From positions 62,001 to 126,000 of the forward strand of contig CANLWG010000011.1 in NCBI GenBank assembly GCA_947494715.1: a stretch of DNA of 64,000 nt, given 5' to 3'. The DNA comes from an uncultured Flavobacteriaceae bacterium. Lineage in GTDB: Bacteria > Bacteroidota > Bacteroidia > Flavobacteriales > Flavobacteriaceae. A model generated the notes under the pieces. The model was not told the DNA's origin, made no database searches, and saw only the letters and a program-made list of their open reading frames with translations. The position numbers and the translations under genes are program-made. Shown piece by piece: positions 1 through 64,000 of the stretch (the stretch's first letter is position 1; every line of letters starts with the position of its first letter).

Positions 1-68
1 GTCTTGGAGTTGTAATTAGTTCAATTTTAATAGATGCCATATCGGTATTTTTCACTTTACATCGAAAA

Positions 69-842
69 TTAAAAACCCCAGGTATTCAACTGTTGGATGG
101 CATGGTAGGCAGTAAGGTCAAATTGGGTGGGTACCAAGGAAATATAGCCTTGGCTTAGAGCCCATTCATCGGTATCTTCGCCATGATCCAAAAGCTCAAA
201 CTCTCCCGTAAGCCAATAATAGTCCTTGCCCATTGGATTTGTACGTTTATCAAATTTTTCTTTCCAATTGGCCCGTGCCTGTCTACATACCTTTATTCCG
301 TTTATGCCATTGTCTTCTGTCTTGGGAATATTAACATTGAGCACAACCCCATTGGGAATACCATTTTCCAGGGATTCCTGGACTATTTTTTGAATGTAGG
401 GGCCACAAGGCCCAAAATCCGCTTCCCAAGAATAATCACATAGGGAAAATCCTATGGCAGGTACCCCTTCAATACCTGCCTCTATGGCAGCACTCATTGT
501 ACCCGAATATATGACATTAATAGACGAATTGGAACCATGGTTTATTCCGCTGACACAGATATCCGGTTTGCGTTCCAGGAGCTCCTGAAGGGCCAGTTTT
601 ACACAGTCCGCAGGGGTTCCGCTGCAACTGTATTCCTCTGTTGCCCCGTTATCCAAATCGACCTGTATTTTTTGGGAATATAGTGTATTGTCTAAGGTAA
701 TGGCGTGTCCCATTCCTGATTGCGGACTGTCCGGAGCTACTACCACAACATCACCCAATTCCTTCATGTAATTGACCAAAGCCCTTAATCCCGGAGCGGT
801 TATGCCATCATCATTGGTGACCAAAATCAAAGGTTTTGCCAT
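69..842 (-). CDS. surE: 5'/3'-nucleotidase SurE
   Basis: Survival protein SurE dephosphorylates nucleoside monophosphates in the cytoplasm with a divalent metal. The 257-residue product opens with the family's LVTNDDG metal-binding motif and shows SPQSGMGHAIT, SGTPADCV and GINHGSN, all in the expected order. I start it at the ATG at 842 because the NDDG motif then lies near the N-terminus; an upstream in-frame extension to 893 would add 17 unrelated residues. A good promoter (TTTG, 22 bp, TATTTTTGC) lies just upstream. It is divergent from the prc gene. Confidence 0.95.
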   Translation of the reverse strand: MAKPLILVTNDDGITAPGLRALVNYMKELGDVVVVAPDSPQSGMGHAITLDNTLYSQKIQVDLDNGATEEYSCSGTPADCVKLALQELLERKPDICVSGINHGSNSSINVIYSGTMSAAIEAGIEGVPAIGFSLCDYSWEADFGPCGPYIQKIVQESLENGIPNGVVLNVNIPKTEDNGINGIKVCRQARANWKEKFDKRTNPMGKDYYWLTGEFELLDHGEDTDEWALSQGYISLVPTQFDLTAYHAIQQLNTWGF

Positions 843-859
843 AGAATATACTTTATACG

Positions 860-894
860 GCAAAAATACGTTTAAAAAAAAGATATGTCCCAAA
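860..894 (-). promoter_or_regulatory. Bacteroidota-type promoter of surE
   Basis: On the minus strand a TTTG -33 box (894-891) is followed after 22 bp by TATTTTTGC (868-860), a perfect match to the TAnnTTTG -7 consensus of Bacteroidota primary sigma factors. It lies about 18 bp before the surE ATG. This is a motif match only. Confidence 0.55.
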
Positions 895-1039
895 TGTCCA
901 TTAACAAAAAATTAATGCTTTCGGATTACCTACTGGCATGGTTTTTTCAGTATCTTAGGGAATTGGAGATATTTATGTACACACGGCCTTATTCAACCGG
1001 TTTAATCATTGGATGGTCGCTCTAAAATATGGAATTAGT

Positions 1040-3232
1040 ATGAAAAAGAATTTTATCTACGCCCTGTTGTTAACGCTCGTTGCTGTAGCATCCTGTAGTT
1101 TTACCAACAAGTCTTTTGAAAATGATGATAAGGATAAGTTGTTGCTGGACCTTATCACTTACGTTTTGGAAAAAGGGCATTATGAACCCAAGGATATAGA
1201 TGATGATTTTTCGGTAAGTGTTTTTGAAGATTTCATCGATATTGTTGACCCAACAAAACGTTACTTTCTGGAGGAGGATGTTCTGGAATTTGAGCAATAC
1301 AAGTTTCAAATAGATGATCAAATAAAGAACACGGACATTAGCTTTTTTAATTTGGTTTACGAACGGTTAATGAAGCGAATGGATGATGCCAAGGAACTAT
1401 ACAAGGACGTTCTGGCAGAGCCTTTTGACTACAATAAGAAGGAGACCATAAATATTGATTACGAAGAAGTCTCTTTTGCTTCTTCCCAAGCGGAACTAAA
1501 GGAGCGGTGGAGAAAGCAATTGAAATACGCTACCCTAGGAACCTATGATGCCAAGTTGGACATCAACGCAAATGTAAAGAGCGGTGGACCTTCAGGGGCA
1601 GATATCGCTATGGTTGATACGAAGCGTCCCTTGAACAAAAATTATGAAAGTGACTCCTCGGATAGACCTCTAACGATTACCGAAGTGGAAGTGGCCGCCA
1701 GAGAGTCTACCAAAAAAACTTTGGACGAGTTCTTCGATTTTGTAGATGACCTGGAACGTAAGGATTGGTTTGTACAGTACATCAATACTATTGTGGACGA
1801 ATTTGACCCGCATACCTATTACTTCGCCCCGGATGATAAGGATAAGTTTGATATGAGTATGTCCGGCAAGTTTGAGGGTATAGGTGCGCGTCTCCAAAAA
1901 AAGCCCGAAGGGGCCAAAATTGTAGAGATTATTTCAGGTGGCCCCGTATGGCGGGACCAACGCTTGGATGTCGGCGATGAGATCATAAAAGTAGGTCAAA
2001 ATGGCGAGGAGCCCATAGATATTGTAGGCATGCGCTTGGACGATGCGATTAAGTTGATAAAAGGACCGGAGGGTACCGTTGTAGATCTTACCGTACGTAA
2101 GGTAGACGGCTCGCTTGAAGTGGTTTCCCTTACCAGGGACGTGGTAGAACTGGAAGAATCCTACGCAAAATCTGCCAATGTTATTAAGGATAACCAAAAA
2201 TTCGGGCTCATCAATCTTCCTAAATTCTATGTAGATTTTAACGATTATAGTGAACGTAATGCCGCTAGCGATGTAGCCAAGGAAGTAGAGCGCCTTAAAG
2301 AAGAAGGCGTGGAAGGATTGATATTGGATTTACGCGATAATGGAGGCGGGTCGTTAAAGACGGTTGTTGAAATGGCCGGTCTATTTATAAAGGATGGCCC
2401 AATTGTGCAGGTACGATCTAGCGGAAAAGGAAAGGATGTATATGATGACAAGGATGAACGGATTCAATGGGACGGACCTTTGGTGATTTTGGTGAATGAA
2501 CTTTCCGCTTCGGCTTCTGAAATTTTGGCTGCTGCTATGCAGGATTATAAAAGGGCCGTGGTCATTGGGAGCAAGCAGACCTTTGGCAAGGGTACGGTAC
2601 AGAATGTAATCCCACTAGACAATATTGTCCGTAGCAATGAGCATGGTGATTTGGGTGCCATAAAATTGACCACACAAAAATTCTACAGAATTAACGGAGG
2701 CTCTACCCAATTGGAAGGTGTAAAGAGCGATGTTGTGGTTCCGGACAAGTACAGCTATATCGATCTAGGGGAAAGGGATCAATCCAACCCTTTAAAATGG
2801 GACAAAATATCCCCTGCAGATTATGAGATATGGGACGGCTATATAGATTATGAGCAAACCATTGCAAACAGTAATAAGCGTATGGCGGCGAATGCACAAA
2901 TTAAGATGATCGAGGAAAATGCACAGTGGTTAAAGAAAGAACAAGATGAAACGGTCATTTCCCTAAAATACGATGTATACAAGGATGAGGAAAAAAAGGA
3001 CAAGGAAAGAAGCGATTATTTCAAATCCCTTTCGGAATACGATTCCCACCTTACTTTTACCTCCTTGAAATATGAAGAGGAGCTTTTTACCAAGGATTCC
3101 GTTTTACGTGAAAAAAGAGACCGCTGGCATAAGAATTTGGCCAAGGATGTCTATGTGGAAGAGGCGATAAATGTATTACAAGATTTAAAGATCAATAATA
3201 TCAAACATGGCAAGCTGGCCATAAAGGATTAA
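1040..3232 (+). CDS. prc: Carboxy-terminal (tail-specific) protease, lipoprotein
   Basis: Periplasmic S41 serine protease of the Prc/Tsp type. The 730-residue product starts with a lipoprotein signal ending in VASC, so it is probably anchored in a membrane. A PDZ domain lies around residues 270-345. The catalytic stretch NELSASASEI is near residue 490, followed by the lysine motif FGKGTVQ; a long charged C-terminal domain (DUF3340-like) follows. Start at ATG 1040 gives a proper signal peptide; a longer frame from 1013 would bury it. A rho-independent terminator follows, so it looks monocistronic. Confidence 0.93.
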   Translation: MKKNFIYALLLTLVAVASCSFTNKSFENDDKDKLLLDLITYVLEKGHYEPKDIDDDFSVSVFEDFIDIVDPTKRYFLEEDVLEFEQYKFQIDDQIKNTDISFFNLVYERLMKRMDDAKELYKDVLAEPFDYNKKETINIDYEEVSFASSQAELKERWRKQLKYATLGTYDAKLDINANVKSGGPSGADIAMVDTKRPLNKNYESDSSDRPLTITEVEVAARESTKKTLDEFFDFVDDLERKDWFVQYINTIVDEFDPHTYYFAPDDKDKFDMSMSGKFEGIGARLQKKPEGAKIVEIISGGPVWRDQRLDVGDEIIKVGQNGEEPIDIVGMRLDDAIKLIKGPEGTVVDLTVRKVDGSLEVVSLTRDVVELEESYAKSANVIKDNQKFGLINLPKFYVDFNDYSERNAASDVAKEVERLKEEGVEGLILDLRDNGGGSLKTVVEMAGLFIKDGPIVQVRSSGKGKDVYDDKDERIQWDGPLVILVNELSASASEILAAAMQDYKRAVVIGSKQTFGKGTVQNVIPLDNIVRSNEHGDLGAIKLTTQKFYRINGGSTQLEGVKSDVVVPDKYSYIDLGERDQSNPLKWDKISPADYEIWDGYIDYEQTIANSNKRMAANAQIKMIEENAQWLKKEQDETVISLKYDVYKDEEKKDKERSDYFKSLSEYDSHLTFTSLKYEEELFTKDSVLREKRDRWHKNLAKDVYVEEAINVLQDLKINNIKHGKLAIKD

Positions 3233-3259
3233 AGTATCCACATTTCATTGATATAAAGA

Positions 3260-3291
3260 GCCTCAACTTTTACAGTTGGGGCTTTGTTTTT
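3260..3291 (+). terminator. Terminator after prc
   Basis: Stem GCCTCAAC (3260-3267) pairs with GTTGGGGC (3275-3282, one G-T pair) around a 7-nt loop and is followed by TTTGTTTTT. It lies 27 bp after the prc stop. Confidence 0.75.
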
Positions 3292-3389
3292 GAAAATTAT
3301 ACTTTTTGTTACTTACAGTCTGAATCTAGAGTGGCTGTTTTTTATCAAAGAGTGTTACCTCATAAATAGCTTTATTCCAATAGCTACTT

Positions 3390-3398
3390 TATCTTTGT
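3390..3398 (+). promoter_or_regulatory. -7 box of the SLC13 transporter gene
   Basis: TATCTTTGT matches TAnnTTTG exactly and lies 18 bp before the ATG at 3417. No convincing -33 box is seen. Confidence 0.4.
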
Positions 3399-3416
3399 AG
3401 ACTTATACCATTTGTC

Positions 3417-4883
3417 ATGGCAGATTCTAGAAGGGCATCCACCCGCTTAATGCGGAAGATGCAGCGCAAGGTAGATAACCAACAGCACATTATATCCTTT
3501 TTGCTATGTATTCTGGTGGCCCTAGGGGGTGTTTTTCTGCTACGCGATGCTACTTTTACCCAACCCCAGTACTATGTGCTGTTCCTTTTATTTTTTTCGG
3601 TAGGCCTTTGGGTTACGGAGGCTATTCCACCTTTTGCGGTAGGCCTTTTTATTATAGGATTTTTAGTGTTTACCTTGGGAAATCCGGCCATAAATAGCCC
3701 GGATTCGGCTAACTTTATTGAATATGGGCAATTTATAAATACTTGGAGTGACAGTGTCATATGGCTTATTCTTGGAGGCTTCTTTTTAGCTTTGGCCATG
3801 GAAAAAACCGGATTGGATGTGGAGGTATTTAAACTTTCGGTCGTGCGTTTTGGCAAAAGACCCAAGAATGTGCTATTGAGTATTATGTTGGCTACGGCCT
3901 TGGCTTCTATGGTTATGTCCAATACCGCTACTACGGCCATGATGATCGTTTCCATTGCCCCCTTACTCAATACCTTGGATACCAAGGAACCTTTTGTCAA
4001 GGCCCTTTTATTGGGAATACCCGCCGCCGCGGCAATTGGCGGAATGGGTACGGTCATAGGATCTCCCCCCAATGCCATTGCAGTGGATGCGATAAATACA
4101 ATGAAAGGACTGCCTTTTAAAGTTGGTTTTTTGGAGTGGATGTTATTTGGTGTTCCGGTTTCGTTGTTGTTGGTATTTATATTATGGTACATTTTAACCC
4201 ATGTTTACAAATCCGGTCTAACGGAATTGAATATGGATTTTCTACAGCCTAACGAAAAGCCGGATGCCGAAGAGTTGATACGAATGGAAGAACGTAAGGC
4301 ACAGCGACGTATTGTACTCGGTGTTATGTTACTGACCATCTTATTGTGGTTAACGGGGAACATCCATGGTATTTCTCCGGCAATGGTTTCCGGCTTGCCC
4401 ATCTTGGTGTTTACCATGTTGAGTATTACAACAGGTGATGATGTGCGGACAATTCCTTGGGATACCCTGATGTTGGTAGCTGGAGGGCTATCCCTTGGCC
4501 TCTCCATTCAACAAACAGGGTTGGGCGAGTACTTTGTAGGGAAAATGGAAGATGTGGAATTGGGCTTTTGGATACTGGTACTCGTATTTGCATTTATTAC
4601 GGTACTGTTTTCCAATATTATGAGCAACACGGCAACGGCTACTATTCTGATTCCTATTGCCAGTATATGGTCGGTATCCAATCCTATGGTATTGCCTCTG
4701 GTTATTGGCCTAAGTGCTTCCTGTGCCTTGTTTCTTCCTGTATCCACCCCACCCAACGCTATTGCCTTTAGTACCGGAAAGCTATCCCAAGCAGATTTTA
4801 GACTCAACGGCTCGGTGGCCGGGGTTTTGGGTCCTTTACTTATTATATTATGGGTCTACTGTTTAACCCTGTTTATGTCCTAA
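3417..4883 (+). CDS. SLC13/DASS family anion:sodium symporter
   Basis: Inner-membrane carrier of the divalent-anion symporter family (dicarboxylates, sulfate or related anions). The 488-residue product has a basic cytoplasmic N-terminus of about 30 residues, then many hydrophobic segments. Both signature SNT repeats are present: SNTATT near residue 168 and SNTATA near 402. Each is followed by a PPNA motif (GSPPNAIA and STPPNAIA), the internal duplication that forms the substrate and sodium sites in this family. The substrate cannot be decided from sequence. It stands alone, convergent with msrA 40 bp downstream. Confidence 0.88.
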   Translation: MADSRRASTRLMRKMQRKVDNQQHIISFLLCILVALGGVFLLRDATFTQPQYYVLFLLFFSVGLWVTEAIPPFAVGLFIIGFLVFTLGNPAINSPDSANFIEYGQFINTWSDSVIWLILGGFFLALAMEKTGLDVEVFKLSVVRFGKRPKNVLLSIMLATALASMVMSNTATTAMMIVSIAPLLNTLDTKEPFVKALLLGIPAAAAIGGMGTVIGSPPNAIAVDAINTMKGLPFKVGFLEWMLFGVPVSLLLVFILWYILTHVYKSGLTELNMDFLQPNEKPDAEELIRMEERKAQRRIVLGVMLLTILLWLTGNIHGISPAMVSGLPILVFTMLSITTGDDVRTIPWDTLMLVAGGLSLGLSIQQTGLGEYFVGKMEDVELGFWILVLVFAFITVLFSNIMSNTATATILIPIASIWSVSNPMVLPLVIGLSASCALFLPVSTPPNAIAFSTGKLSQADFRLNGSVAGVLGPLLIILWVYCLTLFMS

Positions 4884-4923
4884 CAAGGAAATCATCGGTC
4901 ATTTTTGGATTGAAACCTATTAA

Positions 4924-5478
4924 CTATAATACAGAAACATCCTTTAGTTTGTCCGCATGCATTTTACGGAGTTTTGCCAGTTTGGGTGTAATCACGGCAC
5001 TGCAATAGCCCTGGGATGAATTATTGGCATAGTAGTCCTGGTGATACTCCTCTGCTTCGTAAAAGATATCCAATGGACTAATTTCCGTAACAATAGGTTC
5101 ATTGAAGTATGGAGCCACGTTTTGGATTACGGCCTCGGCGATTTCTTTTTGTTCTTCATTGTGATAATAGATAACAGATCGGTATTGTGTACCTACATCC
5201 GCCCCTTGGCGATTTAAAGTCGTTGGATCGTGGCTGGTCATAAAAATGGTCAGGACATCGGTATAGGAAATCCGGGTCTCATCAAAATGGATTTGTATCA
5301 CTTCTGCATGTCCGGTTTTTCCCGAGCATACCTCGCGATAGGTGGGTTTGCCCGGAGCATTGCCGCCACTATAACCAGAGACCACTTCCCCCACACCTTT
5401 TACTTGCCTAAAAACGGCCTCTACACACCAAAAACAGCCACCACCAACCGTGGCTAACCCTAAATTCGTATTGTTCAT
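4924..5478 (-). CDS. msrA: Peptide-methionine (S)-S-oxide reductase MsrA
   Basis: Repairs methionine-S-sulfoxide in proteins. The 184-residue product carries the GCFWC motif with the catalytic cysteine at residue 15, the middle signature YSGG..PTYREVCSG, and a late QGYCSAVI that supplies a recycling cysteine. There is no signal peptide, so it is cytoplasmic. It lies 41 bp downstream of msrB on the same strand, so both stereoisomers are probably repaired by products of one transcript. Confidence 0.95.
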   Translation of the reverse strand: MNNTNLGLATVGGGCFWCVEAVFRQVKGVGEVVSGYSGGNAPGKPTYREVCSGKTGHAEVIQIHFDETRISYTDVLTIFMTSHDPTTLNRQGADVGTQYRSVIYYHNEEQKEIAEAVIQNVAPYFNEPIVTEISPLDIFYEAEEYHQDYYANNSSQGYCSAVITPKLAKLRKMHADKLKDVSVL

Positions 5479-5519
5479 ATCTTAAGTTCAATTTTTAATT
5501 TTGTCAACCGTCAACCGAT

Positions 5520-5999
5520 TTAACCCGCTATCTTTTCCATTTTCGGATTGCTGTCCTGTTTTTGCAACCGCATAGATTCGGAATTGATACAATACCGCAA
5601 TCCACTGGGTTCCGGGCCATCCGGGAAAACATGGCCCAAATGGGCATCACAGGTGTTGCATAGTACTTCTACACGAATCATCCCATAAGAAGAATCCTTT
5701 TCATATTTAATGGCATTTTCCTTAGTAGGTTGGGTAAAACTGGGCCAACCCGTACCTGAATCGAATTTTATAGTGGAATCAAAAAGCGGCGTATCACAGC
5801 AGATACAGTTATACTTCCCTGCTTCGTAAATACTGCACAATTCTCCGGTATGGGGAGCTTCAGTGCCCTTTTTTCTGGTAATCCTAAACTGTTCCGGGCT
5901 GAGTAGTTCCTTCCATTCGGATTCGGTCTTTTCTACCCTTCGGTCAGGTTTTGGATTTCCTTTTGTACTAAAATGTATAATATCTTTCCAGTTCAGCAT
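5520..5999 (-). CDS. msrB: Peptide-methionine (R)-S-oxide reductase MsrB
   Basis: Reduces methionine-R-sulfoxide in proteins. The 159-residue protein shows the structural zinc site as two CxxC pairs (CICC in the NCICCDTPLF segment and CNTC before DAHLGHVF), the GWPSF motif and the catalytic RYCINS near the C-terminus. It starts with MLNWKDIIHF and has no export signal. It is first gene of an msrB-msrA pair; the 150 bp upstream are shared divergently with the endonuclease gene. Confidence 0.95.
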   Translation of the reverse strand: MLNWKDIIHFSTKGNPKPDRRVEKTESEWKELLSPEQFRITRKKGTEAPHTGELCSIYEAGKYNCICCDTPLFDSTIKFDSGTGWPSFTQPTKENAIKYEKDSSYGMIRVEVLCNTCDAHLGHVFPDGPEPSGLRYCINSESMRLQKQDSNPKMEKIAG

Positions 6000-6117
6000 T
6001 TTTTATTTGTCTATTGAAAATTTAGTTAAAAACTTCGATACAAGTTACATATAACCAACCGAAGGAATGAGCTATTTTAGTCGATTTTTTGGCCGAATGC
6101 TTACAAGCATAAGCCTA

Positions 6118-6147
6118 TTGGTAAGTTATTGGATTACGTTAAATTTG
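6118..6147 (+). promoter_or_regulatory. Promoter of the endonuclease gene, possibly leaderless
   Basis: TTG (6118-6120), 19-bp spacer, then TAAATTTG (6140-6147), an exact TAnnTTTG. Only four bases separate the -7 box from the ATG at 6152, so transcription may start at or beside the start codon. Confidence 0.5.
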
Positions 6148-6151
6148 GCAT

Positions 6152-6973
6152 ATGGTTCGTGCAAAATCCAGGGATAAAAATAGGAAGATATACACCGTTC
6201 TAATTTTGGGCTGTATCATTGGTTTTTGGGTTTTTGAAAATTTTTATACCCCGGACACCTATTCCACTGGAGATAGCAAGAATCTTAAGACCACAATTCC
6301 TAATATCTATCTTCCTAGCTCCACAACGGGCATTCTCATAGAGCATAATCACTTTACGTTGTCCTATAATGAACCTTTTGAACAGGCCGAGTGGGTAGCC
6401 TACATCTTAAAAAAGGAACACCTGACCAATGATGATCTGAAGCGACCATATTTTATCGAGGATCCCAAAATAAGGACCAAATCTGCCGATTGGCGCAATT
6501 ATAGAGGCTCTGGCTATGATCGTGGCCATCTGTGCCCTGCCGGAGATCGTAGGTTTTCGGAGCAGGCATATAACGAAACGTTTTATACGAGCAACATTAG
6601 TCCACAGGATAACGACTTTAACTCCGGTATCTGGAACCGATTGGAAATGCAGGTGCGCCAATGGTCAAAAAGATATGGAGACTTGTTTGTGGTGACCGGG
6701 GGCGTTCTGGAAGATGGACTTTTGGAAATAGGGGAGGAAGATGTTGATGTTCCTAACTATTATTACAAGATTATTGCGAGAGGTAGGGCGGATAACTTAA
6801 AAATAATTGCTTTCCTAATGCCCAGAAAGGAAAGTGGAGAGTCTATCAAGAAATTTATCGTTTCTGTTGATGAGATAGAGCAAAGGACCCAAATTGATTT
6901 TTTTGAGCAACTTGAGGCTGATGAGGAAATGAAGTTGGAAAAGGAAATTGTTATAAAGGACTGGAAGTTTTAA
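6152..6973 (+). CDS. DNA/RNA non-specific endonuclease (NUC1/NucA family)
   Basis: A beta-beta-alpha metal nuclease of the Serratia nuclease/EndoG superfamily. The 273-residue protein has one N-terminal membrane segment (about residues 13-29), either an uncleaved anchor or signal peptide, so the enzyme should act in the periplasm or outside. The catalytic DRGH is at residues 123-126 inside DRGHLCPAGD; the metal-binding asparagine region SNISPQDNDFN follows. Likely role is nucleic-acid degradation for nutrients; that is inference. It converges with rodA with only six bases between stops. Confidence 0.9.
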   Translation: MVRAKSRDKNRKIYTVLILGCIIGFWVFENFYTPDTYSTGDSKNLKTTIPNIYLPSSTTGILIEHNHFTLSYNEPFEQAEWVAYILKKEHLTNDDLKRPYFIEDPKIRTKSADWRNYRGSGYDRGHLCPAGDRRFSEQAYNETFYTSNISPQDNDFNSGIWNRLEMQVRQWSKRYGDLFVVTGGVLEDGLLEIGEEDVDVPNYYYKIIARGRADNLKIIAFLMPRKESGESIKKFIVSVDEIEQRTQIDFFEQLEADEEMKLEKEIVIKDWKF

Positions 6974-6979
6974 GCAAGG

Positions 6980-8263
6980 TCAAAACTCTTCCTTTAACCT
7001 ATTGGTATCCAACTTTAGGAAGATGAACAACAAAGCTGTGAAGAATAGGAGCCCAGAGCCGCCATAGCTGAAAAAGGGAAGGGGAATACCTATGGTGGGC
7101 AATACCCCAATAACCATTCCTACGTTAATGAAGTAATGGATTAAAAGGATGGAGATTACCCCATAACCATACATACGGCTAAAATCGCTCTTCTGGCGTT
7201 CCGCCAGAAAAACCAATCGTAAAAATAATAGGGTAAAGAAGATTACAACGGTCGTGGTTCCTACAAAGCCCCATTCCTCGCCGACCGTACTGAAAATATA
7301 ATCCGTATGCTGTTCAGGAACAAAATCGCCCTTTGTGCGTGTACCCTCTAAAAATCCCTTTCCAAAGAACCCTCCTGATTCTATTGCCTTTTCGGATTGA
7401 TAGGAATTATAGCCGATGGTCTTGCGGATCTGCTCCAATTTATTTGGATCTTTTTCCAAACGAAGCCAAAGGCTAAACCTATCCCTATGGCGTTGTTCAA
7501 ATACATTGTTGAAAACGAAATTTACAGAAAGTGAAAACAATAGGCATGCTATGGCAATTGAAATGAGAGGTAAAATCGGGATTTTGGATTTCTTCTTTCT
7601 AAGTAAAAAGAAAAGCAGTATCAGCAATACAGTAGCTATGCTCACCCAGACCGTTCCAAACATTAAGGTCGTTACAAAGACCAGTACAACCAAGAATCCT
7701 ATACCCAAATAGTATAATGGCAACCCTTCCCTAAAAATAACGAAAACCAGTGCAAAGAATACCAGTGCACTTCCTGGATCAGGCTGTGGTATAATTAGAA
7801 TTACCGGTATAAGAATAATCAGGAAGGCATACAATTGATCTTTACCCCTTTTAATATCGGTTTGTATATCACTTAGGTATTTGGCCAATGCCAGTGCCGT
7901 AACCACTTTGGCAAGTTCGGAAGGCTGTAGGTTGAAAAAACCAAGATCATACCAAGAAGTGGCTCCCGCAATAGTTTTTCCAAATACGAAAAGACCTAAA
8001 AGCAAAATCATGGAAACAATGTAGAAAACACTGGAAAAGCGTTCATAAAAACTAGTTTCCATAGCCAAAATAATCACCACGGAAACCAGGCTTGCCCCTA
8101 TAAAAAAAAGCTGTTTTCCATGTAGGGTGCTAAAATTGAAAATAGATGGTTCTGCCTCCGTAAATGTACTGGAATAAATATTTACCCAACCTATGAGCAC
8201 CAATGCCATGTAAATAAAAACAGTAAGCCAGTCGATTCGTTTTAGGACACTTCTACCAGACAT
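6980..8263 (-). CDS. rodA: Rod-shape SEDS glycosyltransferase RodA
   Basis: Polymerises lipid II glycan strands for sidewall growth together with PBP2. The 427-residue product has about ten membrane segments and the SEDS family motifs LQPSELAK, PDPGSAL, the extracellular EQHTDYIF loop containing the essential aspartate, and PFFSYGGSG near the C-terminus. Its first codons overlap the end of mrdA by 11 bp, so the two partners are translationally coupled. It is the last gene of the mreB-mreC-mreD-mrdA-rodA cluster. Confidence 0.96.
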   Translation of the reverse strand: MSGRSVLKRIDWLTVFIYMALVLIGWVNIYSSTFTEAEPSIFNFSTLHGKQLFFIGASLVSVVIILAMETSFYERFSSVFYIVSMILLLGLFVFGKTIAGATSWYDLGFFNLQPSELAKVVTALALAKYLSDIQTDIKRGKDQLYAFLIILIPVILIIPQPDPGSALVFFALVFVIFREGLPLYYLGIGFLVVLVFVTTLMFGTVWVSIATVLLILLFFLLRKKKSKIPILPLISIAIACLLFSLSVNFVFNNVFEQRHRDRFSLWLRLEKDPNKLEQIRKTIGYNSYQSEKAIESGGFFGKGFLEGTRTKGDFVPEQHTDYIFSTVGEEWGFVGTTTVVIFFTLLFLRLVFLAERQKSDFSRMYGYGVISILLIHYFINVGMVIGVLPTIGIPLPFFSYGGSGLLFFTALLFIFLKLDTNRLKEEF

Positions 8264-10121
8264 ACTCGTTTATCTTGAACTCCTCCCCGCTAAACGGTTT
8301 GGCATACTCATGCTCCAAGGTTTTTTCCAACATTCTTTTTTCGAGATCTTTCCGTGTAATTCCCCCCTTTAAGTATTTTTCTATCATTAGGGAGGCAATG
8401 TGTCCCGCATACCGAGAACCGTAGTAGCCATTTTCTATGTAAACGGAAATGGCTATTTTGGGATTATCCACTGGTGCAAAAGCCACGAAAACCGAATGAT
8501 CCGTTAATTGGGTTTTAACACTGTCTATGACCGTAAAATTTTCCACAGTCCCTGTCTTACCCGCAATTTCTATGTCCGGAATTTGCACCCAACGTGCCGT
8601 ACCCTTTTTATAAACATCGGCCATTCCTTGAATTATGGGTTCAAAATGCTTTCTATCGATAGTTGTGAGTTTGGGTTCCGTGTATTTGGGATCGGTAATA
8701 TCCTTGCCTTCAATTTTCTTAAGAACATGTGGTGTATAATAATGCCCCCTATTGGCTATGGTGGCGGTCATATTTGCTAATTGTATAGGGGTTGCCGCCA
8801 CCTCTCCCTGACCTATGGAGTTTGAGATAATAGTAGAAGAAGCCCATCGATTATCCCCGTACCATTTATCATAGAATTTCTTGCCCGGAATCCTTCCCGG
8901 ACGACCTGTAGGGAGGTCGTAGCCCAAATAACCACCTAATCCAAAACTTTTTATATGTTTTTCCCATACGTCCATACCTTCGTCCGTCGTATTGAACTTA
9001 TCGTATATCTTTCGGAATGTACTGGCAAAATAGGCATTGCAGGATTTGTAAATACCACTATTCATATTCCGGGTTCCACCACCGCAATGGCAACCTCTTT
9101 TTCTGCCTCCAACGAAAAAACCGTTATAGCAAGTAACCGTAGTGCTCGGAGAAATAACACCTTCGTGCAAGGCAACCAGGGCATTTAAAGTTTTAAATGG
9201 AGACCCAGGTGAACTTTCTGCCAAAATGGATCTATTGAAAAGAGGTTTCGCAAGGCTATCGTTATAGAGTTTGTTATAATTCTTTGAGCGCTCCCTGCCC
9301 ACCAAAAGAGCAGGATTATAGGTAGGACCTGAGATTAAGGAAAGAATCTCACCCGAAGCGGGTTCAATAGCTACAACCCCGCCCCTTTTGCCGTGCATCA
9401 AAAGTTCCCCGTACTCTTGAAGCTCCTTATCCAGGGTTATGTGTATTTCCTTTCCTTGTTCCGGAAGCGTGTCCAAAATACCGTCTTTGTAGGGGCCAAT
9501 ATCGCGGTTAAATCGATCTTTTTGGATATACTGCACCCCCTTTCTTCCCCTAAGGATATCCTCATATTGTTTCTCCACACCGGTACGTCCGGTAAGTTCT
9601 CCCTGTATATAATATGGGTTTGCCGCCAAATCCCTTTCGTTTACTTCACTAATATAGCCCAGGATACTAGCTGCACTAGGTGTATCATAGTAACGCAAGG
9701 AACGTTTCTGGATGTAAAACCCTTGGTAACGGCGCATTTTTTCCTGCAAACGGGCATAGTCTTCCTTGGAAAGCTGGGGTACTAGTACGGAAGGTAACCT
9801 TGGTGAGTAGATACGGGCTTTTCTCAATTCCTTCTTAAATTTCTCTTTGTCAATACCCAAGAGATTACAGAATTCCAAAGTATCCAATGGCTTTACCTCT
9901 CGTGGAATGACCATTACATCATATGCCGGATCGTTGCCAACTAACAATTTGCCATTCCGATCATAGATGTATCCTCTTTCCGGATAATCATATATTCGTT
10001 TAATGGCGGGATCCTCCAGTACCTGATCAGGAGAAAAACTGAATATCTGCAAATAGGAAAGCCTTCCGATAAAGGTTATTCCGATAATTACGATAATAGA
10101 TGAAAGTAGAATCTTTCTCAT
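8253..10121 (-). CDS. mrdA: Penicillin-binding protein 2 (transpeptidase)
   Basis: Class B PBP that crosslinks peptidoglycan during elongation. The 622-residue product has one N-terminal membrane anchor, a dimerisation/pedestal domain, and a transpeptidase domain with SPFK as the active-site SxxK near residue 307, a SIGQG segment and the KTGT box (AGKTGTVEN). It overlaps mreD by 4 bp at its start and rodA by 11 bp at its end, so mreD-mrdA-rodA form a tightly coupled unit. Confidence 0.96.
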   Translation of the reverse strand: MRKILLSSIIVIIGITFIGRLSYLQIFSFSPDQVLEDPAIKRIYDYPERGYIYDRNGKLLVGNDPAYDVMVIPREVKPLDTLEFCNLLGIDKEKFKKELRKARIYSPRLPSVLVPQLSKEDYARLQEKMRRYQGFYIQKRSLRYYDTPSAASILGYISEVNERDLAANPYYIQGELTGRTGVEKQYEDILRGRKGVQYIQKDRFNRDIGPYKDGILDTLPEQGKEIHITLDKELQEYGELLMHGKRGGVVAIEPASGEILSLISGPTYNPALLVGRERSKNYNKLYNDSLAKPLFNRSILAESSPGSPFKTLNALVALHEGVISPSTTVTCYNGFFVGGRKRGCHCGGGTRNMNSGIYKSCNAYFASTFRKIYDKFNTTDEGMDVWEKHIKSFGLGGYLGYDLPTGRPGRIPGKKFYDKWYGDNRWASSTIISNSIGQGEVAATPIQLANMTATIANRGHYYTPHVLKKIEGKDITDPKYTEPKLTTIDRKHFEPIIQGMADVYKKGTARWVQIPDIEIAGKTGTVENFTVIDSVKTQLTDHSVFVAFAPVDNPKIAISVYIENGYYGSRYAGHIASLMIEKYLKGGITRKDLEKRMLEKTLEHEYAKPFSGEEFKINEYVW

Positions 10122-10627
10122 TCTTTTCTTACGCTAAAAAGTGAACTGAACAACAAACACAAAACCAAGGTAGACAACCCTATGGCCAGCACTTTTTTTA
10201 GAATCAGCAGTATATTGGCCAAACTAAAGATTTCCAGTGCAAAGAAAACCATATGGTGCACTATAATTAATAACGCCAAAAATGTAATTTGTTGTGCCCT
10301 GGTGGCATTTCCCAACCTAAAACTCTGAAATTCATAATTGACCCCAAATACGAAACGCATAATGGCGGGTCTTAGATATGCAATAGTAACGGTTGAAGCT
10401 GCATGTATGGCCATAGTATCCGAAAAAAAATCGATAAAAAACCCTAATAAAAAACTGAGGCCGATAAAGACCGCACGGTTTTCCTTTATAGGATACCAAT
10501 ACAAAAATAATATATAGACCATAGGATTGATGAACCCAAAGAAATTAAGCCGGTTGAATACCAATACTTGCACCAGAACCAGTAGTGTAAAGCGTACTAC
10601 ATTTATAAAGTATGAACTACTGATCAT
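10118..10627 (-). CDS. mreD: Rod-shape determining protein MreD
   Basis: Small integral membrane protein of the elongasome. The product is 169 residues with five to six predicted hydrophobic helices and little other signature; identity rests on size, topology and position between mreC and mrdA. I place the start at the ATG at 10627 (MISSSYFINVV), which overlaps the mreC stop by 11 bp; a longer frame to 10681 would overlap mreC more and adds non-conserved residues. Its stop overlaps the mrdA start. Confidence 0.85.
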   Translation of the reverse strand: MISSSYFINVVRFTLLVLVQVLVFNRLNFFGFINPMVYILFLYWYPIKENRAVFIGLSFLLGFFIDFFSDTMAIHAASTVTIAYLRPAIMRFVFGVNYEFQSFRLGNATRAQQITFLALLIIVHHMVFFALEIFSLANILLILKKVLAIGLSTLVLCLLFSSLFSVRKE

Positions 10628-11438
10628 TTGTAACGGTATTGGATTCCAACTCCAGTATTTCAGGCCTATTGATATTATCAATGATGTATACGTTCTTAAT
10701 ATTGGTCATATCATTGAACAAAGCAACATCTATATAATAAAAACTGTTGGAAGTATCCAAATTAAACTTCTTTATGGTCCCTATGGGAATATTCTCCGGA
10801 AAAATACTGCTCATTGCCCCGGTCACGATAGTATCTCCTATGGTAAGGGGAACTAGTCGCGGGATGTCTACCAGTTGTGCGGTATTGTATTGTTGGGTAT
10901 CCCATATCAAAGAGCCAAAATGATCCGTGTTCTTGATTTTGGCGTTAATGTTCGAATTTTCGTTTAAAATACTTTGGACCGTTGCAAACTTATTTGACAC
11001 GTTTTCCACTATGCCTAAAATGCCCTTGGCTGTAATGACGCCCATATCGGGTTGTACGCTGTCCTTTTTACCTATGTTTATGGTGATGTAGTTTCTTGGG
11101 TCTGAATAGCTGTTTTTGATAACCTTTCCCGAAACAATGGTATACCTAATATTTGCGGTATCCAATTCTACCGGGGTATTTGTTTTTTTATTGAATAAAA
11201 GGTCCCGCAACATTTTGTTCTCTTCCACCAGTCGTTTGTTTTCCTTGGTCAATCCAAAATAAGAAGAAATACCATGCGAGGTCTCATAGATATTTCCGGT
11301 TATCCAGTTGGATGAATTAAAGAATCGGGACTGGTGGTAGGAATGTGACCGTACCGTAAATACCAATGAAATAATCAACAATAGGACATAGAGCAGAAAA
11401 TTTTTATTTCGTACAATAAAGTTGATTATCTGCTGCAT
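10617..11438 (-). CDS. mreC: Rod-shape determining protein MreC
   Basis: Periplasmic scaffold linking MreB and MreD to the PBP2/RodA synthase. The 273-residue product has one membrane segment near residues 12-28, then a helical region around residues 55-85 (KENKRLVEENKMLRDLL) expected to be the coiled coil, and a beta-rich C-terminal half with the family's DMGVITAKGILGIV-like segment. It lies 89 bp downstream of mreB. Confidence 0.93.
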   Translation of the reverse strand: MQQIINFIVRNKNFLLYVLLLIISLVFTVRSHSYHQSRFFNSSNWITGNIYETSHGISSYFGLTKENKRLVEENKMLRDLLFNKKTNTPVELDTANIRYTIVSGKVIKNSYSDPRNYITINIGKKDSVQPDMGVITAKGILGIVENVSNKFATVQSILNENSNINAKIKNTDHFGSLIWDTQQYNTAQLVDIPRLVPLTIGDTIVTGAMSSIFPENIPIGTIKKFNLDTSNSFYYIDVALFNDMTNIKNVYIIDNINRPEILELESNTVTNDQ

Positions 11439-11527
11439 TCACTTGATAATTTTCTAAGGTTCCAGAAAATAGTTTTGAAAGAAAATGGAAATGCCCAAAA
11501 GGTATGGAAGCCTCCTTGTAGTAAGCT

Positions 11528-12556
11528 TTATTTGATTAGAATGCTTTTGTAACGTTCCAAGTTCTTCAATGCAATTCCAGTCCCCCTTACTACGGCCCTT
11601 AGTGGGTCTTCTGCGATATAAACCGGTAAATCCGTTTTCTGGGAAAGCCTTCTATCCAATCCCCTTAGCATGGAACCGCCACCGGCCAGATAAATACCTG
11701 TATTGTAAATATCCGCTGCCAACTCTGGAGGAGTCTGGGACAGGGTTTCCATTACCGCGTCCTCTACCCTAAGGATGGATTTATCAAGCGCCTTGGCAAT
11801 TTCCCGATAAGAAATCTGAACCTGTTTGGGTTTTCCGGTCAACAAATCCCGACCTTGTACCGATTTTTCGTCAGGAGGGGTCTGAAGGTCTTCCGTTGCA
11901 GAACCAATCTCAATCTTAATATTTTCTGCCGTACTCTCACCTACATATAAATTGTGCTGGGTACGCATGTAATAAATGATATCATTGGTGAAAACATCAC
12001 CTGCAATTTTGACCGATTTATCACAAACAATTCCGCCAAGGGCAATTACCGCAATTTCGGTGGTTCCACCCCCGATGTCTACGATCATGTTCCCTTTGGG
12101 TTGCATAATGTCCAGACCAATACCAATGGCCGCTGCCATGGGCTCATGTATCAAATATACCTCCTTGCCGTTTACACGTTCAGCGGATTCCTTTACGGCC
12201 CGCATTTCAACCTCGGTTATACCGGATGGGATACAAATGACCATTCGTAGGGCGGGAGGAAACCATTTCTTTTTCAATGCCGGGATGTTCTTTATGAACA
12301 TATTGATCATCTTTTCGGAAGCATCGAAGTCCGCAATCACCCCATCTTTTAGAGGTCGTATGGTCTTTATATTTTCATGGGTCTTGCCCTGCATCATATT
12401 GGCCTCCTTGCCCACGGCAATAATTTTACCGGAAATACGATCTCTGGCAACGATAGAGGGGCTATCTACCACGACCTTGTCCGCATGGATAATAAGCGTA
12501 TTCGCAGTACCCAGATCTATGGCAATTTCCTCCGTCAAGAAATCAAAAAATCCCAT
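11528..12556 (-). CDS. mreB: Rod-shape determining actin homologue MreB
   Basis: Forms membrane-associated filaments that organise lateral wall synthesis. The 342-residue protein has the actin-fold nucleotide motifs: IAIDLGTANT (phosphate 1), VDIGGGTTEIAVI (phosphate 2) and GIYLAGGGSMLRGL (adenosine). An N-terminal hydrophobic MGFFDFL stretch is the probable membrane-contact element. It has its own -7 box between itself and purH, so the mre block can be transcribed without purH. Confidence 0.97.
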   Translation of the reverse strand: MGFFDFLTEEIAIDLGTANTLIIHADKVVVDSPSIVARDRISGKIIAVGKEANMMQGKTHENIKTIRPLKDGVIADFDASEKMINMFIKNIPALKKKWFPPALRMVICIPSGITEVEMRAVKESAERVNGKEVYLIHEPMAAAIGIGLDIMQPKGNMIVDIGGGTTEIAVIALGGIVCDKSVKIAGDVFTNDIIYYMRTQHNLYVGESTAENIKIEIGSATEDLQTPPDEKSVQGRDLLTGKPKQVQISYREIAKALDKSILRVEDAVMETLSQTPPELAADIYNTGIYLAGGGSMLRGLDRRLSQKTDLPVYIAEDPLRAVVRGTGIALKNLERYKSILIK

Positions 12557-12607
12557 ATTTTTTTAGTTTGGTTACGTTATAAGTTTGGATGGGGAAGCAT
12601 TTCATCG

Positions 12608-12616
12608 ACAAAAGTA
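12608..12616 (-). promoter_or_regulatory. -7 box of mreB
   Basis: On the minus strand TACTTTTGT matches TAnnTTTG exactly, 51 bp upstream of the mreB ATG and just after the purH stop. The same nonamer occurs upstream of purH and topA in this window. No clear -33 box. Confidence 0.4.
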
Positions 12617-12622
12617 ACAAAA

Positions 12623-14152
12623 TTAATGTTTGAAATGACGCGTGCCCGTCATTACCATGGCCATATCATTTTCGTTACAATAATCTATACTTAACTGATC
12701 CTTAATAGATCCTCCCGGCTGTATAACGCTAGTAATACCGCTTTTATTGGCAATTTCCACACAATCTGGAAATGGAAAGAAAGCATCGCTCGCCATCACA
12801 GCACCATCAAGCTCAAAATTGAAGGTTTTGGCCTTGTGGATAGCTTGGTTCAAGGCGTCCACACGGGATGTCTGTCCCGTACCGCTAGCACATAATTGTT
12901 TGTTTTTTGCTAGCACAATGGTATTGGACTTTGTATGCTTACATAACTTTGAGGCAAAGATCAGGTCTTCCAACTCACGTTTTGAAGGCTCCTTATTGGT
13001 CACATATTGCAAATCTATCAGGGCATCGGTTTTATGATCTTTGTCCTGTACCAGAACCCCATTAAGACAGGTCCTTACAATGGTATCCGGTAAGGCCGCC
13101 TCGTTTTGGATCAGAATTATTCGGTTCTTCTTTCCCTTTAATATGTTCAAAGCGTCCTCGGAATAACTGGGTGCAATTACTACTTCACAAAACAATTGAT
13201 GTATTTCCTCGGCTGTAGGTTTATCAATCTCTACATTACTGATCAAAATTCCACCAAAAGCGGAGACAGGATCTCCGGCCAGTGCATCAACATAGGCTTG
13301 ATGAATAGAATCCCTTGTAGCCAGGCCGCAGGCATTATTGTGTTTTAAGATGGCAAAGGTAGGGTTGTCCTTGCGGAATTCGTTCATGAGATTCACAGCG
13401 GCATCTACATCCAAAAGATTGTTATAGGAAAGCTCCTTACCATGTAATTTAGTAAACATGGCTTCAAAATCACCAAAGAAAAATCCCTTTTGATGGGGAT
13501 TTTCACCATACCGCAGCACTTTCCCCTTGGTTTCGCTGATTTTTAGAACGGCCATTTCATTTTGATTGAAATAATTGAAAATAGCCGTATCATAATGGGA
13601 AGAAACATTAAAGGCCTTGGTAGCAAAATGCTTACGATCCTCCAATGACGTGCTTCCTTTACCCGAGGTGATTAACTCCAGAAACTCACCGTAATCCTCC
13701 ATCGAGGATACGCAAAGAACGTCCTTGTAATTTTTAGCGGCTGCACGTATTAAGGAAATCCCGCCGATATCTATTTTTTCGATAATATCCTGTTCCGATG
13801 CTCCGCTTGCCACTGTTTTTTCGAAAGGATATAAATCAACTATGACAATATCCAATTGTGGAATTTCATATTCTTCCAACTGAGCTACATCACCTTCATG
13901 GTCCTGACGATTCAAAATTCCACCAAATACCTTTGGATGTAAGGTTTTTACCCTTCCCCCTAAAATAGATGGGTAGCTGGTAACCTCCTCGACAGGGACA
14001 ACTTCAATACCTAGTTCCTGGATGAATTTTTCCGTGCCCCCAGTGGAATAGATGGTGATGCCAAGTTCCTGAAATTTTCTAACAATTGGTTCTAGTCCGT
14101 CCTTATGAAATACGGATATCAAGGCCGAAGCGGCTTTTTTTACATTGCTCAT
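12623..14152 (-). CDS. purH: Bifunctional AICAR formyltransferase/IMP cyclohydrolase PurH
   Basis: Carries out the last two steps of IMP synthesis. The 509-residue product has the N-terminal MGS-like IMP cyclohydrolase domain (ALISVFHKDGLEPIV, STGGTEKFI, VKTLHPKVFGGIL) over about 190 residues, then the formyltransferase domain with the catalytic Lys-His in FAILKHNNACGLA. The end HGTRHFKH-type tail (TGTRHFKH) is typical. It precedes the mre cluster on the same strand and has its own promoter with an inverted repeat. Confidence 0.97.
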   Translation of the reverse strand: MSNVKKAASALISVFHKDGLEPIVRKFQELGITIYSTGGTEKFIQELGIEVVPVEEVTSYPSILGGRVKTLHPKVFGGILNRQDHEGDVAQLEEYEIPQLDIVIVDLYPFEKTVASGASEQDIIEKIDIGGISLIRAAAKNYKDVLCVSSMEDYGEFLELITSGKGSTSLEDRKHFATKAFNVSSHYDTAIFNYFNQNEMAVLKISETKGKVLRYGENPHQKGFFFGDFEAMFTKLHGKELSYNNLLDVDAAVNLMNEFRKDNPTFAILKHNNACGLATRDSIHQAYVDALAGDPVSAFGGILISNVEIDKPTAEEIHQLFCEVVIAPSYSEDALNILKGKKNRIILIQNEAALPDTIVRTCLNGVLVQDKDHKTDALIDLQYVTNKEPSKRELEDLIFASKLCKHTKSNTIVLAKNKQLCASGTGQTSRVDALNQAIHKAKTFNFELDGAVMASDAFFPFPDCVEIANKSGITSVIQPGGSIKDQLSIDYCNENDMAMVMTGTRHFKH

Positions 14153-14162
14153 TTGTATTGGG

Positions 14163-14194
14163 TTGTGGGATATAGTTTTAGACCCACAAAAGTA
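14163..14194 (-). promoter_or_regulatory. purH: purH promoter with overlapping inverted repeat
   Basis: A -7 box TACTTTTGT (minus strand, 14194-14186) lies in the purH upstream gap. A perfect 7-bp inverted repeat, TTGTGGG (14163-14169) and CCCACAA (14183-14189), overlaps the box and spans the expected transcription start. Either an operator or a 5' stem is possible; no known regulator site is recognised. Confidence 0.45.
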
Positions 14195-14245
14195 ATTTTT
14201 TTGAATGTAAAAAAGAGGCCAGTTATCAACAAAACCGGTAAAGTT

Positions 14246-14695
14246 TTAAAGAATCTTGGCAACTTGGGCAGTGACAAATTCCAGGAATCGCTCATCATCT
14301 TGAGTAAAGGGATCTCGAGTATTGGAATCTATATCGATTTGACCTATGTTTTCACCATTTACGAACAAGGGGACTACAATTTCGGCTTTGACGGTAATAC
14401 TACAGGCAATGTAATTATCCTGAGCACTTACATCGGGCACCATAAAGTTTTGATTGCTCACGGCCACTTGTCCACAGATACCCTTTCCAAAAGGGATAAT
14501 GGTATGATCCGTGGGTTCCCCGGCATAAGGCCCCAACTTCAATTCTTCTTTTTCCCCGTTCCTAAAATAGAAACCCACCCAGTCGTAATAAGAAACTTCC
14601 TTTTTTAAAAGCTCACAAATTTTTTGAAGGCGGGTCGTAACATTGGATTTCTGGTCTATAATCGAAATTATTTTTTCCCTTAATGAATCTAGCAT
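14246..14695 (-). CDS. GAF-domain protein related to free methionine-(R)-sulfoxide reductase
   Basis: A single-GAF-domain cytoplasmic protein of 149 residues with the fRMsr layout: YYDWVGFYF, LKLGPYAGEP, PFGKGICG, NYIACS and DIDSNT. In studied fRMsr enzymes three cysteines surround the free methionine sulfoxide site. Two are present here (Cys74 and Cys98), but the third, ten residues before Cys74, is His64. It may therefore use another thiol for recycling or be a ligand sensor. Start chosen at the ATG at 14695; an in-frame extension to 14776 lacks domain content. It fits with msrA/msrB elsewhere in the window but is not linked to them. Confidence 0.75.
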   Translation of the reverse strand: MLDSLREKIISIIDQKSNVTTRLQKICELLKKEVSYYDWVGFYFRNGEKEELKLGPYAGEPTDHTIIPFGKGICGQVAVSNQNFMVPDVSAQDNYIACSITVKAEIVVPLFVNGENIGQIDIDSNTRDPFTQDDERFLEFVTAQVAKIL

Positions 14696-14810
14696 AGGAC
14701 TTATATTTCTAGTTCCAAAAGTCGAGGTTTTGATTAAAACTAACAATATCGGCAGGGCATAAATATTCGTTAACACTACACCTTGGTTAAAAGTTGAATG
14801 TAATTATTCG

Positions 14811-14819
14811 TATTTTTGT
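14811..14819 (+). promoter_or_regulatory. -7 box of the HYC/CC protein gene
   Basis: TATTTTTGT matches TAnnTTTG exactly and ends only four bases before the ATG at 14824, suggesting a leaderless or near-leaderless transcript for the first gene of the metal island. No -33 box at the usual distance. Confidence 0.4.
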
Positions 14820-14823
14820 ATTT

Positions 14824-15240
14824 ATGAAAGCGATTCTTTTTAAAGGAGTGTCCATTGCATTGGCTTTGTTTTTGCTTGCCTCCACTACCTCGTGGACGGT
14901 TGGCAAACACTATTGCATGGATCGTTTGGTAGATGTTTCGTTTTTTGCCCATGCCCAGGATTGTGGTATGGACATGGGATCTTCAATAGGCGATACTTCA
15001 CAAATAACAACAGAGGATTCCTGTTGTAGCGACCAACTTATCCTTGTAGAAGGGCAGGATCACCTAAAAATTTCCTTCAACGATATTGTTCTTGAACAGC
15101 AGCCTTTTTTAACTGCTTTTACATATTCCTATCTGGCCTTGTTCAAAGTTCAGGTAGAACGTCCAACATCCCACGAGCATTATCCTCCACCCCTCTTGTT
15201 TAAGGACATTCATGTTCTTGATCAGGTTTTCCTCATTTGA
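14824..15240 (+). CDS. HYC/CC/PP-motif small exported protein, putative metal-binding
   Basis: A 138-residue protein with a hydrophobic signal segment (residues 3-20) followed by Lys-His-Tyr-Cys (28-31), a Cys-Gly-Met-Asp-Met stretch (47-51), a Cys-Cys pair (67-68) and a late HYPPPLL. This set of motifs matches a small Bacteroidota family known to me only by the descriptive name HYC_CC_PP; no function is established. The Cys, His and Met pattern is what a copper or other soft-metal ligand set would look like, and the next gene encodes a heavy-metal-associated domain. Start at ATG 14824 rather than the upstream TTG at 14794 because it gives a normal signal peptide. Confidence 0.7.
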   Translation: MKAILFKGVSIALALFLLASTTSWTVGKHYCMDRLVDVSFFAHAQDCGMDMGSSIGDTSQITTEDSCCSDQLILVEGQDHLKISFNDIVLEQQPFLTAFTYSYLALFKVQVERPTSHEHYPPPLLFKDIHVLDQVFLI

Positions 15241-15368
15241 TTTTTTGTCATTTCCAAATAGGCAGCAATCTGTCTATTTTATCCCTAGTTTTTTTAAATA
15301 GGGATGCTAATCGAATTGTACTGAAAAGATTTCCCTTTTCTGGGAAATGGCAATAAATCTAAAACAAA

Positions 15369-16091
15369 ATGAAACATATTTATAAGATTACCGGAATGAC
15401 CTGTAGCGGATGCTCGGCTTCCGTTACTGAAAAACTATCCCAAGTTGACGGTATTACAAAGGTTGATGTGAATTTGCAAAAAGGCGAAGCGGAAATTTCC
15501 ATGGACACACATATTTCCATAAATGCATTAAAGTCCGCCCTGCCAGACAAATATGGCATCTCGGAACGGGAAAACCATACGGATGGTATAGTTATGGGCG
15601 GTACGGAGGAAAAGACAAAACTACAACAGTTGAGACCGTTATTTCTCATCTTCCTGTACCTCTTTGCAGCGGCCTTTTTGCTCAATTATAAAGAAGGGAA
15701 TATCCATTCGGCCATGTTGGATTTTATGGGTCTCTTTTACATTGTATTTAGCTTTTTTAAATTGTTGGACTTGAGAGGTTTCCCAGAGAGCTTTCGCATG
15801 TATGACCCGTTGGCCAAAGCAATACCTATCTATGGATGGATCTATCCCTTTATGGAATTGGCGCTTGGATTAATGTTCCTGATGCGGTATGCCGTAACCA
15901 CGGCGCTCATTGCAACTATAGTATTATTGGGGATTACAACCGTGGGAGTAACCAAGACGTTGCTCGACAAGAAAAGTATCCGATGTGCTTGTTTAGGTAC
16001 AGCTCTTAAGTTGCCTATGACAGAAGCGACATTTATTGAAAATGCCATTATGTTGGTCATGGCCGGTATCATGTTGACTCAAATTATTTAA
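15369..16091 (+). CDS. HMA domain fused to a MauE/DoxX-like membrane domain
   Basis: A 240-residue fusion. Residues 1-67 form a heavy-metal-associated domain with GMTCSGC (Cys12, Cys15). Residues about 77-240 contain four hydrophobic segments resembling the MauE family of membrane proteins, with a Cys-Ala-Cys at 206-208 in the position where that family carries a CxC motif. HMA domains bind Cu(I), Zn or Hg; MauE-type proteins are linked to thiol transfer or maturation. I infer metal transfer or reduction at the inner membrane. Two small hairpins lie in the 128-bp gap upstream; the TonB receptor gene starts ten bases downstream. Confidence 0.78.
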   Translation: MKHIYKITGMTCSGCSASVTEKLSQVDGITKVDVNLQKGEAEISMDTHISINALKSALPDKYGISERENHTDGIVMGGTEEKTKLQQLRPLFLIFLYLFAAAFLLNYKEGNIHSAMLDFMGLFYIVFSFFKLLDLRGFPESFRMYDPLAKAIPIYGWIYPFMELALGLMFLMRYAVTTALIATIVLLGITTVGVTKTLLDKKSIRCACLGTALKLPMTEATFIENAIMLVMAGIMLTQII

Positions 16092-16101
16092 AAGAGGAAG
16101 G

Positions 16102-18363
16102 ATGAAAAAATATGTGATACTTGCCGTTATGGTGATTCCTTTGTTTTCCCTTTCTCAAGATAAAATAGAGGGGATGGTCATGGAAGGGAATTCTAAAAAC
16201 GAGCATATTGGCCTACCGGGCGCCAATGTGTATTGGATGGGTTCCCAAATAGGGACGGTTACCAATGTAGAAGGTCTTTTTAGTATACCTTATTCCAAGG
16301 AATATAATAAATTGATTATTAGTTATGTAGGATTTCAATCGGATACGTTGACGATAAATTTGCCCAAGATGCTCCATCACACGCTGAGGCCGGCCAACGA
16401 ATTGGATGAAGTGGTAGTGGAAAAGAAACGGGATGCAGTCCAAAAAACCTACTTCAGCGCACAAAATGTAGTTACTGTAAATAGTGCAGAATTGTTAAAG
16501 GCCGCCTGTTGCAATCTTTCTGAAAGTTTTGAGACCAATCCGGCCATAGATGTCAATTTTAATGACGCTCTTACCGGTACCAAACAAATTCAGATGTTGG
16601 GATTAACGAGTCCTTATTTGTTGATTACCCAAGAAAACATTCCTATGATACGCGGGGCTTCGCAAGTTTATGGTTTGACCTTTATTCCTGGAACGTGGGT
16701 AGAAAGTATCCAGATTACCAAAGGGGCAGGAAGCGTAGTCAATGGATATGAAAGTATTTCTGGGCAGATCAATACCGAACTGGTGAAACCCTTCACGGAC
16801 AATCCTCTTTTTGTAAATGGCTATGCCAATAGAAATGGCCGCCTAGAACTCAATACCCATTTTAATCAAAAATTGACGGATAAATGGAGTACAGGATTTT
16901 ATGTACATGGGAATAGGAGGGATCAAAAGGAGGATCGGAATAATGACGGATTTTTGGATGCCCCTTTGACAAACCAGGTCAATGTGATGAACCGTTGGCA
17001 ATATCAGGATCCAGAAAAGGGCTGGGTAAGTTTTGTTAATTTTCGTTTTCTGAATGATGAAAAGCAGGTAGGGCAGACTAATTTCAAACCTACCTCTGAT
17101 GGACACACGACGAATACACCTGCTCTGAGCGAAGTCGAAGGGTGGGGCGGTGAAATCGATACCCGAAGGTTTGATTCCTCCCTAAAATTGGGTTATGTGT
17201 TTCCGGAGCTTCCATTTCAAAGTTTTGGGTTTCAGGCTTCCTATAGCATTCACAAACAAAATTCGTATTATGGATTCAATCGGTATGATATTGACCATGA
17301 AAGCATTTACTCCAATCTTATTTTCAATTCCATTCTTGGGGACACCCGGAACAAGTTCAAAGCAGGATTGACCTTTGCCTATGATTCTTATGATGAATTG
17401 GTCAACGCTCAAGATTATGAAAGGACAGATCATTCGGTCGGGGCATTTTTCGAATATAGCTATGACAATCTGGAAAAAGTTAGTCTAACGGCAGGACTAC
17501 GAGTAGACGATCATAATCGTTTGGGAACATTTATCACCCCCAGATTTCATATTCGCTATACACCCTGGGAAAAAGCAAGTTTTAGGGGATCTTTTGGAAG
17601 AGGCAAACGGGCGGCAAATATTTTTGCAGAGAACCAGCAGTTGTTCGCATCATCACGTCAGATTCAATTGCTGGACTCCAATGGCAGTGTTTACGGTCTG
17701 GACCCTGAGGACGCATGGAACTATGGGCTTAGTTTCATTCAAGGCTTTACCTTTTTGGATAGGCCTGGAAACGTAACCTTGGATTTCTATAGAACGGATT
17801 TCCGCAATCAGGTGGTAGTGGATTGGGAAAATCCTGATGAAATTTCCTTCTATAATTTGGAGGGGAAAAGTTATGCCAACAGCCTACAATTGGAGCTGAA
17901 CCATGAAATTTTAAACAATTTGGAACTACGCACCGCGTATAAATATTATGAGGTAGAGACCGATTATCGGTCAGGGAGGTTACAAAAGCCCTTATTGGCG
18001 CAACACCGTTTTTTTGCCAATTTGGGCTACCAGACTGAAATTGAAGAGAATGGGTCTCAATGGCGATTTGATTACACGTTACATACATTGGGTAAACAAC
18101 GCCTGCCGGATACATCCTCCAATCCCGAGCCATTTCGGTTGGAAGCATTTTCGGAGCCCTATAGTTTAATGAACGCCCAGGTGACCAAAGTTTTTTCTAA
18201 AAAGTTCGAAGTTTATTTGGGAGGTGAAAATTTGACTAATTTTACGCAAGGTGATCCAGTTTTGGGATCTCAAGATCCCTTTGGCCCATATTTTGATACC
18301 ACTATTGTGTTTGCACCGATTATGGGAAGAATGTTCTATACAGGCTTCCGGCTTAAACTATAA
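16102..18363 (+). CDS. TonB-dependent outer-membrane receptor with N-terminal carboxypeptidase-like domain
   Basis: A 753-residue outer-membrane active transporter. It has a signal peptide ending near residue 19, a carboxypeptidase-regulatory-like domain (about 22-95), a plug domain beginning around 112 with a Cys136-Cys137 pair in KAACCNLSESF, the plug motif SITKGAGSV-like QITKGAGSVVNGYESI, and a beta barrel to the C-terminus. Position between two HMA-domain genes points to a metal, probably copper, substrate; the CC pair also occurs in other Bacteroidota receptors of this type. Residues 340-347 (PALSEVEG) are encoded by a short dispersed repeat that appears inserted in frame. Confidence 0.88.
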   Translation: MKKYVILAVMVIPLFSLSQDKIEGMVMEGNSKNEHIGLPGANVYWMGSQIGTVTNVEGLFSIPYSKEYNKLIISYVGFQSDTLTINLPKMLHHTLRPANELDEVVVEKKRDAVQKTYFSAQNVVTVNSAELLKAACCNLSESFETNPAIDVNFNDALTGTKQIQMLGLTSPYLLITQENIPMIRGASQVYGLTFIPGTWVESIQITKGAGSVVNGYESISGQINTELVKPFTDNPLFVNGYANRNGRLELNTHFNQKLTDKWSTGFYVHGNRRDQKEDRNNDGFLDAPLTNQVNVMNRWQYQDPEKGWVSFVNFRFLNDEKQVGQTNFKPTSDGHTTNTPALSEVEGWGGEIDTRRFDSSLKLGYVFPELPFQSFGFQASYSIHKQNSYYGFNRYDIDHESIYSNLIFNSILGDTRNKFKAGLTFAYDSYDELVNAQDYERTDHSVGAFFEYSYDNLEKVSLTAGLRVDDHNRLGTFITPRFHIRYTPWEKASFRGSFGRGKRAANIFAENQQLFASSRQIQLLDSNGSVYGLDPEDAWNYGLSFIQGFTFLDRPGNVTLDFYRTDFRNQVVVDWENPDEISFYNLEGKSYANSLQLELNHEILNNLELRTAYKYYEVETDYRSGRLQKPLLAQHRFFANLGYQTEIEENGSQWRFDYTLHTLGKQRLPDTSSNPEPFRLEAFSEPYSLMNAQVTKVFSKKFEVYLGGENLTNFTQGDPVLGSQDPFGPYFDTTIVFAPIMGRMFYTGFRLKL
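17119..17142 (+). repeat. Short dispersed palindrome-like repeat inside the receptor gene
   Basis: The segment CTGAGCGAAGTCGAAGGG within these bases is the core of a short repeat found scattered in many flavobacterial and other genomes, usually between genes, and recognisable in translated form as PALSEVEG. Here it is read in frame inside the TonB receptor without interrupting it. I found no second copy in this window. Recognition is from memory of the motif. Confidence 0.6.
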
Positions 18364-18406
18364 TAATTTTGGGCGGAAAATCGTCCAGACCTAAAAAATC
18401 AAGAAT

Positions 18407-18763
18407 ATGAAAAAAGCAATAATATCTGCCTTTTTAATGCTAATATCCGTAACCGTTTTTGCCCAAGAAAAAAACAAAAAGTTGACCATGGAAGTCGATG
18501 GCAAGTGCGATATGTGTAAAATGCGCATAGAGAAAGCAGCTCTAGGTGTAAAGGGGGTAAAATATGCCTTGTGGGATATCCCTTCCCATCAATTGTCATT
18601 GATTATTGATGAACGCAAAACAGACCCCATGAAAATAAAGACCGCCATGGTACAGGTAGGTCATGACACCAAGGAACTTAAAGCTACCGAAGAAGCTTAT
18701 AATAGCGTACACCCCTGCTGTAAATATCGTGAAGATAACACGGACGACAGTAAACAGCATTGA
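18407..18763 (+). CDS. Exported heavy-metal-associated domain protein
   Basis: A 118-residue periplasmic protein: signal peptide to about Ala19, then an HMA fold with the CxxC site Cys34-Asp-Met-Cys37 and a second cysteine pair near the end (HPCC, residues 102-105) followed by a charged tail. HMA domains of this kind carry Cu(I) or similar soft metals. It lies 43 bp after the TonB receptor gene, as expected of a periplasmic carrier that receives the imported ion. The metal is inferred. Confidence 0.82.
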   Translation: MKKAIISAFLMLISVTVFAQEKNKKLTMEVDGKCDMCKMRIEKAALGVKGVKYALWDIPSHQLSLIIDERKTDPMKIKTAMVQVGHDTKELKATEEAYNSVHPCCKYREDNTDDSKQH

Positions 18764-18896
18764 TAAAGTGTTAGGGAAACACCATAATTCCTCTCTAAAA
18801 GTTAAATTTTGAGGTTTACCGCCCAATCTGGGTAGGTAAATGTAAGGACATCCCAATTTTTCGCACTAAACCCAATATCACTAAAGGTTGATATAG

Positions 18897-19862
18897 GTGC
18901 GGAAGGTCTTTTTTATAACCATTTTCATATTGGCGCAACAACTTTTTTCCCAAACTTGTTGTTCCGGAGGAGTTCCCCTATCCAATAATTTGGGATTGCC
19001 CAATGAGGGGAAAGGAGTCTGGATTCTTGGATTGAATTACGACTACAATAATTTGAATACCTTAAATGCAGGTGCCGATAAGCTTGATGATGATTCCCGA
19101 TTGCGTATTACAAATTCCATTTTAGCAGGTCTGGGCTATGCCTTTACGGACAGAATTTCCGTGGAAGCACTCTTCACATGGGTAAACCAGACACGTACCA
19201 TTACCCAATTTGGAAATGAGAGTCTTACCGAGACCACAGGCATTGGTGACGCTGTTTTCCTAGCGAAATATGCGATTCCGGATATTTTGGGAGAGCAGAC
19301 AGTCTTGAATTTAGGGTTAGGAACCAAAGCACCTCTTGGTAAATCCAATTTGACTACTGAAGAAGGATTTCAGTTGACCGCCGACCTACAACCAGGAAGC
19401 GGGGCTTGGGATATGATTGGATGGATGTCCATATCCAAAGAACTTAATTTTAGGCCCTCCGCTACTGTTTCAGGAAGTTTCACATATCGCCTAACGGGTA
19501 AAAACAATTCATATTTAAACAATACCTCTACTTATGAATTTGGCGATGTGATACAGGGCAATTTAGGGTACACTGATCAGTTTCTATTGTTCAATACTAT
19601 ATTTACCCCTGGAGTGGTATTCAAATACCGAAACGCTTCCGTGGACAGAATAGAAGATTCCGATTTGCCCAATACCGGAGGGGAATGGGTTTTTGTTAGG
19701 CCTGAACTTGGAGCTCAAATTACACCAAGTATTATACTTAGTACAAGATTGGAATTGCCCGTTTATAGCTATGTAGACGGCACACAGCTCACACCGACAT
19801 TGCGGTTCACAGCGGGAATCTCATTTATATTGAAAAAGAAAGAATTAAACATTTTAAACTAA
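18897..19862 (+). CDS. Outer-membrane beta-barrel-like protein starting with Cys-Cys
   Basis: A 321-residue exported protein with a signal peptide cleaved near residue 19 and a mature end of TCCSGG (Cys21, Cys22). The rest alternates short hydrophobic and polar stretches and ends in an aromatic-containing strand (FTAGISFILKK), as in outer-membrane barrels; homologues tend to be named transporter. The start is GTG at 18897; no ATG gives the signal peptide. It is followed after six bases by the DUF3179 gene. Role in metal transport or sensing is inferred from neighbours and the cysteine pair. Confidence 0.6.
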   Translation: MRKVFFITIFILAQQLFSQTCCSGGVPLSNNLGLPNEGKGVWILGLNYDYNNLNTLNAGADKLDDDSRLRITNSILAGLGYAFTDRISVEALFTWVNQTRTITQFGNESLTETTGIGDAVFLAKYAIPDILGEQTVLNLGLGTKAPLGKSNLTTEEGFQLTADLQPGSGAWDMIGWMSISKELNFRPSATVSGSFTYRLTGKNNSYLNNTSTYEFGDVIQGNLGYTDQFLLFNTIFTPGVVFKYRNASVDRIEDSDLPNTGGEWVFVRPELGAQITPSIILSTRLELPVYSYVDGTQLTPTLRFTAGISFILKKKELNILN

Positions 19863-19868
19863 TTTGCT

Positions 19869-20939
19869 ATGAAAAACACGTTATTTTTACTGGTTTGTGG
19901 CACACTTTTATTGTCATGTAGCTCATCGAGCACTCAAGAAACGGAACAAAATCCCGATGTTCAGGGAAATCCAAATCCTTCCTCCAATGAATGGAGCATT
20001 CCGGTATCCGAAGTTTTGGACGGTGGCCCCGGAAGAGACGGTATTCCCGCTTTGGAAAACCCCAATTTTGTAGCGGCAGAAAATGCCTCGGCTGTTTTGA
20101 GGGATACCGATCTAGTTATAGGTTTCAAAAATGGGAATGATATTCGCGCTTACCCCCATATTATTTTGGATTGGCACGAAATCGTCAATGATAATATAGA
20201 CGATACTTCCCTCGCGGTCACCTACTGCCCGCTTACAGGGACTGGAATCGGTTGGAATAGAATAATCGATGGAAGAGAAACGACTTTCGGAGTATCGGGT
20301 CTATTGTACCAGACCAACTTAGTTCCTTTTGATCGAGCTACATTGAGCAATTGGTCACAGATTTTGAACGAATCCGTAAATGGTAATCTTTTAGGAGAAA
20401 AGGCAGATTTGATTCCCCTGGTGGAAACCGATTGGGGAACATGGAAATCTATGTTTCCTTCTACCAAAGTTTTGAGTATAATCACCGGTTTCTCTAGAAC
20501 TTATGGGATTTACCCCTATAGGGATTACAGGACCAACAACGATTTCTTTATTTTTCCAACACCTAAGGATGATAGATTGCCATTAAAGGAACGTGTACAT
20601 GCTATAGTAGACAATGGGGATGCAAAGGCCTATCGTTTTGAAGATGTTGAGTCCTCAGGTGCAATCAAAGATTCCTTTAGGGGGAAAAATTATTTGGTGG
20701 TCGGCAATTCAGAATTTATTATCTCTTTTGAATTGAATGAATCACAGAATGCCTTGCAATTTGAATTTATTTTCAATGGTAATTCAGAAGCGATTGTGCA
20801 AGATACCAACGGTAACCAATGGAATGCTTTTGGGGAAGTCGTCTCTGGAACAGGTAACCCTTTAAAGGTGTCTTCCTCTTTTATGGGGTATTGGTTCTCT
20901 ATTCCGGCTTTTTATGAGACGGCGTTATTTGACGAATAA
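19869..20939 (+). CDS. DUF3179 domain lipoprotein
   Basis: A 356-residue lipoprotein (signal ending in LLSCSSSS). The DUF3179 domain fills most of it: IPALENPNF, the DIRAYPHIILDWHEIVND segment and VTYCPLTGTGIGW. Families I recall have CPLC at that point; here only Cys120 remains and the second cysteine is Thr, so a disulfide or CxxC metal site is not possible there. Function of DUF3179 is unknown. Being last in the cysteine-rich island, it may act in the same envelope process. A perfect palindromic terminator follows. Confidence 0.75.
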   Translation: MKNTLFLLVCGTLLLSCSSSSTQETEQNPDVQGNPNPSSNEWSIPVSEVLDGGPGRDGIPALENPNFVAAENASAVLRDTDLVIGFKNGNDIRAYPHIILDWHEIVNDNIDDTSLAVTYCPLTGTGIGWNRIIDGRETTFGVSGLLYQTNLVPFDRATLSNWSQILNESVNGNLLGEKADLIPLVETDWGTWKSMFPSTKVLSIITGFSRTYGIYPYRDYRTNNDFFIFPTPKDDRLPLKERVHAIVDNGDAKAYRFEDVESSGAIKDSFRGKNYLVVGNSEFIISFELNESQNALQFEFIFNGNSEAIVQDTNGNQWNAFGEVVSGTGNPLKVSSSFMGYWFSIPAFYETALFDE

Positions 20940-20962
20940 TTTTTTTGGGTAAGTCCCCTGAA

Positions 20963-21000
20963 AATAAAAGCCTCCTTGGAATTCCAAGGAGGCTTTTATT
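20963..21000. terminator. Bidirectional terminator between DUF3179 gene and groL
   Basis: A 38-bp perfect palindrome centred on GGAATTCC with GCCTCC/GGAGGC arms and A-rich/T-rich ends, sitting between two convergent genes. It can end transcription from both sides. Confidence 0.85.
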
Positions 21001-21018
21001 TATATAATGATTTGCCTA

Positions 21019-22671
<1,653 letters not shown>

Positions 22672-22751
22672 TTACAGTTTAAAATCCCAAACTTCAATTT
22701 CCAAATTCCAAGCTTTTCGGATTTGGGATTTGCTTTTTTTGGAGTTTGATT

Positions 22752-23030
22752 TTAAATAATTGCTAAAATGTCACTTTCACGCATCATAAGATAATCGGTG
22801 CCTTCCAGTTTTAGCTCCGTACCGGAATACTTTCCGTATAATACCTTATCACCCACCTTTACTGTAATCTTTTCGTCCTTTGTGCCAGGTCCAACGGCAA
22901 CCACTTTACCCTTTTGTGGTTTTTCCTTAGCAGTATCCGGGATATAGATGCCGGACGCAGTCTTGGTTTCGGCCGCCATAGGTTCAATAAGAACCCTATC
23001 CGCCAATGGTTTAATGTTAACTTTAGCCAT
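22752..23030 (-). CDS. groS: Co-chaperonin GroES (10 kDa)
   Basis: Caps the GroEL chamber. The 92-residue product has [10 protein letters not shown] at the N-terminus, the mobile-loop region [17 protein letters not shown] and the [15 protein letters not shown] end. Start is the ATG at 23030; a TTG two codons earlier is less likely. No CIRCE inverted repeat is upstream; instead a TGGCA-containing sequence resembling a sigma-54 -24/-12 element is seen. Confidence 0.97.
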
Positions 23031-23073
23031 ATTCAATAGTTTTTAAATTGATTTTAGAATTCTTGGTTTCATT

Positions 23074-23107
23074 TGACAGAAATTATGCCATTTCTTAAAA
23101 ACTGACA
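23074..23107 (-). promoter_or_regulatory. Possible sigma-54-like promoter of groES-groEL
   Basis: Minus strand, 23090-23074: TGGCATAATTTCTGTCA. TGGCA fits the -24 element, and the TG 12 bases later fits part of the -12 TTGC element, but C and T replace two consensus bases. A TGTCAG lies 11 bp upstream, repeating the TGTCA at the downstream end. No TAnnTTTG box is seen here. Tentative. Confidence 0.3.
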
Positions 23108-23120
23108 CTTTGTGAAATAA

Positions 23121-23153
23121 AAAATGCCAGCTTGTCATTTTTGCTGGCATTTT
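23121..23153 (-). terminator. Terminator after secG
   Basis: AAAATGCCAGC (23121-23131) and GCTGGCATTTT (23143-23153) form an 11-bp perfect stem with an 11-nt loop, 20 bp beyond the secG stop and upstream of groES. Read on the minus strand the stem ends in a T run. Confidence 0.75.
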
Positions 23154-23172
23154 GGTATGTTTATCCAATGGA

Positions 23173-23535
23173 TTATAATGAGTCTGTAGGATCTACTCCA
23201 TCATTTGTTGCAGGTACCGGAATTTCTTCCGGTACCGTTTCGGGAACCGTTGTTTCAATATCATCCCCTTGAAGCAGTTTTGAATCGGGATCGCCAAAAT
23301 TGCCTTTAAGCGCAACATTGGAAGCCAAAATAAGGACCACTAGCAGAATGGCCAGGGTCCAAGTACTTTTATCCAGAAAATCCCCAGTCTTTTTTACACC
23401 ACCAACAATTTGGCTGCCCCCTCCACCAAAAGAGGAGGATAGCCCCCCGCCTTTTGGGTTTTGGACCATAATGACCAAGACCAATAGAAAACAGACTATG
23501 ATGATAAGGATCAAAAAAATAGCGAACGTATTCAT
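23173..23535 (-). CDS. secG: Preprotein translocase subunit SecG
   Basis: Accessory subunit of the SecYEG channel. The 120-residue protein has two membrane segments (about residues 3-22 and 58-75) flanking the conserved loop VMVQNPKGGGLSSSFGGGG. After the second helix there is an acidic, proline-rich extension of about 45 residues (TVPETVPEEIPVP), longer than in enterobacteria. It is the last gene of the miaB to secG run, followed by a terminator. Confidence 0.93.
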   Translation of the reverse strand: MNTFAIFLILIIIVCFLLVLVIMVQNPKGGGLSSSFGGGGSQIVGGVKKTGDFLDKSTWTLAILLVVLILASNVALKGNFGDPDSKLLQGDDIETTVPETVPEEIPVPATNDGVDPTDSL

Positions 23536-23546
23536 CTTTTATCTTA

Positions 23547-24467
23547 CTATGTTTTTTTCTGTAATTTTTGTACCGCCTTTATTCGGTCTGCAAAGAAACC
23601 ACTTTTTTCCGGATATTTCAAACTCAATATTTTATAGGCTTGTACTGCTTTCTTGTACTTTTTTTGCTCCAAATATACCTTGGCCAAAGTTTCGGTCATC
23701 AATTCATTTTTATCAATCTTTACCGATGACTTTATGTCTATATTGGAGTCAGGGTTTTTCCTCGGCACAATTTTGGGATTGTCCGCTATAAACTTGTCTA
23801 TTAACTCGAATTTTTTGGTTTTCAGTATCTCTTCCTCAATAGGGAAATGTATCTCTTTCGCTTTTGGGTCTCGTGTTGGATTTTTGCTTCTCTGTACCGT
23901 TTTTAACGAGGCAAGCTTTAACCACTCCGTAAAGGAATATTTCTCTCTTTTAGTGAATTGCAAGGGATCTCCCAATTGTAGACCATCTTTTAATTTATCC
24001 TTTTTTTCGGATGACGTTTCCGCAACTTTTTGGTTTTTGGACTCAAATAGATGGGGATCCAAAATCTGGTCTGCTTCGTTGCTGTTTTGGGGAAGGGGAG
24101 CATCCTTGGATTTTTCAATCAGAAAAATGTTTTCTTTGTCCGAGGGTACAACCTCTTCAGAAACGGTTTCAGTATTTGTCAAGGAGGTGGTTTTTCCCGA
24201 AATAGAGTCTGCAATATTGTTTTGAAGAAAGTCCTTTGAGGTTATGAAATCGAACAATATGTCCCGATCTGAGGTATAGGCTGCCGTTACCTTTAAGGCG
24301 TTGTTGTATTTAAAACTATTAAGGTTTTTTAACCCTTTTAAATGTAGTGCCCGTGCAGCTTGAAAATAAGGATATTCATCCAAAACATCTTCCAGTTGTT
24401 TGGTTTGTACGGGGGATACCACTTTTTCAGGGTACTGAATGAGATATGTAAAATCTGCTACGTTCAA
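23547..24467 (-). CDS. Conserved Bacteroidota protein with C-terminal TPR-like repeat
   Basis: A 306-residue protein without signal peptide or membrane segment. The N-terminal 90 residues (YLIQYPEKV, EYPYFQAARALHLKGL) look helical and conserved; the middle is a polar linker rich in Lys, Ser and Glu; the last 50 residues (LAKVYLEQKKYKKAVQAYK) form a TPR-type hairpin. I do not know a function. It lies 11 bp before secG and 98 bp after lptE on the same strand, so it may serve envelope biogenesis, but this is only context. Confidence 0.65.
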   Translation of the reverse strand: MNVADFTYLIQYPEKVVSPVQTKQLEDVLDEYPYFQAARALHLKGLKNLNSFKYNNALKVTAAYTSDRDILFDFITSKDFLQNNIADSISGKTTSLTNTETVSEEVVPSDKENIFLIEKSKDAPLPQNSNEADQILDPHLFESKNQKVAETSSEKKDKLKDGLQLGDPLQFTKREKYSFTEWLKLASLKTVQRSKNPTRDPKAKEIHFPIEEEILKTKKFELIDKFIADNPKIVPRKNPDSNIDIKSSVKIDKNELMTETLAKVYLEQKKYKKAVQAYKILSLKYPEKSGFFADRIKAVQKLQKKT

Positions 24468-24565
24468 GGTTTCAGGTTCAAAACTTCAGGTTCATGGTGA
24501 TGGCTCATTTTCAAATTAAACTCTTCCAACTTCATAGTTCATATTTCCAACCTCGTATTTGTATC

Positions 24566-25084
24566 TTACCAATCTGCTAAGGAGGCGTTAAAGATATCTT
24601 GGGTTATCCGTTCAAAAATAACCTCATGTGCCTCTGACTGTATAGCTGTCAACTGTACATTTGCATCATAATCATAGAAAAAAGAGAACCGCTGCTCAAA
24701 ATCCGCATCCTCTTTGGTCTTATTGTAAAAACGAACTTTTACCGCCATAGAAAGCCTGTTTTGTGCAGCTCTCTGCTGTGCTGTTGCGGTCATCGGGGAC
24801 ACCCGATATTCCACAATTTCGCCTTCATAGAGCAAATCCCCATTAGAAGAAGTAAGCTGCAAGCTGGTCTGATTTAGAATTCGGTCTTGCAGGGCCAAGG
24901 TGAAGTCCCTGTCCAATCCCGGGGCAAAAACAGATCCTGGACTTTGGGTGGCATAATTTTGAAAGTAGGGAACCTGAAAAGTCTCTGCCGTACCAACATC
25001 CCCACCGGTAAAGTTATAAACACCGCAACTACCGGCAAAAATGGTAAGGACTATGAATAGAATACTATATTTGGATTTATACAC
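24566..25084 (-). CDS. lptE: LPS-assembly lipoprotein LptE family
   Basis: Outer-membrane lipoprotein partner of LptD in lipopolysaccharide insertion. The 172-residue product has a lipobox AGSC with Cys20, followed by GVYNFTGG, a segment characteristic of the Bacteroidota version, then VPYFQNYA and an alternating polar/hydrophobic fold. Assignment rests on the N-terminal signature, size and its common position after the sigma-54 regulator gene; sequence similarity to proteobacterial LptE is low. Confidence 0.78.
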   Translation of the reverse strand: MYKSKYSILFIVLTIFAGSCGVYNFTGGDVGTAETFQVPYFQNYATQSPGSVFAPGLDRDFTLALQDRILNQTSLQLTSSNGDLLYEGEIVEYRVSPMTATAQQRAAQNRLSMAVKVRFYNKTKEDADFEQRFSFFYDYDANVQLTAIQSEAHEVIFERITQDIFNASLADW

Positions 25085-25186
25085 TTTTCCTTTTTAAACC
25101 AAGAATAAAAAATATAGAACTAATAAAAAAAGCTTTTCACTTTCTTTTATGACAAAATTCCTTTAAAATTTCTTTTTTGATAAGCG

Positions 25187-26455
25187 TTAAAGGTCATATT
25201 GCTTTATTTTTCTATATAAGGTACGTTCAGAGATGCCCAATTCCGCTGCGGCCGCTTTTCGTTTGCCCCTATTTCGCTCCAAGGACTTTTTGATCAGTTC
25301 TATTTCCTTTTCCTGTAAAGATAGTGTTTCTTCTTCCTCTATCTCCTCGGCAAAATGGTACTTGTCCTCTTGTGGCTGACTGTATGTTTGGGGCTCTACC
25401 TGGGGCTCCGGAAGGTGCAGGACCTCCATGGTAGTGCTTTCCTCTTCTTGTGAACCTTCCCCATTGGTCCCATATATTTTCTGGATAAGCGTTTCGTTCT
25501 CCTCCTGTACCTTGGCAGAATCTTTGTTCTTTAACAATTCCAAGGTGAGCTTCTTCAAATCATTAAGATCTCCCTTCATGTCGAACAGGACCTTGTACAA
25601 TATTTCACGCTCATTGCTAAAATTTCCCTCGTCTTTCTTTTGATCTATAACCGCGGGGAGATTACTTTTGTTGGCGTTGGGAAGGTAACCGTTCAATACG
25701 TATGCCGAAATGTTTCTGCCTTTTTCAAGTACGGAAATTTGTTCCGCGATATTGCGTAATTGCCTTACATTTCCTGGCCATCGGTGTTTTAAGAGCAATT
25801 GAATGGCATCGTCTTCCAACCGTATTGTAGGCATTTTGTATTTCTGTCCAAAATCCGATGCGAATTTCCTGAACAAGAGGTGAATGTCTTCTTGGCGTTC
25901 GCGTAAAGGAGGTATATTAATTTCTACGGTACTTAACCTATAGTAAAGATCTTCCCTGAACTTTTCCTTCTTTATGGCATCCAACATGTTCATGTTGGTA
26001 GCCGCAACAATACGTACGTCCGTTTTTTGTACCTGTGAAGATCCTACCTTTAAAAATTCACCGTTCTCCAAAATTCGTAACAGGCGTACCTGCGTAGTAA
26101 GTGGAAGTTCGCCAACTTCATCAAGAAATATGGTTCCGCCATCGGCTACCTCAAAGTAACCGCTCCTGGTTTGCGTGGCCCCCGTAAAAGATCCTTTTTC
26201 ATGGCCAAAAAGCTCGCTATCTATGGTGCCTTCAGGTATGGCCCCGCAGTTCACGGCAATATATTTTGCATGTTTTCTATGGGATAGGGAATGGATGATT
26301 TTTGGAACGGCTTCCTTACCTACTCCACTTTCACCTGTGACCAGGACCGAAATATCAGTAGGTGCCACCTGAATAGCTTTTTCCAATGCCCTGTTCAACT
26401 TAGGGTCATTGCCGATAATCTCGAAACGTTGTTTTATTGCTTGTACTGATTCCAT
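25187..26455 (-). CDS. Sigma-54 enhancer-binding protein without receiver domain
   Basis: A 422-residue NtrC-type transcription activator. The AAA+ domain starts almost at the N-terminus: Walker A GESGVGKE (41-48), GSFTGA (88-93) as the sigma-54 contact loop in place of the usual GAFTGA, Walker B TIFLDEVGELP, the sensor region LYYRLSTVEINIPPLRER and HRWPGNVRQLRN. An acidic, Gln-rich linker of about 130 residues separates it from a Fis-type helix-turn-helix (AAAELGISERTLYRKIKQ). With no receiver or GAF domain its activity is probably set by expression or a partner. It sits between miaB and lptE. Confidence 0.92.
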   Translation of the reverse strand: MESVQAIKQRFEIIGNDPKLNRALEKAIQVAPTDISVLVTGESGVGKEAVPKIIHSLSHRKHAKYIAVNCGAIPEGTIDSELFGHEKGSFTGATQTRSGYFEVADGGTIFLDEVGELPLTTQVRLLRILENGEFLKVGSSQVQKTDVRIVAATNMNMLDAIKKEKFREDLYYRLSTVEINIPPLRERQEDIHLLFRKFASDFGQKYKMPTIRLEDDAIQLLLKHRWPGNVRQLRNIAEQISVLEKGRNISAYVLNGYLPNANKSNLPAVIDQKKDEGNFSNEREILYKVLFDMKGDLNDLKKLTLELLKNKDSAKVQEENETLIQKIYGTNGEGSQEEESTTMEVLHLPEPQVEPQTYSQPQEDKYHFAEEIEEEETLSLQEKEIELIKKSLERNRGKRKAAAAELGISERTLYRKIKQYDL

Positions 26456-26537
26456 TTATTTTCTTTCATTCCTCCGGAGGTAAAAATCCTGCTCACGGTA
26501 CAGGTTAATTTCAGATTAAGTGCGGAATTCTAAAAAG

Positions 26538-27983
26538 TCAATTATTAGCTGCGTACCCAGTTGCCTCACCGATCAAAGTGGCGGAGGTACACTCATTTAT
26601 CTTTACGTTTACAAAATCCCCAACATGGTACTTTTCCTTGGGAAAGACCACAACGGTATTTTGGGAATTACGTCCCATCCAGTGGGCATCCGATTTTTTG
26701 GAAGACCCTTCTATCAAGACTTCCTCAATCTTGCCCAAATGTTGTTGGGTTCTATAAAGCCCATGTTTTTGTTGAAGATCTATAATTTCTCGTAACCTTC
26801 TTTTTTTTGTTTCTTCCGGTACATCATCCTTCAATTTTCGTGCAGCCAAGGTACCCGGTCTTTCGGAATAGGCGAACATAAATCCGAAATCATACTTTAC
26901 ATGCTCCATTAAGGATAGGGTATCCTTATGGTCTTCCTCGGTTTCTGTGGGAAATCCGGCAATCATATCTTGGCTTATGGCACAATTTGGTAGTATTCTG
27001 CGAATGTTATCGATCAATTCAAAATATTCCTCACGGGTATGCAAACGGTTCATCGCTTTTAGAATGCGATTACTACCACTTTGCACTGGTAGGTGAATGT
27101 AGTTGCAAATGTTATCGTGCTTGGCCATGGTCTCTATGACATCTAGGGTCATATCCTGTGGATTGGAAGTAGAAAAACGAATGCGCATTTTGGGCTGCGC
27201 GAAAGCTACCATTTCCAATAACTTTGAAAAATTAACCGCGGTGACTTTCTGTATCTCCGAAGCCTTTTCAAATTCCTTCTTAAGTCCGCCACCATACCAT
27301 AGGTAACTGTCCACGTTTTGCCCTAGCAGCGTTACTTCCTTAAACCCTTTTTCCCAAAGATCGTTTACCTCGGCTACAATGGAAAAGGGGTCTCGGCTAC
27401 GTTCACGACCTCGTGTAAAAGGTACCACACAAAACGTGCACATATTGTCACATCCACGTGTTATGGATACAAATGCGGTTACCCCATTGGAATTTAATCG
27501 GACGGGGGCAACATCGCCGTAAGTCTCGTCTTTGGAGAGGATAACGTTTACGGCATTTCGGCCTTCATCGATTTCCTGTATGAGATTGGGTAAGTCTTTG
27601 TAGGCATCCGGCCCTACCACCATATCCACTATCTTTTCCTCTTCCAGGAGCTTGTCCTTTAACCGCTCTGCCATACAGCCCAATACGCCTACCTTCATAT
27701 GGGGTTTGGTTTTTTTTACGGCATTGAATTTTTCCAAACGTTTTCTGACCGTTGTCTCCGCTTTTTCTCGAATAGAACAGGTATTTACCAAAACCAAATC
27801 GGCATCCTCTAGGACATTCGTTGTATCGAATCCTTGTTTGGACAGGATGGAAGCCACAATTTCGCTGTCGGAAAAATTCATTTGACAGCCGTAACTTTCA
27901 ATATACAGTTTGCGTGTATTGCTCTGATTGCTTTCCAAGGTAAGCGTACTGCCCTGAACCGATTCATCAATTACTTTTTCCAT
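26538..27983 (-). CDS. miaB: tRNA methylthiotransferase MiaB
   Basis: Radical-SAM enzyme that adds a methylthio group to i6A37 of tRNAs reading UNN codons. The 481-residue protein has the N-terminal cluster cysteines in [18 protein letters not shown] and LGCMAERL, the radical-SAM CxxxCxxC in CDNMCTFC, and a C-terminal TRAM domain ([13 protein letters not shown]). It starts at ATG 27983. It heads the miaB, sigma-54 regulator, lptE, TPR protein, secG series. Confidence 0.96.
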
Positions 27984-28320
27984 GGAATGCCTACTATCTT
28001 TCGTGGAATTTAGGAAGGCAAAGATAATACTAAATTCAAAGTTGTGACATAATGACAGTTTGTTTTACAATAATTTTATGCATTATTTGGCTATCTACTG
28101 ATATGTGCTGCCATTTATCAAGATATTATGGTCTTCGTTTGGGTGATAAATTTTCAAGGTGTTTTCCAAAGCACTGTAGCGTAAAAACCCAACATGTCAT
28201 ACTGTAAGGATAAAGATTTTGACGATAAGATTTAATTTTTTTGGATTGTAATTCCAAAATAACGCAACGGTATCCCATAACATGCATCTATTGGACAACA
28301 ACCCAATAAATAAATATGTT
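27984..28320. other. Gene-free divergent intergenic region miaB / LVIVD lipoprotein
   Basis: No coding frame is supported here. It contains a miaB -7 box (28018-28026, minus) and, near the right end, a weak inverted repeat TTTTGGA (28239-28245) / TCCAAAA (28253-28259) that could belong to the LVIVD gene promoter. Nothing else stands out. Confidence 0.6.
28018..28026 (-). promoter_or_regulatory. -7 box of miaB
   Basis: Minus strand TATCTTTGC matches TAnnTTTG exactly, 35 bp before the miaB start codon. No -33 box at standard distance. Confidence 0.4.
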
Positions 28321-29568
28321 ATGAAAAAGAAAATGCTATTGCTACTTGTGGTAGCTTCGTTGGGATTCATTTCCTGCGATGATAACAAGGGCGATGATAG
28401 GTATGCCGACTATCTTGTGGCGCGCCCGTTGAAAATTACCAAGGCCGAATTCAAAAATGGTGTGGATATTATAGCACCCCTGCCCATTGAGGAATCGGGA
28501 AAGATCTACGCCTATCAGGATTACATTTTTGTCAATGATAAATATAGGGGCGTTCATGTCATAGACAATAGTAATCCAAATGCCCCAAAAAAGATTTCTT
28601 TCATTAAGATTGCTGGTAATGTGGATATTTCCGTAAAGGATAATTATCTATATGCCGATAGCCTAATGGACCTCATCGTTTTGGATATTTCGGACATTAC
28701 CAACATTACCATTGTGAATCGATTGGAAAATGTGCTTAGGAATAATGTAGTTTGGCCGTTAGGAGTCGATTTTTTTGAACAGACCAATTTTGATTACGAG
28801 AACGAAATCATTGTCGGGTGGGAAGTGGTTACCGAGCGTCGCCTAATTGCCGAGTTCGAGGAACGTTTTCTAAACAGGGGGGATGCTCTGTTTTCGGAGG
28901 CGGCCAATGATGCCGGCACCGGACAAGGAGGCTCTTTAGCGAGGTTCAAGATTGTCGGTGATTTTCTCTATGCCGTGGATAGCCATAACATCAATATTTT
29001 TAATATAGAAGATTTAGAAAACCCTCAGGATTTAGAGGATGTCTATGCTGGGTTCGACATTGAAACTATTTTTAATAGAGGAGAACATTTGTTTCTTGGT
29101 AGCATGCGCGGGATGTATATTTATGATATTTCCTCCCCGGCTACCCCAACGTTTGTATCGGAGTTTCAACATGGAACCGCTTGTGATCCCGTAGTGGTGG
29201 ATGGAGATTATGCCTATGTCACTTTGCGTGGCGGTAACGGTTGTGGCGCCACCGAAAGTGGTTTGTTCATTGTGGATATTTCCAATATTTCCAGTCCGGA
29301 ACTAAAGATATCCTACCCCATGGACGGCCCATATGGACTTGGTATAAAGGATGAAAAACTGTTCGTCTGTGATGGTGAATCTGGTCTTAAGGTATATGAC
29401 AAGACCAATGTAGAAGATCTGGTATCCTTAAACCATTTTAAGGACATTTTTACGTTCGATGTTATTCCTTTGGATAACTCCTTGTTGATGGTGGGAGATG
29501 AGGTGTTGTATCAATACGAATATTTGGAAGATGATATAAAATTAATGAGCACTCTAGAGCTAGATTAA
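28321..29568 (+). CDS. LVIVD-repeat lipoprotein
   Basis: A 415-residue lipoprotein (signal MKKKMLLLLVVASLGFISC, lipid Cys19). The mature part is a series of beta-propeller-like LVIVD repeats, each with a variant of YLYAADS..LIVLDISDITN; VIDNSNPNAPK, VLDISDITNI, IFNIEDLENPQ, IYDISSPATP and IVDISNISSP are five copies. Such proteins are probably binding scaffolds on the cell surface. I start it at ATG 28321, because an in-frame start at 28282 would hide the signal. A strong terminator follows. Confidence 0.85.
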   Translation: MKKKMLLLLVVASLGFISCDDNKGDDRYADYLVARPLKITKAEFKNGVDIIAPLPIEESGKIYAYQDYIFVNDKYRGVHVIDNSNPNAPKKISFIKIAGNVDISVKDNYLYADSLMDLIVLDISDITNITIVNRLENVLRNNVVWPLGVDFFEQTNFDYENEIIVGWEVVTERRLIAEFEERFLNRGDALFSEAANDAGTGQGGSLARFKIVGDFLYAVDSHNINIFNIEDLENPQDLEDVYAGFDIETIFNRGEHLFLGSMRGMYIYDISSPATPTFVSEFQHGTACDPVVVDGDYAYVTLRGGNGCGATESGLFIVDISNISSPELKISYPMDGPYGLGIKDEKLFVCDGESGLKVYDKTNVEDLVSLNHFKDIFTFDVIPLDNSLLMVGDEVLYQYEYLEDDIKLMSTLELD

Positions 29569-29584
29569 AGTACTATATAAGGAT

Positions 29585-29614
29585 AAAAAAGCCCCGGAAT
29601 TCCGGGGCTTTTTT
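29585..29614 (+). terminator. Terminator after the LVIVD lipoprotein gene
   Basis: Perfect 30-bp palindrome with arms AAAAAAGCCCCGG and CCGGGGCTTTTTT around AATT. Confidence 0.88.
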
Positions 29615-29658
29615 ATGCAGGGATATTTCGGGGATGGTTCCAAATTAAAAATTTCGGT

Positions 29659-29667
29659 TACTTTTGT
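29659..29667 (+). promoter_or_regulatory. -7 box of topA
   Basis: TACTTTTGT, an exact TAnnTTTG match, 18 bp before the topA ATG. Identical nonamers precede purH and mreB. Confidence 0.45.
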
Positions 29668-29685
29668 TCCTTCAAAAACCACTGC

Positions 29686-32166
29686 ATGGCAAAGAATTTA
29701 GTAATCGTGGAGTCGCCTGCCAAGGCAAAGACGATAGAGAAATTTTTAGGGAAAGATTACAAAGTAGAGTCCAGTTTTGGGCATATCGCGGATTTACCTT
29801 CCAAGGAACTTGGCGTAGATGTGGATAACAATTTTGAGCCAAAATATATTGTCGATAAGGATAAAAAAGCCTTGGTAAAAAAGTTAAAGGACCTTGCCAA
29901 AAAAGCAGATACTATTTGGTTGGCCAGTGATGAAGATCGTGAGGGTGAAGCTATTTCTTGGCATTTGACCGAAACATTGGATTTGGATAAGAATAAGACC
30001 AAACGTATCGTTTTTAACTCCATTACCAAATCGGCCATCCAAAAGGCCATTGAGAATCCACGGGATATCAATTACAATTTGGTAAATGCCCAACAGGCAA
30101 GGCGAGTATTAGATCGTTTGGTCGGCTATCAGTTGTCTCCCGTACTATGGAAAAAAATAAAACCAGGACTTTCGGCTGGTAGGGTCCAATCGGTTGCGGT
30201 AAGGCTGATTGTTGAAAGGGAACGGGATATAGAGATATTTAAGCCGGAAGCTTCCTTTAGGGTTTCAGCGGAATTCAAGACCGCCGATGGAGGTGTCTTT
30301 ACGGCCAAATTGAATAAAACATTTGCATCCAAGGATGAGGCAGAGGCCTTTTTAAAACAGAACCTTGGAGCTATTTTTTCGGTTAGTAATCTCGATAAAA
30401 AACCGGCCAAAAAATCCCCATCAGCACCATTTACCACCTCCACCTTACAACAAGAGGCGTCCCGTAAACTCTATTTTTCGGTAGGGCGCACCATGCAGGT
30501 TGCCCAACGTTTGTATGAAGCCGGACTTATCACCTACATGAGAACGGATAGTGTTAACCTTTCCGGTGAGGCCATTACTATGGCCAAAGAGGCTATTATT
30601 GAAAATTATGGGAAAGAGTACAGCAACGTAAGGAATTTTAAGGGAAAATCAAAGGGTGCGCAAGAAGCACATGAGGCCATTCGCCCTACCAACATTACCA
30701 ATCAATCGCCGTCCTTGGAGCGAGACCAATCAAAATTGTACGAACTTATTTGGAAGCGGACCATTGCCTCGCAGATGAGTGATGCCCAATTGGAACGTAC
30801 CAATGTTAAGATTAAGTCGAGCACGCATGGTGAGGAATTTATGGCCAACGGGGAGATCATTAAATTTGATGGCTTCCTAAAGGTATATATGGAAGGAATT
30901 GATGATGAGGACCGGGTCGAAGAGCAAGAAGGCATGTTGCCGGCCATGAAGGAGGGAGATGTTTTGGAGAATAAATACATTACGGCAACCGAGCGTTTCA
31001 CCAGACCACCATACCGGTTTACCGAGGCATCATTGGTAAAGAAACTGGAGGAACTTGGTATTGGAAGACCTTCCACATATGCGCCTACCATTTCTACCAT
31101 TCAGAACAGGGGCTATGTAGAAAAAGGCACCATAGAGGGTACGGAACGGAATTACATTCAGTTGTTGCTGGATTCCGGAAGAATACAGCAGAAGAAACTT
31201 ACTGAAACTGTGGGTTCCGATAAGGGCAAGCTTGTTCCTACGGATATAGGGATGATCGTAAATGACTTTTTGGTAAGCCATTTCGCCAATATCCTGGATT
31301 ATAACTTTACTGCCAAGGTCGAAGAGAATTTTGACGAAATAGCCGAAGGTGAAGAGGATTGGCAAAAGATAATGAAGGATTTTTATGAGGATTTTCGTCC
31401 CAATGTTGAGCATGTGGAAGAAAACGCCGACCGTGCGAGTGGGGAACGGGTATTGGGAATGGATCCCGATACAGGTAGACAGGTGGCTGTACGTCTTGGG
31501 AAATTTGGCCCTATGGTCCAGATAGGAACGGTAGAAGAAGAAGAAAAACCTTTGTTTGCCAGTCTTTTACCAGATCAATCCTTAAATACCATTACCTATG
31601 ATGAAGCCATGGAATTGTTTCAACTTCCTAGAAAGTTGGGGGTTTACAAAGGAGAAGACATAGAAGCCAATGTGGGTCGTTATGGCCCATATGTTCGTTT
31701 TGGAAAGAAGTTTGTTTCCTTGGATAAGGGCGAGAGCGCCTTTGATGTGGATTTGGAAAGGGCCATTGAACTTATTCAGGAAAAAGAAAAGGCAGATGCA
31801 CCCATAGCTACCTATGAAGGTAAGGAAGTTACCAAGGGTAAAGGGCGGTTTGGACCTTTCATCAAATGGGATGGGATTTTTATCAATGTCAACAAGAAAT
31901 ATGATTTCGATAATCTATTACAAGAGGATATTGCGGAACTGATAGAGACTAAAAAGCAAAAGGAAATCGATAAACTGGTACAGGAATGGCCGGAAGAAGG
32001 TATCCGGATCGAAAAGGCCAGATGGGGAAGACATAATATAATAAAAGGCCGCACCAAGGTAGAGTTGGCCAAAACGGTGGATGCCTCCAAAGTTAAACTG
32101 GAAGAGGCCAAGGAGCTTTTGGAAAAAAAAGCCCCAAAAAAAAGGTCGAAGGCAAAGAAGAAGTAA
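29686..32166 (+). CDS. topA: DNA topoisomerase I (type IA)
   Basis: Relaxes negative supercoils by single-strand passage. The 826-residue protein starts with the Toprim motif VIVESPAKAKTI, has ASDEDREGEAISWHL for metal binding, and the catalytic tyrosine at residue 284 in ITYMRTDSV. The C-terminal region has GRYGPYV/GRFGPFIK repeat domains instead of zinc ribbons; the protein contains no cysteine at all. It ends in a lysine-rich tail (KKAPKKRSKAKKK) that should bind DNA. Confidence 0.97.
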   Translation: MAKNLVIVESPAKAKTIEKFLGKDYKVESSFGHIADLPSKELGVDVDNNFEPKYIVDKDKKALVKKLKDLAKKADTIWLASDEDREGEAISWHLTETLDLDKNKTKRIVFNSITKSAIQKAIENPRDINYNLVNAQQARRVLDRLVGYQLSPVLWKKIKPGLSAGRVQSVAVRLIVERERDIEIFKPEASFRVSAEFKTADGGVFTAKLNKTFASKDEAEAFLKQNLGAIFSVSNLDKKPAKKSPSAPFTTSTLQQEASRKLYFSVGRTMQVAQRLYEAGLITYMRTDSVNLSGEAITMAKEAIIENYGKEYSNVRNFKGKSKGAQEAHEAIRPTNITNQSPSLERDQSKLYELIWKRTIASQMSDAQLERTNVKIKSSTHGEEFMANGEIIKFDGFLKVYMEGIDDEDRVEEQEGMLPAMKEGDVLENKYITATERFTRPPYRFTEASLVKKLEELGIGRPSTYAPTISTIQNRGYVEKGTIEGTERNYIQLLLDSGRIQQKKLTETVGSDKGKLVPTDIGMIVNDFLVSHFANILDYNFTAKVEENFDEIAEGEEDWQKIMKDFYEDFRPNVEHVEENADRASGERVLGMDPDTGRQVAVRLGKFGPMVQIGTVEEEEKPLFASLLPDQSLNTITYDEAMELFQLPRKLGVYKGEDIEANVGRYGPYVRFGKKFVSLDKGESAFDVDLERAIELIQEKEKADAPIATYEGKEVTKGKGRFGPFIKWDGIFINVNKKYDFDNLLQEDIAELIETKKQKEIDKLVQEWPEEGIRIEKARWGRHNIIKGRTKVELAKTVDASKVKLEEAKELLEKKAPKKRSKAKKK

Positions 32167-32233
32167 AAAAAATCTTGGCTGGCAATTCTAAATTCAAGCC
32201 TAAGCATACAGTGAAAGCTTAAAATTCTTGTCC

Positions 32234-32264
32234 TTGGAATTGACACTTGAACTCTTTAGTTTTG
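32234..32264 (+). promoter_or_regulatory. Promoter of the ureohydrolase-like gene
   Basis: TTG (32234-32236), a 20-bp spacer, then TAGTTTTG (32257-32264), an exact TAnnTTTG. About 46 bp before the start codon. Confidence 0.5.
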
Positions 32265-32310
32265 AAAACAAATACTAACCAGATAGTTCAATAACCCAAT
32301 ATCCACCTTA

Positions 32311-33471
32311 ATGGCATTCGATTTTTTAGTACCCATCGCAGATAAGGTCCTCGCCCATTGCGAACTGTTGTCCCCCCAGGCCCTTGGAAAAAATATACAC
32401 AAGCATACGGAAAAAAAGGGTTTACCTGTTTTGGCCAATGCATCCATGGCCATTGTGGGTGTTTTGGAATCTAGGAACGCTTTTGAAAAAAAACATGAAA
32501 AACTGGATGTTTCCAGCATCCGGATCCAGTTGTACAAGTTATTATATGGGAATTGGAACTCCACCATTGTGGATATGGGAGATATTGAGGAAGGAGAGAC
32601 CGTAGATGATACGTATTTTGTGGTGAGGGAAATCGCTGCCGGTCTACTGGAGGAAAACATTGTTCCTATTATAATTGGTGCTACCCAAGATGTTACCTAC
32701 CCCACCTACCGTGCCTTTGATGGTATAAAGGATTTGATAAACCTGGTAGCGGTGGACAGCCGTTTCGATTTTGGAATAGAGGATGAATTAATATCCTCCA
32801 ACTCCTATATGAGCAAGATTATTACGGACAAGCCCAACAACCTGTTCAATTTCTCCAATATTGGATATCAAAGTTACTTCAATGCCCAAGAGGAAATAGA
32901 CCTTATGGATCGCCTCTTTTTTGATGGATATAGATTGGGCGAGCTTACCCAAAACATGACTTTGGTAGAGCCGGTATTGCGAAATGCACATGTAGTAAGT
33001 ATAGATGCCCGTTCCATCAAGGCCAGTGAAATGGGAGTACTTTCCCATGACTTTTCCCCGAATGGTTTTGATGGCCGGGAAATCTGCACAATTGCTAGAT
33101 ATGCGGGTATCAGTGACAAGGTCTGTTTATTCGGTATTTACGAAATGGAGAATACGGCACAATCCAGCCAACTGATGGCCCAGATAATATGGTATTTCAT
33201 AGAGGGGTATGACTATAGGATTTACGAATCCCCATATACCAAAAATGACAACTTCACAAAGTACACCGTTCCCACCGAAACGGAGGAGTTGGTCTTCTAT
33301 AAAAGTCACCTTACCGAAAGATGGTGGGTAGAGGTGCCTTCAATTTTAACTTCACATACTAAAAAGGAATCATCGGCGTTATTACCATGCGCCGAAAAGG
33401 ACTATTTGGACGCTTGCGACCAGAACATTCCGGAAAGGTGGTTCAAGGCCTATAAGAAGGGCCTTAATTGA
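32311..33471 (+). CDS. Ureohydrolase (arginase/formimidoylglutamase) family protein with lost metal ligands
   Basis: A 386-residue cytoplasmic protein with the arginase-superfamily alpha/beta fold, commonly annotated formimidoylglutamase in this phylum. Compared with the family's six manganese ligands, the GGxH position reads GATQ (Gln126 for His), the DxHxD reads DSRFD (Asp149, Arg151, Asp153) and the DxD reads DAR (Asp232, Arg234). Three of six ligands are thus replaced, so hydrolysis by the usual binuclear centre is unlikely. It lies 123 bp upstream of gldK on the same strand. Possibly a binding or regulatory protein; function unknown. Confidence 0.75.
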   Translation: MAFDFLVPIADKVLAHCELLSPQALGKNIHKHTEKKGLPVLANASMAIVGVLESRNAFEKKHEKLDVSSIRIQLYKLLYGNWNSTIVDMGDIEEGETVDDTYFVVREIAAGLLEENIVPIIIGATQDVTYPTYRAFDGIKDLINLVAVDSRFDFGIEDELISSNSYMSKIITDKPNNLFNFSNIGYQSYFNAQEEIDLMDRLFFDGYRLGELTQNMTLVEPVLRNAHVVSIDARSIKASEMGVLSHDFSPNGFDGREICTIARYAGISDKVCLFGIYEMENTAQSSQLMAQIIWYFIEGYDYRIYESPYTKNDNFTKYTVPTETEELVFYKSHLTERWWVEVPSILTSHTKKESSALLPCAEKDYLDACDQNIPERWFKAYKKGLN

Positions 33472-33499
33472 TTAAAAGTTTTTTTAGAGGATAATTGCT

Positions 33500-33533
33500 T
33501 TTGATACAATAATTTACTCAAAACGTAGTTTTA
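33500..33533 (+). promoter_or_regulatory. Candidate promoter of the gldKLMN operon
   Basis: TTTG (33500-33503), 22-bp spacer, TAGTTTTA (33526-33533), one base off TAnnTTTG. About 60 bp before gldK. Confidence 0.35.
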
Positions 33534-33594
33534 GAGAGTAGAATAAATATTTGTGTTTGCAGTTTATAACCGAAATCGAAATTTAACCTAAAGT

Positions 33595-34959
33595 ATGAAG
33601 AAGCTATTGTTATCATCCATAGCGTTTGTTTTTTTGCTCACAAGTTGTGGGTCAAAAACCAAGGGAGAGCTAGTTGGAGCCAAAGGTAAAAAATGGTATC
33701 CCGAGAAGCCCTATGGAATGGAATTGATTCCCAGGGGATCTTTCATTATGGGTAAGAGCGAGGAAGACATGGCAAAGGTTCTCAATGCCCCCACCAAGAC
33801 GGTAACCGTACGTTCCTTTTATATGGATGACACGGAGATCACGAACAGTGAATATCGTCAGTTTGTGGAATGGGTAAAGGATTCCATTACCAGAACAAAA
33901 TTGGCCATTCTTGCCGATGAATTGGGACTAGGTCCAGAAGATGGGGGAATTGGGGAATATGCATTTAAGGATGCCGATACCTCCAAAGTGTCCGCATATG
34001 ACAAATATATGTTGGACAACTACTCCGGAATGGGAGAGACAGGATATGAAGGAAGGGCATTGAATAAGGACGAAGATCTTATTTGGGACGTTTCCGAATA
34101 TCCGGACGAGTACTATACCGAGATTATGGATTCTTTGTACATTCCCGAAGAAGAGTCCTATAATGGACAACGAAGTGTGGACGTTACTAAACTAAAGTAT
34201 AAGTATAGCTGGATGGATATTGAAGCCGCTGCTCGCGCTGCCAAAAAAGGTAAGGGTAGTAGAAAGGACTTTATCCGTCAGGAAGAATTGGAAATCTATC
34301 CGGATACGACGGTATGGATCAGGGATTTTGAATATTCCTATAACGAACCCATGCATAATGATTACTTTTGGCACGATGCTTATAGCGATTATCCCGTAGT
34401 CGGAGTTTCCTGGAAGCAGGCAAAGGCTTTTTGTAATTGGAGAACCAAGTTCAAGAATGATGATCAGAAAAGCCGTGGAAGACAATTTGTTAATCAATTT
34501 AGGTTGCCTACTGAAGCAGAATGGGAATACGCTGCCAGAGGTGGTATAGAAGGTGGAACCTACCCTTGGGGAGGCCCTTATGTAATTAGCGATACAGGTT
34601 GCTTCATGGCCAACTTTAAGCCACAACGGGGTGACTATGCAGCTGACGCCGCCTTGTACACCGTGGAGGCAAAGTCGTATGAGCCTAATGATTTTAACTT
34701 ATACAACATGGCCGGGAATGTATCCGAGTGGACCAACTCCAGCTATGATCCCGCGTCATATGATTACGTTTCTACTATGAATCCCAATGGTGGAGACGGT
34801 GGAAATGCAAGAAAGGTTATCCGTGGTGGATCTTGGAAGGATGTTGCATACTTCCTCCAAGTGAGTACCAGGGACTATGAGTATAAAGATTCCGCAAGGA
34901 GTTATATAGGTTTCCGAACAGTCCAGGATTATATGGGCGAAGAGGATTCAACACAATAG
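33595..34959 (+). CDS. gldK: Gliding motility/type IX secretion lipoprotein GldK
   Basis: Outer-membrane lipoprotein that forms the periplasmic ring of the type IX secretion system with GldN. The 454-residue product has lipobox LLTSC (Cys18) and a SUMF1-like fold (GMELIPRGSFIMGKS, FRLPTEAEWEYAARGG, YNMAGNVSEWTNSSY, IRGGSWKDV). The formylglycine-enzyme cysteines are absent, as expected for GldK. It begins the gldK-L-M-N run; 104 bp containing a palindrome separate it from gldL. Confidence 0.95.
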   Translation: MKKLLLSSIAFVFLLTSCGSKTKGELVGAKGKKWYPEKPYGMELIPRGSFIMGKSEEDMAKVLNAPTKTVTVRSFYMDDTEITNSEYRQFVEWVKDSITRTKLAILADELGLGPEDGGIGEYAFKDADTSKVSAYDKYMLDNYSGMGETGYEGRALNKDEDLIWDVSEYPDEYYTEIMDSLYIPEEESYNGQRSVDVTKLKYKYSWMDIEAAARAAKKGKGSRKDFIRQEELEIYPDTTVWIRDFEYSYNEPMHNDYFWHDAYSDYPVVGVSWKQAKAFCNWRTKFKNDDQKSRGRQFVNQFRLPTEAEWEYAARGGIEGGTYPWGGPYVISDTGCFMANFKPQRGDYAADAALYTVEAKSYEPNDFNLYNMAGNVSEWTNSSYDPASYDYVSTMNPNGGDGGNARKVIRGGSWKDVAYFLQVSTRDYEYKDSARSYIGFRTVQDYMGEEDSTQ

Positions 34960-34985
34960 AATTTATTTTAAACCTTAAATACAAA

Positions 34986-35003
34986 TCCCGATAGCTATCG
35001 GAA
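34986..35003. repeat. Palindromic repeat between gldK and gldL
   Basis: CCGATAGCTATCGG (34988-35001) is a perfect 14-bp palindrome. The sequence resembles a short dispersed palindrome seen between genes in many Bacteroidota genomes (from memory). In the gldKLMN transcript it forms a stem between the first two cistrons. Confidence 0.6.
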
Positions 35004-35063
35004 AACCATCAAATTTTAACCAAATACTTATTTTAACAGTAAACTTAAATTAAATTTTAAATT

Positions 35064-35714
35064 ATGGCACAGTCAAAATCAACAAAGAAATTGTTTAATA
35101 TGGCCTACGGCCTTGGGGCATCTGTAGTAATCATAGGTGCATTGTTCAAAATCCTTCACTGGGAGTTCGGACCTCTTTCTGGTGGTCTTCTTCTTGCAGT
35201 AGGTCTTATTACCGAAGCACTTATTTTTGCGATCAGTGCATTTGAACCAGTGGAAGATGAATACGATTGGTCTTTGGTTTATCCTGAATTAGGAGGTGGA
35301 GCTTCCAACGGAAAGAAAAACGAGTTGGCCGAGTTGAAAGAAGCGGAGACTTCTTTATCCAAAAAGCTGGATGACCTTTTAAAAGAGGCCGGTGTAGATG
35401 CCAATCTTATGGAAAGCTTGGGTGACAGTATCCGAAATTTTGAAGGAGCCGCCAAAGGTATCGCCCCTACAATGGATGCCATGGAGTCTACCAAGAAATA
35501 TTCCGATGAAATGGTTCAGGCCGCTGCCCAAATGGAATCTTTGAACAGTTTGTACAAAGTTCAATTGGAGAGCGCAAGTAAACAAGCTTCTGTTAACGAG
35601 GAAGTAGTACAGAACGCCAGTGCTCTTAAAGACCAAATGGAATCTTTGGCCACTAACCTTTCTTCATTGAATGGTGTTTACGGTGGAATGTTGACCGCCA
35701 TGAATAGAAACTAA
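35064..35714 (+). CDS. gldL: Type IX secretion motor protein GldL
   Basis: Inner-membrane stator-like subunit that, with GldM, uses the proton gradient to drive secretion and gliding. The 216-residue protein has two adjacent membrane helices (about residues 15-33 and 38-58). Polar residues known to matter in the motor are visible: Tyr15, Lys29, His32 and Glu51, two positions shifted from the Flavobacterium johnsoniae numbering I recall. The cytoplasmic tail is helical and Ala/Ser/Met-rich. Confidence 0.96.
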   Translation: MAQSKSTKKLFNMAYGLGASVVIIGALFKILHWEFGPLSGGLLLAVGLITEALIFAISAFEPVEDEYDWSLVYPELGGGASNGKKNELAELKEAETSLSKKLDDLLKEAGVDANLMESLGDSIRNFEGAAKGIAPTMDAMESTKKYSDEMVQAAAQMESLNSLYKVQLESASKQASVNEEVVQNASALKDQMESLATNLSSLNGVYGGMLTAMNRN

Positions 35715-35770
35715 TTGGATTGAATTCCTTAAACCCAAATCAGATTAATTAATAAATCCATTTAGAAAAT

Positions 35771-37333
35771 ATGGCTTCAGGAAAACAGACGCCACGTCAA
35801 AAGATGATCAACCTTATGTATTTGATCTTCATCGCGATGTTGGCCTTAAATATGAGCAAGGAAGTTCTTGCCGCGTTCGGAATTATGAACGAACGGATGG
35901 AGGCTTCTAATATAAAGACTACAGAGAGCAATCTTGCTTTCTTGGAAGGTCTTGAAACAAAAGCGTCAGAGGATTCGGCCAAGTACGAGAAACTCTACAA
36001 AGACGCTCAACAAATAAAAACCTTGTCCCAAGAGTATTATGATTATTTGGAGGGTCTTAAATCAGAGATGATGAAAGAAACCGAAGATCCAAAGGATTAT
36101 GCTGTAATGGACAAGTCCGATTATTTGGATCAAAAATTCTTTCAGGGAGATAACCTAGCCGCAGGTGGTAAGGAATTCATGAAACGGATTACGGATTACC
36201 GTACCCAAGTTGCGGCTATAGTTCCAGCAAGCATCAAGGAATCTATTGAAGCTCGTTTTGAGACTGGGGATGCTAATAATGGTAAAGTTCCAAAGCGCGA
36301 TGGTACCATGCAAGATTGGATCAATTACCACTATGAGGGCTTTCCACAAGTCGCTTCTTTGGCCAAATTGACTGCGCTTCAAGCCGATGTCAAGGCTACT
36401 GAGGAGGACGCTTTGAAATCCATGTTGGAAGGGGAGCTTACAAGTCAAGTTTCTTTAAAGAACTTTGCTACATCCCTTTTCGCAAGCAAGTCCGCTTTTT
36501 ATAGTGGTGAAAAATATGATGGTAAAATAATTATTAGCAAGACGGACAATTCGTCTACACCGGTCAAGGCAGAATTAACCTTGGATGGCAGAAAAATGAC
36601 TGACGGAAAAGACTATCGCCTGGAAGCAGGTGGAGTTAAATTGTTAATAGGAGCGGGTGCTCCTGGCGACCATACCGTAGAAGGTACGTTATATTTTATG
36701 CAGGATGGTGAAGAAATTGAGGTACCTGTAAAAAATGCCTTCGCTACGATCAGCAAACCTAACGCTGCTTTGATCGCTGCCGACAAGATGAATGTAGTTT
36801 ATCGTGGTGTTTCCAACCCCATGTCCATTTCTATTCCTGGGATACCCAACAATAAAGTTAGTGCATCTGCACCGGGTCTCACAAAAAGAAACGGTAGTAG
36901 TTATGTAATGAATCCCGGAAAAGGTAGAACCGTTAAGATAGTAGCTTCAGGTATCTTGCCTGATGGCCAACGTATCTCTACTCCTGCAACTTTTAGGATC
37001 AAGGATATTCCAAGGCCTTCGGGATCGGTTAGTAAGCAGACGGGTAGCCTAAAATTACCAAGGAGAAACTTGGAAATAGCTACGATCAGTGCCATGTTGG
37101 AAGATTTTGATTTTGACTTGAACCTTGCCGTTAGTGGATTTAAATTTAAAGTACCTGGACAGCCAACAGTAGCTGTTAATGGTAGTAAATTGGATTCTAG
37201 GGCCAAATCTGCCTTAAAGCGCGCAAAAAGAGGTGATGCCGTTCAGATATTCGATATCAACGCTTACATCACAAATAACAAGAGTTACAAATTGAAGAAA
37301 GTGTCTCCCGTAGTTGTGGAGATAACAAATTAA
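35771..37333 (+). CDS. gldM: Type IX secretion motor protein GldM
   Basis: Single-pass inner-membrane protein whose periplasmic domains span to the GldK/GldN ring. The 520-residue product has a short basic N-terminus, one membrane helix (about residues 13-32, NLMYLIFIAMLALNMSKEV) and a long periplasmic part with four beta-rich domains; the stretch VYRGVSNPMSISIPGIPNNKV marks the third domain. It lies 56 bp after gldL; a strong hairpin follows before gldN. Confidence 0.96.
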   Translation: MASGKQTPRQKMINLMYLIFIAMLALNMSKEVLAAFGIMNERMEASNIKTTESNLAFLEGLETKASEDSAKYEKLYKDAQQIKTLSQEYYDYLEGLKSEMMKETEDPKDYAVMDKSDYLDQKFFQGDNLAAGGKEFMKRITDYRTQVAAIVPASIKESIEARFETGDANNGKVPKRDGTMQDWINYHYEGFPQVASLAKLTALQADVKATEEDALKSMLEGELTSQVSLKNFATSLFASKSAFYSGEKYDGKIIISKTDNSSTPVKAELTLDGRKMTDGKDYRLEAGGVKLLIGAGAPGDHTVEGTLYFMQDGEEIEVPVKNAFATISKPNAALIAADKMNVVYRGVSNPMSISIPGIPNNKVSASAPGLTKRNGSSYVMNPGKGRTVKIVASGILPDGQRISTPATFRIKDIPRPSGSVSKQTGSLKLPRRNLEIATISAMLEDFDFDLNLAVSGFKFKVPGQPTVAVNGSKLDSRAKSALKRAKRGDAVQIFDINAYITNNKSYKLKKVSPVVVEITN

Positions 37334-37345
37334 TAAGTATTAAAA

Positions 37346-37373
37346 ACCGGGTGACCTTAATAGGTTACCCGGT
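37346..37373 (+). other. Intercistronic hairpin between gldM and gldN
   Basis: ACCGGGTGACC (37346-37356) pairs with GGTTACCCGGT (37363-37373), 11 bp with one G-T, six-base loop. It is followed only by AATTTTAAAA, a poor T run, so it is more likely a partial terminator or mRNA-stabilising stem than a full stop. Confidence 0.65.
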
Positions 37374-37393
37374 AATTTTAAAAGGATTAAACA

Positions 37394-38296
37394 ATGAATT
37401 GGAAGAATGTTTTATTAATCGCAGCCCTTGGTTTGTTGCCCGTATCCATAATGGCCCAGGCGAATATATTGAACGCCAAAAAACCTGAGGATATTGGAAA
37501 AAAGACCGAAGCACAAAAAACGATGGACAATGACGCTCCCTTGGAATATGGTTATGTGGACGATAGGGATATCCTTTGGTCAAAGACCGTGTGGGAGGTA
37601 GTAGATTTGGACGAGCGTGTAAACTTTCCATTATACTATCCAATAGATACCGTTGATATTGGTGCCGATAGAAGATCCTTGTATGATGTTTTAATGAAGA
37701 ACATTAAAAATGGTAAACTTCAGGATGTGTATGTAGATTCCTATTTTACCGAAAAAAGAAATTTTGGGGATCTGACAGCTACCTTGCAAAAAGTAGATAC
37801 TACGGACTATGGTTATGAGCAATTGAATGCTGGTGAAGAACTCTCTCAAGAATTTGTAATCCGTAGAGATCTTACAGCTGCGGATATTGAAGAATACCGT
37901 ATTAAGGGAATCTGGTATTTTGATAAGCGTCAAGGTGAATTGAAATACCGTCTATTGGGACTTGCGCCAGTAGCTCCCGATGTTAACTTTATCGATGACG
38001 AATCCATGGATCCCGGGGATGCCAAAGTAGAATTGTTTTGGGTATGGTACCCAGGTGCACGGCAAATTTTGCACGATGCCAAGGTGTTCAACCAAAGAAA
38101 TTCCGCCCAGCCCATATCTTTTGATATGCTCTTGAACGCAAGAAGATTCAATGGCGTTATCTATCGTGAGGATAATGTTCATGGAGACCGCGAAATTAAT
38201 GATTACATTTCCGAAAACGCCCTGTTCCAATTGTTGGAGGCCAATCGTATAAAAGAGGTCATCCGAGATAGGGAGCAGGACATGTGGGCTTACTAA
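37394..38296 (+). CDS. gldN: Gliding motility/type IX secretion protein GldN
   Basis: Periplasmic ring partner of GldK. The 300-residue product has a signal peptide ending at about Ala22 (VSIMAQA) and the family's DDRDILWSKTVWEVVDLDERVNFPLY opening, TVDI, and a VELFWVWYPGAR segment. It closes the gldK-L-M-N operon and is followed by a terminator. Confidence 0.95.
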   Translation: MNWKNVLLIAALGLLPVSIMAQANILNAKKPEDIGKKTEAQKTMDNDAPLEYGYVDDRDILWSKTVWEVVDLDERVNFPLYYPIDTVDIGADRRSLYDVLMKNIKNGKLQDVYVDSYFTEKRNFGDLTATLQKVDTTDYGYEQLNAGEELSQEFVIRRDLTAADIEEYRIKGIWYFDKRQGELKYRLLGLAPVAPDVNFIDDESMDPGDAKVELFWVWYPGARQILHDAKVFNQRNSAQPISFDMLLNARRFNGVIYREDNVHGDREINDYISENALFQLLEANRIKEVIRDREQDMWAY

Positions 38297-38382
38297 TAAA
38301 AATTCAAACTTTAATTAGATAGTCCTTGCCGCCAAAAAGTGGCAAATACATTAGACGAGATTACATTCCAATTCAATAAAAC

Positions 38383-38416
38383 AAAAATGCCCTAACGAAA
38401 CCGTCAGGGCATTTTT
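38383..38416 (+). terminator. Terminator after gldN
   Basis: AAAAATGCCCT (38383-38393) pairs with AGGGCATTTTT (38406-38416) and continues into further T residues. 87 bp after the gldN stop. Confidence 0.82.
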
Positions 38417-38490
38417 TTGTTCAGTACGTCCTTGGTCTATCCTTGGGTGGTACCTCTCGCAATGACCGTTACAATTTCTACCTTTGCCCC

Positions 38491-39552
38491 ATGTTGGATT
38501 ATATAATTGTAGGCTTGGGTCTCGCGGGTATTTCGTTCTGCGAGCAATTGGAAAGGAATAATAAATCCTTCTTGGTCATTAGTGATGATTCACAGACCTC
38601 ATCCGTTATCGCAGGGGGGCTTTACAATCCTGTAATTTTAAAACGTTTTACACCAGCCTGGAAAGCCCAGGAACAGTTGGGGAAAGCAATTCCCTTTTAT
38701 CAGGGATTGGAAGAAAAATTAAAAGTACAACTGGATTTTAAGGTTCCGGTACTTAGGCGATTCGCTTCCGTTGAGGAACAAAACTTATGGTTTGAGGCCG
38801 CAGACAAAAAAGGGTTAAGCAATTTTTTGTCCACAGAGCTTGTCCAAAATAAAAACCCAAAAATCAATGCCCCTTTTGGTTACGGGGAAGTTTTGCATAC
38901 CGGTAGAATAGATACGGCAACCCTATTGAATTCCTATGCCGATTATTTATTGAAGCAACAATTGTTTTTAAAGGAAACCTTTGATTATAGCGCACTTAAA
39001 ATTTCAAAGGAAAATGTGGAATATAAATCCATAGAAGCAAGACAAATTGTTTTCGCGGAAGGATTCGGGCTAAAGCAAAACCCATATTTTAGTTATTTGC
39101 CACTTAACGGCACCAAGGGAGAACTACTTACCATAAAGGCCCGCACTCTAATGGAAGATAAGGTGATAAAGTCGTCCGTGTTCATCATACCATTGGGTGA
39201 TGATTTATATCGCGTGGGGGCTACGTACAAATGGAAAGATAAATCCAATATACCAACACAGGAAGCAAAATCCGAGCTATTGCAAAAATTGGATACGTTC
39301 CTTACCTGCGACTATGAAATTGTTGATCATGTAGCTGGGATACGGCCCACGGTAGCGGATAGAAGGCCACTGGTGGGGAGACATCCCAAGTATGGCAATT
39401 TGTATATGCTGAACGGTTTTGGGTCAAGAGGGGTCATGATTGCACCGTTTGCTGCCGAACAGCTATATGCGGCTATTGAAAAAAAAGAACCAATACTTAA
39501 GGAAATGGATATTTCCCGCTTTACGAAGAAATATTTTGAGTATGCGGATTAA
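38491..39552 (+). CDS. FAD-dependent oxidoreductase (DAO family)
   Basis: A 353-residue cytoplasmic flavoprotein of the D-amino-acid oxidase/glycine oxidase family. The N-terminus is a Rossmann dinucleotide fold, YIIVGLGLAGISFCEQL; the C-terminal part has GIRPTVADRRPLVGRHP and GFGSRGVMIAPFAAEQL, the family's FAD-binding end. The substrate is unknown, with MnmC2-like or amino-acid oxidation both possible. Start at ATG 38491 rather than the upstream frame at 38443 because it begins the Rossmann strand. Its last 32 bp overlap the convergent DUF983 gene. Confidence 0.82.
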   Translation: MLDYIIVGLGLAGISFCEQLERNNKSFLVISDDSQTSSVIAGGLYNPVILKRFTPAWKAQEQLGKAIPFYQGLEEKLKVQLDFKVPVLRRFASVEEQNLWFEAADKKGLSNFLSTELVQNKNPKINAPFGYGEVLHTGRIDTATLLNSYADYLLKQQLFLKETFDYSALKISKENVEYKSIEARQIVFAEGFGLKQNPYFSYLPLNGTKGELLTIKARTLMEDKVIKSSVFIIPLGDDLYRVGATYKWKDKSNIPTQEAKSELLQKLDTFLTCDYEIVDHVAGIRPTVADRRPLVGRHPKYGNLYMLNGFGSRGVMIAPFAAEQLYAAIEKKEPILKEMDISRFTKKYFEYAD

Positions 39553-39925
39553 CAGCTTTTGAATCGTATTTAACAAAAAAGTTTATCCAAATGTTTCGGG
39601 ACAGTCGTATGATTACTGGCAAAAAGACTACCAAAGTCCCTACAATCACAATAAAGGCATTGATTAATGATAAGCTTACAAATAAATAGGAAATGACAAA
39701 AGCCGCTACTGCAAAAGCGACACCCACGGCATAACTTACGTACATGGCTCCATAAAAAAAAGAAGGCTCCATTTTATATTTAAGGGCACAATTTGAGCAT
39801 CGTTCGTGCATTTTAAAAAGATTGCCCAAATGATATGGGTTCTTGTCCGCATACATGCTTTCTTGATGGCATCTTGGACAACATCCTGTTAAAATGCTAT
39901 AGAGTTTGTTCCCTTTTTTTAACAT
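39521..39925 (-). CDS. DUF983 zinc-ribbon membrane protein
   Basis: A 134-residue protein with two CxxC knuckles, CPRC near residue 18 and CSNC near 44, forming a probable zinc ribbon, then KMEPSFFYGAMYVSYAVGV and two hydrophobic segments (about 62-82 and 87-107). The function of DUF983 is not known. I start at ATG 39925; the TTG two codons earlier is less likely. The 3' end overlaps the opposite gene by 32 bp. Confidence 0.82.
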   Translation of the reverse strand: MLKKGNKLYSILTGCCPRCHQESMYADKNPYHLGNLFKMHERCSNCALKYKMEPSFFYGAMYVSYAVGVAFAVAAFVISYLFVSLSLINAFIVIVGTLVVFLPVIIRLSRNIWINFFVKYDSKAVNPHTQNISS

Positions 39926-39940
39926 TTGCAAAAGTTTTTG

Positions 39941-39949
39941 GCAAAGGTA
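39941..39949 (-). promoter_or_regulatory. -7 box of the DUF983 gene
   Basis: Minus strand TACCTTTGC, exact TAnnTTTG, 16 bp before the ATG at 39925 and inside the 62-bp divergent gap with the ABC-F gene. Confidence 0.4.
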
Positions 39950-39987
39950 AAGGTTTGCCTATTCCCGAACGTTACAAAAGTCACAAA

Positions 39988-41904
39988 ATGCTCAATATCC
40001 ATAATCTTTCCGTTTCTTTTGGAGGCGAATACCTTTTTAAGCAAGTTTCATTTCGCCTAAATGGAGGTGATAGGGTAGGGCTTATCGGAAAGAATGGGGC
40101 CGGGAAATCCACATTGCTAAAACTGCTGTCCAAAGAGATGTCTTTGGATTCCGGAACTATTGCCACTGAAAAAAATGTGAAAATCGGTTTTCTAAGACAG
40201 GACATCGATTTTGAACAAGGCAGGACGGTTTTAGAGGAAGCGTATCAAGCCTTTGTAGAACTAAAGGCTCTGGAATTAAAGTTGGATGAAATAAATCTAC
40301 AACTTGCGGAACGCACCGATTACGAAAGTGAGGATTATCATCAACTGATGGTAGATTTGAACGACGTTACCCATCAATATGAGATTTTGGGAGGTTACAA
40401 CTATCAAGGCGAGACGGAAAAGATATTACTTGGATTGGGATTCAAACGTGAGGATTTCAATGAAAGAACCGATACCTTTTCCGGCGGATGGCGTATGCGG
40501 ATAGAATTGGCCAAACTACTGTTGCAAAACAATGATGTACTATTGTTGGACGAACCTACAAACCATCTGGACATTGAATCCATAATTTGGTTGGAACAAT
40601 TCCTCAATAACTATGCCGGTGCGGTCATGATCGTATCTCATGATAAGATGTTCCTGGATAATGTAACTAATAGAACTATTGAAATTTCCTTAGGGCGTAT
40701 TTACGATTACAAAAAACCGTATTCTAAATATTTAGAGCTTCGGGCAGAAATGAAGGAGCAACAATTGAATGCGCAAAAAAATCAGGAAAAGGAAATACAG
40801 CAGGCAGAGCGCCTCATTGAAAAATTCAGGGCAAAATCTACAAAAGCTTCCATGGCGCAATCGTTGATCAAGAAATTGGACAAAATGGAACGCATAGAAG
40901 TAGATCAAGAGGATAATGCCGTTATGAACTTACGTTTTCCTATCTCCGTGACACCAGGGAAAGTTATCGCGGAAATCGATGACCTTTCCAAAAGTTATGG
41001 GGATAATCACGTTCTTCAGGGCATAGACCTTTTGATAGAAAGGGATAGCAAAACGGCATTTGTAGGTCAAAACGGCCAGGGAAAGACCACATTGGCCAAA
41101 ATCATAGTTGGTGAATTGGAGCATCAAGGTAGGGTTAAGCTGGGCCATAATGTGCAAATCGGTTATTTTGCGCAGAACCAGGCCGAGTATTTGGAGGGGG
41201 ACAAAACCGTTCTGGATACCATGATAGATGCCGCCAATGAAAAGAACAGAAGCAAGGTAAGGGATGTCCTGGGCTCATTTCTATTTAGTGGCGATGAGGT
41301 AGAAAAATATGTAAAAGTACTCTCCGGAGGAGAACGAAATCGGTTGGCGTTGGCCAAAATGCTGCTACGGCCTTTTAATGTACTGGTAATGGATGAACCT
41401 ACCAATCATTTGGATATACGATCTAAGAACGTGCTTAAACAGGCCTTGAGAAATTTTGAGGGAACCTTGATATTGGTCTCACACGATAGGGACTTTTTAC
41501 AAGGACTTACCAACAAAGTCTATGAATTTAAGGATAGGAGGATAAAGGAGTATTTGGGCGATATCGATTTTTATTTGGAGCAACGTCAAGTAGATAATTT
41601 CAGGGCTATTGAGCAAAATCAAAATGTAGCCAAAAAAAAAGTTAAAAGTGAAAAGGCGGGAAATTCGTTCAAAGATCAAAAAAAGTTGAAATCCTTGAAG
41701 AACAAGCTCAGCTCCGTAGAAAGCAAAATATCCGATTTGGAAAAAGAGTTGGCAGAGATGGATCACAATCTTCTTATGGACTATGACACTACTATAGCTG
41801 CACCCGACTTTTTTGATGTTTACCAAAAAAAGAAGAAAACGCTAGAAGAGCTTATGAAGGATTGGGAACAAATCACATTAACTCTGGATGAATTATCCTT
41901 GTAG
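39988..41904 (+). CDS. ABC-F family ATP-binding protein
   Basis: A 638-residue cytoplasmic protein with two ABC domains and no membrane part, as in ribosome-acting ABC-F factors. Domain 1 has GKNGAGKST, FSGGWRMRIELAK and DEPTNHLD; domain 2 has GQNGQGKTT, LSGGERNRLALAK and DEPTNHLD. A linker rich in Gln, Lys and Glu joins them, and a C-terminal coiled coil (KLKSLKNKLSSVESKISDLE) follows, as in the Uup/YheS types. Start at ATG 39988 (MLNIHNLSVSF); a frame open upstream into the DUF983 gene is an accident. Confidence 0.93.
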   Translation: MLNIHNLSVSFGGEYLFKQVSFRLNGGDRVGLIGKNGAGKSTLLKLLSKEMSLDSGTIATEKNVKIGFLRQDIDFEQGRTVLEEAYQAFVELKALELKLDEINLQLAERTDYESEDYHQLMVDLNDVTHQYEILGGYNYQGETEKILLGLGFKREDFNERTDTFSGGWRMRIELAKLLLQNNDVLLLDEPTNHLDIESIIWLEQFLNNYAGAVMIVSHDKMFLDNVTNRTIEISLGRIYDYKKPYSKYLELRAEMKEQQLNAQKNQEKEIQQAERLIEKFRAKSTKASMAQSLIKKLDKMERIEVDQEDNAVMNLRFPISVTPGKVIAEIDDLSKSYGDNHVLQGIDLLIERDSKTAFVGQNGQGKTTLAKIIVGELEHQGRVKLGHNVQIGYFAQNQAEYLEGDKTVLDTMIDAANEKNRSKVRDVLGSFLFSGDEVEKYVKVLSGGERNRLALAKMLLRPFNVLVMDEPTNHLDIRSKNVLKQALRNFEGTLILVSHDRDFLQGLTNKVYEFKDRRIKEYLGDIDFYLEQRQVDNFRAIEQNQNVAKKKVKSEKAGNSFKDQKKLKSLKNKLSSVESKISDLEKELAEMDHNLLMDYDTTIAAPDFFDVYQKKKKTLEELMKDWEQITLTLDELSL

Positions 41905-42076
41905 GAAAATTTCTTTGCATATTTAATTTTAGTACACCACAAAATAATACCCTTTCACAACAAAATAGGGCGTTTCATCGATATTTTTTGCTTTTTATCC
42001 CCTATTGGAGTTACTTTGTAGGGTAATTCTTTATTTCACAAGTCTAAATCTTACTGTCTATTTATATAATTGACAA

Positions 42077-42958
42077 ATGATGAAAAAGCTATTTTGTTTT
42101 TTGATGATAACCTTACTAAGTGCGAATGGAATCTTCGCCGAGGTAACCCGAAAAGAGAAAAAGGCACTGATAGATCTGTATGAGAGTACCAACGGCACGG
42201 AATGGATAAAAAAGTGGAATCTGGAGGAACCCGTATCTACTTGGCGAGGTGTAAAAGTGGAGAAGGGTCATGTGATTGAAATAAACCTGTTTCGAAATAA
42301 CCTTAATGGTGTTATTCCGGAGAGCATTGGAGATTTGGGCTATCTTAGGATTCTTAACCTTGCATTCAATACTATTACCGGGGAATTACCGGGTACTATA
42401 GTCTCACTGAATCGGTTAAGAGTACTGAAATTAGAAATGAATAGGATAAAAGGAGAACTCCCGGAAACCATTGGTGAAATGGAAAGCTTGGAGGAGATTA
42501 GCCTGTTCAATAATTTTTTGACCGGGAGTATTCCGGAGAGCATAGGCAGTATTAAGAACTTAAAAATACTTAACCTTTCCAGCAACAGTATTAAAGGAAG
42601 GATTCCAAACGCTTTGGGAGATTTGACCCAGTTGGAAAGTTTGGGTCTTTTTGAAAACGCTTTGGAAGGAAGTATTCCGCCGGAAATTGGAAAATTGGTA
42701 AAAATGAAGGAATTGGTATTGGCCAACAATCAATTGGCAGGTGAAATTCCCGCTGAGTTTGCCCAATTGGCCAATCTTGAAATATTTCAAATTCAAAACA
42801 ATAAGTTCGATTCCTTTGAAAACCTACAGATGATGGATTCCCGTCAGTTTCTGGTATTCGATTATGATAAGGAAGAATTTGATCCTAATTTCAAGGACAT
42901 CAATTTCAGTAAGACAAGAATGGCGGACACAAAATTTGAAGATGTTGAGGATGAGTAG
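42077..42958 (+). CDS. Exported plant-type leucine-rich-repeat protein 1
   Basis: A 293-residue secreted protein: signal peptide to about Ala21, then a cap resembling plant LRRNT domains (ALIDLYESTNGTEWIKKWN..W.GV), about eight 24-residue repeats of the plant-specific type (LxxLxLxxNxLxGxIPxxIGxL), and a tail ending DTKFEDVEDE. Probably a surface or periplasmic binding protein; no partner is known. The next gene is a clear paralogue with the same cap, tail and terminator. A start three bases later is equally possible. Confidence 0.82.
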   Translation: MMKKLFCFLMITLLSANGIFAEVTRKEKKALIDLYESTNGTEWIKKWNLEEPVSTWRGVKVEKGHVIEINLFRNNLNGVIPESIGDLGYLRILNLAFNTITGELPGTIVSLNRLRVLKLEMNRIKGELPETIGEMESLEEISLFNNFLTGSIPESIGSIKNLKILNLSSNSIKGRIPNALGDLTQLESLGLFENALEGSIPPEIGKLVKMKELVLANNQLAGEIPAEFAQLANLEIFQIQNNKFDSFENLQMMDSRQFLVFDYDKEEFDPNFKDINFSKTRMADTKFEDVEDE

Positions 42959-42987
42959 TGATTTATAATTTTTTAGTTAGTTTGGTT

Positions 42988-43017
42988 AAAGGGGTGCAAC
43001 TATGCATCCCTTTTTTT
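42988..43017 (+). terminator. Terminator after LRR gene 1
   Basis: AAAGGGGTGCA (42988-42998) pairs with TGCATCCCTTT (43003-43013, one G-T) and runs into seven T residues. Confidence 0.82.
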
Positions 43018-43197
43018 GTTTGAAATTTGCAGAGACACAGCCGATTACATAAGAAATCGAGAAAAAAAACGTTAAAAATAAACAATGTAACGAATAAAGA
43101 CAATACATGCCAAATCCACATTGGCAAAAAAGAGCCATAACCAAGATATGGAACTATCAAAACGTTTTACTATTATCAACCCTAAATCCTTCTAATT

Positions 43198-44082
43198 ATG
43201 AATAGAAAACTACTTTATACCACATTTCTTTTCTTCCTATTATTTCAAACCCTTGCTATAGCCCAAATACCCGAAAATGAAAAATCTGCTCTTATAGACC
43301 TTTACACCGCTACGAACGGAGATTCTTGGATCATTAAATGGAATCTTAAATCGGATGTTCGTCAATGGTATGGTGTAGATATTACTGAGGGTCATGTCGT
43401 TGGTCTTAACCTATATAAAAATAATTTGACCGGGAGGATTCCACCAAGTTTAAAAAACTTGAAAAGGCTTGAAGTTCTTGATCTTGCGTTTAATGCCTTG
43501 GAGGGAGAGTTGCCGACCACATTGGCCGAGCTTACCGAACTAAAGGTTTTAAAGCTTGAGATGAACAGTTTAAAAGGTGAGCTTCCCAAAAGTTTTACTG
43601 CAATGTCAAATTTGGAAGAACTTATCCTGTTCGACAATAAGCTTGGGGGAAGTATTCCAAAAGGTATTGGTGAGGTCAAAAACCTTAAGATTCTAGATCT
43701 TTCCAACAATTATCTGCAAGGAAGCCTACCCGAAAGTATTGGGGAACTTTCCAATTTAACAAATTTGGGGCTTTCCGGTAATAAGCTGGAAGGTGAAATA
43801 AATATTGGCTTTGGTAATATGCAAAACCTGTCCGAGTTGTTGCTGTCCTTTAATAACTTCAAAGGGACTGTACCCAAGGGCATCGATTCTTTGCCATTCT
43901 TGGAACTGGTTCAACTTCAAGGAAACGATTTCACTTCTTTCGAAAATCTTCAGGACATACAAAGTAAAAACCTCATTGTATTTGATACCGATGATTTGAA
44001 ACTGAACCTTAAATATCGAGAATTATTTGACATCGATGCACCAGTGGCAAATACAAAATTTGAGGACGTCGAAGATGAGTAA
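43198..44082 (+). CDS. Exported plant-type leucine-rich-repeat protein 2
   Basis: A 294-residue paralogue of the preceding LRR gene. It has a signal peptide (cleaved near Ala22), the same ALIDLYTATNGDSWIIKWN cap, eight plant-type repeats and an identical last eight residues (KFEDVEDE). It differs mainly in the outward-facing repeat positions. The downstream sequence including the hairpin is also duplicated, showing that a unit of about 1.1 kb was copied in tandem. Confidence 0.82.
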   Translation: MNRKLLYTTFLFFLLFQTLAIAQIPENEKSALIDLYTATNGDSWIIKWNLKSDVRQWYGVDITEGHVVGLNLYKNNLTGRIPPSLKNLKRLEVLDLAFNALEGELPTTLAELTELKVLKLEMNSLKGELPKSFTAMSNLEELILFDNKLGGSIPKGIGEVKNLKILDLSNNYLQGSLPESIGELSNLTNLGLSGNKLEGEINIGFGNMQNLSELLLSFNNFKGTVPKGIDSLPFLELVQLQGNDFTSFENLQDIQSKNLIVFDTDDLKLNLKYRELFDIDAPVANTKFEDVEDE

Positions 44083-44111
44083 TGAGTTATAATTTTTTAG
44101 TCAATTTAGTT

Positions 44112-44139
44112 AAAGGGATGTTCTTTGCATCCCTTTTTT
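44112..44139 (+). terminator. Terminator after LRR gene 2
   Basis: AAAGGGATG (44112-44120) pairs with CATCCCTTT (44128-44136), then more T. It is the diverged twin of the terminator after LRR gene 1. Confidence 0.82.
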
Positions 44140-44200
44140 CTTCAAACACGTTCAATTAAAATCCAAAACCGTTAAACAAATTTTAATAAATATTTAACGT

Positions 44201-44218
44201 TAGTTGCATATGCAACTA
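44201..44218. promoter_or_regulatory. Perfect palindromic operator upstream of the MarR gene
   Basis: TAGTTGCATATGCAACTA is an 18-bp perfect palindrome, 26 bp before the GTG start of the MarR regulator and its efflux operon. Size and symmetry fit the binding site of a MarR dimer, so auto-repression of the whole operon is likely. That MarR binds it is inferred. Confidence 0.72.
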
Positions 44219-44244
44219 TTTGCCTTTTTGTATAGTTTAGCCCT

Positions 44245-44709
44245 GTGAAAACAAAAGGGATAGCAATTGATTTTGAGAACTCAATAGCCCCATGGATTGG
44301 GAGAACTTCCAAAATAGTGGATTATTATCTCCAGGAGGCCATGCAACGCCATGGTCTGGATTTGAGCAAGGAGCAGATGATAGTTTTGAAAAAGCTCCAT
44401 GAACATGATGACCTTAATCAAAACGAACTGGCCCTTCTCACCTACCGCGACAAGTCTTCCCTAGCCCGTCTGCTTTCCAAAATGGAACAAAAAAACTACA
44501 TATTCCGTAGACAAAATGGGGAGGATAAACGAATCAATGATGTTTTTTTGACGGAACAGGGCAAATCAACCTATCAAAAGACGCGACCCGTAATCAAGGA
44601 AATCATTGATATGATGGAACAGAATATTTCCCAGGAGGAGAAACAGCACATCATCAAAATTCTAAAGAAAGTACAGCAAAACTTTATTACTGAAACTGCA
44701 TTACTTTAA
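44245..44709 (+). CDS. MarR family transcriptional regulator
   Basis: A 154-residue winged-helix regulator: dimer helices at both ends, recognition region NELALLTYRDKSSLARLLSKME and the wing RRQNGEDKRIND with the conserved D-R pair. It starts with GTG at 44245. It stands eight bases before the RND adaptor gene, in the same transcript, and a perfect palindrome lies upstream; so it probably represses itself and the pump and is released by a pump substrate. Confidence 0.9.
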   Translation: MKTKGIAIDFENSIAPWIGRTSKIVDYYLQEAMQRHGLDLSKEQMIVLKKLHEHDDLNQNELALLTYRDKSSLARLLSKMEQKNYIFRRQNGEDKRINDVFLTEQGKSTYQKTRPVIKEIIDMMEQNISQEEKQHIIKILKKVQQNFITETALL

Positions 44710-44717
44710 CCAACATT

Positions 44718-45851
44718 ATGAGAAAAATCATCCTATCCCTTTTAGGCCTTTTGTTATTAGTAGGGGCCTATTTTGGAATGAAAAAAATAATTGCCAGTAA
44801 AAAGAACTTTAGACCACCGGCGGAGAAAGTGGTAAAAACGGTGTTTACCAAAGTTGTGACCAATGGCACCGTTCCTATTGTAGTTCCCGCGAATGGAAAT
44901 CTTATGGCCAAGAGAAGAGTAGAGCTCTATTCCGAGGTACAGGGCGTGTTTCGGGGAGGCAGTAAGTTGTTCAAGGCGGGTCAAAAGTATCGTAAAGGTG
45001 AAACCATTATCCGAATCGATGCCTCGGAGTATGCGGCTTCCGTACAATCCGCCAAAAGTAATCTGTACAATGAACTTACCTCGATTATGCCAGATCTACG
45101 TCTGGATTATCCCGATATTTTTCCAAAATGGGAGGCTTATATAACTGGTTTTGACTTATCCAAAAGCACCCCGGAGTTACCAGAAATGATCTCGGAAAAG
45201 GAAAAATTCTTTATTTCCGGGCGTGGGATACTCACAAGCTATTATAACGTCAAGAATTTGGAACAACGATTGTCGAAGTATAAGATTACGGCACCCTATA
45301 ACGGCATACTCACAGAGGCTTTGGTGACGGAGGGTACCTTGGTACGTTCAGGGCAAAAATTAGGTGAATTTATCAATACCGAAGTATATGAATTGCAGGT
45401 AGCGGTGAGTAAAACCTTTAGTGATTTGCTAAAAATTGGTGAAAAGGTTACCCTTGCCAATCTGGACAAAACAAAAACCTATACAGGGAAGGTTGCAAGA
45501 ATTAACGGTAGAATAGATCAGGCTTCCCAAACCATTACCGCCTTTATTGAAGTTGCTGATAATACGCTAAGGGAAGGGATGTATCTAGAGGCAAACTTGG
45601 ATGCCAAAGAAGAGACCAATGCCATTGAAATAGATAGGGGCCTTCTCTTGGAGAACAACCAAATTTTTGTGGTTCGTGATTCCATTCTTGATTTGATCGA
45701 TGTGAAGCCGGTATATTTTACTGATAAAAAAGTAGTTGTTAAGGAAATACCCGATGGTACCATTATCATGGCCAAACCCTTGATCGGGGCATACACTGGT
45801 ATGGCGGTTAAAATTTACAAGGACAATCAAGCTAACGTCCAGGGATCATGA
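44718..45851 (+). CDS. RND efflux periplasmic adaptor (HlyD/MFP family)
   Basis: The 377-residue periplasmic bridge between the inner-membrane pump and the outer-membrane channel. It has one N-terminal membrane segment (residues 4-22), the barrel-sandwich halves (YSEVQGVFRGG and KITAPYNGILTEALVTEGTLVRSGQ) and a beta-barrel domain (KVARINGRIDQASQTI). The helical hairpin between the two lipoyl halves is short. Its stop overlaps the pump start by four bases (ATGA). Confidence 0.9.
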   Translation: MRKIILSLLGLLLLVGAYFGMKKIIASKKNFRPPAEKVVKTVFTKVVTNGTVPIVVPANGNLMAKRRVELYSEVQGVFRGGSKLFKAGQKYRKGETIIRIDASEYAASVQSAKSNLYNELTSIMPDLRLDYPDIFPKWEAYITGFDLSKSTPELPEMISEKEKFFISGRGILTSYYNVKNLEQRLSKYKITAPYNGILTEALVTEGTLVRSGQKLGEFINTEVYELQVAVSKTFSDLLKIGEKVTLANLDKTKTYTGKVARINGRIDQASQTITAFIEVADNTLREGMYLEANLDAKEETNAIEIDRGLLLENNQIFVVRDSILDLIDVKPVYFTDKKVVVKEIPDGTIIMAKPLIGAYTGMAVKIYKDNQANVQGS

Positions 45852-48800
45852 GAAAAGTAATTGCCTATTTTATAAAGTACCATGTTGCGGTAGACGTAAT
45901 AGTGTTTGCCTTTGTAATCTTCGGGATAGTCGGGGCCTTGTCCCTGAAGTCCTCTTTCTTTCCGTTAACGGAATCGAAGAATGTTTTTATTTCTGTAACC
46001 TATCCGGGTGCTTCCCCACAGGAAGTCGAAGAGGGAATAGTCCTTAAAATAGAGGATAACCTAAAAGGGCTGGAAGGGGTAGACCGTGTCACCTCCACCT
46101 CAAGGGAAAATAGTGGAAGTATCAATGTAGAAATCGAAAAGGGGCGGGATATCGATTTTATGCTTCTTGAGGTAAAAAATGCGGTTGACAGGGTGCCTAC
46201 CTTCCCAGGAGGTATGGAACCGCTTATCGTTTCCAAGTTGGAAGCCGTAAGACCTACCATTAGTTTTGCCGTAAGTGGAGAAAACATTCCTTTGGCCACC
46301 CTCAAACAGATCGGTCGGCAGATAGAGAACGATATTCGCGCTATTGACGGAGTATCCCAAATTGATATCACCGGCTATCCCGAGGAAGAAATCGAAATTG
46401 CGGTCAATGAAAACAATTTGTTGGCATACAATATTTCCTTTACAGAAGTCGCAACAGCAGTAGGGAATGCCAATATTTTGGTCACCGGGGGCAACATTAA
46501 GACCAATGCCGAGGAGTATTTGATTCGTGCCAATAATCGTTCCTACTACGGTGACGAGCTTTCCAATATTGTAGTTAGGGCAGATGCTTCTGGCAGAACG
46601 GTACGCCTCAAAGATGTGGCCGAAGTCCGAGATCGATTCTCCGAAACCCCAAACGCCACTTATTTCAATGGGAACCTGTCGGTCAACGCTACGATTACCA
46701 GTACCAATACCGAAGATCTTATCGGTTCCGCGGAAAAGGTAAAGGAGTATATGCAGGAATTCAACGAAAAATATGACAATGTACGATTGGATGTGGTTAG
46801 GGATCTTTCCACCACCTTGACCCAGCGGACGCAATTGCTGACCGAGAACGCCATTATGGGAATGACCCTAGTACTCATTTTTCTATCCCTTTTTCTAAAT
46901 ACCCGATTGGCTTTTTGGGTCGCTTTCGGACTGCCCATTTCATTTTTGGGGATGTTTATCTTTGCAGGTTTCTTCAATGTGACCATTAATGTGCTTTCCC
47001 TATTTGGGATGATTATTGTTATCGGTATTCTGGTAGACGATGGTATTGTGATTGCAGAGAATATCTATCAGCATTCCGAGAAAGGCAAATCACCCATTCA
47101 AGCGGCTATTGATGGTACTATGGAAGTAATTCCACCGATTGTTTCGGCCATAATAACCACCCTGTTGGCATTTTCTATATTTCTGTTCTTGGACGGTCGA
47201 ATCGGAGATTTCTTTGGAGAGGTTTCGGTCATTGTTATCCTTACTTTGGTCGTATCCCTTGTTGAGGCCTTGATTATTCTTCCTGCGCATTTAGCACATT
47301 CCAAGGCGTTGCGAGCTTTGGACAAAAAACCAAAAACCGGGATTGCCAGAGCCTTTGCCAAACTTAGGGTCTTTAACCAAGCTGGTGAAAGTGCCATGGC
47401 CTGGATGCGGGATAAGCTGTACAGTCCTGTCCTTAAGTTTACATTGCAGAACAAGTTACTGACCTTTGCCCTGTTCGCCGGTGCCCTTATGCTCACTTTT
47501 GGTTCTATTGGAGGAGGAATCATCCGTACGTCATTTTTTCCTCGAATTGCCAGTGATAGGGTCCAGGTAGATTTATTGATGCCCAACGGCACCAATGAAA
47601 TCGTGACCGATTCGATCATTAGTTTAATAGAGGAGAAATCGGAGATCGTAAATCAAGAATTTACCGAAAAATATTTAAAGGGCACCGATAAGGTACTCTT
47701 TGAGAATGTAATCAAAAATGTGGGCCCCGGTTCTTCCGCGGCCACTTTGGTCATTAACCTTCTACCGGGAGAAGAACGGCCGGACGCCGTCCGATCCGAT
47801 TTGATCACAAACCGACTTCGAGAACTGGTAGGCCCCATAATAGGGGCGGAAAGTGTTATTTATGGCTCAGGTGGAAACTTTGGAGGGGATCCCGTTTCGG
47901 TGTCACTCCTTGGCAATAATATCCAAGAATTAAAAGCGGCCAAGAGTGAGCTAAAAACTGCTCTGGAGAACAATGCGGCTCTAAAGGATGTAGCGGACAA
48001 CGATCCCGCGGGAATCAAGGAAATTCGTCTGGAACTCAAGGAAAATGCATATTTATTGGGCTTGGACCTACGAACCTTGATGAACCAAGTACGTGCAGGC
48101 TTCTTTGGTGCACAGGCCCAGCGTTTCCAAAGAGGGCAGGATGAGATTCGGGTCTGGGTTCGCTATAATAGGGAAAATAGATCTTCCATAATTGATTTGG
48201 ATGAAATGCGGATCGTTACCCCATCGGGCAGCAGGGTTCCCTTAAATGAAATTGCAAACTATACCATTGAGCGGGGCGATGTAGCTATCAATCGTTTGGA
48301 GGGCCAACGTGAAATACAAATTTCGGCAGACTTGAAAGATATAAAGGCAACAAGCCCAGTAGATATCATGAACGAAATTAGGACTGAGATCATGCCCGAA
48401 ATCCAATCGAAATATCCAACCGTAACCGCATCGTACGAGGGGCAGAACCGGGAGCGGAATAAGCTCTTTGACTCCCTGAATTTTGTGGGCCTTTCCGTAT
48501 TGGCCCTAATCTATCTTACCATTGCCTTTACCTTTAGAAGTTTTAGCCAGCCTCTGATGTTGCTTTTATTGGTCCCCTTTAGCCTCACCGCTGTCGCATG
48601 GGGCCATTGGATCCATGACTTCTCGATCAACATTCTATCCATGCTGGGTGTCATTGCACTCATTGGTATTATGGTAAACGACGGATTGGTGTTGATTGGA
48701 AAGTTCAATGGCAACCTTCGAGCCGGGATGGATTTTGACAATGCCATTTTCGAGGCTGGCCGCTCCCGTTTTCGTGCCATCTTTTTGACGTCCATAACTA

Positions 48801-49165
48801 CGATAGCCGGATTGGCCCCATTGATGTTGGAAACCAGTCGCCAGGCCCAGTTTTTGATTCCAATGGCCATATCCATAGCCTACGGTATCGGTTTTGCCAC
48901 GGTACTGACCTTGGTGATGCTTCCATTGTTCTTATCGTTCAGTAACCGCATTAAAACGAGTACCAAATGGCTTGCAACTGGAAGTGAAGTGAGTAAAGAA
49001 GAAGTAGAACGCGCCATTAAGGAACAAAAAGAAGAGGCCCTGATGGGTACGAGTCGCATCCAAGACCTTAATGGTAAGCAAAAGGACATTTCCGAACAGG
49101 AACTTTTGGAAACAGCTGAAATTTATAAAGAAAGTACCTCAGAGACTACTATAGAGAACCCATAA
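45848..49165 (+). CDS. RND family efflux pump, inner-membrane permease (AcrB/HAE-1 type)
   Basis: A 1105-residue proton-driven drug or lipid exporter with the typical 1+5+1+5 membrane layout and two large periplasmic loops. The TM4 segment GILVDDGIVIAENIY near residue 396 carries the acidic pair of the proton relay; the second half has GVIALIGIMVNDGLVLIGKFN. A charged cytoplasmic tail of about 60 residues (SKEEVERAIKEQKEE) extends beyond the last helix. It overlaps the adaptor gene and is followed four bases later by the TolC-type gene. Confidence 0.93.
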   Translation: MRKVIAYFIKYHVAVDVIVFAFVIFGIVGALSLKSSFFPLTESKNVFISVTYPGASPQEVEEGIVLKIEDNLKGLEGVDRVTSTSRENSGSINVEIEKGRDIDFMLLEVKNAVDRVPTFPGGMEPLIVSKLEAVRPTISFAVSGENIPLATLKQIGRQIENDIRAIDGVSQIDITGYPEEEIEIAVNENNLLAYNISFTEVATAVGNANILVTGGNIKTNAEEYLIRANNRSYYGDELSNIVVRADASGRTVRLKDVAEVRDRFSETPNATYFNGNLSVNATITSTNTEDLIGSAEKVKEYMQEFNEKYDNVRLDVVRDLSTTLTQRTQLLTENAIMGMTLVLIFLSLFLNTRLAFWVAFGLPISFLGMFIFAGFFNVTINVLSLFGMIIVIGILVDDGIVIAENIYQHSEKGKSPIQAAIDGTMEVIPPIVSAIITTLLAFSIFLFLDGRIGDFFGEVSVIVILTLVVSLVEALIILPAHLAHSKALRALDKKPKTGIARAFAKLRVFNQAGESAMAWMRDKLYSPVLKFTLQNKLLTFALFAGALMLTFGSIGGGIIRTSFFPRIASDRVQVDLLMPNGTNEIVTDSIISLIEEKSEIVNQEFTEKYLKGTDKVLFENVIKNVGPGSSAATLVINLLPGEERPDAVRSDLITNRLRELVGPIIGAESVIYGSGGNFGGDPVSVSLLGNNIQELKAAKSELKTALENNAALKDVADNDPAGIKEIRLELKENAYLLGLDLRTLMNQVRAGFFGAQAQRFQRGQDEIRVWVRYNRENRSSIIDLDEMRIVTPSGSRVPLNEIANYTIERGDVAINRLEGQREIQISADLKDIKATSPVDIMNEIRTEIMPEIQSKYPTVTASYEGQNRERNKLFDSLNFVGLSVLALIYLTIAFTFRSFSQPLMLLLLVPFSLTAVAWGHWIHDFSINILSMLGVIALIGIMVNDGLVLIGKFNGNLRAGMDFDNAIFEAGRSRFRAIFLTSITTIAGLAPLMLETSRQAQFLIPMAISIAYGIGFATVLTLVMLPLFLSFSNRIKTSTKWLATGSEVSKEEVERAIKEQKEEALMGTSRIQDLNGKQKDISEQELLETAEIYKESTSETTIENP

Positions 49166-49169
49166 CCGA

Positions 49170-50564
49170 ATGAGAAAAATTTACATCCTAGGCCTATGTT
49201 TTTCCATGGGTTTTTCATCGCTGTTCGCCCAAGAAAAAGTATTGTCAAAACAAGAGGCCTTTAATCTGGCCCTGGAAAATAATTTTGGCATTGAGATAGC
49301 AAAGAACCAAATTGAAATAGCAAAGAACAATCAAAGCATTTTGAATTCGGGTTTTTTGCCCAGCTTAACAGGTACCGCCAATGCCAATTACCAACGAGAC
49401 GATAACACTTTTTCGTTTCCCGGTCAATTCTTGAACGACCCTGATACCAATGAACCCATTATAGATCCGGATACAGGCCAAGCTGTTCTCAGGCCCGATG
49501 TTGATCTATACAAGGCAGAGGCACAACGCTATGGTACCGCTTTAAATGCCAGTTATACCCTATTTGATGGTCTTGGACGCCTATATAACTATAAACGGCT
49601 CAAGGAAGAGTATCGGTTGAGTGAGCTTCAGGCCCGAGAAACTATTGAAAATACCATGTTGCAACTCTTCAGTGTTTATTTTGAGGTTGCCCGGCTTACC
49701 GAAAATGAAAATGTCCTAAAACAGACATTGGAAATTTCCACGGACCGAATAAAAAGAGCGGAATATGCCTTTGAATATGGGCAGAACACTAAATTGGATA
49801 TCTTGAACGCCCAAGTAGATGTGACCAATGACAGTATCAATTTATTGAATACCCGTCAGCAATTGGTCAATACCATACGCGACTTAAATGTTGTTTTGGC
49901 CGAGGATTTAAATACGGCATATCAGGTAGATACGGTGGTTCGCTTTACTCCAAAAATGCAATTGGAGGATTTTATTTCACAGGCCGATTTGAACAATGTA
50001 GTTCTATTACAAACAGAAAGAAATCTAGCCATAAACGAATATGATATTAAAGTGAATCGCTCCGGATATTTGCCAGTGGTAGACCTTAACGGTTCTTATG
50101 GATGGAACCTTAACCAGAACGCACCAGGGGCTTTTTTCCCGGGAGTAAACGTAAACAATACACGGAATTTTGCCTTGGGCGCAAGCCTAACTTGGAATTT
50201 GTTCGATGGTGGTGGAACAACGGTTAGGGTCAAAAATGCTAAATTGACCTATGAAAACCAAGAGTTACAGAAAAAGCAGATAATGCTGGAGGTTAGGCGC
50301 GATATTGAAAATGCTTTGGCTATTTATGAAAATAGATTAAATGTCTACCACATCCAAGAACAAAACGTGATTACCAACCAAAACAATTTTGAACGTAGTA
50401 AGGAACAGTTTCAATTGGGGCGTATCACCTCTATTGAATTTCGTCAAGCGCAAATTAACCTCTTGAATGCGCAGACTAATAAGAATTTGGCCAAATACGA
50501 TGCGAAGTTGGCCGAACTACAATTGTTACAATTAACGGGACAATTGCTAAACGTTGAACTTTAA
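49170..50564 (+). CDS. TolC family outer-membrane efflux channel
   Basis: A 464-residue outer-membrane protein with signal peptide to about Ala21 and two OEP repeats of long coiled helices (for example ARETIENTMLQLFSVYFEVARL and RSKEQFQLGRITSIEFRQAQ). It completes the MarR-adaptor-pump-channel operon. No lipobox, unlike OprM. Confidence 0.92.
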   Translation: MRKIYILGLCFSMGFSSLFAQEKVLSKQEAFNLALENNFGIEIAKNQIEIAKNNQSILNSGFLPSLTGTANANYQRDDNTFSFPGQFLNDPDTNEPIIDPDTGQAVLRPDVDLYKAEAQRYGTALNASYTLFDGLGRLYNYKRLKEEYRLSELQARETIENTMLQLFSVYFEVARLTENENVLKQTLEISTDRIKRAEYAFEYGQNTKLDILNAQVDVTNDSINLLNTRQQLVNTIRDLNVVLAEDLNTAYQVDTVVRFTPKMQLEDFISQADLNNVVLLQTERNLAINEYDIKVNRSGYLPVVDLNGSYGWNLNQNAPGAFFPGVNVNNTRNFALGASLTWNLFDGGGTTVRVKNAKLTYENQELQKKQIMLEVRRDIENALAIYENRLNVYHIQEQNVITNQNNFERSKEQFQLGRITSIEFRQAQINLLNAQTNKNLAKYDAKLAELQLLQLTGQLLNVEL

Positions 50565-50602
50565 TAATACGTTCTAACCGGATATTTTAGTATAGAAAGG
50601 CC

Positions 50603-51625
50603 ATGTCAAAAAAAGGTATAGGAATTATCGGTACAGGTTCTATAGTGCGCACTTATATCAAGTGTATCGATGAAATTGATGCTGTTGAGCTCGTCGCTCT
50701 GTATACCAAATCATCCGATAGGGTCAAAAAAATCGAATTTGAATTTGGGATTCCGGTTTATGACAATCTCGAAAAGTTTCTGGCTCTACCCGAAATTCAC
50801 ATGGTCTGCATATGCAACGAAAGTGGCGGTCATGGCCAAGCGATTGTCAAAGCCGCAGAGTCAAAAAAACACATATTGTGCGAAAAGCCTTTGGAGGTTA
50901 CCCTCCAAAAAATAGATGAGGCCATTATCTCTTGTAAACAGAATAAGGTGAAGTTGGGCTGTGTCTTTCAAAACAGATATGGAGCTCATTTTAGGGAAGT
51001 TTTCGATGCAATATCAAAGGGGAAGTTGGGAAAACTATTGATGGGCAATGCCCATATCAATTGGTATCGGAATACGGAATATTACGCAAAAAACCCTTGG
51101 CGGGGCACTTTGGAATTGGATGGAGGTGCCGCACTTATGAATCAAGGGATTCATACCATTGATTTACTATTGCATCTTTTTGGGGAGGTAAAATCGGTTT
51201 TTGGAACGGTTAAGACCAGAGTGCACAATATCCAAGGTGAAGATGTGGGTTCAGGAATTTTAGAATTCACGAATGGGGCCATTGGGAACATTACAGCAGG
51301 AACAGCCTTGTATCCCGGACACCCAGAACGATTGGAAATATATGGCGAAAGGGGAAGTATTCTTATGGAGGGTGGAAAAATTGTGAGCTGGAACGTTGAG
51401 GATGTTCCAGAACCGGATTTTGGAAAAGGGAATCACAATGGGAGTGGGGCTGCCGACCCTACCGCAATAGGTCATCAAAACCATAAAAAAGTGATTTTGG
51501 ATATGTTGGATGCCATTGAAGAAGATAGACCACCCATGGTAGATGGCCCTGAAGCCCGAAAATCTGTTGAGGTTATTACTGCATTATACAGATCATCGAC
51601 CAGCCAAAGCATAGTTTTTTTGTGA
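50603..51625 (+). CDS. Gfo/Idh/MocA family oxidoreductase (cytoplasmic)
   Basis: A 340-residue NAD(P)-dependent dehydrogenase-like protein acting on a sugar or cyclitol. Rossmann motif GIGIIGTGSIVRTY is at the N-terminus, the EKP motif in LCEKPLEVT, and the catalytic-domain histidine stretch MNQGIHTIDLLLHLFGEV. No signal peptide. The exact substrate is not visible. It is unlinked to the efflux operon functionally; a Tat-exported relative is encoded at 58764. Confidence 0.9.
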   Translation: MSKKGIGIIGTGSIVRTYIKCIDEIDAVELVALYTKSSDRVKKIEFEFGIPVYDNLEKFLALPEIHMVCICNESGGHGQAIVKAAESKKHILCEKPLEVTLQKIDEAIISCKQNKVKLGCVFQNRYGAHFREVFDAISKGKLGKLLMGNAHINWYRNTEYYAKNPWRGTLELDGGAALMNQGIHTIDLLLHLFGEVKSVFGTVKTRVHNIQGEDVGSGILEFTNGAIGNITAGTALYPGHPERLEIYGERGSILMEGGKIVSWNVEDVPEPDFGKGNHNGSGAADPTAIGHQNHKKVILDMLDAIEEDRPPMVDGPEARKSVEVITALYRSSTSQSIVFL

Positions 51626-51683
51626 TTTCTTGTAACTTGATGATTTCATCCGGCATCCAAATAAGTTATCTAGCGTTTACCAC

Positions 51684-51866
51684 ATGTACGAACATTTTTT
51701 CCAATGCCCGTATTGCTGGGCAGAGATTTCGATGTTAATGGACCCCTCCGTTAACCAGCAGGCCTATATAGAGGATTGCGAAGTATGCTGTAATCCCATT
51801 GAGATCCAAACACGATTTGAAAATAACGGATTAACAAGTTTCCAAGCTACCGAAATCGGTCAGTAA
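51684..51866 (+). CDS. CPXCG-motif cysteine-rich protein
   Basis: A 60-residue protein with two metal knuckles: CPYC (Cys8, Cys11) and CEVCCNP (Cys32, Cys35, Cys36). It matches a family of short bacterial proteins named for the motif; the function is unknown, and a zinc ribbon is the likely fold. It lies between the oxidoreductase and the MFS transporter genes. Confidence 0.85.
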   Translation: MYEHFFQCPYCWAEISMLMDPSVNQQAYIEDCEVCCNPIEIQTRFENNGLTSFQATEIGQ

Positions 51867-51952
51867 TGGAATCTCGATCCTGCTAGCTTTGTTTACCTAG
51901 ATTATATACTTTTAGGTTGACCAATTTCAATGTTATTGTGGATTTGCCAAAA

Positions 51953-53290
51953 ATGATTTCGCCCAAGATTTTCCCAATTCTCTTGGTAAACTTTATAGGT
52001 ATTTTAGGATATAGTATAGTTATTCCTATCCTGATATTTATTGTTGCCGATATGGGTGGCAATGGATTCATTTATGGTATTCTAGGGGCCATGTACCCCT
52101 TCTTTCAATTTATCGGTGCGCCAATATTAGGAAGTCTTTCCGACCGTATCGGAAGAAAAAAGGTGCTGGTAATAAGTCAGGCCGGCACTTTTGTAGCTTG
52201 GATGCTCTTTCTATTAGCCTTTGCCCTTCCCAAAACCCAGCTTTGGTCTCAAAATACCGAACTTACCGGGAGTTATATCATGACACTTCCCCTGATCTTC
52301 ATTTTTATTGCTAGAATTTTTGATGGGTTCACGGGAGGAAATGTTTCCGTGGCCAATGCCTACCTCTCGGATATATCAACGGATGAGGACCGTAACAAGA
52401 ATTTTGGGAAAATGGGGGCTTCCACCAGTTTGGGTTTTGTCCTTGGGCCTGCCGTAGCGGGACTCTTGGCTTCTACAGTCCTAGGAGAAATAGTACCTTT
52501 GGCATTGGCCGCTTTGATTTCGCTCATCGCTATTTTTGTCATCAGCACAAAATTAAAGGAAAGTAATCCTTGTGTGGTAGATACCGGTGGACTGAATACC
52601 CATTCTTTTCGAAGATTTTTTCAGGTTGAGCACAAAGATTGTTATCAGGAAGGTGATATTGAGGCGAACCCACCTAAAAAGGGTTGGGGAACAGTTCTTA
52701 AGGAACCAGGGATTCCGTTGTTATATGCCGTGTATTTTTTAACTTTTCTGGCCTTTAGTTTATTCTATGCGGGTTTGCCAATCTATGCCAGCACGCTTTT
52801 GGAATGGACCGCAATAGACTTAGGGATTTTCCTGGCATATTCCAGCTTGATCATGATCTTGGTCCAAGGGCCATTACTTTCTAAATTATCGGACAATATC
52901 AGCAATCAATCCTTAATCTTGGTAGGATCCCTTTTATTGTCATTGAGCTTTTTTCTGCTCTCTATGGACAGTTTGGTCATACTTTATGTAGCAAATACGC
53001 TCTTATCCATTGGCAATGGTTTAATGTGGCCCAGTTTTTTGTCATTATTGGCACGGACCGGAAGCCCTCAAATTCAGGGAGCTATTCAAGGCTATGGCAA
53101 TAGCATGGGTAGTATGGCTAGTATGCTAGGCCTTGTTTTGGGAGGCTTGTTGTTCGAAACTATGGAGACCAACGTATTCGCAATCGGTTCGGGGATTTTT
53201 TTAATAGTCACTCTCTTAATGGGGGCCAATTTTCTACAGGGTAACAGAAAGACCGTGATCGATAGCGGCACGACTGTCACCGCTGGATAG
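51953..53290 (+). CDS. MFS transporter
   Basis: A 445-residue major facilitator with twelve hydrophobic segments. The intracellular A-motif GSLSDRIGRKKVL after TM2 is clear, as is a D-G-x-T-G-G segment after TM4 (ARIFDGFTGGNVSVANAY), typical of drug and sugar DHA1-type carriers. A long central loop (residues about 205-250) contains two cysteines. I start at ATG 51953; an in-frame TTG at 51917 is possible. It converges with the GIN gene with three bases between stops. Confidence 0.86.
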   Translation: MISPKIFPILLVNFIGILGYSIVIPILIFIVADMGGNGFIYGILGAMYPFFQFIGAPILGSLSDRIGRKKVLVISQAGTFVAWMLFLLAFALPKTQLWSQNTELTGSYIMTLPLIFIFIARIFDGFTGGNVSVANAYLSDISTDEDRNKNFGKMGASTSLGFVLGPAVAGLLASTVLGEIVPLALAALISLIAIFVISTKLKESNPCVVDTGGLNTHSFRRFFQVEHKDCYQEGDIEANPPKKGWGTVLKEPGIPLLYAVYFLTFLAFSLFYAGLPIYASTLLEWTAIDLGIFLAYSSLIMILVQGPLLSKLSDNISNQSLILVGSLLLSLSFFLLSMDSLVILYVANTLLSIGNGLMWPSFLSLLARTGSPQIQGAIQGYGNSMGSMASMLGLVLGGLLFETMETNVFAIGSGIFLIVTLLMGANFLQGNRKTVIDSGTTVTAG

Positions 53291-53293
53291 TAT

Positions 53294-53974
53294 TCAATCC
53301 ATAACCTTGATTTTGCCACCAAAGACTTTGTTTCGCTCTACATCTTTTGGATTGCCATAGATGTAGATGGAACCCCCTGCCCGAACTTTGGCCTGTACTT
53401 TTTCCGAAGCCTTTACATCGGCCCGTCCACCCGCATTCACGGTAACTGTGGTTTCATCGGTATCCAAGGCCTTGTTATACACCTGCCCGCCGGTATTTAC
53501 CATGACTTCCTGGGTTTTGGCCTGGCCGGTTAAAGAGACTTCTCCCCCGGAAACCGATTTGGTATATAGGTCGGCCACATCAATTTTCAAATCGATATGG
53601 CCTCCTTCCTGCGTCTTAATTTCAACACGATTACCGGTAAAGGTTTCGTCCGAAGTAATCTTGGCATTCTCATTGGCATCCAAAAGGACTAGGGTTTCGG
53701 TATAATACAAAGTGGCTTTAGCTTCGCCCCCGTCCATAAAGTTATCGAACTCCATTTTTATTTTTAGGAGCCCATTCTTGTTGGAGATATCCACCTCGTC
53801 TTGATCGTCCCCGGTGATGACCAATTTATTCTCGTTGCTTTTTACCAAATCCACAACAATACGGTCATACGCTTTTACCTCCGTAAACTTTTCGAGTTTT
53901 TTCGTATTTGCCCTTTGTGCCAAAACATTGACCGAAATAGATAGGGCTATGACCAAATACATTAATTTTTTCAT
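53294..53974 (-). CDS. Head GIN domain (DUF2807) exported protein
   Basis: A 226-residue protein with a signal peptide ending near Ala18 (SISVNVLAQ), followed by a right-handed beta-helix-like fold of short repeated strands (VEIKTQEGGHIDLKIDVADLYTKSV and similar) ending in GGSIYIYGNP. DUF2807 proteins are common exported proteins of Bacteroidota with no defined role. Start at ATG 53974; the longer frame to 54181 overlaps the opposite gene. Confidence 0.86.
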   Translation of the reverse strand: MKKLMYLVIALSISVNVLAQRANTKKLEKFTEVKAYDRIVVDLVKSNENKLVITGDDQDEVDISNKNGLLKIKMEFDNFMDGGEAKATLYYTETLVLLDANENAKITSDETFTGNRVEIKTQEGGHIDLKIDVADLYTKSVSGGEVSLTGQAKTQEVMVNTGGQVYNKALDTDETTVTVNAGGRADVKASEKVQAKVRAGGSIYIYGNPKDVERNKVFGGKIKVMD

Positions 53975-54162
53975 GTTAACGGGTTTACTAATGTTCATCC
54001 AAATATAAAGTATTTTGAGATTGGAAATCCGCAGGAAAATTTGAGAATCGGGGAGATTGATATTTCGCGAATGTAGTAAGATTGCATATATTGGGGGAAT
54101 ATCGCAAATGAAGTGCGGTTTCCCTTTCTCAAATAGGGTTTCCGGGTAGCTTGGCATAGGAC

Positions 54163-55371
54163 ATGGCTGAAAAAAAATCAAAGAACTTTTTGAGACTCAT
54201 AGGCCCAGGGTTTATAACCGCGGCGCTGGTACTAGGCCCCGGCAGTTTGGCTGTAGCCTCCAAAATAGGAGCCAACTATGAATTTCGACTACTTTGGATA
54301 GTACCGATCTGTGTCTTGTTTATGGCAGCCTTTACGATGGTTTCTACCCGAATTGGACTCTCTTCCAATCTCACATTGATTCAATTAATACGTAAAAAAT
54401 ACGGGAGTGCCGTATGCATTGTTATAGGAGTGGGGCTATTTGTGGTGGCCGCTTCCTTTCAGGCGGGCAATTCCATCGGTGCGGGTATGGTGTTTGGCGA
54501 GATGTTCCATTCCTCCTCCGTACCTTGGGTGATTCTCTTTTCTTTAACGGCCATTGTTCTACTGTTCTTTAAATCATTCTTTAAGATTTTGGAAAGGATT
54601 ATGATTGCCATGGTGGTCCTGATGCTGATTTCCTTTGTAATTACCTTGATTATCTCAAAACCCAATATTTCACTTTTGCTAGAGCAGTTTAATTTTAGCC
54701 TGCCCGGAGGTTCCGAATTTTTGGCCTTGGCCTTGGTAGCTTCCAGTTTTTCGGTGGCCGGGGCCTTTTATCAATCGTATCTGGTACAGGAAAAAGGGTG
54801 GGATACAAACAAATCAAAATCCCATGAACGAGAAAGCCTATCGGGCATATTAATTTTGGGTATCATAACGGCAACAGTTATGTTGGTAGGCGCATCCGTA
54901 CTGTTTCCCCAAGGAATACAAGTGAATTCGGCTACGGAGATGGGAAAGACATTGGAGCCGATTTTTGGTAGTTATGCAACGCTGATTTTTATGCTGGGCC
55001 TCTTCGCCGCTTCCTTTTCCTCATTAATAGGAAACGCTACCCTAGGTGGAGTTCTGTTGTCCGATGCATTGAATGTGGGAAGAAAATTGGAATCCCGTAA
55101 CGTACGCTACGTTATCATGTCGGTGATTTTTATCGGAGCAGTGGTAGCCATTATTTTTGGAAGCCTTCCCATAGAACTGATAGTAATGGCACAGGGATTT
55201 ACCATTATTGTTGGCCCCTTGATTGGGTTAATGCTCTATTTGATAGCAAGGGATAGTGCCAAAAAAAAGCAACTAAGGCTGGGCTTGCCATTGCAAACTG
55301 TGTTGATTTTCGGATTGATACTGCTATTAGTTTTGGCAGCGGCGAATGTCTACAATATATTTATCAAATAA
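54163..55371 (+). CDS. Nramp-like transporter lacking canonical metal ligands
   Basis: A 402-residue inner-membrane protein with about eleven helices and an Nramp-type LeuT fold; GPGFITAAL..GPGSLAVAS at residues 14-33 aligns with the usual GPGF..DPGN segment. The metal-binding Asp and Asn of DPGN are Gly25 and Ser28, and the TM6 MPH motif region reads SFSVAGAFYQS (residues 195-205), so the methionine is also absent. A transition-metal role is therefore doubtful. It precedes an SDR and a DapA-like gene, suggesting an organic or magnesium-like cargo. Confidence 0.82.
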   Translation: MAEKKSKNFLRLIGPGFITAALVLGPGSLAVASKIGANYEFRLLWIVPICVLFMAAFTMVSTRIGLSSNLTLIQLIRKKYGSAVCIVIGVGLFVVAASFQAGNSIGAGMVFGEMFHSSSVPWVILFSLTAIVLLFFKSFFKILERIMIAMVVLMLISFVITLIISKPNISLLLEQFNFSLPGGSEFLALALVASSFSVAGAFYQSYLVQEKGWDTNKSKSHERESLSGILILGIITATVMLVGASVLFPQGIQVNSATEMGKTLEPIFGSYATLIFMLGLFAASFSSLIGNATLGGVLLSDALNVGRKLESRNVRYVIMSVIFIGAVVAIIFGSLPIELIVMAQGFTIIVGPLIGLMLYLIARDSAKKKQLRLGLPLQTVLIFGLILLLVLAAANVYNIFIK

Positions 55372-55381
55372 ATTGGAAATA

Positions 55382-56401
55382 ATGATTGGAACGATTGCCG
55401 AACTGGAAGAAAAGCTCTCCCAACCCTCAACGCAACTTATTGCGGACATGGCTAAAATCGAGGGTGATATCATGATTCTGGGCCTGGGCGGCAAGATGGG
55501 TCCTACACTGGCAAAACTGGCCAAAAGAGCGATAGATGAGGCTGGTATTGATAAAAAAATAATAGGGGCCTCACGTTTTTCGAATAAAGGACTTTTTCAA
55601 GAACTTACGGATTTTGGTATCGATTGTATGCAGGTAGATTTGTTAGATGACAAAGCATTAATGAAGCTTCCCGATGCCAGAAATGTAATTTATATGGCCG
55701 GCAATAAATTCGGAACTGTGGGTAACGAACATTTTACCTGGGCAATGAACGCTTATTTACCGGGAAGAGTTTCGGAAAAATATAGAAACTCGAATATCGT
55801 GGTCTTCTCTACGGGAAATGTGTACCCTTTTATGCCCATAGATAGCGGAGGTGCCACCGAGGAGATTAAACCATCTCCCATTGGGGAATATGCTCAGTCC
55901 TGTTTAGGAAGGGAGCGCGTTTTTGAGCATTTTTCGGTTAAAAATGGGACTAAAATGCTACTATATCGTTTAAATTATGCTTTGGATTTACGGTATGGGG
56001 TCTTACTGGAAGTTGCAAAGGCGGTAGCGAGCCAAAACCCGATCGATTTAAGCATGGGGTTTGTAAATGTAATTTGGCAAGGTGATGCCAACGAATATGC
56101 CATTCGAAGTCTGTTGCATTGCGAATCTCCGGCCAAAAAACTGAACATTACCGGTCCGGAGATTGTAGCAGTGCAATGGCTGGCGGAGGAATTTGGAAAA
56201 TTATTGGACAAAACGCCTATTTTTGAAAACGGCCCAAACGAAACAGCACTTTTGAGCGATTCGGCCCAAGCGTATACATTATTTGGAAACCCTTCTGTTT
56301 CCTTGGAAGAAATGATACGGTGGACCGCCCATTGGATCAAGATCGAGGGTGAACAACTCGGTAAACCCACGCATTTTCAGGAACGTAAGGGTGATTTCTG
56401 A
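55382..56401 (+). CDS. Extended SDR / NAD-dependent epimerase-like protein with changed active site
   Basis: A 339-residue Rossmann protein of the extended SDR class. The nucleotide motif is GLGGKMGPTLAK near residue 40. The Ser/Thr region is FSTGNVYPF. The YxxxK motif reads Tyr170-Ala-Gln-Ser-Cys174, so the catalytic lysine is replaced by cysteine, and normal proton relay would fail. It may bind NAD without the typical epimerase chemistry. I start at ATG 55382, ten bases after the transporter; a start at 55346 would overlap it. Confidence 0.78.
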   Translation: MIGTIAELEEKLSQPSTQLIADMAKIEGDIMILGLGGKMGPTLAKLAKRAIDEAGIDKKIIGASRFSNKGLFQELTDFGIDCMQVDLLDDKALMKLPDARNVIYMAGNKFGTVGNEHFTWAMNAYLPGRVSEKYRNSNIVVFSTGNVYPFMPIDSGGATEEIKPSPIGEYAQSCLGRERVFEHFSVKNGTKMLLYRLNYALDLRYGVLLEVAKAVASQNPIDLSMGFVNVIWQGDANEYAIRSLLHCESPAKKLNITGPEIVAVQWLAEEFGKLLDKTPIFENGPNETALLSDSAQAYTLFGNPSVSLEEMIRWTAHWIKIEGEQLGKPTHFQERKGDF

Positions 56402-56423
56402 AAAAGGGATTCGAAAGGTTAAA

Positions 56424-57545
56424 ATGAATGAGTCAGGAGAAAATTCTAATCAGGACACATATGGAACACAAGAAATGAAAACCCTTAAACCCGAAATAAA
56501 AAAATTGCTCCATAAGGGTACGGTGATTCCTGCCCATCCCTTGGCACTGACTGAGGACCGCCAATTGGACGAAAGTAGGCAACGCTTATTGACCCGTTAT
56601 TATATGGCCTCGGGAGCTGGTGGTATTGCCATAGGGGTGCACACAACGCAATTTCAGATTCGGGACCCGAAAATAAACCTGTATCGCAAAGTCCTGCAAT
56701 TGGCCTTGGAAGAAATTGAAAGTGCCAGTTTGGATCGACCCTTTATCAAAGTGGCTGGTGTAAGCGGGGATACATCGCAAGCCATCCACGAGACAGAGAT
56801 TTGTGCAGAGCTTGATTATGACATTGTCCTGGTCAGCACCAATGGATTGGGAAGTTTTACGGAAGAAGCCCTTTTAAATCGTACCCGGAAAATTGCGGAG
56901 ATCATACCTGTTTTTGGGTTTTATTTACAGCCCGCTGTTGGCGGATGGGTTTTAAGCTATGATTTTTGGAGGGCTTTTTCTGAAATTGAAAATGTATATG
57001 CCATCAAAATGGCACCTTTTAACCGCTATCAAACTTTGGAGGTCGTCCGAGCGGTCTGTGCCTCATCCCGAAATAACGAAATCGCTTTGTACACGGGTAA
57101 CGATGACAATATCGTTGCGGATCTTTTGACTACCTATGAGGTACAGGTCAACGGAAAATCGATTAAAAAAGATATCGTGGGGGGACTTCTAGGTCATTGG
57201 GCGGTATGGACAAAAAAAGCGGTCGAACTATTGGATAGTGTGCACAACATCAAAAAATCTGGAACTACAATTCCTAAGGAACTGATGACGCTGAATATTG
57301 CGGTTACGGATACCAATGCGGCTTTTTTTGATGCGGCCAATGATTTTCATGGTTGTATCGCCGGTATTCATGAAGTACTTCGGAGGCAAGGCCTGTTAAA
57401 GGGGATTTGGTGCTTGGATGCCAAGGAAGGCCTGTCCAAAGGGCAAATGGATGAAATAAATCGGGTCTACAGGGAATACCCGGAATTGAACGATGATATA
57501 TTTGTAAAAAACAACATGCAACAATGGGAAGAAGGGTTGTATTAA
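56424..57545 (+). CDS. Dihydrodipicolinate synthase (DapA) family protein
   Basis: A 373-residue class I aldolase/lyase of the NAL/DapA superfamily, with a TIM barrel. The Schiff-base lysine is Lys195 in VYAIKMAPFN, and the tyrosine region is GFYLQPAVGG. An N-terminal GTVIPAHPLAL takes the place of the common GxxT entry. Extra length at both ends sets it apart from true DapA; a sugar-acid or keto-acid lyase is likelier. The ATG at 56424 is used; 56475 is also possible. It is part of the transporter-SDR-lyase trio. Confidence 0.82.
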   Translation: MNESGENSNQDTYGTQEMKTLKPEIKKLLHKGTVIPAHPLALTEDRQLDESRQRLLTRYYMASGAGGIAIGVHTTQFQIRDPKINLYRKVLQLALEEIESASLDRPFIKVAGVSGDTSQAIHETEICAELDYDIVLVSTNGLGSFTEEALLNRTRKIAEIIPVFGFYLQPAVGGWVLSYDFWRAFSEIENVYAIKMAPFNRYQTLEVVRAVCASSRNNEIALYTGNDDNIVADLLTTYEVQVNGKSIKKDIVGGLLGHWAVWTKKAVELLDSVHNIKKSGTTIPKELMTLNIAVTDTNAAFFDAANDFHGCIAGIHEVLRRQGLLKGIWCLDAKEGLSKGQMDEINRVYREYPELNDDIFVKNNMQQWEEGLY

Positions 57546-57595
57546 GCTTCTTTTATGTACCATATTTCTAATAAAAAATCAATACTTTTAACCAA

Positions 57596-58651
57596 ATGAA
57601 ATCAATGGACTTTACAATTAAAAACTTGGCCAAATTTATAGGTTTATCGATGATACTGGTCATAGGATTCTCCTCGTGTAAATCTGTAAGTTCGGTGTCC
57701 GATGAAGAGGAAAATAAGGCAGAAAAAACAGCACCTGCAAAACAAGAGAAGGTCTCTTTGGACTATACCGAAAAAATACCGGCTACTGAAATAGGCTTTG
57801 AAATGGTGTTGATTCCGGGTGGTGAATTTATGATGGGAAGTCCTGAATCCGAAGGAGAAAGAAAACCGCATGAAGGCCCTCAAAGAAAAGTCAAGATAGA
57901 TTCCATGTATATGGGAAAATATGAGCTCACCTGGGAGGTTTTTGAACTTTTTTTCAAACAGAACCAAGAGTTGTTCGTGAAATTGGACGATGACCGGGTT
58001 ATGAAAATAGATGCAATAACTAGACCTAGCCCCCCTTATGAAGACCCATCCTATGGTATGGGAAAGGACGGCTATCCCGCTGTAAGTATGTCTGCTTACT
58101 CGGCTTTGGTCTTCTGCAAGTGGTTAAGCGCAATAACCGGAAAGTTCTATCGCCTACCCACAGAAGCAGAATGGGAATATGCGACCCGAGCGGGAACAGA
58201 TTCCGCTTACAGCTTCGGGGATGGTACGGATGATATCGATGCCTATGCGGTATATTACAAAAACTCGAATAATCAATATGCCAAAGTAGGGAGTAAAAAA
58301 CCTAACCCATGGGGACTATATGATATGCACGGGAATGCTGCCGAGTGGACATTGGACGAATATAAGGAAGACACATATGCCACTTTGGACACGGACAACC
58401 CGTGGATGACCCCGATGGTTATCCACCCAAGAGTCTTTAGAGGAGGTTCGTGGGATGATGATGCGGATAAATTACGTTCTGCAAGTAGGTCGGCATCCAG
58501 TTTGAAATTACAGAAACGTGACCCCCAAATACCCAAAAGTTTTTGGTGGTTTACGGACAGTAATTATATAGGTATGCGTTTGGCAAGCCCAGCAAAACAA
58601 CCCACGCCGGAGGAGCAGAAAAAGTTCTGGCAAAGGGTGTTGGATGAATAG
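57596..58651 (+). CDS. SUMF1 (formylglycine-enzyme-like) lipoprotein
   Basis: A 351-residue lipoprotein (lipobox GFSSC, Cys28) with a SUMF1 domain: MVLIPGGEFMMGSPE, FYRLPTEAEWEYATRAGT, YDMHGNAAEWTLDEY, RGGSWDDDADKLRSASRS. The catalytic cysteines that convert sulfatase cysteine to formylglycine are absent in the last motif, so it is a binding or structural relative. It is like GldK in fold but not in position, lying within a carbohydrate-degradation neighbourhood. Confidence 0.85.
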   Translation: MKSMDFTIKNLAKFIGLSMILVIGFSSCKSVSSVSDEEENKAEKTAPAKQEKVSLDYTEKIPATEIGFEMVLIPGGEFMMGSPESEGERKPHEGPQRKVKIDSMYMGKYELTWEVFELFFKQNQELFVKLDDDRVMKIDAITRPSPPYEDPSYGMGKDGYPAVSMSAYSALVFCKWLSAITGKFYRLPTEAEWEYATRAGTDSAYSFGDGTDDIDAYAVYYKNSNNQYAKVGSKKPNPWGLYDMHGNAAEWTLDEYKEDTYATLDTDNPWMTPMVIHPRVFRGGSWDDDADKLRSASRSASSLKLQKRDPQIPKSFWWFTDSNYIGMRLASPAKQPTPEEQKKFWQRVLDE

Positions 58652-58763
58652 ATGTATTCCAAAAGAGAAAGTTTTCATTGGAATGCGAGATTGAACAAGG
58701 ATAATTGTAAATGAAGGGGTATCCGGTAAAATGGAACGACACTTACCACCCCACCCGTAAAAG

Positions 58764-60071
58764 ATGAAGAGCCCTAAGAAAACCACCCGTAGAACATTCG
58801 TAAAAACTTCGGCCAAAACGGCGGCAGCTAGTTTGGTTTTTGCCCAGCTCCCTGTTTTTTCCAGTGCCAATGTTTTGGGTCAAGATCGTATTAAATTGGG
58901 CCTGATAGGTTGTGGTGGAAGGGGCACAGGAGCTATCTTTCAGGCATTGACAGCTTCCAAATCCGTTCAACTGGTTGCCATGGGAGATGTTTTTCAGCAC
59001 GAAATGGATTCCAGTCTTCAACGGGTGTCCAAAGATTTTCCAGATCAGGTAGATGTACCAAAAGAACGACAGTTCTTAGGACTTAATGCATATAAGAATG
59101 TGATTGCTGAATGTGATGCGGTTATCTTGGCAACTCCACCGGGATTTCGCCCCGAGCATTTCGAGTATGCCGTGGCATCGGATAAACACATTTTTATGGA
59201 AAAACCCTTGGCGGTAGATTCCCCGGGGTATCGAAAAATAGTGGAAACAGGTAGATTGGCAGAGCAAAAAAACTTAAATGTGGTGGTAGGGCTGCAGTTT
59301 CGCTATGAAATTGCCATGAATGAAATGGTAAATAAGATTCACGATGGGGAACTTGGCGAAATTCTTTCCACGGATGTTTACTATAATGTGGGAAAGGCAA
59401 CGGTACATCCCAGAAAACCAGGCCAGACCGAATTGGAATATCAAATAAGCAATTGGCATTATTTCAATTGGCTATGGGGCGGACAATTGGCCGGACAAAC
59501 TATTCACCAGATAGATGTTATCAATTGGGTTAAAAAGGATTATCCCGTAAAGGCAAGTGGAATGGGAGGTAGGGCCATATTAAAAGGCCCTGACCACGGT
59601 GAGATTTTCGATCACCATTATGTGGAATTTGAATATGCCGATGGCACCAAACTTCATGTACAATGCCGTCAGATGGACAATTGCGATAACCGAATGGGTT
59701 TCAATATACAAGGTACGGTTGGCCGGGCAGATGAGCGTTTTCAATTTTTAAACAATGACGGAAATGTGCTTTGGCGATATCGTGATAGGGACGACCCTTC
59801 TTCCTCCCAAATAGAACAAGATGTGTTTATCGGTGCAATACAAGGTACACATCCCTATATTAATAATACCGAATATGGGGCAGAGAGTACCATGACCACT
59901 ATAATGGGCCGTATGGCTATTGAATCTGGCAAGGTCATTGCGTTGGATAAGGCAAAAGTGTCCAATTTGAATATAGTGCCCAGCCCGATTACTTGGGACA
60001 TGAAAATGCCCAATGCCCCTTTGGAAGACGGAAATTATAGTATTCCAGGACCAGGAAAGGAGGTTTTATGA
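58764..60071 (+). CDS. Tat-exported Gfo/Idh/MocA family oxidoreductase
   Basis: A 435-residue oxidoreductase with a twin-arginine signal (TRRTFVK, residues 8-14, then an alanine-rich hydrophobic stretch). The mature part has KLGLIGCGGRGTGA for nucleotide binding, FMEKPLAVD and GQTIHQIDVINW. Tat export implies folding with cofactor before crossing to the periplasm. Such proteins are common near PSD1-type genes and polysaccharide degradation genes. Substrate unknown. Confidence 0.88.
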   Translation: MKSPKKTTRRTFVKTSAKTAAASLVFAQLPVFSSANVLGQDRIKLGLIGCGGRGTGAIFQALTASKSVQLVAMGDVFQHEMDSSLQRVSKDFPDQVDVPKERQFLGLNAYKNVIAECDAVILATPPGFRPEHFEYAVASDKHIFMEKPLAVDSPGYRKIVETGRLAEQKNLNVVVGLQFRYEIAMNEMVNKIHDGELGEILSTDVYYNVGKATVHPRKPGQTELEYQISNWHYFNWLWGGQLAGQTIHQIDVINWVKKDYPVKASGMGGRAILKGPDHGEIFDHHYVEFEYADGTKLHVQCRQMDNCDNRMGFNIQGTVGRADERFQFLNNDGNVLWRYRDRDDPSSSQIEQDVFIGAIQGTHPYINNTEYGAESTMTTIMGRMAIESGKVIALDKAKVSNLNIVPSPITWDMKMPNAPLEDGNYSIPGPGKEVL

Positions 60072-60102
60072 TAGCGAATCAATACATTAAACTTACATAG
60101 CA

Positions 60103-60633
60103 ATGAAAAAAAATATTCTGACCTTATTTTTGGCAAGTATTACCTTCGCCGGTTTCTCTCAGGAAACCTATTCGCTTTCCTCCGAGAGCACCCTAACCAT
60201 CGATGGTACTTCTACACTTCATGATTGGACGGTTACGGCCAATACCATGGATGGCAAGCTAGTAGCTGAGGGTACTGCCCCAAAGGAAATAGATTTTGAA
60301 GTTCTGGTAACGGACATCAAAAGTGAGCGGGGCGCTACCATGGATAAAAAAACGCACAATGCCCTTAAAATGGAAGACCATCCCAAGGTTACATTTAAAC
60401 TCAAGGAGGTAAAAGGCAGTTCTTCAGTGGTGGGTACTTTGAACATTGCCGGGGCAGAAAAGGAGGTGGAAATCAAAACGGAAATGACAAATGCCAATGG
60501 TCAACTTAAAATAAAGGGTGAAAAACCTATAAAGCTTCAGGATTATGGTATGGAACCTCCTTCGGCAATGTTCGGGCAAATTGTGGTTGGGGATGATGTG
60601 GTGGTAAAGTTCGATTTGGTTTTTACAAAGTAA
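60103..60633 (+). CDS. YceI family exported lipid-binding protein
   Basis: A 176-residue protein with a cleaved signal (to about Ser18) and the YceI lipocalin-like fold: LTIDGTSTLHDWTV, NALKMEDHPKVTFKL and FGQIVVGDDVVVKF. YceI proteins bind isoprenoid chains in the periplasm. It lies 31 bp after the Tat-exported oxidoreductase and may be in its transcript. Confidence 0.88.
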   Translation: MKKNILTLFLASITFAGFSQETYSLSSESTLTIDGTSTLHDWTVTANTMDGKLVAEGTAPKEIDFEVLVTDIKSERGATMDKKTHNALKMEDHPKVTFKLKEVKGSSSVVGTLNIAGAEKEVEIKTEMTNANGQLKIKGEKPIKLQDYGMEPPSAMFGQIVVGDDVVVKFDLVFTK

Positions 60634-60728
60634 TTAAGTCTAAATTTTCCGATTCCATAAGGAAATATTATTACTATTGGGCGGCTATACAAATCGCTGA
60701 ACACTAATTTTTTATATTGAAAGCAGGG

Positions 60729-61919
60729 ATGGATGTACGTGAAAAAATCGAATCGCTTGCCCAAAAATTCGCCCCTGAATTTGTAGCTGTTAGGCGTCAC
60801 CTTCACCGAAACCCGGAACTATCTTTTCAAGAATATGATACATGCGCTTACATTGAAAAAAGACTACAGGCCATTGGAATAACCGATATCGCCTCGGTTG
60901 CAGAAACCGGTCTTTTGGCTACCATCGAGGGAAAGCAAAAGGGAGATACTGTTTTATTACGTGCGGATATGGATGCGTTGCCAATCCTTGAAAAAAACAA
61001 AGTACCCTATGCCTCTAAAAATGATGGGATAATGCATGCTTGTGGACATGATGCCCATAGTGCCTCGCTCTTGTTATGTGCTAAAATTTTATGGGAAATA
61101 AAAGAGGATTTAAACGGTAGTATTAAGCTGCTATTTCAACCTGGGGAGGAAGTTGTTCCAGGGGGAGCTTCTTTGGTTATGCAGGAAAAGGCATATCAGG
61201 ATTTAGGCGGCCTTCCCCATATTGGGCAACATGTGCAGCCAAACCTTCCGGTAGGCAAAGTGGGTTTCTGTTCTGGGAAGTTCATGGCCAGTATGGATGA
61301 ACTCTTTTTGACAATAAAAGGGAAAGGTGGTCATGGTGCCATGCCGGAAAGTTTAGTCGATCCGGTGCTAATTGCATCGCACATAATCGTAGCGGCACAG
61401 CAATTGGTAAGTCGCATGGCCTCCCCAAGAACACCTTCCGTATTATCATTTGGAAAAGTAATTGCGAACGGTGCTGTCAATATTGTCCCCGACGAGGTTC
61501 ACATTGAAGGTACTTTTCGAACCTTTGACAAGGCTTGGCGAAAAGATGCTTTGCAGAGACTTGAAAAATTAGTTACATCCATCGCAGAGGGTATGGGAGG
61601 TAGTTGCGAACTTAAAATTAATCATGGGTATCCCTATCTAATAAATGATGCCGTCCTGACCCGGGATATGAAATCCGCCGCCATTGAATATTTGGGTAGT
61701 AAAAATGTAGTTGACCTTGAACCTTGGATGGCCGCGGAAGACTTTGCCTACTATTCCCAAAAGAATCCCTCTTGTTTTTATTTGTTGGGGGTCGGGAATG
61801 AGCAAAAAGGAATCCAATCCGGTCTGCATACACCAACATTCGATATTGATGAAAACGCCTTGGAAATAGGAGGAGGATTGATGGCCTGGCTTGCCTTTAA
61901 AAATTTAGGTCATAGTTAA
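60729..61919 (+). CDS. M20 family amidohydrolase (N-acyl-L-amino acid amidohydrolase type)
   Basis: A 396-residue metallopeptidase of the M20D/HipO type that removes acyl groups from amino acids. Metal motifs are visible: LRADMDALPI, MHACGHDAH, PGEEVVPG for the catalytic Glu, and EPWMAAEDFAYY near the C-terminus. The lid domain has KGKGGHGAMPE. No signal peptide, so cytoplasmic. ATG 60729 is preferred to the TTG at 60717. Confidence 0.92.
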   Translation: MDVREKIESLAQKFAPEFVAVRRHLHRNPELSFQEYDTCAYIEKRLQAIGITDIASVAETGLLATIEGKQKGDTVLLRADMDALPILEKNKVPYASKNDGIMHACGHDAHSASLLLCAKILWEIKEDLNGSIKLLFQPGEEVVPGGASLVMQEKAYQDLGGLPHIGQHVQPNLPVGKVGFCSGKFMASMDELFLTIKGKGGHGAMPESLVDPVLIASHIIVAAQQLVSRMASPRTPSVLSFGKVIANGAVNIVPDEVHIEGTFRTFDKAWRKDALQRLEKLVTSIAEGMGGSCELKINHGYPYLINDAVLTRDMKSAAIEYLGSKNVVDLEPWMAAEDFAYYSQKNPSCFYLLGVGNEQKGIQSGLHTPTFDIDENALEIGGGLMAWLAFKNLGHS

Positions 61920-62098
61920 AATCCGGTATTTTGACCTAAATATTTGGACAACGATATCCAACTTCTTTATTTTTTACAAATAGGTTGGTTTTCTAACAAA
62001 AAATACCAACAATAGGCAATTTGCTATTTGTAGCAATACTTAGGAATTCACTAACTTTATGGATTCGCGATAGATAAAGGAAGCGGAAAAAAATTTCT

Positions 62099-64000
62099 AT
62101 GAAACAGAAAATAGTCATTATTGCTATTCTAGCCGCTTTGCTGACTTTGTTGTATGCCTTTAAAGCGGGTGTTTTCAATGGAGGAGAGGATGCGTACGCC
62201 AATCTTAAGGTACCCGACGTAATTGATTATAATTTCCATATCAAGCCCATACTTTCTGACAATTGCTATACCTGTCATGGCCCAGATGCCAACAAGCGAA
62301 AAGCGGGCCTACGATTGGATTTGGAAGAAACCGCCTTTTTGGAATTGAAGGAAAACCCTGGAAATTATGCCCTGGTATCCGGTAAGCTTGGCGAAAGCTT
62401 GCTCTATGGACATATCACAACGGATGATCCGAATTTGATGATGCCGCCACCGGATTCCAAACTGGCCCTGAATTCGTATGAGAAAAAGTTGATTAGGAAA
62501 TGGATCCAGCAAGGGGCAAAATTTGAAAAGCATTGGGCATTTATTCCTCCTACAAAAAAGGAGGTGCCCACATTCGAAGTTTTGGACGGGGTACAGAACG
62601 AAATAGATGGATTTGTTTTTAAGAAACTGGAAGAACATAACGTACTTCCTTCCGAAAGGGCTTCCTTGGAGACCCTTATCCGTAGGGTAAGTCTTGATCT
62701 TACCGGACTGCCTCCCCAAAGGGAACAGGTACAAAAGCTACTGGCCGATACTTCTGAAGCTACTATGGCCAAAATAATTGACAAGTTTCTGGCATCTCCC
62801 GCCTATGGGGAACGTATGACACAGTCGTGGTTGGATCTGGCGCGTTATGCGGACTCCCACGGATATCAGGACGATAGCTATCGCACCATGTGGCCTTGGC
62901 GCGATTGGGTAATCCATGCATTTAATGAAAATATGCCCTATGATGATTTCTTAACTTTGCAATTGGCCGGCGATTTGCTGTCCAACGCTACCAAAGAACA
63001 GATTTTGGCCACAGGATTTAATAGAAACCACCCCATAACCCAAGAGGGTGGGGTTATTCAAGAAGAATATCGGACTAACTATGTTTTGGACCGTACGAAC
63101 ACCTTGGGCAAGGGTATTTTGGGAATAACCTTGGAATGTGCCCGCTGTCATGACCATAAGTATGATGCCATTTCACAAGAGGATTATTTTGGGCTTTTTG
63201 CTTTTTTCAATCAGGTGAATGAAAAAGGACTTCAAATGGATGCCGTACAGGCTGCCAACCAAAAGTTCTTTGCCGATCCCCCATATATAGAAATATCGGC
63301 CAAGGAAACCGAGGATGTACTTTCATTTATCAACATGAAAAAGACACCTAAGATCAAGGTGATGGTCATGAACGATTCTGCCGCGAAAACCACCTATATT
63401 CTAAATAGGGGCGAATACGATCAGCCTACGGATTCAGTACTGCCCAATACACCAAAAACTATTTTTCCTTTTTCCCAGGAATTTCCGGCAAATCGACTTG
63501 GTTTAGCTAAATGGGTGACGGATAAAAACAATCCATTGACCGCACGGGTTTTTGTGAATCGTATATGGGGAATGCTTTTTGGACGGGGACTTGTGGAAAC
63601 TTCAGAGGATTTTGGGGTACAGGGTAGTCTCCCTACCCACCCCGAACTTTTAGATTGGTTGGCAGCGGATTTTATGGAGCACGATTGGGACATTAAATAT
63701 CTGCTCAAGAAAATTATGCTTTCCGCTACCTATCAGCAAAAATCGGAACTTCGCCCAGACCTTAAAAAGGTAGATTCCGAGAACCGGTTGTTGGCTCGGG
63801 CACCACGATTTCGTATGAGTGGCGAAATGATACGGGATTATATTCTTGCTTCAAGCGGTCTTTTGAATACGGAGATTGGAGGGCCCAGCGTAAAACCGTA
63901 TCAACCACCCGGTCTTTGGGAAGAGACCAATGCAGGGGGAAATAGAGGGATATTAACAAAATATATCCCGGGCGAAGGGGATGATCTATATAGAAGGTCC
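62099..64000 (+). CDS. PSD1-type cytochrome c / DUF1549 / DUF1553 protein (partial)
   Basis: Open to the window edge over 634 codons without a stop. It has a membrane-anchor signal (residues 4-23), a planctomycete-type cytochrome c domain with a CxxCH haem site (CYTCHGPDANKRKAGL, about residues 60-75), then a DUF1549 domain with LDLARYADSHGY and a second CxxCH (CARCHDHKYD), which is a normal part of that domain, and a DUF1553 domain (NPLTARVFVNRIWGMLFGRGLV, near residue 480) continuing past the end. Such proteins are found beside sulfatases and polysaccharide genes in marine Planctomycetes and Bacteroidota; the biochemical role is not known. Confidence 0.88.
   Translation, partial: MKQKIVIIAILAALLTLLYAFKAGVFNGGEDAYANLKVPDVIDYNFHIKPILSDNCYTCHGPDANKRKAGLRLDLEETAFLELKENPGNYALVSGKLGESLLYGHITTDDPNLMMPPPDSKLALNSYEKKLIRKWIQQGAKFEKHWAFIPPTKKEVPTFEVLDGVQNEIDGFVFKKLEEHNVLPSERASLETLIRRVSLDLTGLPPQREQVQKLLADTSEATMAKIIDKFLASPAYGERMTQSWLDLARYADSHGYQDDSYRTMWPWRDWVIHAFNENMPYDDFLTLQLAGDLLSNATKEQILATGFNRNHPITQEGGVIQEEYRTNYVLDRTNTLGKGILGITLECARCHDHKYDAISQEDYFGLFAFFNQVNEKGLQMDAVQAANQKFFADPPYIEISAKETEDVLSFINMKKTPKIKVMVMNDSAAKTTYILNRGEYDQPTDSVLPNTPKTIFPFSQEFPANRLGLAKWVTDKNNPLTARVFVNRIWGMLFGRGLVETSEDFGVQGSLPTHPELLDWLAADFMEHDWDIKYLLKKIMLSATYQQKSELRPDLKKVDSENRLLARAPRFRMSGEMIRDYILASSGLLNTEIGGPSVKPYQPPGLWEETNAGGNRGILTKYIPGEGDDLYRRS

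What the first reader, a model, noticed from the sequence alone, without database searches (positions are those of the whole stretch)
14824..20939. Six-gene cysteine-pair island: candidate soft-metal uptake and handling system
Six consecutive plus-strand genes carry soft-metal ligands in almost every product: KHYC and CC (14824), CSGC plus a membrane CAC (15369), CC in the TonB plug (16102), CDMC and a C-terminal HPCC (18407), CC at the mature N-terminus (18897). The order forms a full path: outer-membrane receptor, periplasmic carrier, inner-membrane HMA-MauE fusion. The HMA families are known to bind Cu(I) and similar ions; that the island works as one unit, and that it imports or relays copper, is inference. 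The DUF3179 and HYC-type families have no assigned role.
Basis: partly seen in the sequence, partly recalled or inferred. Interest (0 to 1): 0.72.

Follow-up and report, generated by a model that had tools for sequence, protein, structure and literature searches.

The report
Copper-handling gene island in flavobacteria
A conserved neighbourhood of genes in marine flavobacteria and other Bacteroidota looks like a dedicated system that takes copper in through the outer membrane and passes it between proteins, and it contains what may be a new type of membrane copper carrier.

Summary
In detail: six plus-strand genes at 14824-20939, with thiol pairs in five of the six products. Comparison splits them. 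The core is HYC_CC_PP, a TonB receptor with an invariant CC in the plug, and a secreted HMA-like protein. In 80 named flavobacterial loci the HMA gene directly follows the receptor in 78 (the other two end at a contig edge) and HYC lies upstream in 72. The receptor-HMA pair persists across the phylum (54 of 77 genomes); HMA is fused to the receptor's N-terminus in five loci. HMA-MauE occupies a slot that CopA, the copper ATPase, fills elsewhere (28 and 8 of 80 loci, never both). The barrel plus DUF3179 is a separate cassette, in 4 of 80. HMA-MauE's CAC is ordinary for MauE, but M217, E224, M228, M231 and M235, on one face of its last helix, are almost absent from other MauE (0-1 of 29). Most likely: a copper island in which the receptor delivers copper to a periplasmic HMA chaperone and HMA-MauE moves Cu(I) across the inner membrane. 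Metal and direction are inferred, not shown.

The parts
14824..15240 (+). HYC_CC_PP family protein (138 aa, N-terminal hydrophobic stretch), putative periplasmic soft-metal binder
   Evidence: NF047658, 108 bits vs cut-off 28; the 30 homologue loci that one search returned lie beside an RND pump (18), the CC receptor (11) or CopA (1)
15369..16091 (+). HMA-MauE fusion (240 aa): cytoplasmic CxxC domain plus five long predicted helices, CAC loop, Met/Glu face on the last helix
   Evidence: PF00403 and PF07291; residues; AF2 model mean pLDDT 83, CAC loop 205-213 below 50; 28 of 80 related islands
16102..18363 (+). TonB-dependent receptor (753 aa) with CarboxypepD_reg-like N-terminal domain and invariant CC 136-137 in the plug
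   Evidence: PF13715, PF07715, PF00593; CC 31 of 31 in loci not chosen by pattern, H269 30 of 31, window copy included
18407..18763 (+). secreted HMA-like protein (118 aa) with CxMC and C-terminal CC, putative periplasmic chaperone
   Evidence: PF00403 sub-threshold hit (20.5 bits, cut-off 24.8), supported by profile hits to CopA/CopZ domains; directly downstream of the receptor in 78 of 80
18897..19862 (+). outer-membrane barrel (321 aa, GTG start) with CC at the mature N-terminus; accessory cassette gene 1
   Evidence: no family match itself; its 54%-identical relative in L125 matches PF13557
19869..20939 (+). DUF3179 protein with lipoprotein-like start (356 aa); accessory cassette gene 2
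   Evidence: PF11376, 275 bits; follows the barrel in G079, L127, L129, L130, L137 and L153 as well
14811..14818 (+). putative promoter -7 element (TAxxTTTG type) a few bases before the HYC start codon
   Evidence: conserved in an alignment of ten upstream regions; the name of the element is recalled, and no transcript was seen

Best explanation
A copper-handling island. The TonB receptor takes copper (free or chelated) through the outer membrane, with the plug CC as a thiol site on the route. The secreted HMA-like protein, fused to the receptor's periplasmic end in some genomes, receives it in the periplasm. HYC_CC_PP is a small periplasmic copper binder shared with CusA-type efflux. HMA-MauE carries Cu(I) across the inner membrane between its cytoplasmic HMA/CAC sites and a Met/Glu-lined last helix; its direction is open, and replacement by CopA tilts slightly towards export into the periplasmic pool. 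The barrel and DUF3179 are an optional add-on. Shown: gene linkage, fusions, conserved residues. Inferred: metal, transport, direction.
For: Linkage in named loci and across the phylum. HMA domain fused to the receptor's N-terminal, periplasmic side in five of 111 distinct receptors, and a CC-barrel-HMA fusion in L114. CopA in or beside the HMA-MauE slot in 8 of 80 islands, never together with HMA-MauE; all eight have CPC and DKTGT; CopA confirmed by Pfam in L085. CopA HMA domains nest inside the HMA-MauE HMA clade (70 columns only). HYC beside CusA-like RND (18 of 30), CC receptor (11 of 30) or CopA (1 of 30). Plug CC in 31 of 31 receptors vs 0 of 5 other TonB receptors in fetched loci. Met/Glu residues specific to HMA-MauE on one helical face. 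14 of 14 AraC-type regulators with an NMVCxRC start in the fetched loci lie within four genes of these families, six directly beside HMA-MauE (the loci were chosen for such genes, so this is not an unbiased count).
Against: No metal, expression or phenotype data. HMA families also bind Hg, Zn, Cd and Ag, and the profile of the secreted HMA also finds zinc-ATPase and MerP domains, more weakly. The OprC motif CxxxM-HxM is absent (CxxxM in 0 of 111 receptors). The plug was not modelled (pLDDT about 25 for residues 99-232), so CC geometry is unknown. 44 of 80 islands have neither HMA-MauE nor CopA, so an inner-membrane step is not part of the core. 23 of 77 phylum receptors have no listed HMA within 1 kb on the same contig. 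HMA-MauE occurs in only 18 of 296 phylum genomes at E <= 1e-25. Close association with efflux genes fits resistance as well as uptake. No entry named OprC is among the 14 solved relatives found by profile (whether OprC is in that library was not checked).
Confidence: 0.55

Rival explanations
1. A copper/silver tolerance island: HYC, secreted HMA and HMA-MauE buffer and expel Cu(I), and the receptor is a copper-responsive accessory.
For: HYC beside CusA-like RND in 18 of 30 loci; HMA-MauE next to HYC and RND in L077 and L078, with AraC-type regulators beside them; CopA inside some islands and a CusB-like adaptor in L130.
Against: The most constant part is a TonB receptor, a class known for import (recalled); 44 of 80 islands have neither HMA-MauE nor CopA.
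Confidence: 0.25
2. The island handles another soft metal or a metal chelate (zinc, silver, mercury, or a copper-binding metallophore) rather than copper ions.
For: HMA models for Hg and Zn also match, below cut-off; a TonB paralogue in the own genome lies beside a ZIP-like and an MntR/DtxR-like gene (those two names are judged by eye, not searched).
Against: CopA and CusA-type neighbours; thiol and thioether ligands suit Cu(I)/Ag(I).
Confidence: 0.13
3. HMA-MauE is a thiol-redox protein in the DsbD/VKOR manner that keeps the CC motifs of the other products reduced, not a metal carrier. (This concerns one part and can hold together with the other accounts.)
For: MauE is annotated as a redox-associated family (recalled); the CxC is shared by 29 of 29 other MauE.
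Against: The HMA domain and the subfamily-specific Met/Glu face are not expected for a redox protein; by loop charges the CxC lies on the cytoplasmic side.
Confidence: 0.2

Closest known systems
OprC/NosA, TonB-dependent copper receptors (PMC8610252, abstract and passages seen)
   Same: TonB receptor, a cysteine in the plug, copper context
   Different: no CxxxM (0 of 111), no solved entry named OprC among profile hits, only 12 Met in the window receptor; carries a periplasmic HMA partner or fusion
Pcu operon of Bradyrhizobium and TccA of Caulobacter (PMC12617631, passages seen)
   Same: copper-linked TonB receptor with periplasmic chaperones and, in Pcu, a cytoplasmic-membrane protein
   Different: PcuC/PccA-type chaperones in the passages read, where no HYC_CC_PP or HMA-MauE was mentioned; homology to TccA or PcuB not tested
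MerTP / MerT-CopZ fusions
   Same: HMA domain joined to a small cysteine-containing membrane protein
   Different: the match is to the HMA part only (residues 4-58, 39.5 bits vs cut-off 180); the membrane part is MauE
MauE (PF07291)
   Same: family and CxC
   Different: M116, M120, M217, E224, M228, M231, M235 are 0-1 of 29 in other MauE
CopA P1B-ATPase
   Same: occupies the same slot; cytoplasmic HMA and a membrane CxC; Met/Glu residues on the CopA path are recalled
   Different: HMA-MauE has no ATPase domains
Bizionia argentinensis copper gene list (PMC11213822, passages seen)
   Same: a flavobacterium with a copper TonB receptor proposed
   Different: that receptor is reported to have CxxxM-HxM; ours does not. 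MauE and DUF3179 occur 0 times in the main text; HYC was not looked for there

Membership tests
HYC_CC_PP (NF047658) | curated score cut-off 28 bits | tested here: met
   108.3 bits over positions 2-131 of 131
TonB-dependent transporter | plug and beta-barrel domains | tested here: met
   PF07715 33.1 and PF00593 82.2 bits, both over cut-off; barrel strands modelled
OprC/NosA copper receptor | CxxxM-HxM site | tested here: not met
   absent in the window receptor; CxxxM in 0 and HxM in 10 of 111 receptors
HMA domain (secreted protein 18407) | Pfam cut-off 24.8 bits | tested here: not met
   20.5 bits; yet an alignment profile finds CopA and CopZ domains at E 4e-19 and 2e-10: HMA-like by profile, not by the curated score
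HMA domain (15369) | Pfam cut-off and CxxC | tested here: met
   45.2 bits; C12 and C15 in 54 of 54
MauE (PF07291) | Pfam cut-off 27 bits and CxC | tested here: met
   66.4 bits; CxC aligned with 29 of 29
Cu(I) transporter (functional claim for HMA-MauE) | measured Cu(I) transport | not testable with these tools
   sequence pattern only
DUF3179 (PF11376) | Pfam cut-off 27 bits | tested here: met
   275.3 bits
Phenol_MetA_deg barrel (PF13557), for 18897 | Pfam cut-off 22 bits | tested here: inconclusive
   window protein: no hit at E 0.01; 54%-identical relative 32.9 bits

The most novel reading that the evidence does not exclude
HMA-MauE is a new class of Cu(I) transporter built on the MauE scaffold: a cytoplasmic HMA domain feeds a CAC site and a Met-Glu ladder through one helix, standing in for CopA without ATP, inside an envelope-spanning copper route with its own CC-plug receptor.
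Probability: 0.33. Interest if true: 0.82.

Novelty: new variant of a known kind. Interest (0 to 1): 0.62.

Why it matters
How Gram-negative bacteria take up copper is poorly known (stated in the abstract of PMC8610252). The island gives a testable outer-membrane receptor subfamily found in several families of Bacteroidota, a genomic context for HYC_CC_PP, and named residues in a possible new copper carrier. In the open-licence PubMed Central papers searched, none holds the name HYC_CC_PP, none holds MauE with heavy metal, TonB and copper, none holds TonB-dependent, copper, Bacteroidetes and heavy-metal-associated domain together, and of five listings with MauE, copper and methionine none reads as a MauE copper carrier by title and abstract opening (not opened). 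Subscription journals were not searched.

Tried and rejected
Six-gene unit: rejected, because the barrel and DUF3179 cassette is rare and separable. OprC membership: rejected. COX1 co-occurrence: uninformative, since 150 of 158 genomes have COX1. Receptor model: barrel good, plug unusable, so no CC-site geometry is claimed. No Rfam match, no PADLOC match, no tRNA in the window, and one trivial 17-base tandem repeat. The upstream alignment showed only a promoter-like element and a TTTCGTTAA-like block of unknown meaning. Gene calling in my scripts is greedy and ATG-only: it shortened the GTG-start barrel in the window (one search lists it as a 149-aa ORF; the Fisher counts use the true six proteins) and may miss short HYC genes (8 of 80 without HYC). 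Helical-face odds (0.006 for four residues; 6e-5 for five) are post hoc. Distances come from match tables that I copied by coordinate; one search did not list its weakest matches and my list left out some further HMA matches, so linkage counts are lower bounds. The 80 loci are the best 80 of 584, found partly through a CC pattern, so only the 31 receptors count for CC conservation, and those include the window's own copy. The count of 15 full-length HMA-MauE is my cut of the 64 genomes with any match.
Full report
What is there. The window lies at G000:C11:62001-126000 of a 5.97 Mb genome. Six plus-strand genes run from 14824 to 20939 between a minus-strand block (GAF-type gene, purH, mreB) and a minus-strand groL (these names are judged from the sequence, not searched in a library). 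They encode HYC_CC_PP, HMA-MauE, a TonB receptor, a secreted HMA-like protein, a barrel without family match, and DUF3179.

The core. In 148 genomes of the order, receptor matches at E <= 1e-40 occur in 104, secreted-HMA matches at E <= 0.001 in 93, HYC in 50, and, by my reading of the match ranges, full-length HMA-MauE in 15. Receptor and HMA lie within 1 kb in 75 of the 104; HYC lies within 3 kb of the receptor in 31 of 44 genomes that have both. At phylum level (296 genomes) 77 have a receptor at E < 1e-130, above a gap in the scores; 54 of these have a listed HMA within 1 kb, 26 of them outside the window's family and the order sample. A scan of named genomes kept 80 loci, the best of 584 confirmed relatives. 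In these, HMA directly follows the receptor in 78, HYC is among the five genes upstream in 72, HMA-MauE is within three genes in 28, CopA in 8, both in none; within the fetched flanks purH is upstream in 69 and groL downstream in 62. Contig ends explain both HMA misses and at least two of the eight HYC misses (L135, L171).

Fusions. HMA domains are fused to the receptor's N-terminus in five of 111 distinct receptors (L117, L118 with two domains, L126, L269, L270), on the side that lies in the periplasm. In L114 a CC-barrel carries a C-terminal HMA domain.

The slot. In G109 the order is HYC, HMA-MauE, receptor, HMA, groL; in G133 it is HYC, AraC-type regulator, CopA, receptor, HMA, then groL. 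CopA there has E1-E2 ATPase, HMBD and HMA domains; the eight large proteins counted as CopA all have CPC and DKTGT. A tree of HMA domains places the CopA domains inside the HMA-MauE clade under starred branches, on only 70 columns.

HYC_CC_PP. The 30 loci that one search returned (of 73 places copied from it) were inspected: 18 have a CusA-like RND gene, 11 the CC receptor, and 1 CopA within the 1.5 kb flanks. The own genome has three HYC genes, two of them beside RND genes that are 81% identical to each other; one of these was confirmed as ACR_tran.

HMA-MauE. The CxC is common to 29 of 29 other MauE proteins examined, whereas M116, M120, M217, E224 and M228 (0 of 29) and M231 and M235 (1 of 29 each) are not. 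Across 54 distinct HMA-MauE, window copy excluded, down to 30% identity: C12, C15, C206, C208, E224, M228 and M231 54 of 54; M120, M217 and M235 53; M116 52. The model (mean pLDDT 83) has five long helices after the HMA domain; the CAC loop is poorly modelled. M217, E224, M228, M231 and M235 fall within 60 degrees on the last helix (helical wheel, not the model's coordinates, which were not available). Loop charges put the HMA domain and the CAC on the cytoplasmic side. That this lines a copper path is inference.

The receptor. CC 136-137 is present in 31 of 31 receptors not selected by pattern, H269 in 30, M165 in 22. None of 111 receptors has CxxxM, and no entry named OprC is among the 14 solved relatives found by profile. 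A paralogue in the own genome, at G000:C9 (27% identity), has a CNVC plug and metal-type neighbours judged by eye.

The cassette. Barrel and DUF3179 sit side by side in the window, G079, L127, L129, L130, L137 and L153; L128 has DUF3179 without a called barrel. In G079 there is no receptor match at E <= 1e-40. DUF3179 relatives occur in 3 of 148 order genomes. Distant barrel relatives lie within 3 kb of a secreted HMA in 10 genomes besides the window's, out of 31 genomes with a barrel match. Of those 10, the barrel start was read in eight: seven have CC just after the signal, the eighth ORF (L110) was called short. In two of these loci the gene between HMA and barrel was checked and has a Por secretion tail (L107, L108).

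Regulators. Fourteen AraC-type proteins starting with an NMVCxRC motif were found in the fetched loci; all fourteen lie within four genes of RND, CopA, HMA-MauE, TonB receptor, HMA or HYC genes, and six directly beside HMA-MauE. Four were checked by Pfam and are HTH_18/AraC. The loci were chosen for copper-type genes, so this is not an unbiased count. None lies in the window's island.

Reading. The best account is copper handling: outer-membrane uptake to a periplasmic HMA, with an inner-membrane Cu(I) step by HMA-MauE or CopA where present. Uptake rests on the class of the receptor and the side on which HMA is fused; tolerance remains a serious rival because of the RND and CopA links. Known relatives in function are OprC (PMC8610252), and TccA and Pcu (PMC12617631); of both papers I saw the abstract or parts of it and passages. 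The copper receptor named for Bizionia (PMC11213822, passages) is reported with the OprC motif and so differs from this one. A zntR study in Riemerella (PMC11960050, passages) lists TonB receptors by locus tag; I could not tell whether this receptor is among them.

Noticed in passing
window 33595-38296: Four consecutive genes that look like gldKLMN of the gliding/type IX secretion machinery (named by eye from the protein starts, not searched).
   Followed up: no
window 42077-44082: Two neighbouring genes with similar starts (leucine-rich-repeat-like by eye), probably a duplication.
   Followed up: no
window 44341-50564: MarR-like gene followed by adaptor, RND-pump-sized and TolC-like genes (by eye), almost without cysteine.
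   Followed up: no
L254 9055-12902 (G000:C9): Paralogous TonB receptor with CNVC in the plug, divergent from an MntR/DtxR-like regulator and a ZIP-like gene (by eye).
   Followed up: partly
L107 8878-9657, L108 7638-8426: Gene between secreted HMA and CC-barrel in distant families has a type IX secretion tail as its only domain over the Pfam cut-off.
   Followed up: partly
L068, L069 (G000:C22, G000:C11): Two further HYC_CC_PP copies in the own genome, each directly upstream of a CusA-like RND gene; one set also has a P-type ATPase with two HMA domains.
   Followed up: yes
L136 5169-7426: A Maribacter island carries three extra genes (unknown 256 aa, 209 aa with two HMA stretches, NHL propeller 277 aa) between HYC and CopA; L138, L151 and L152 show genes of the same sizes there.
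   Followed up: partly
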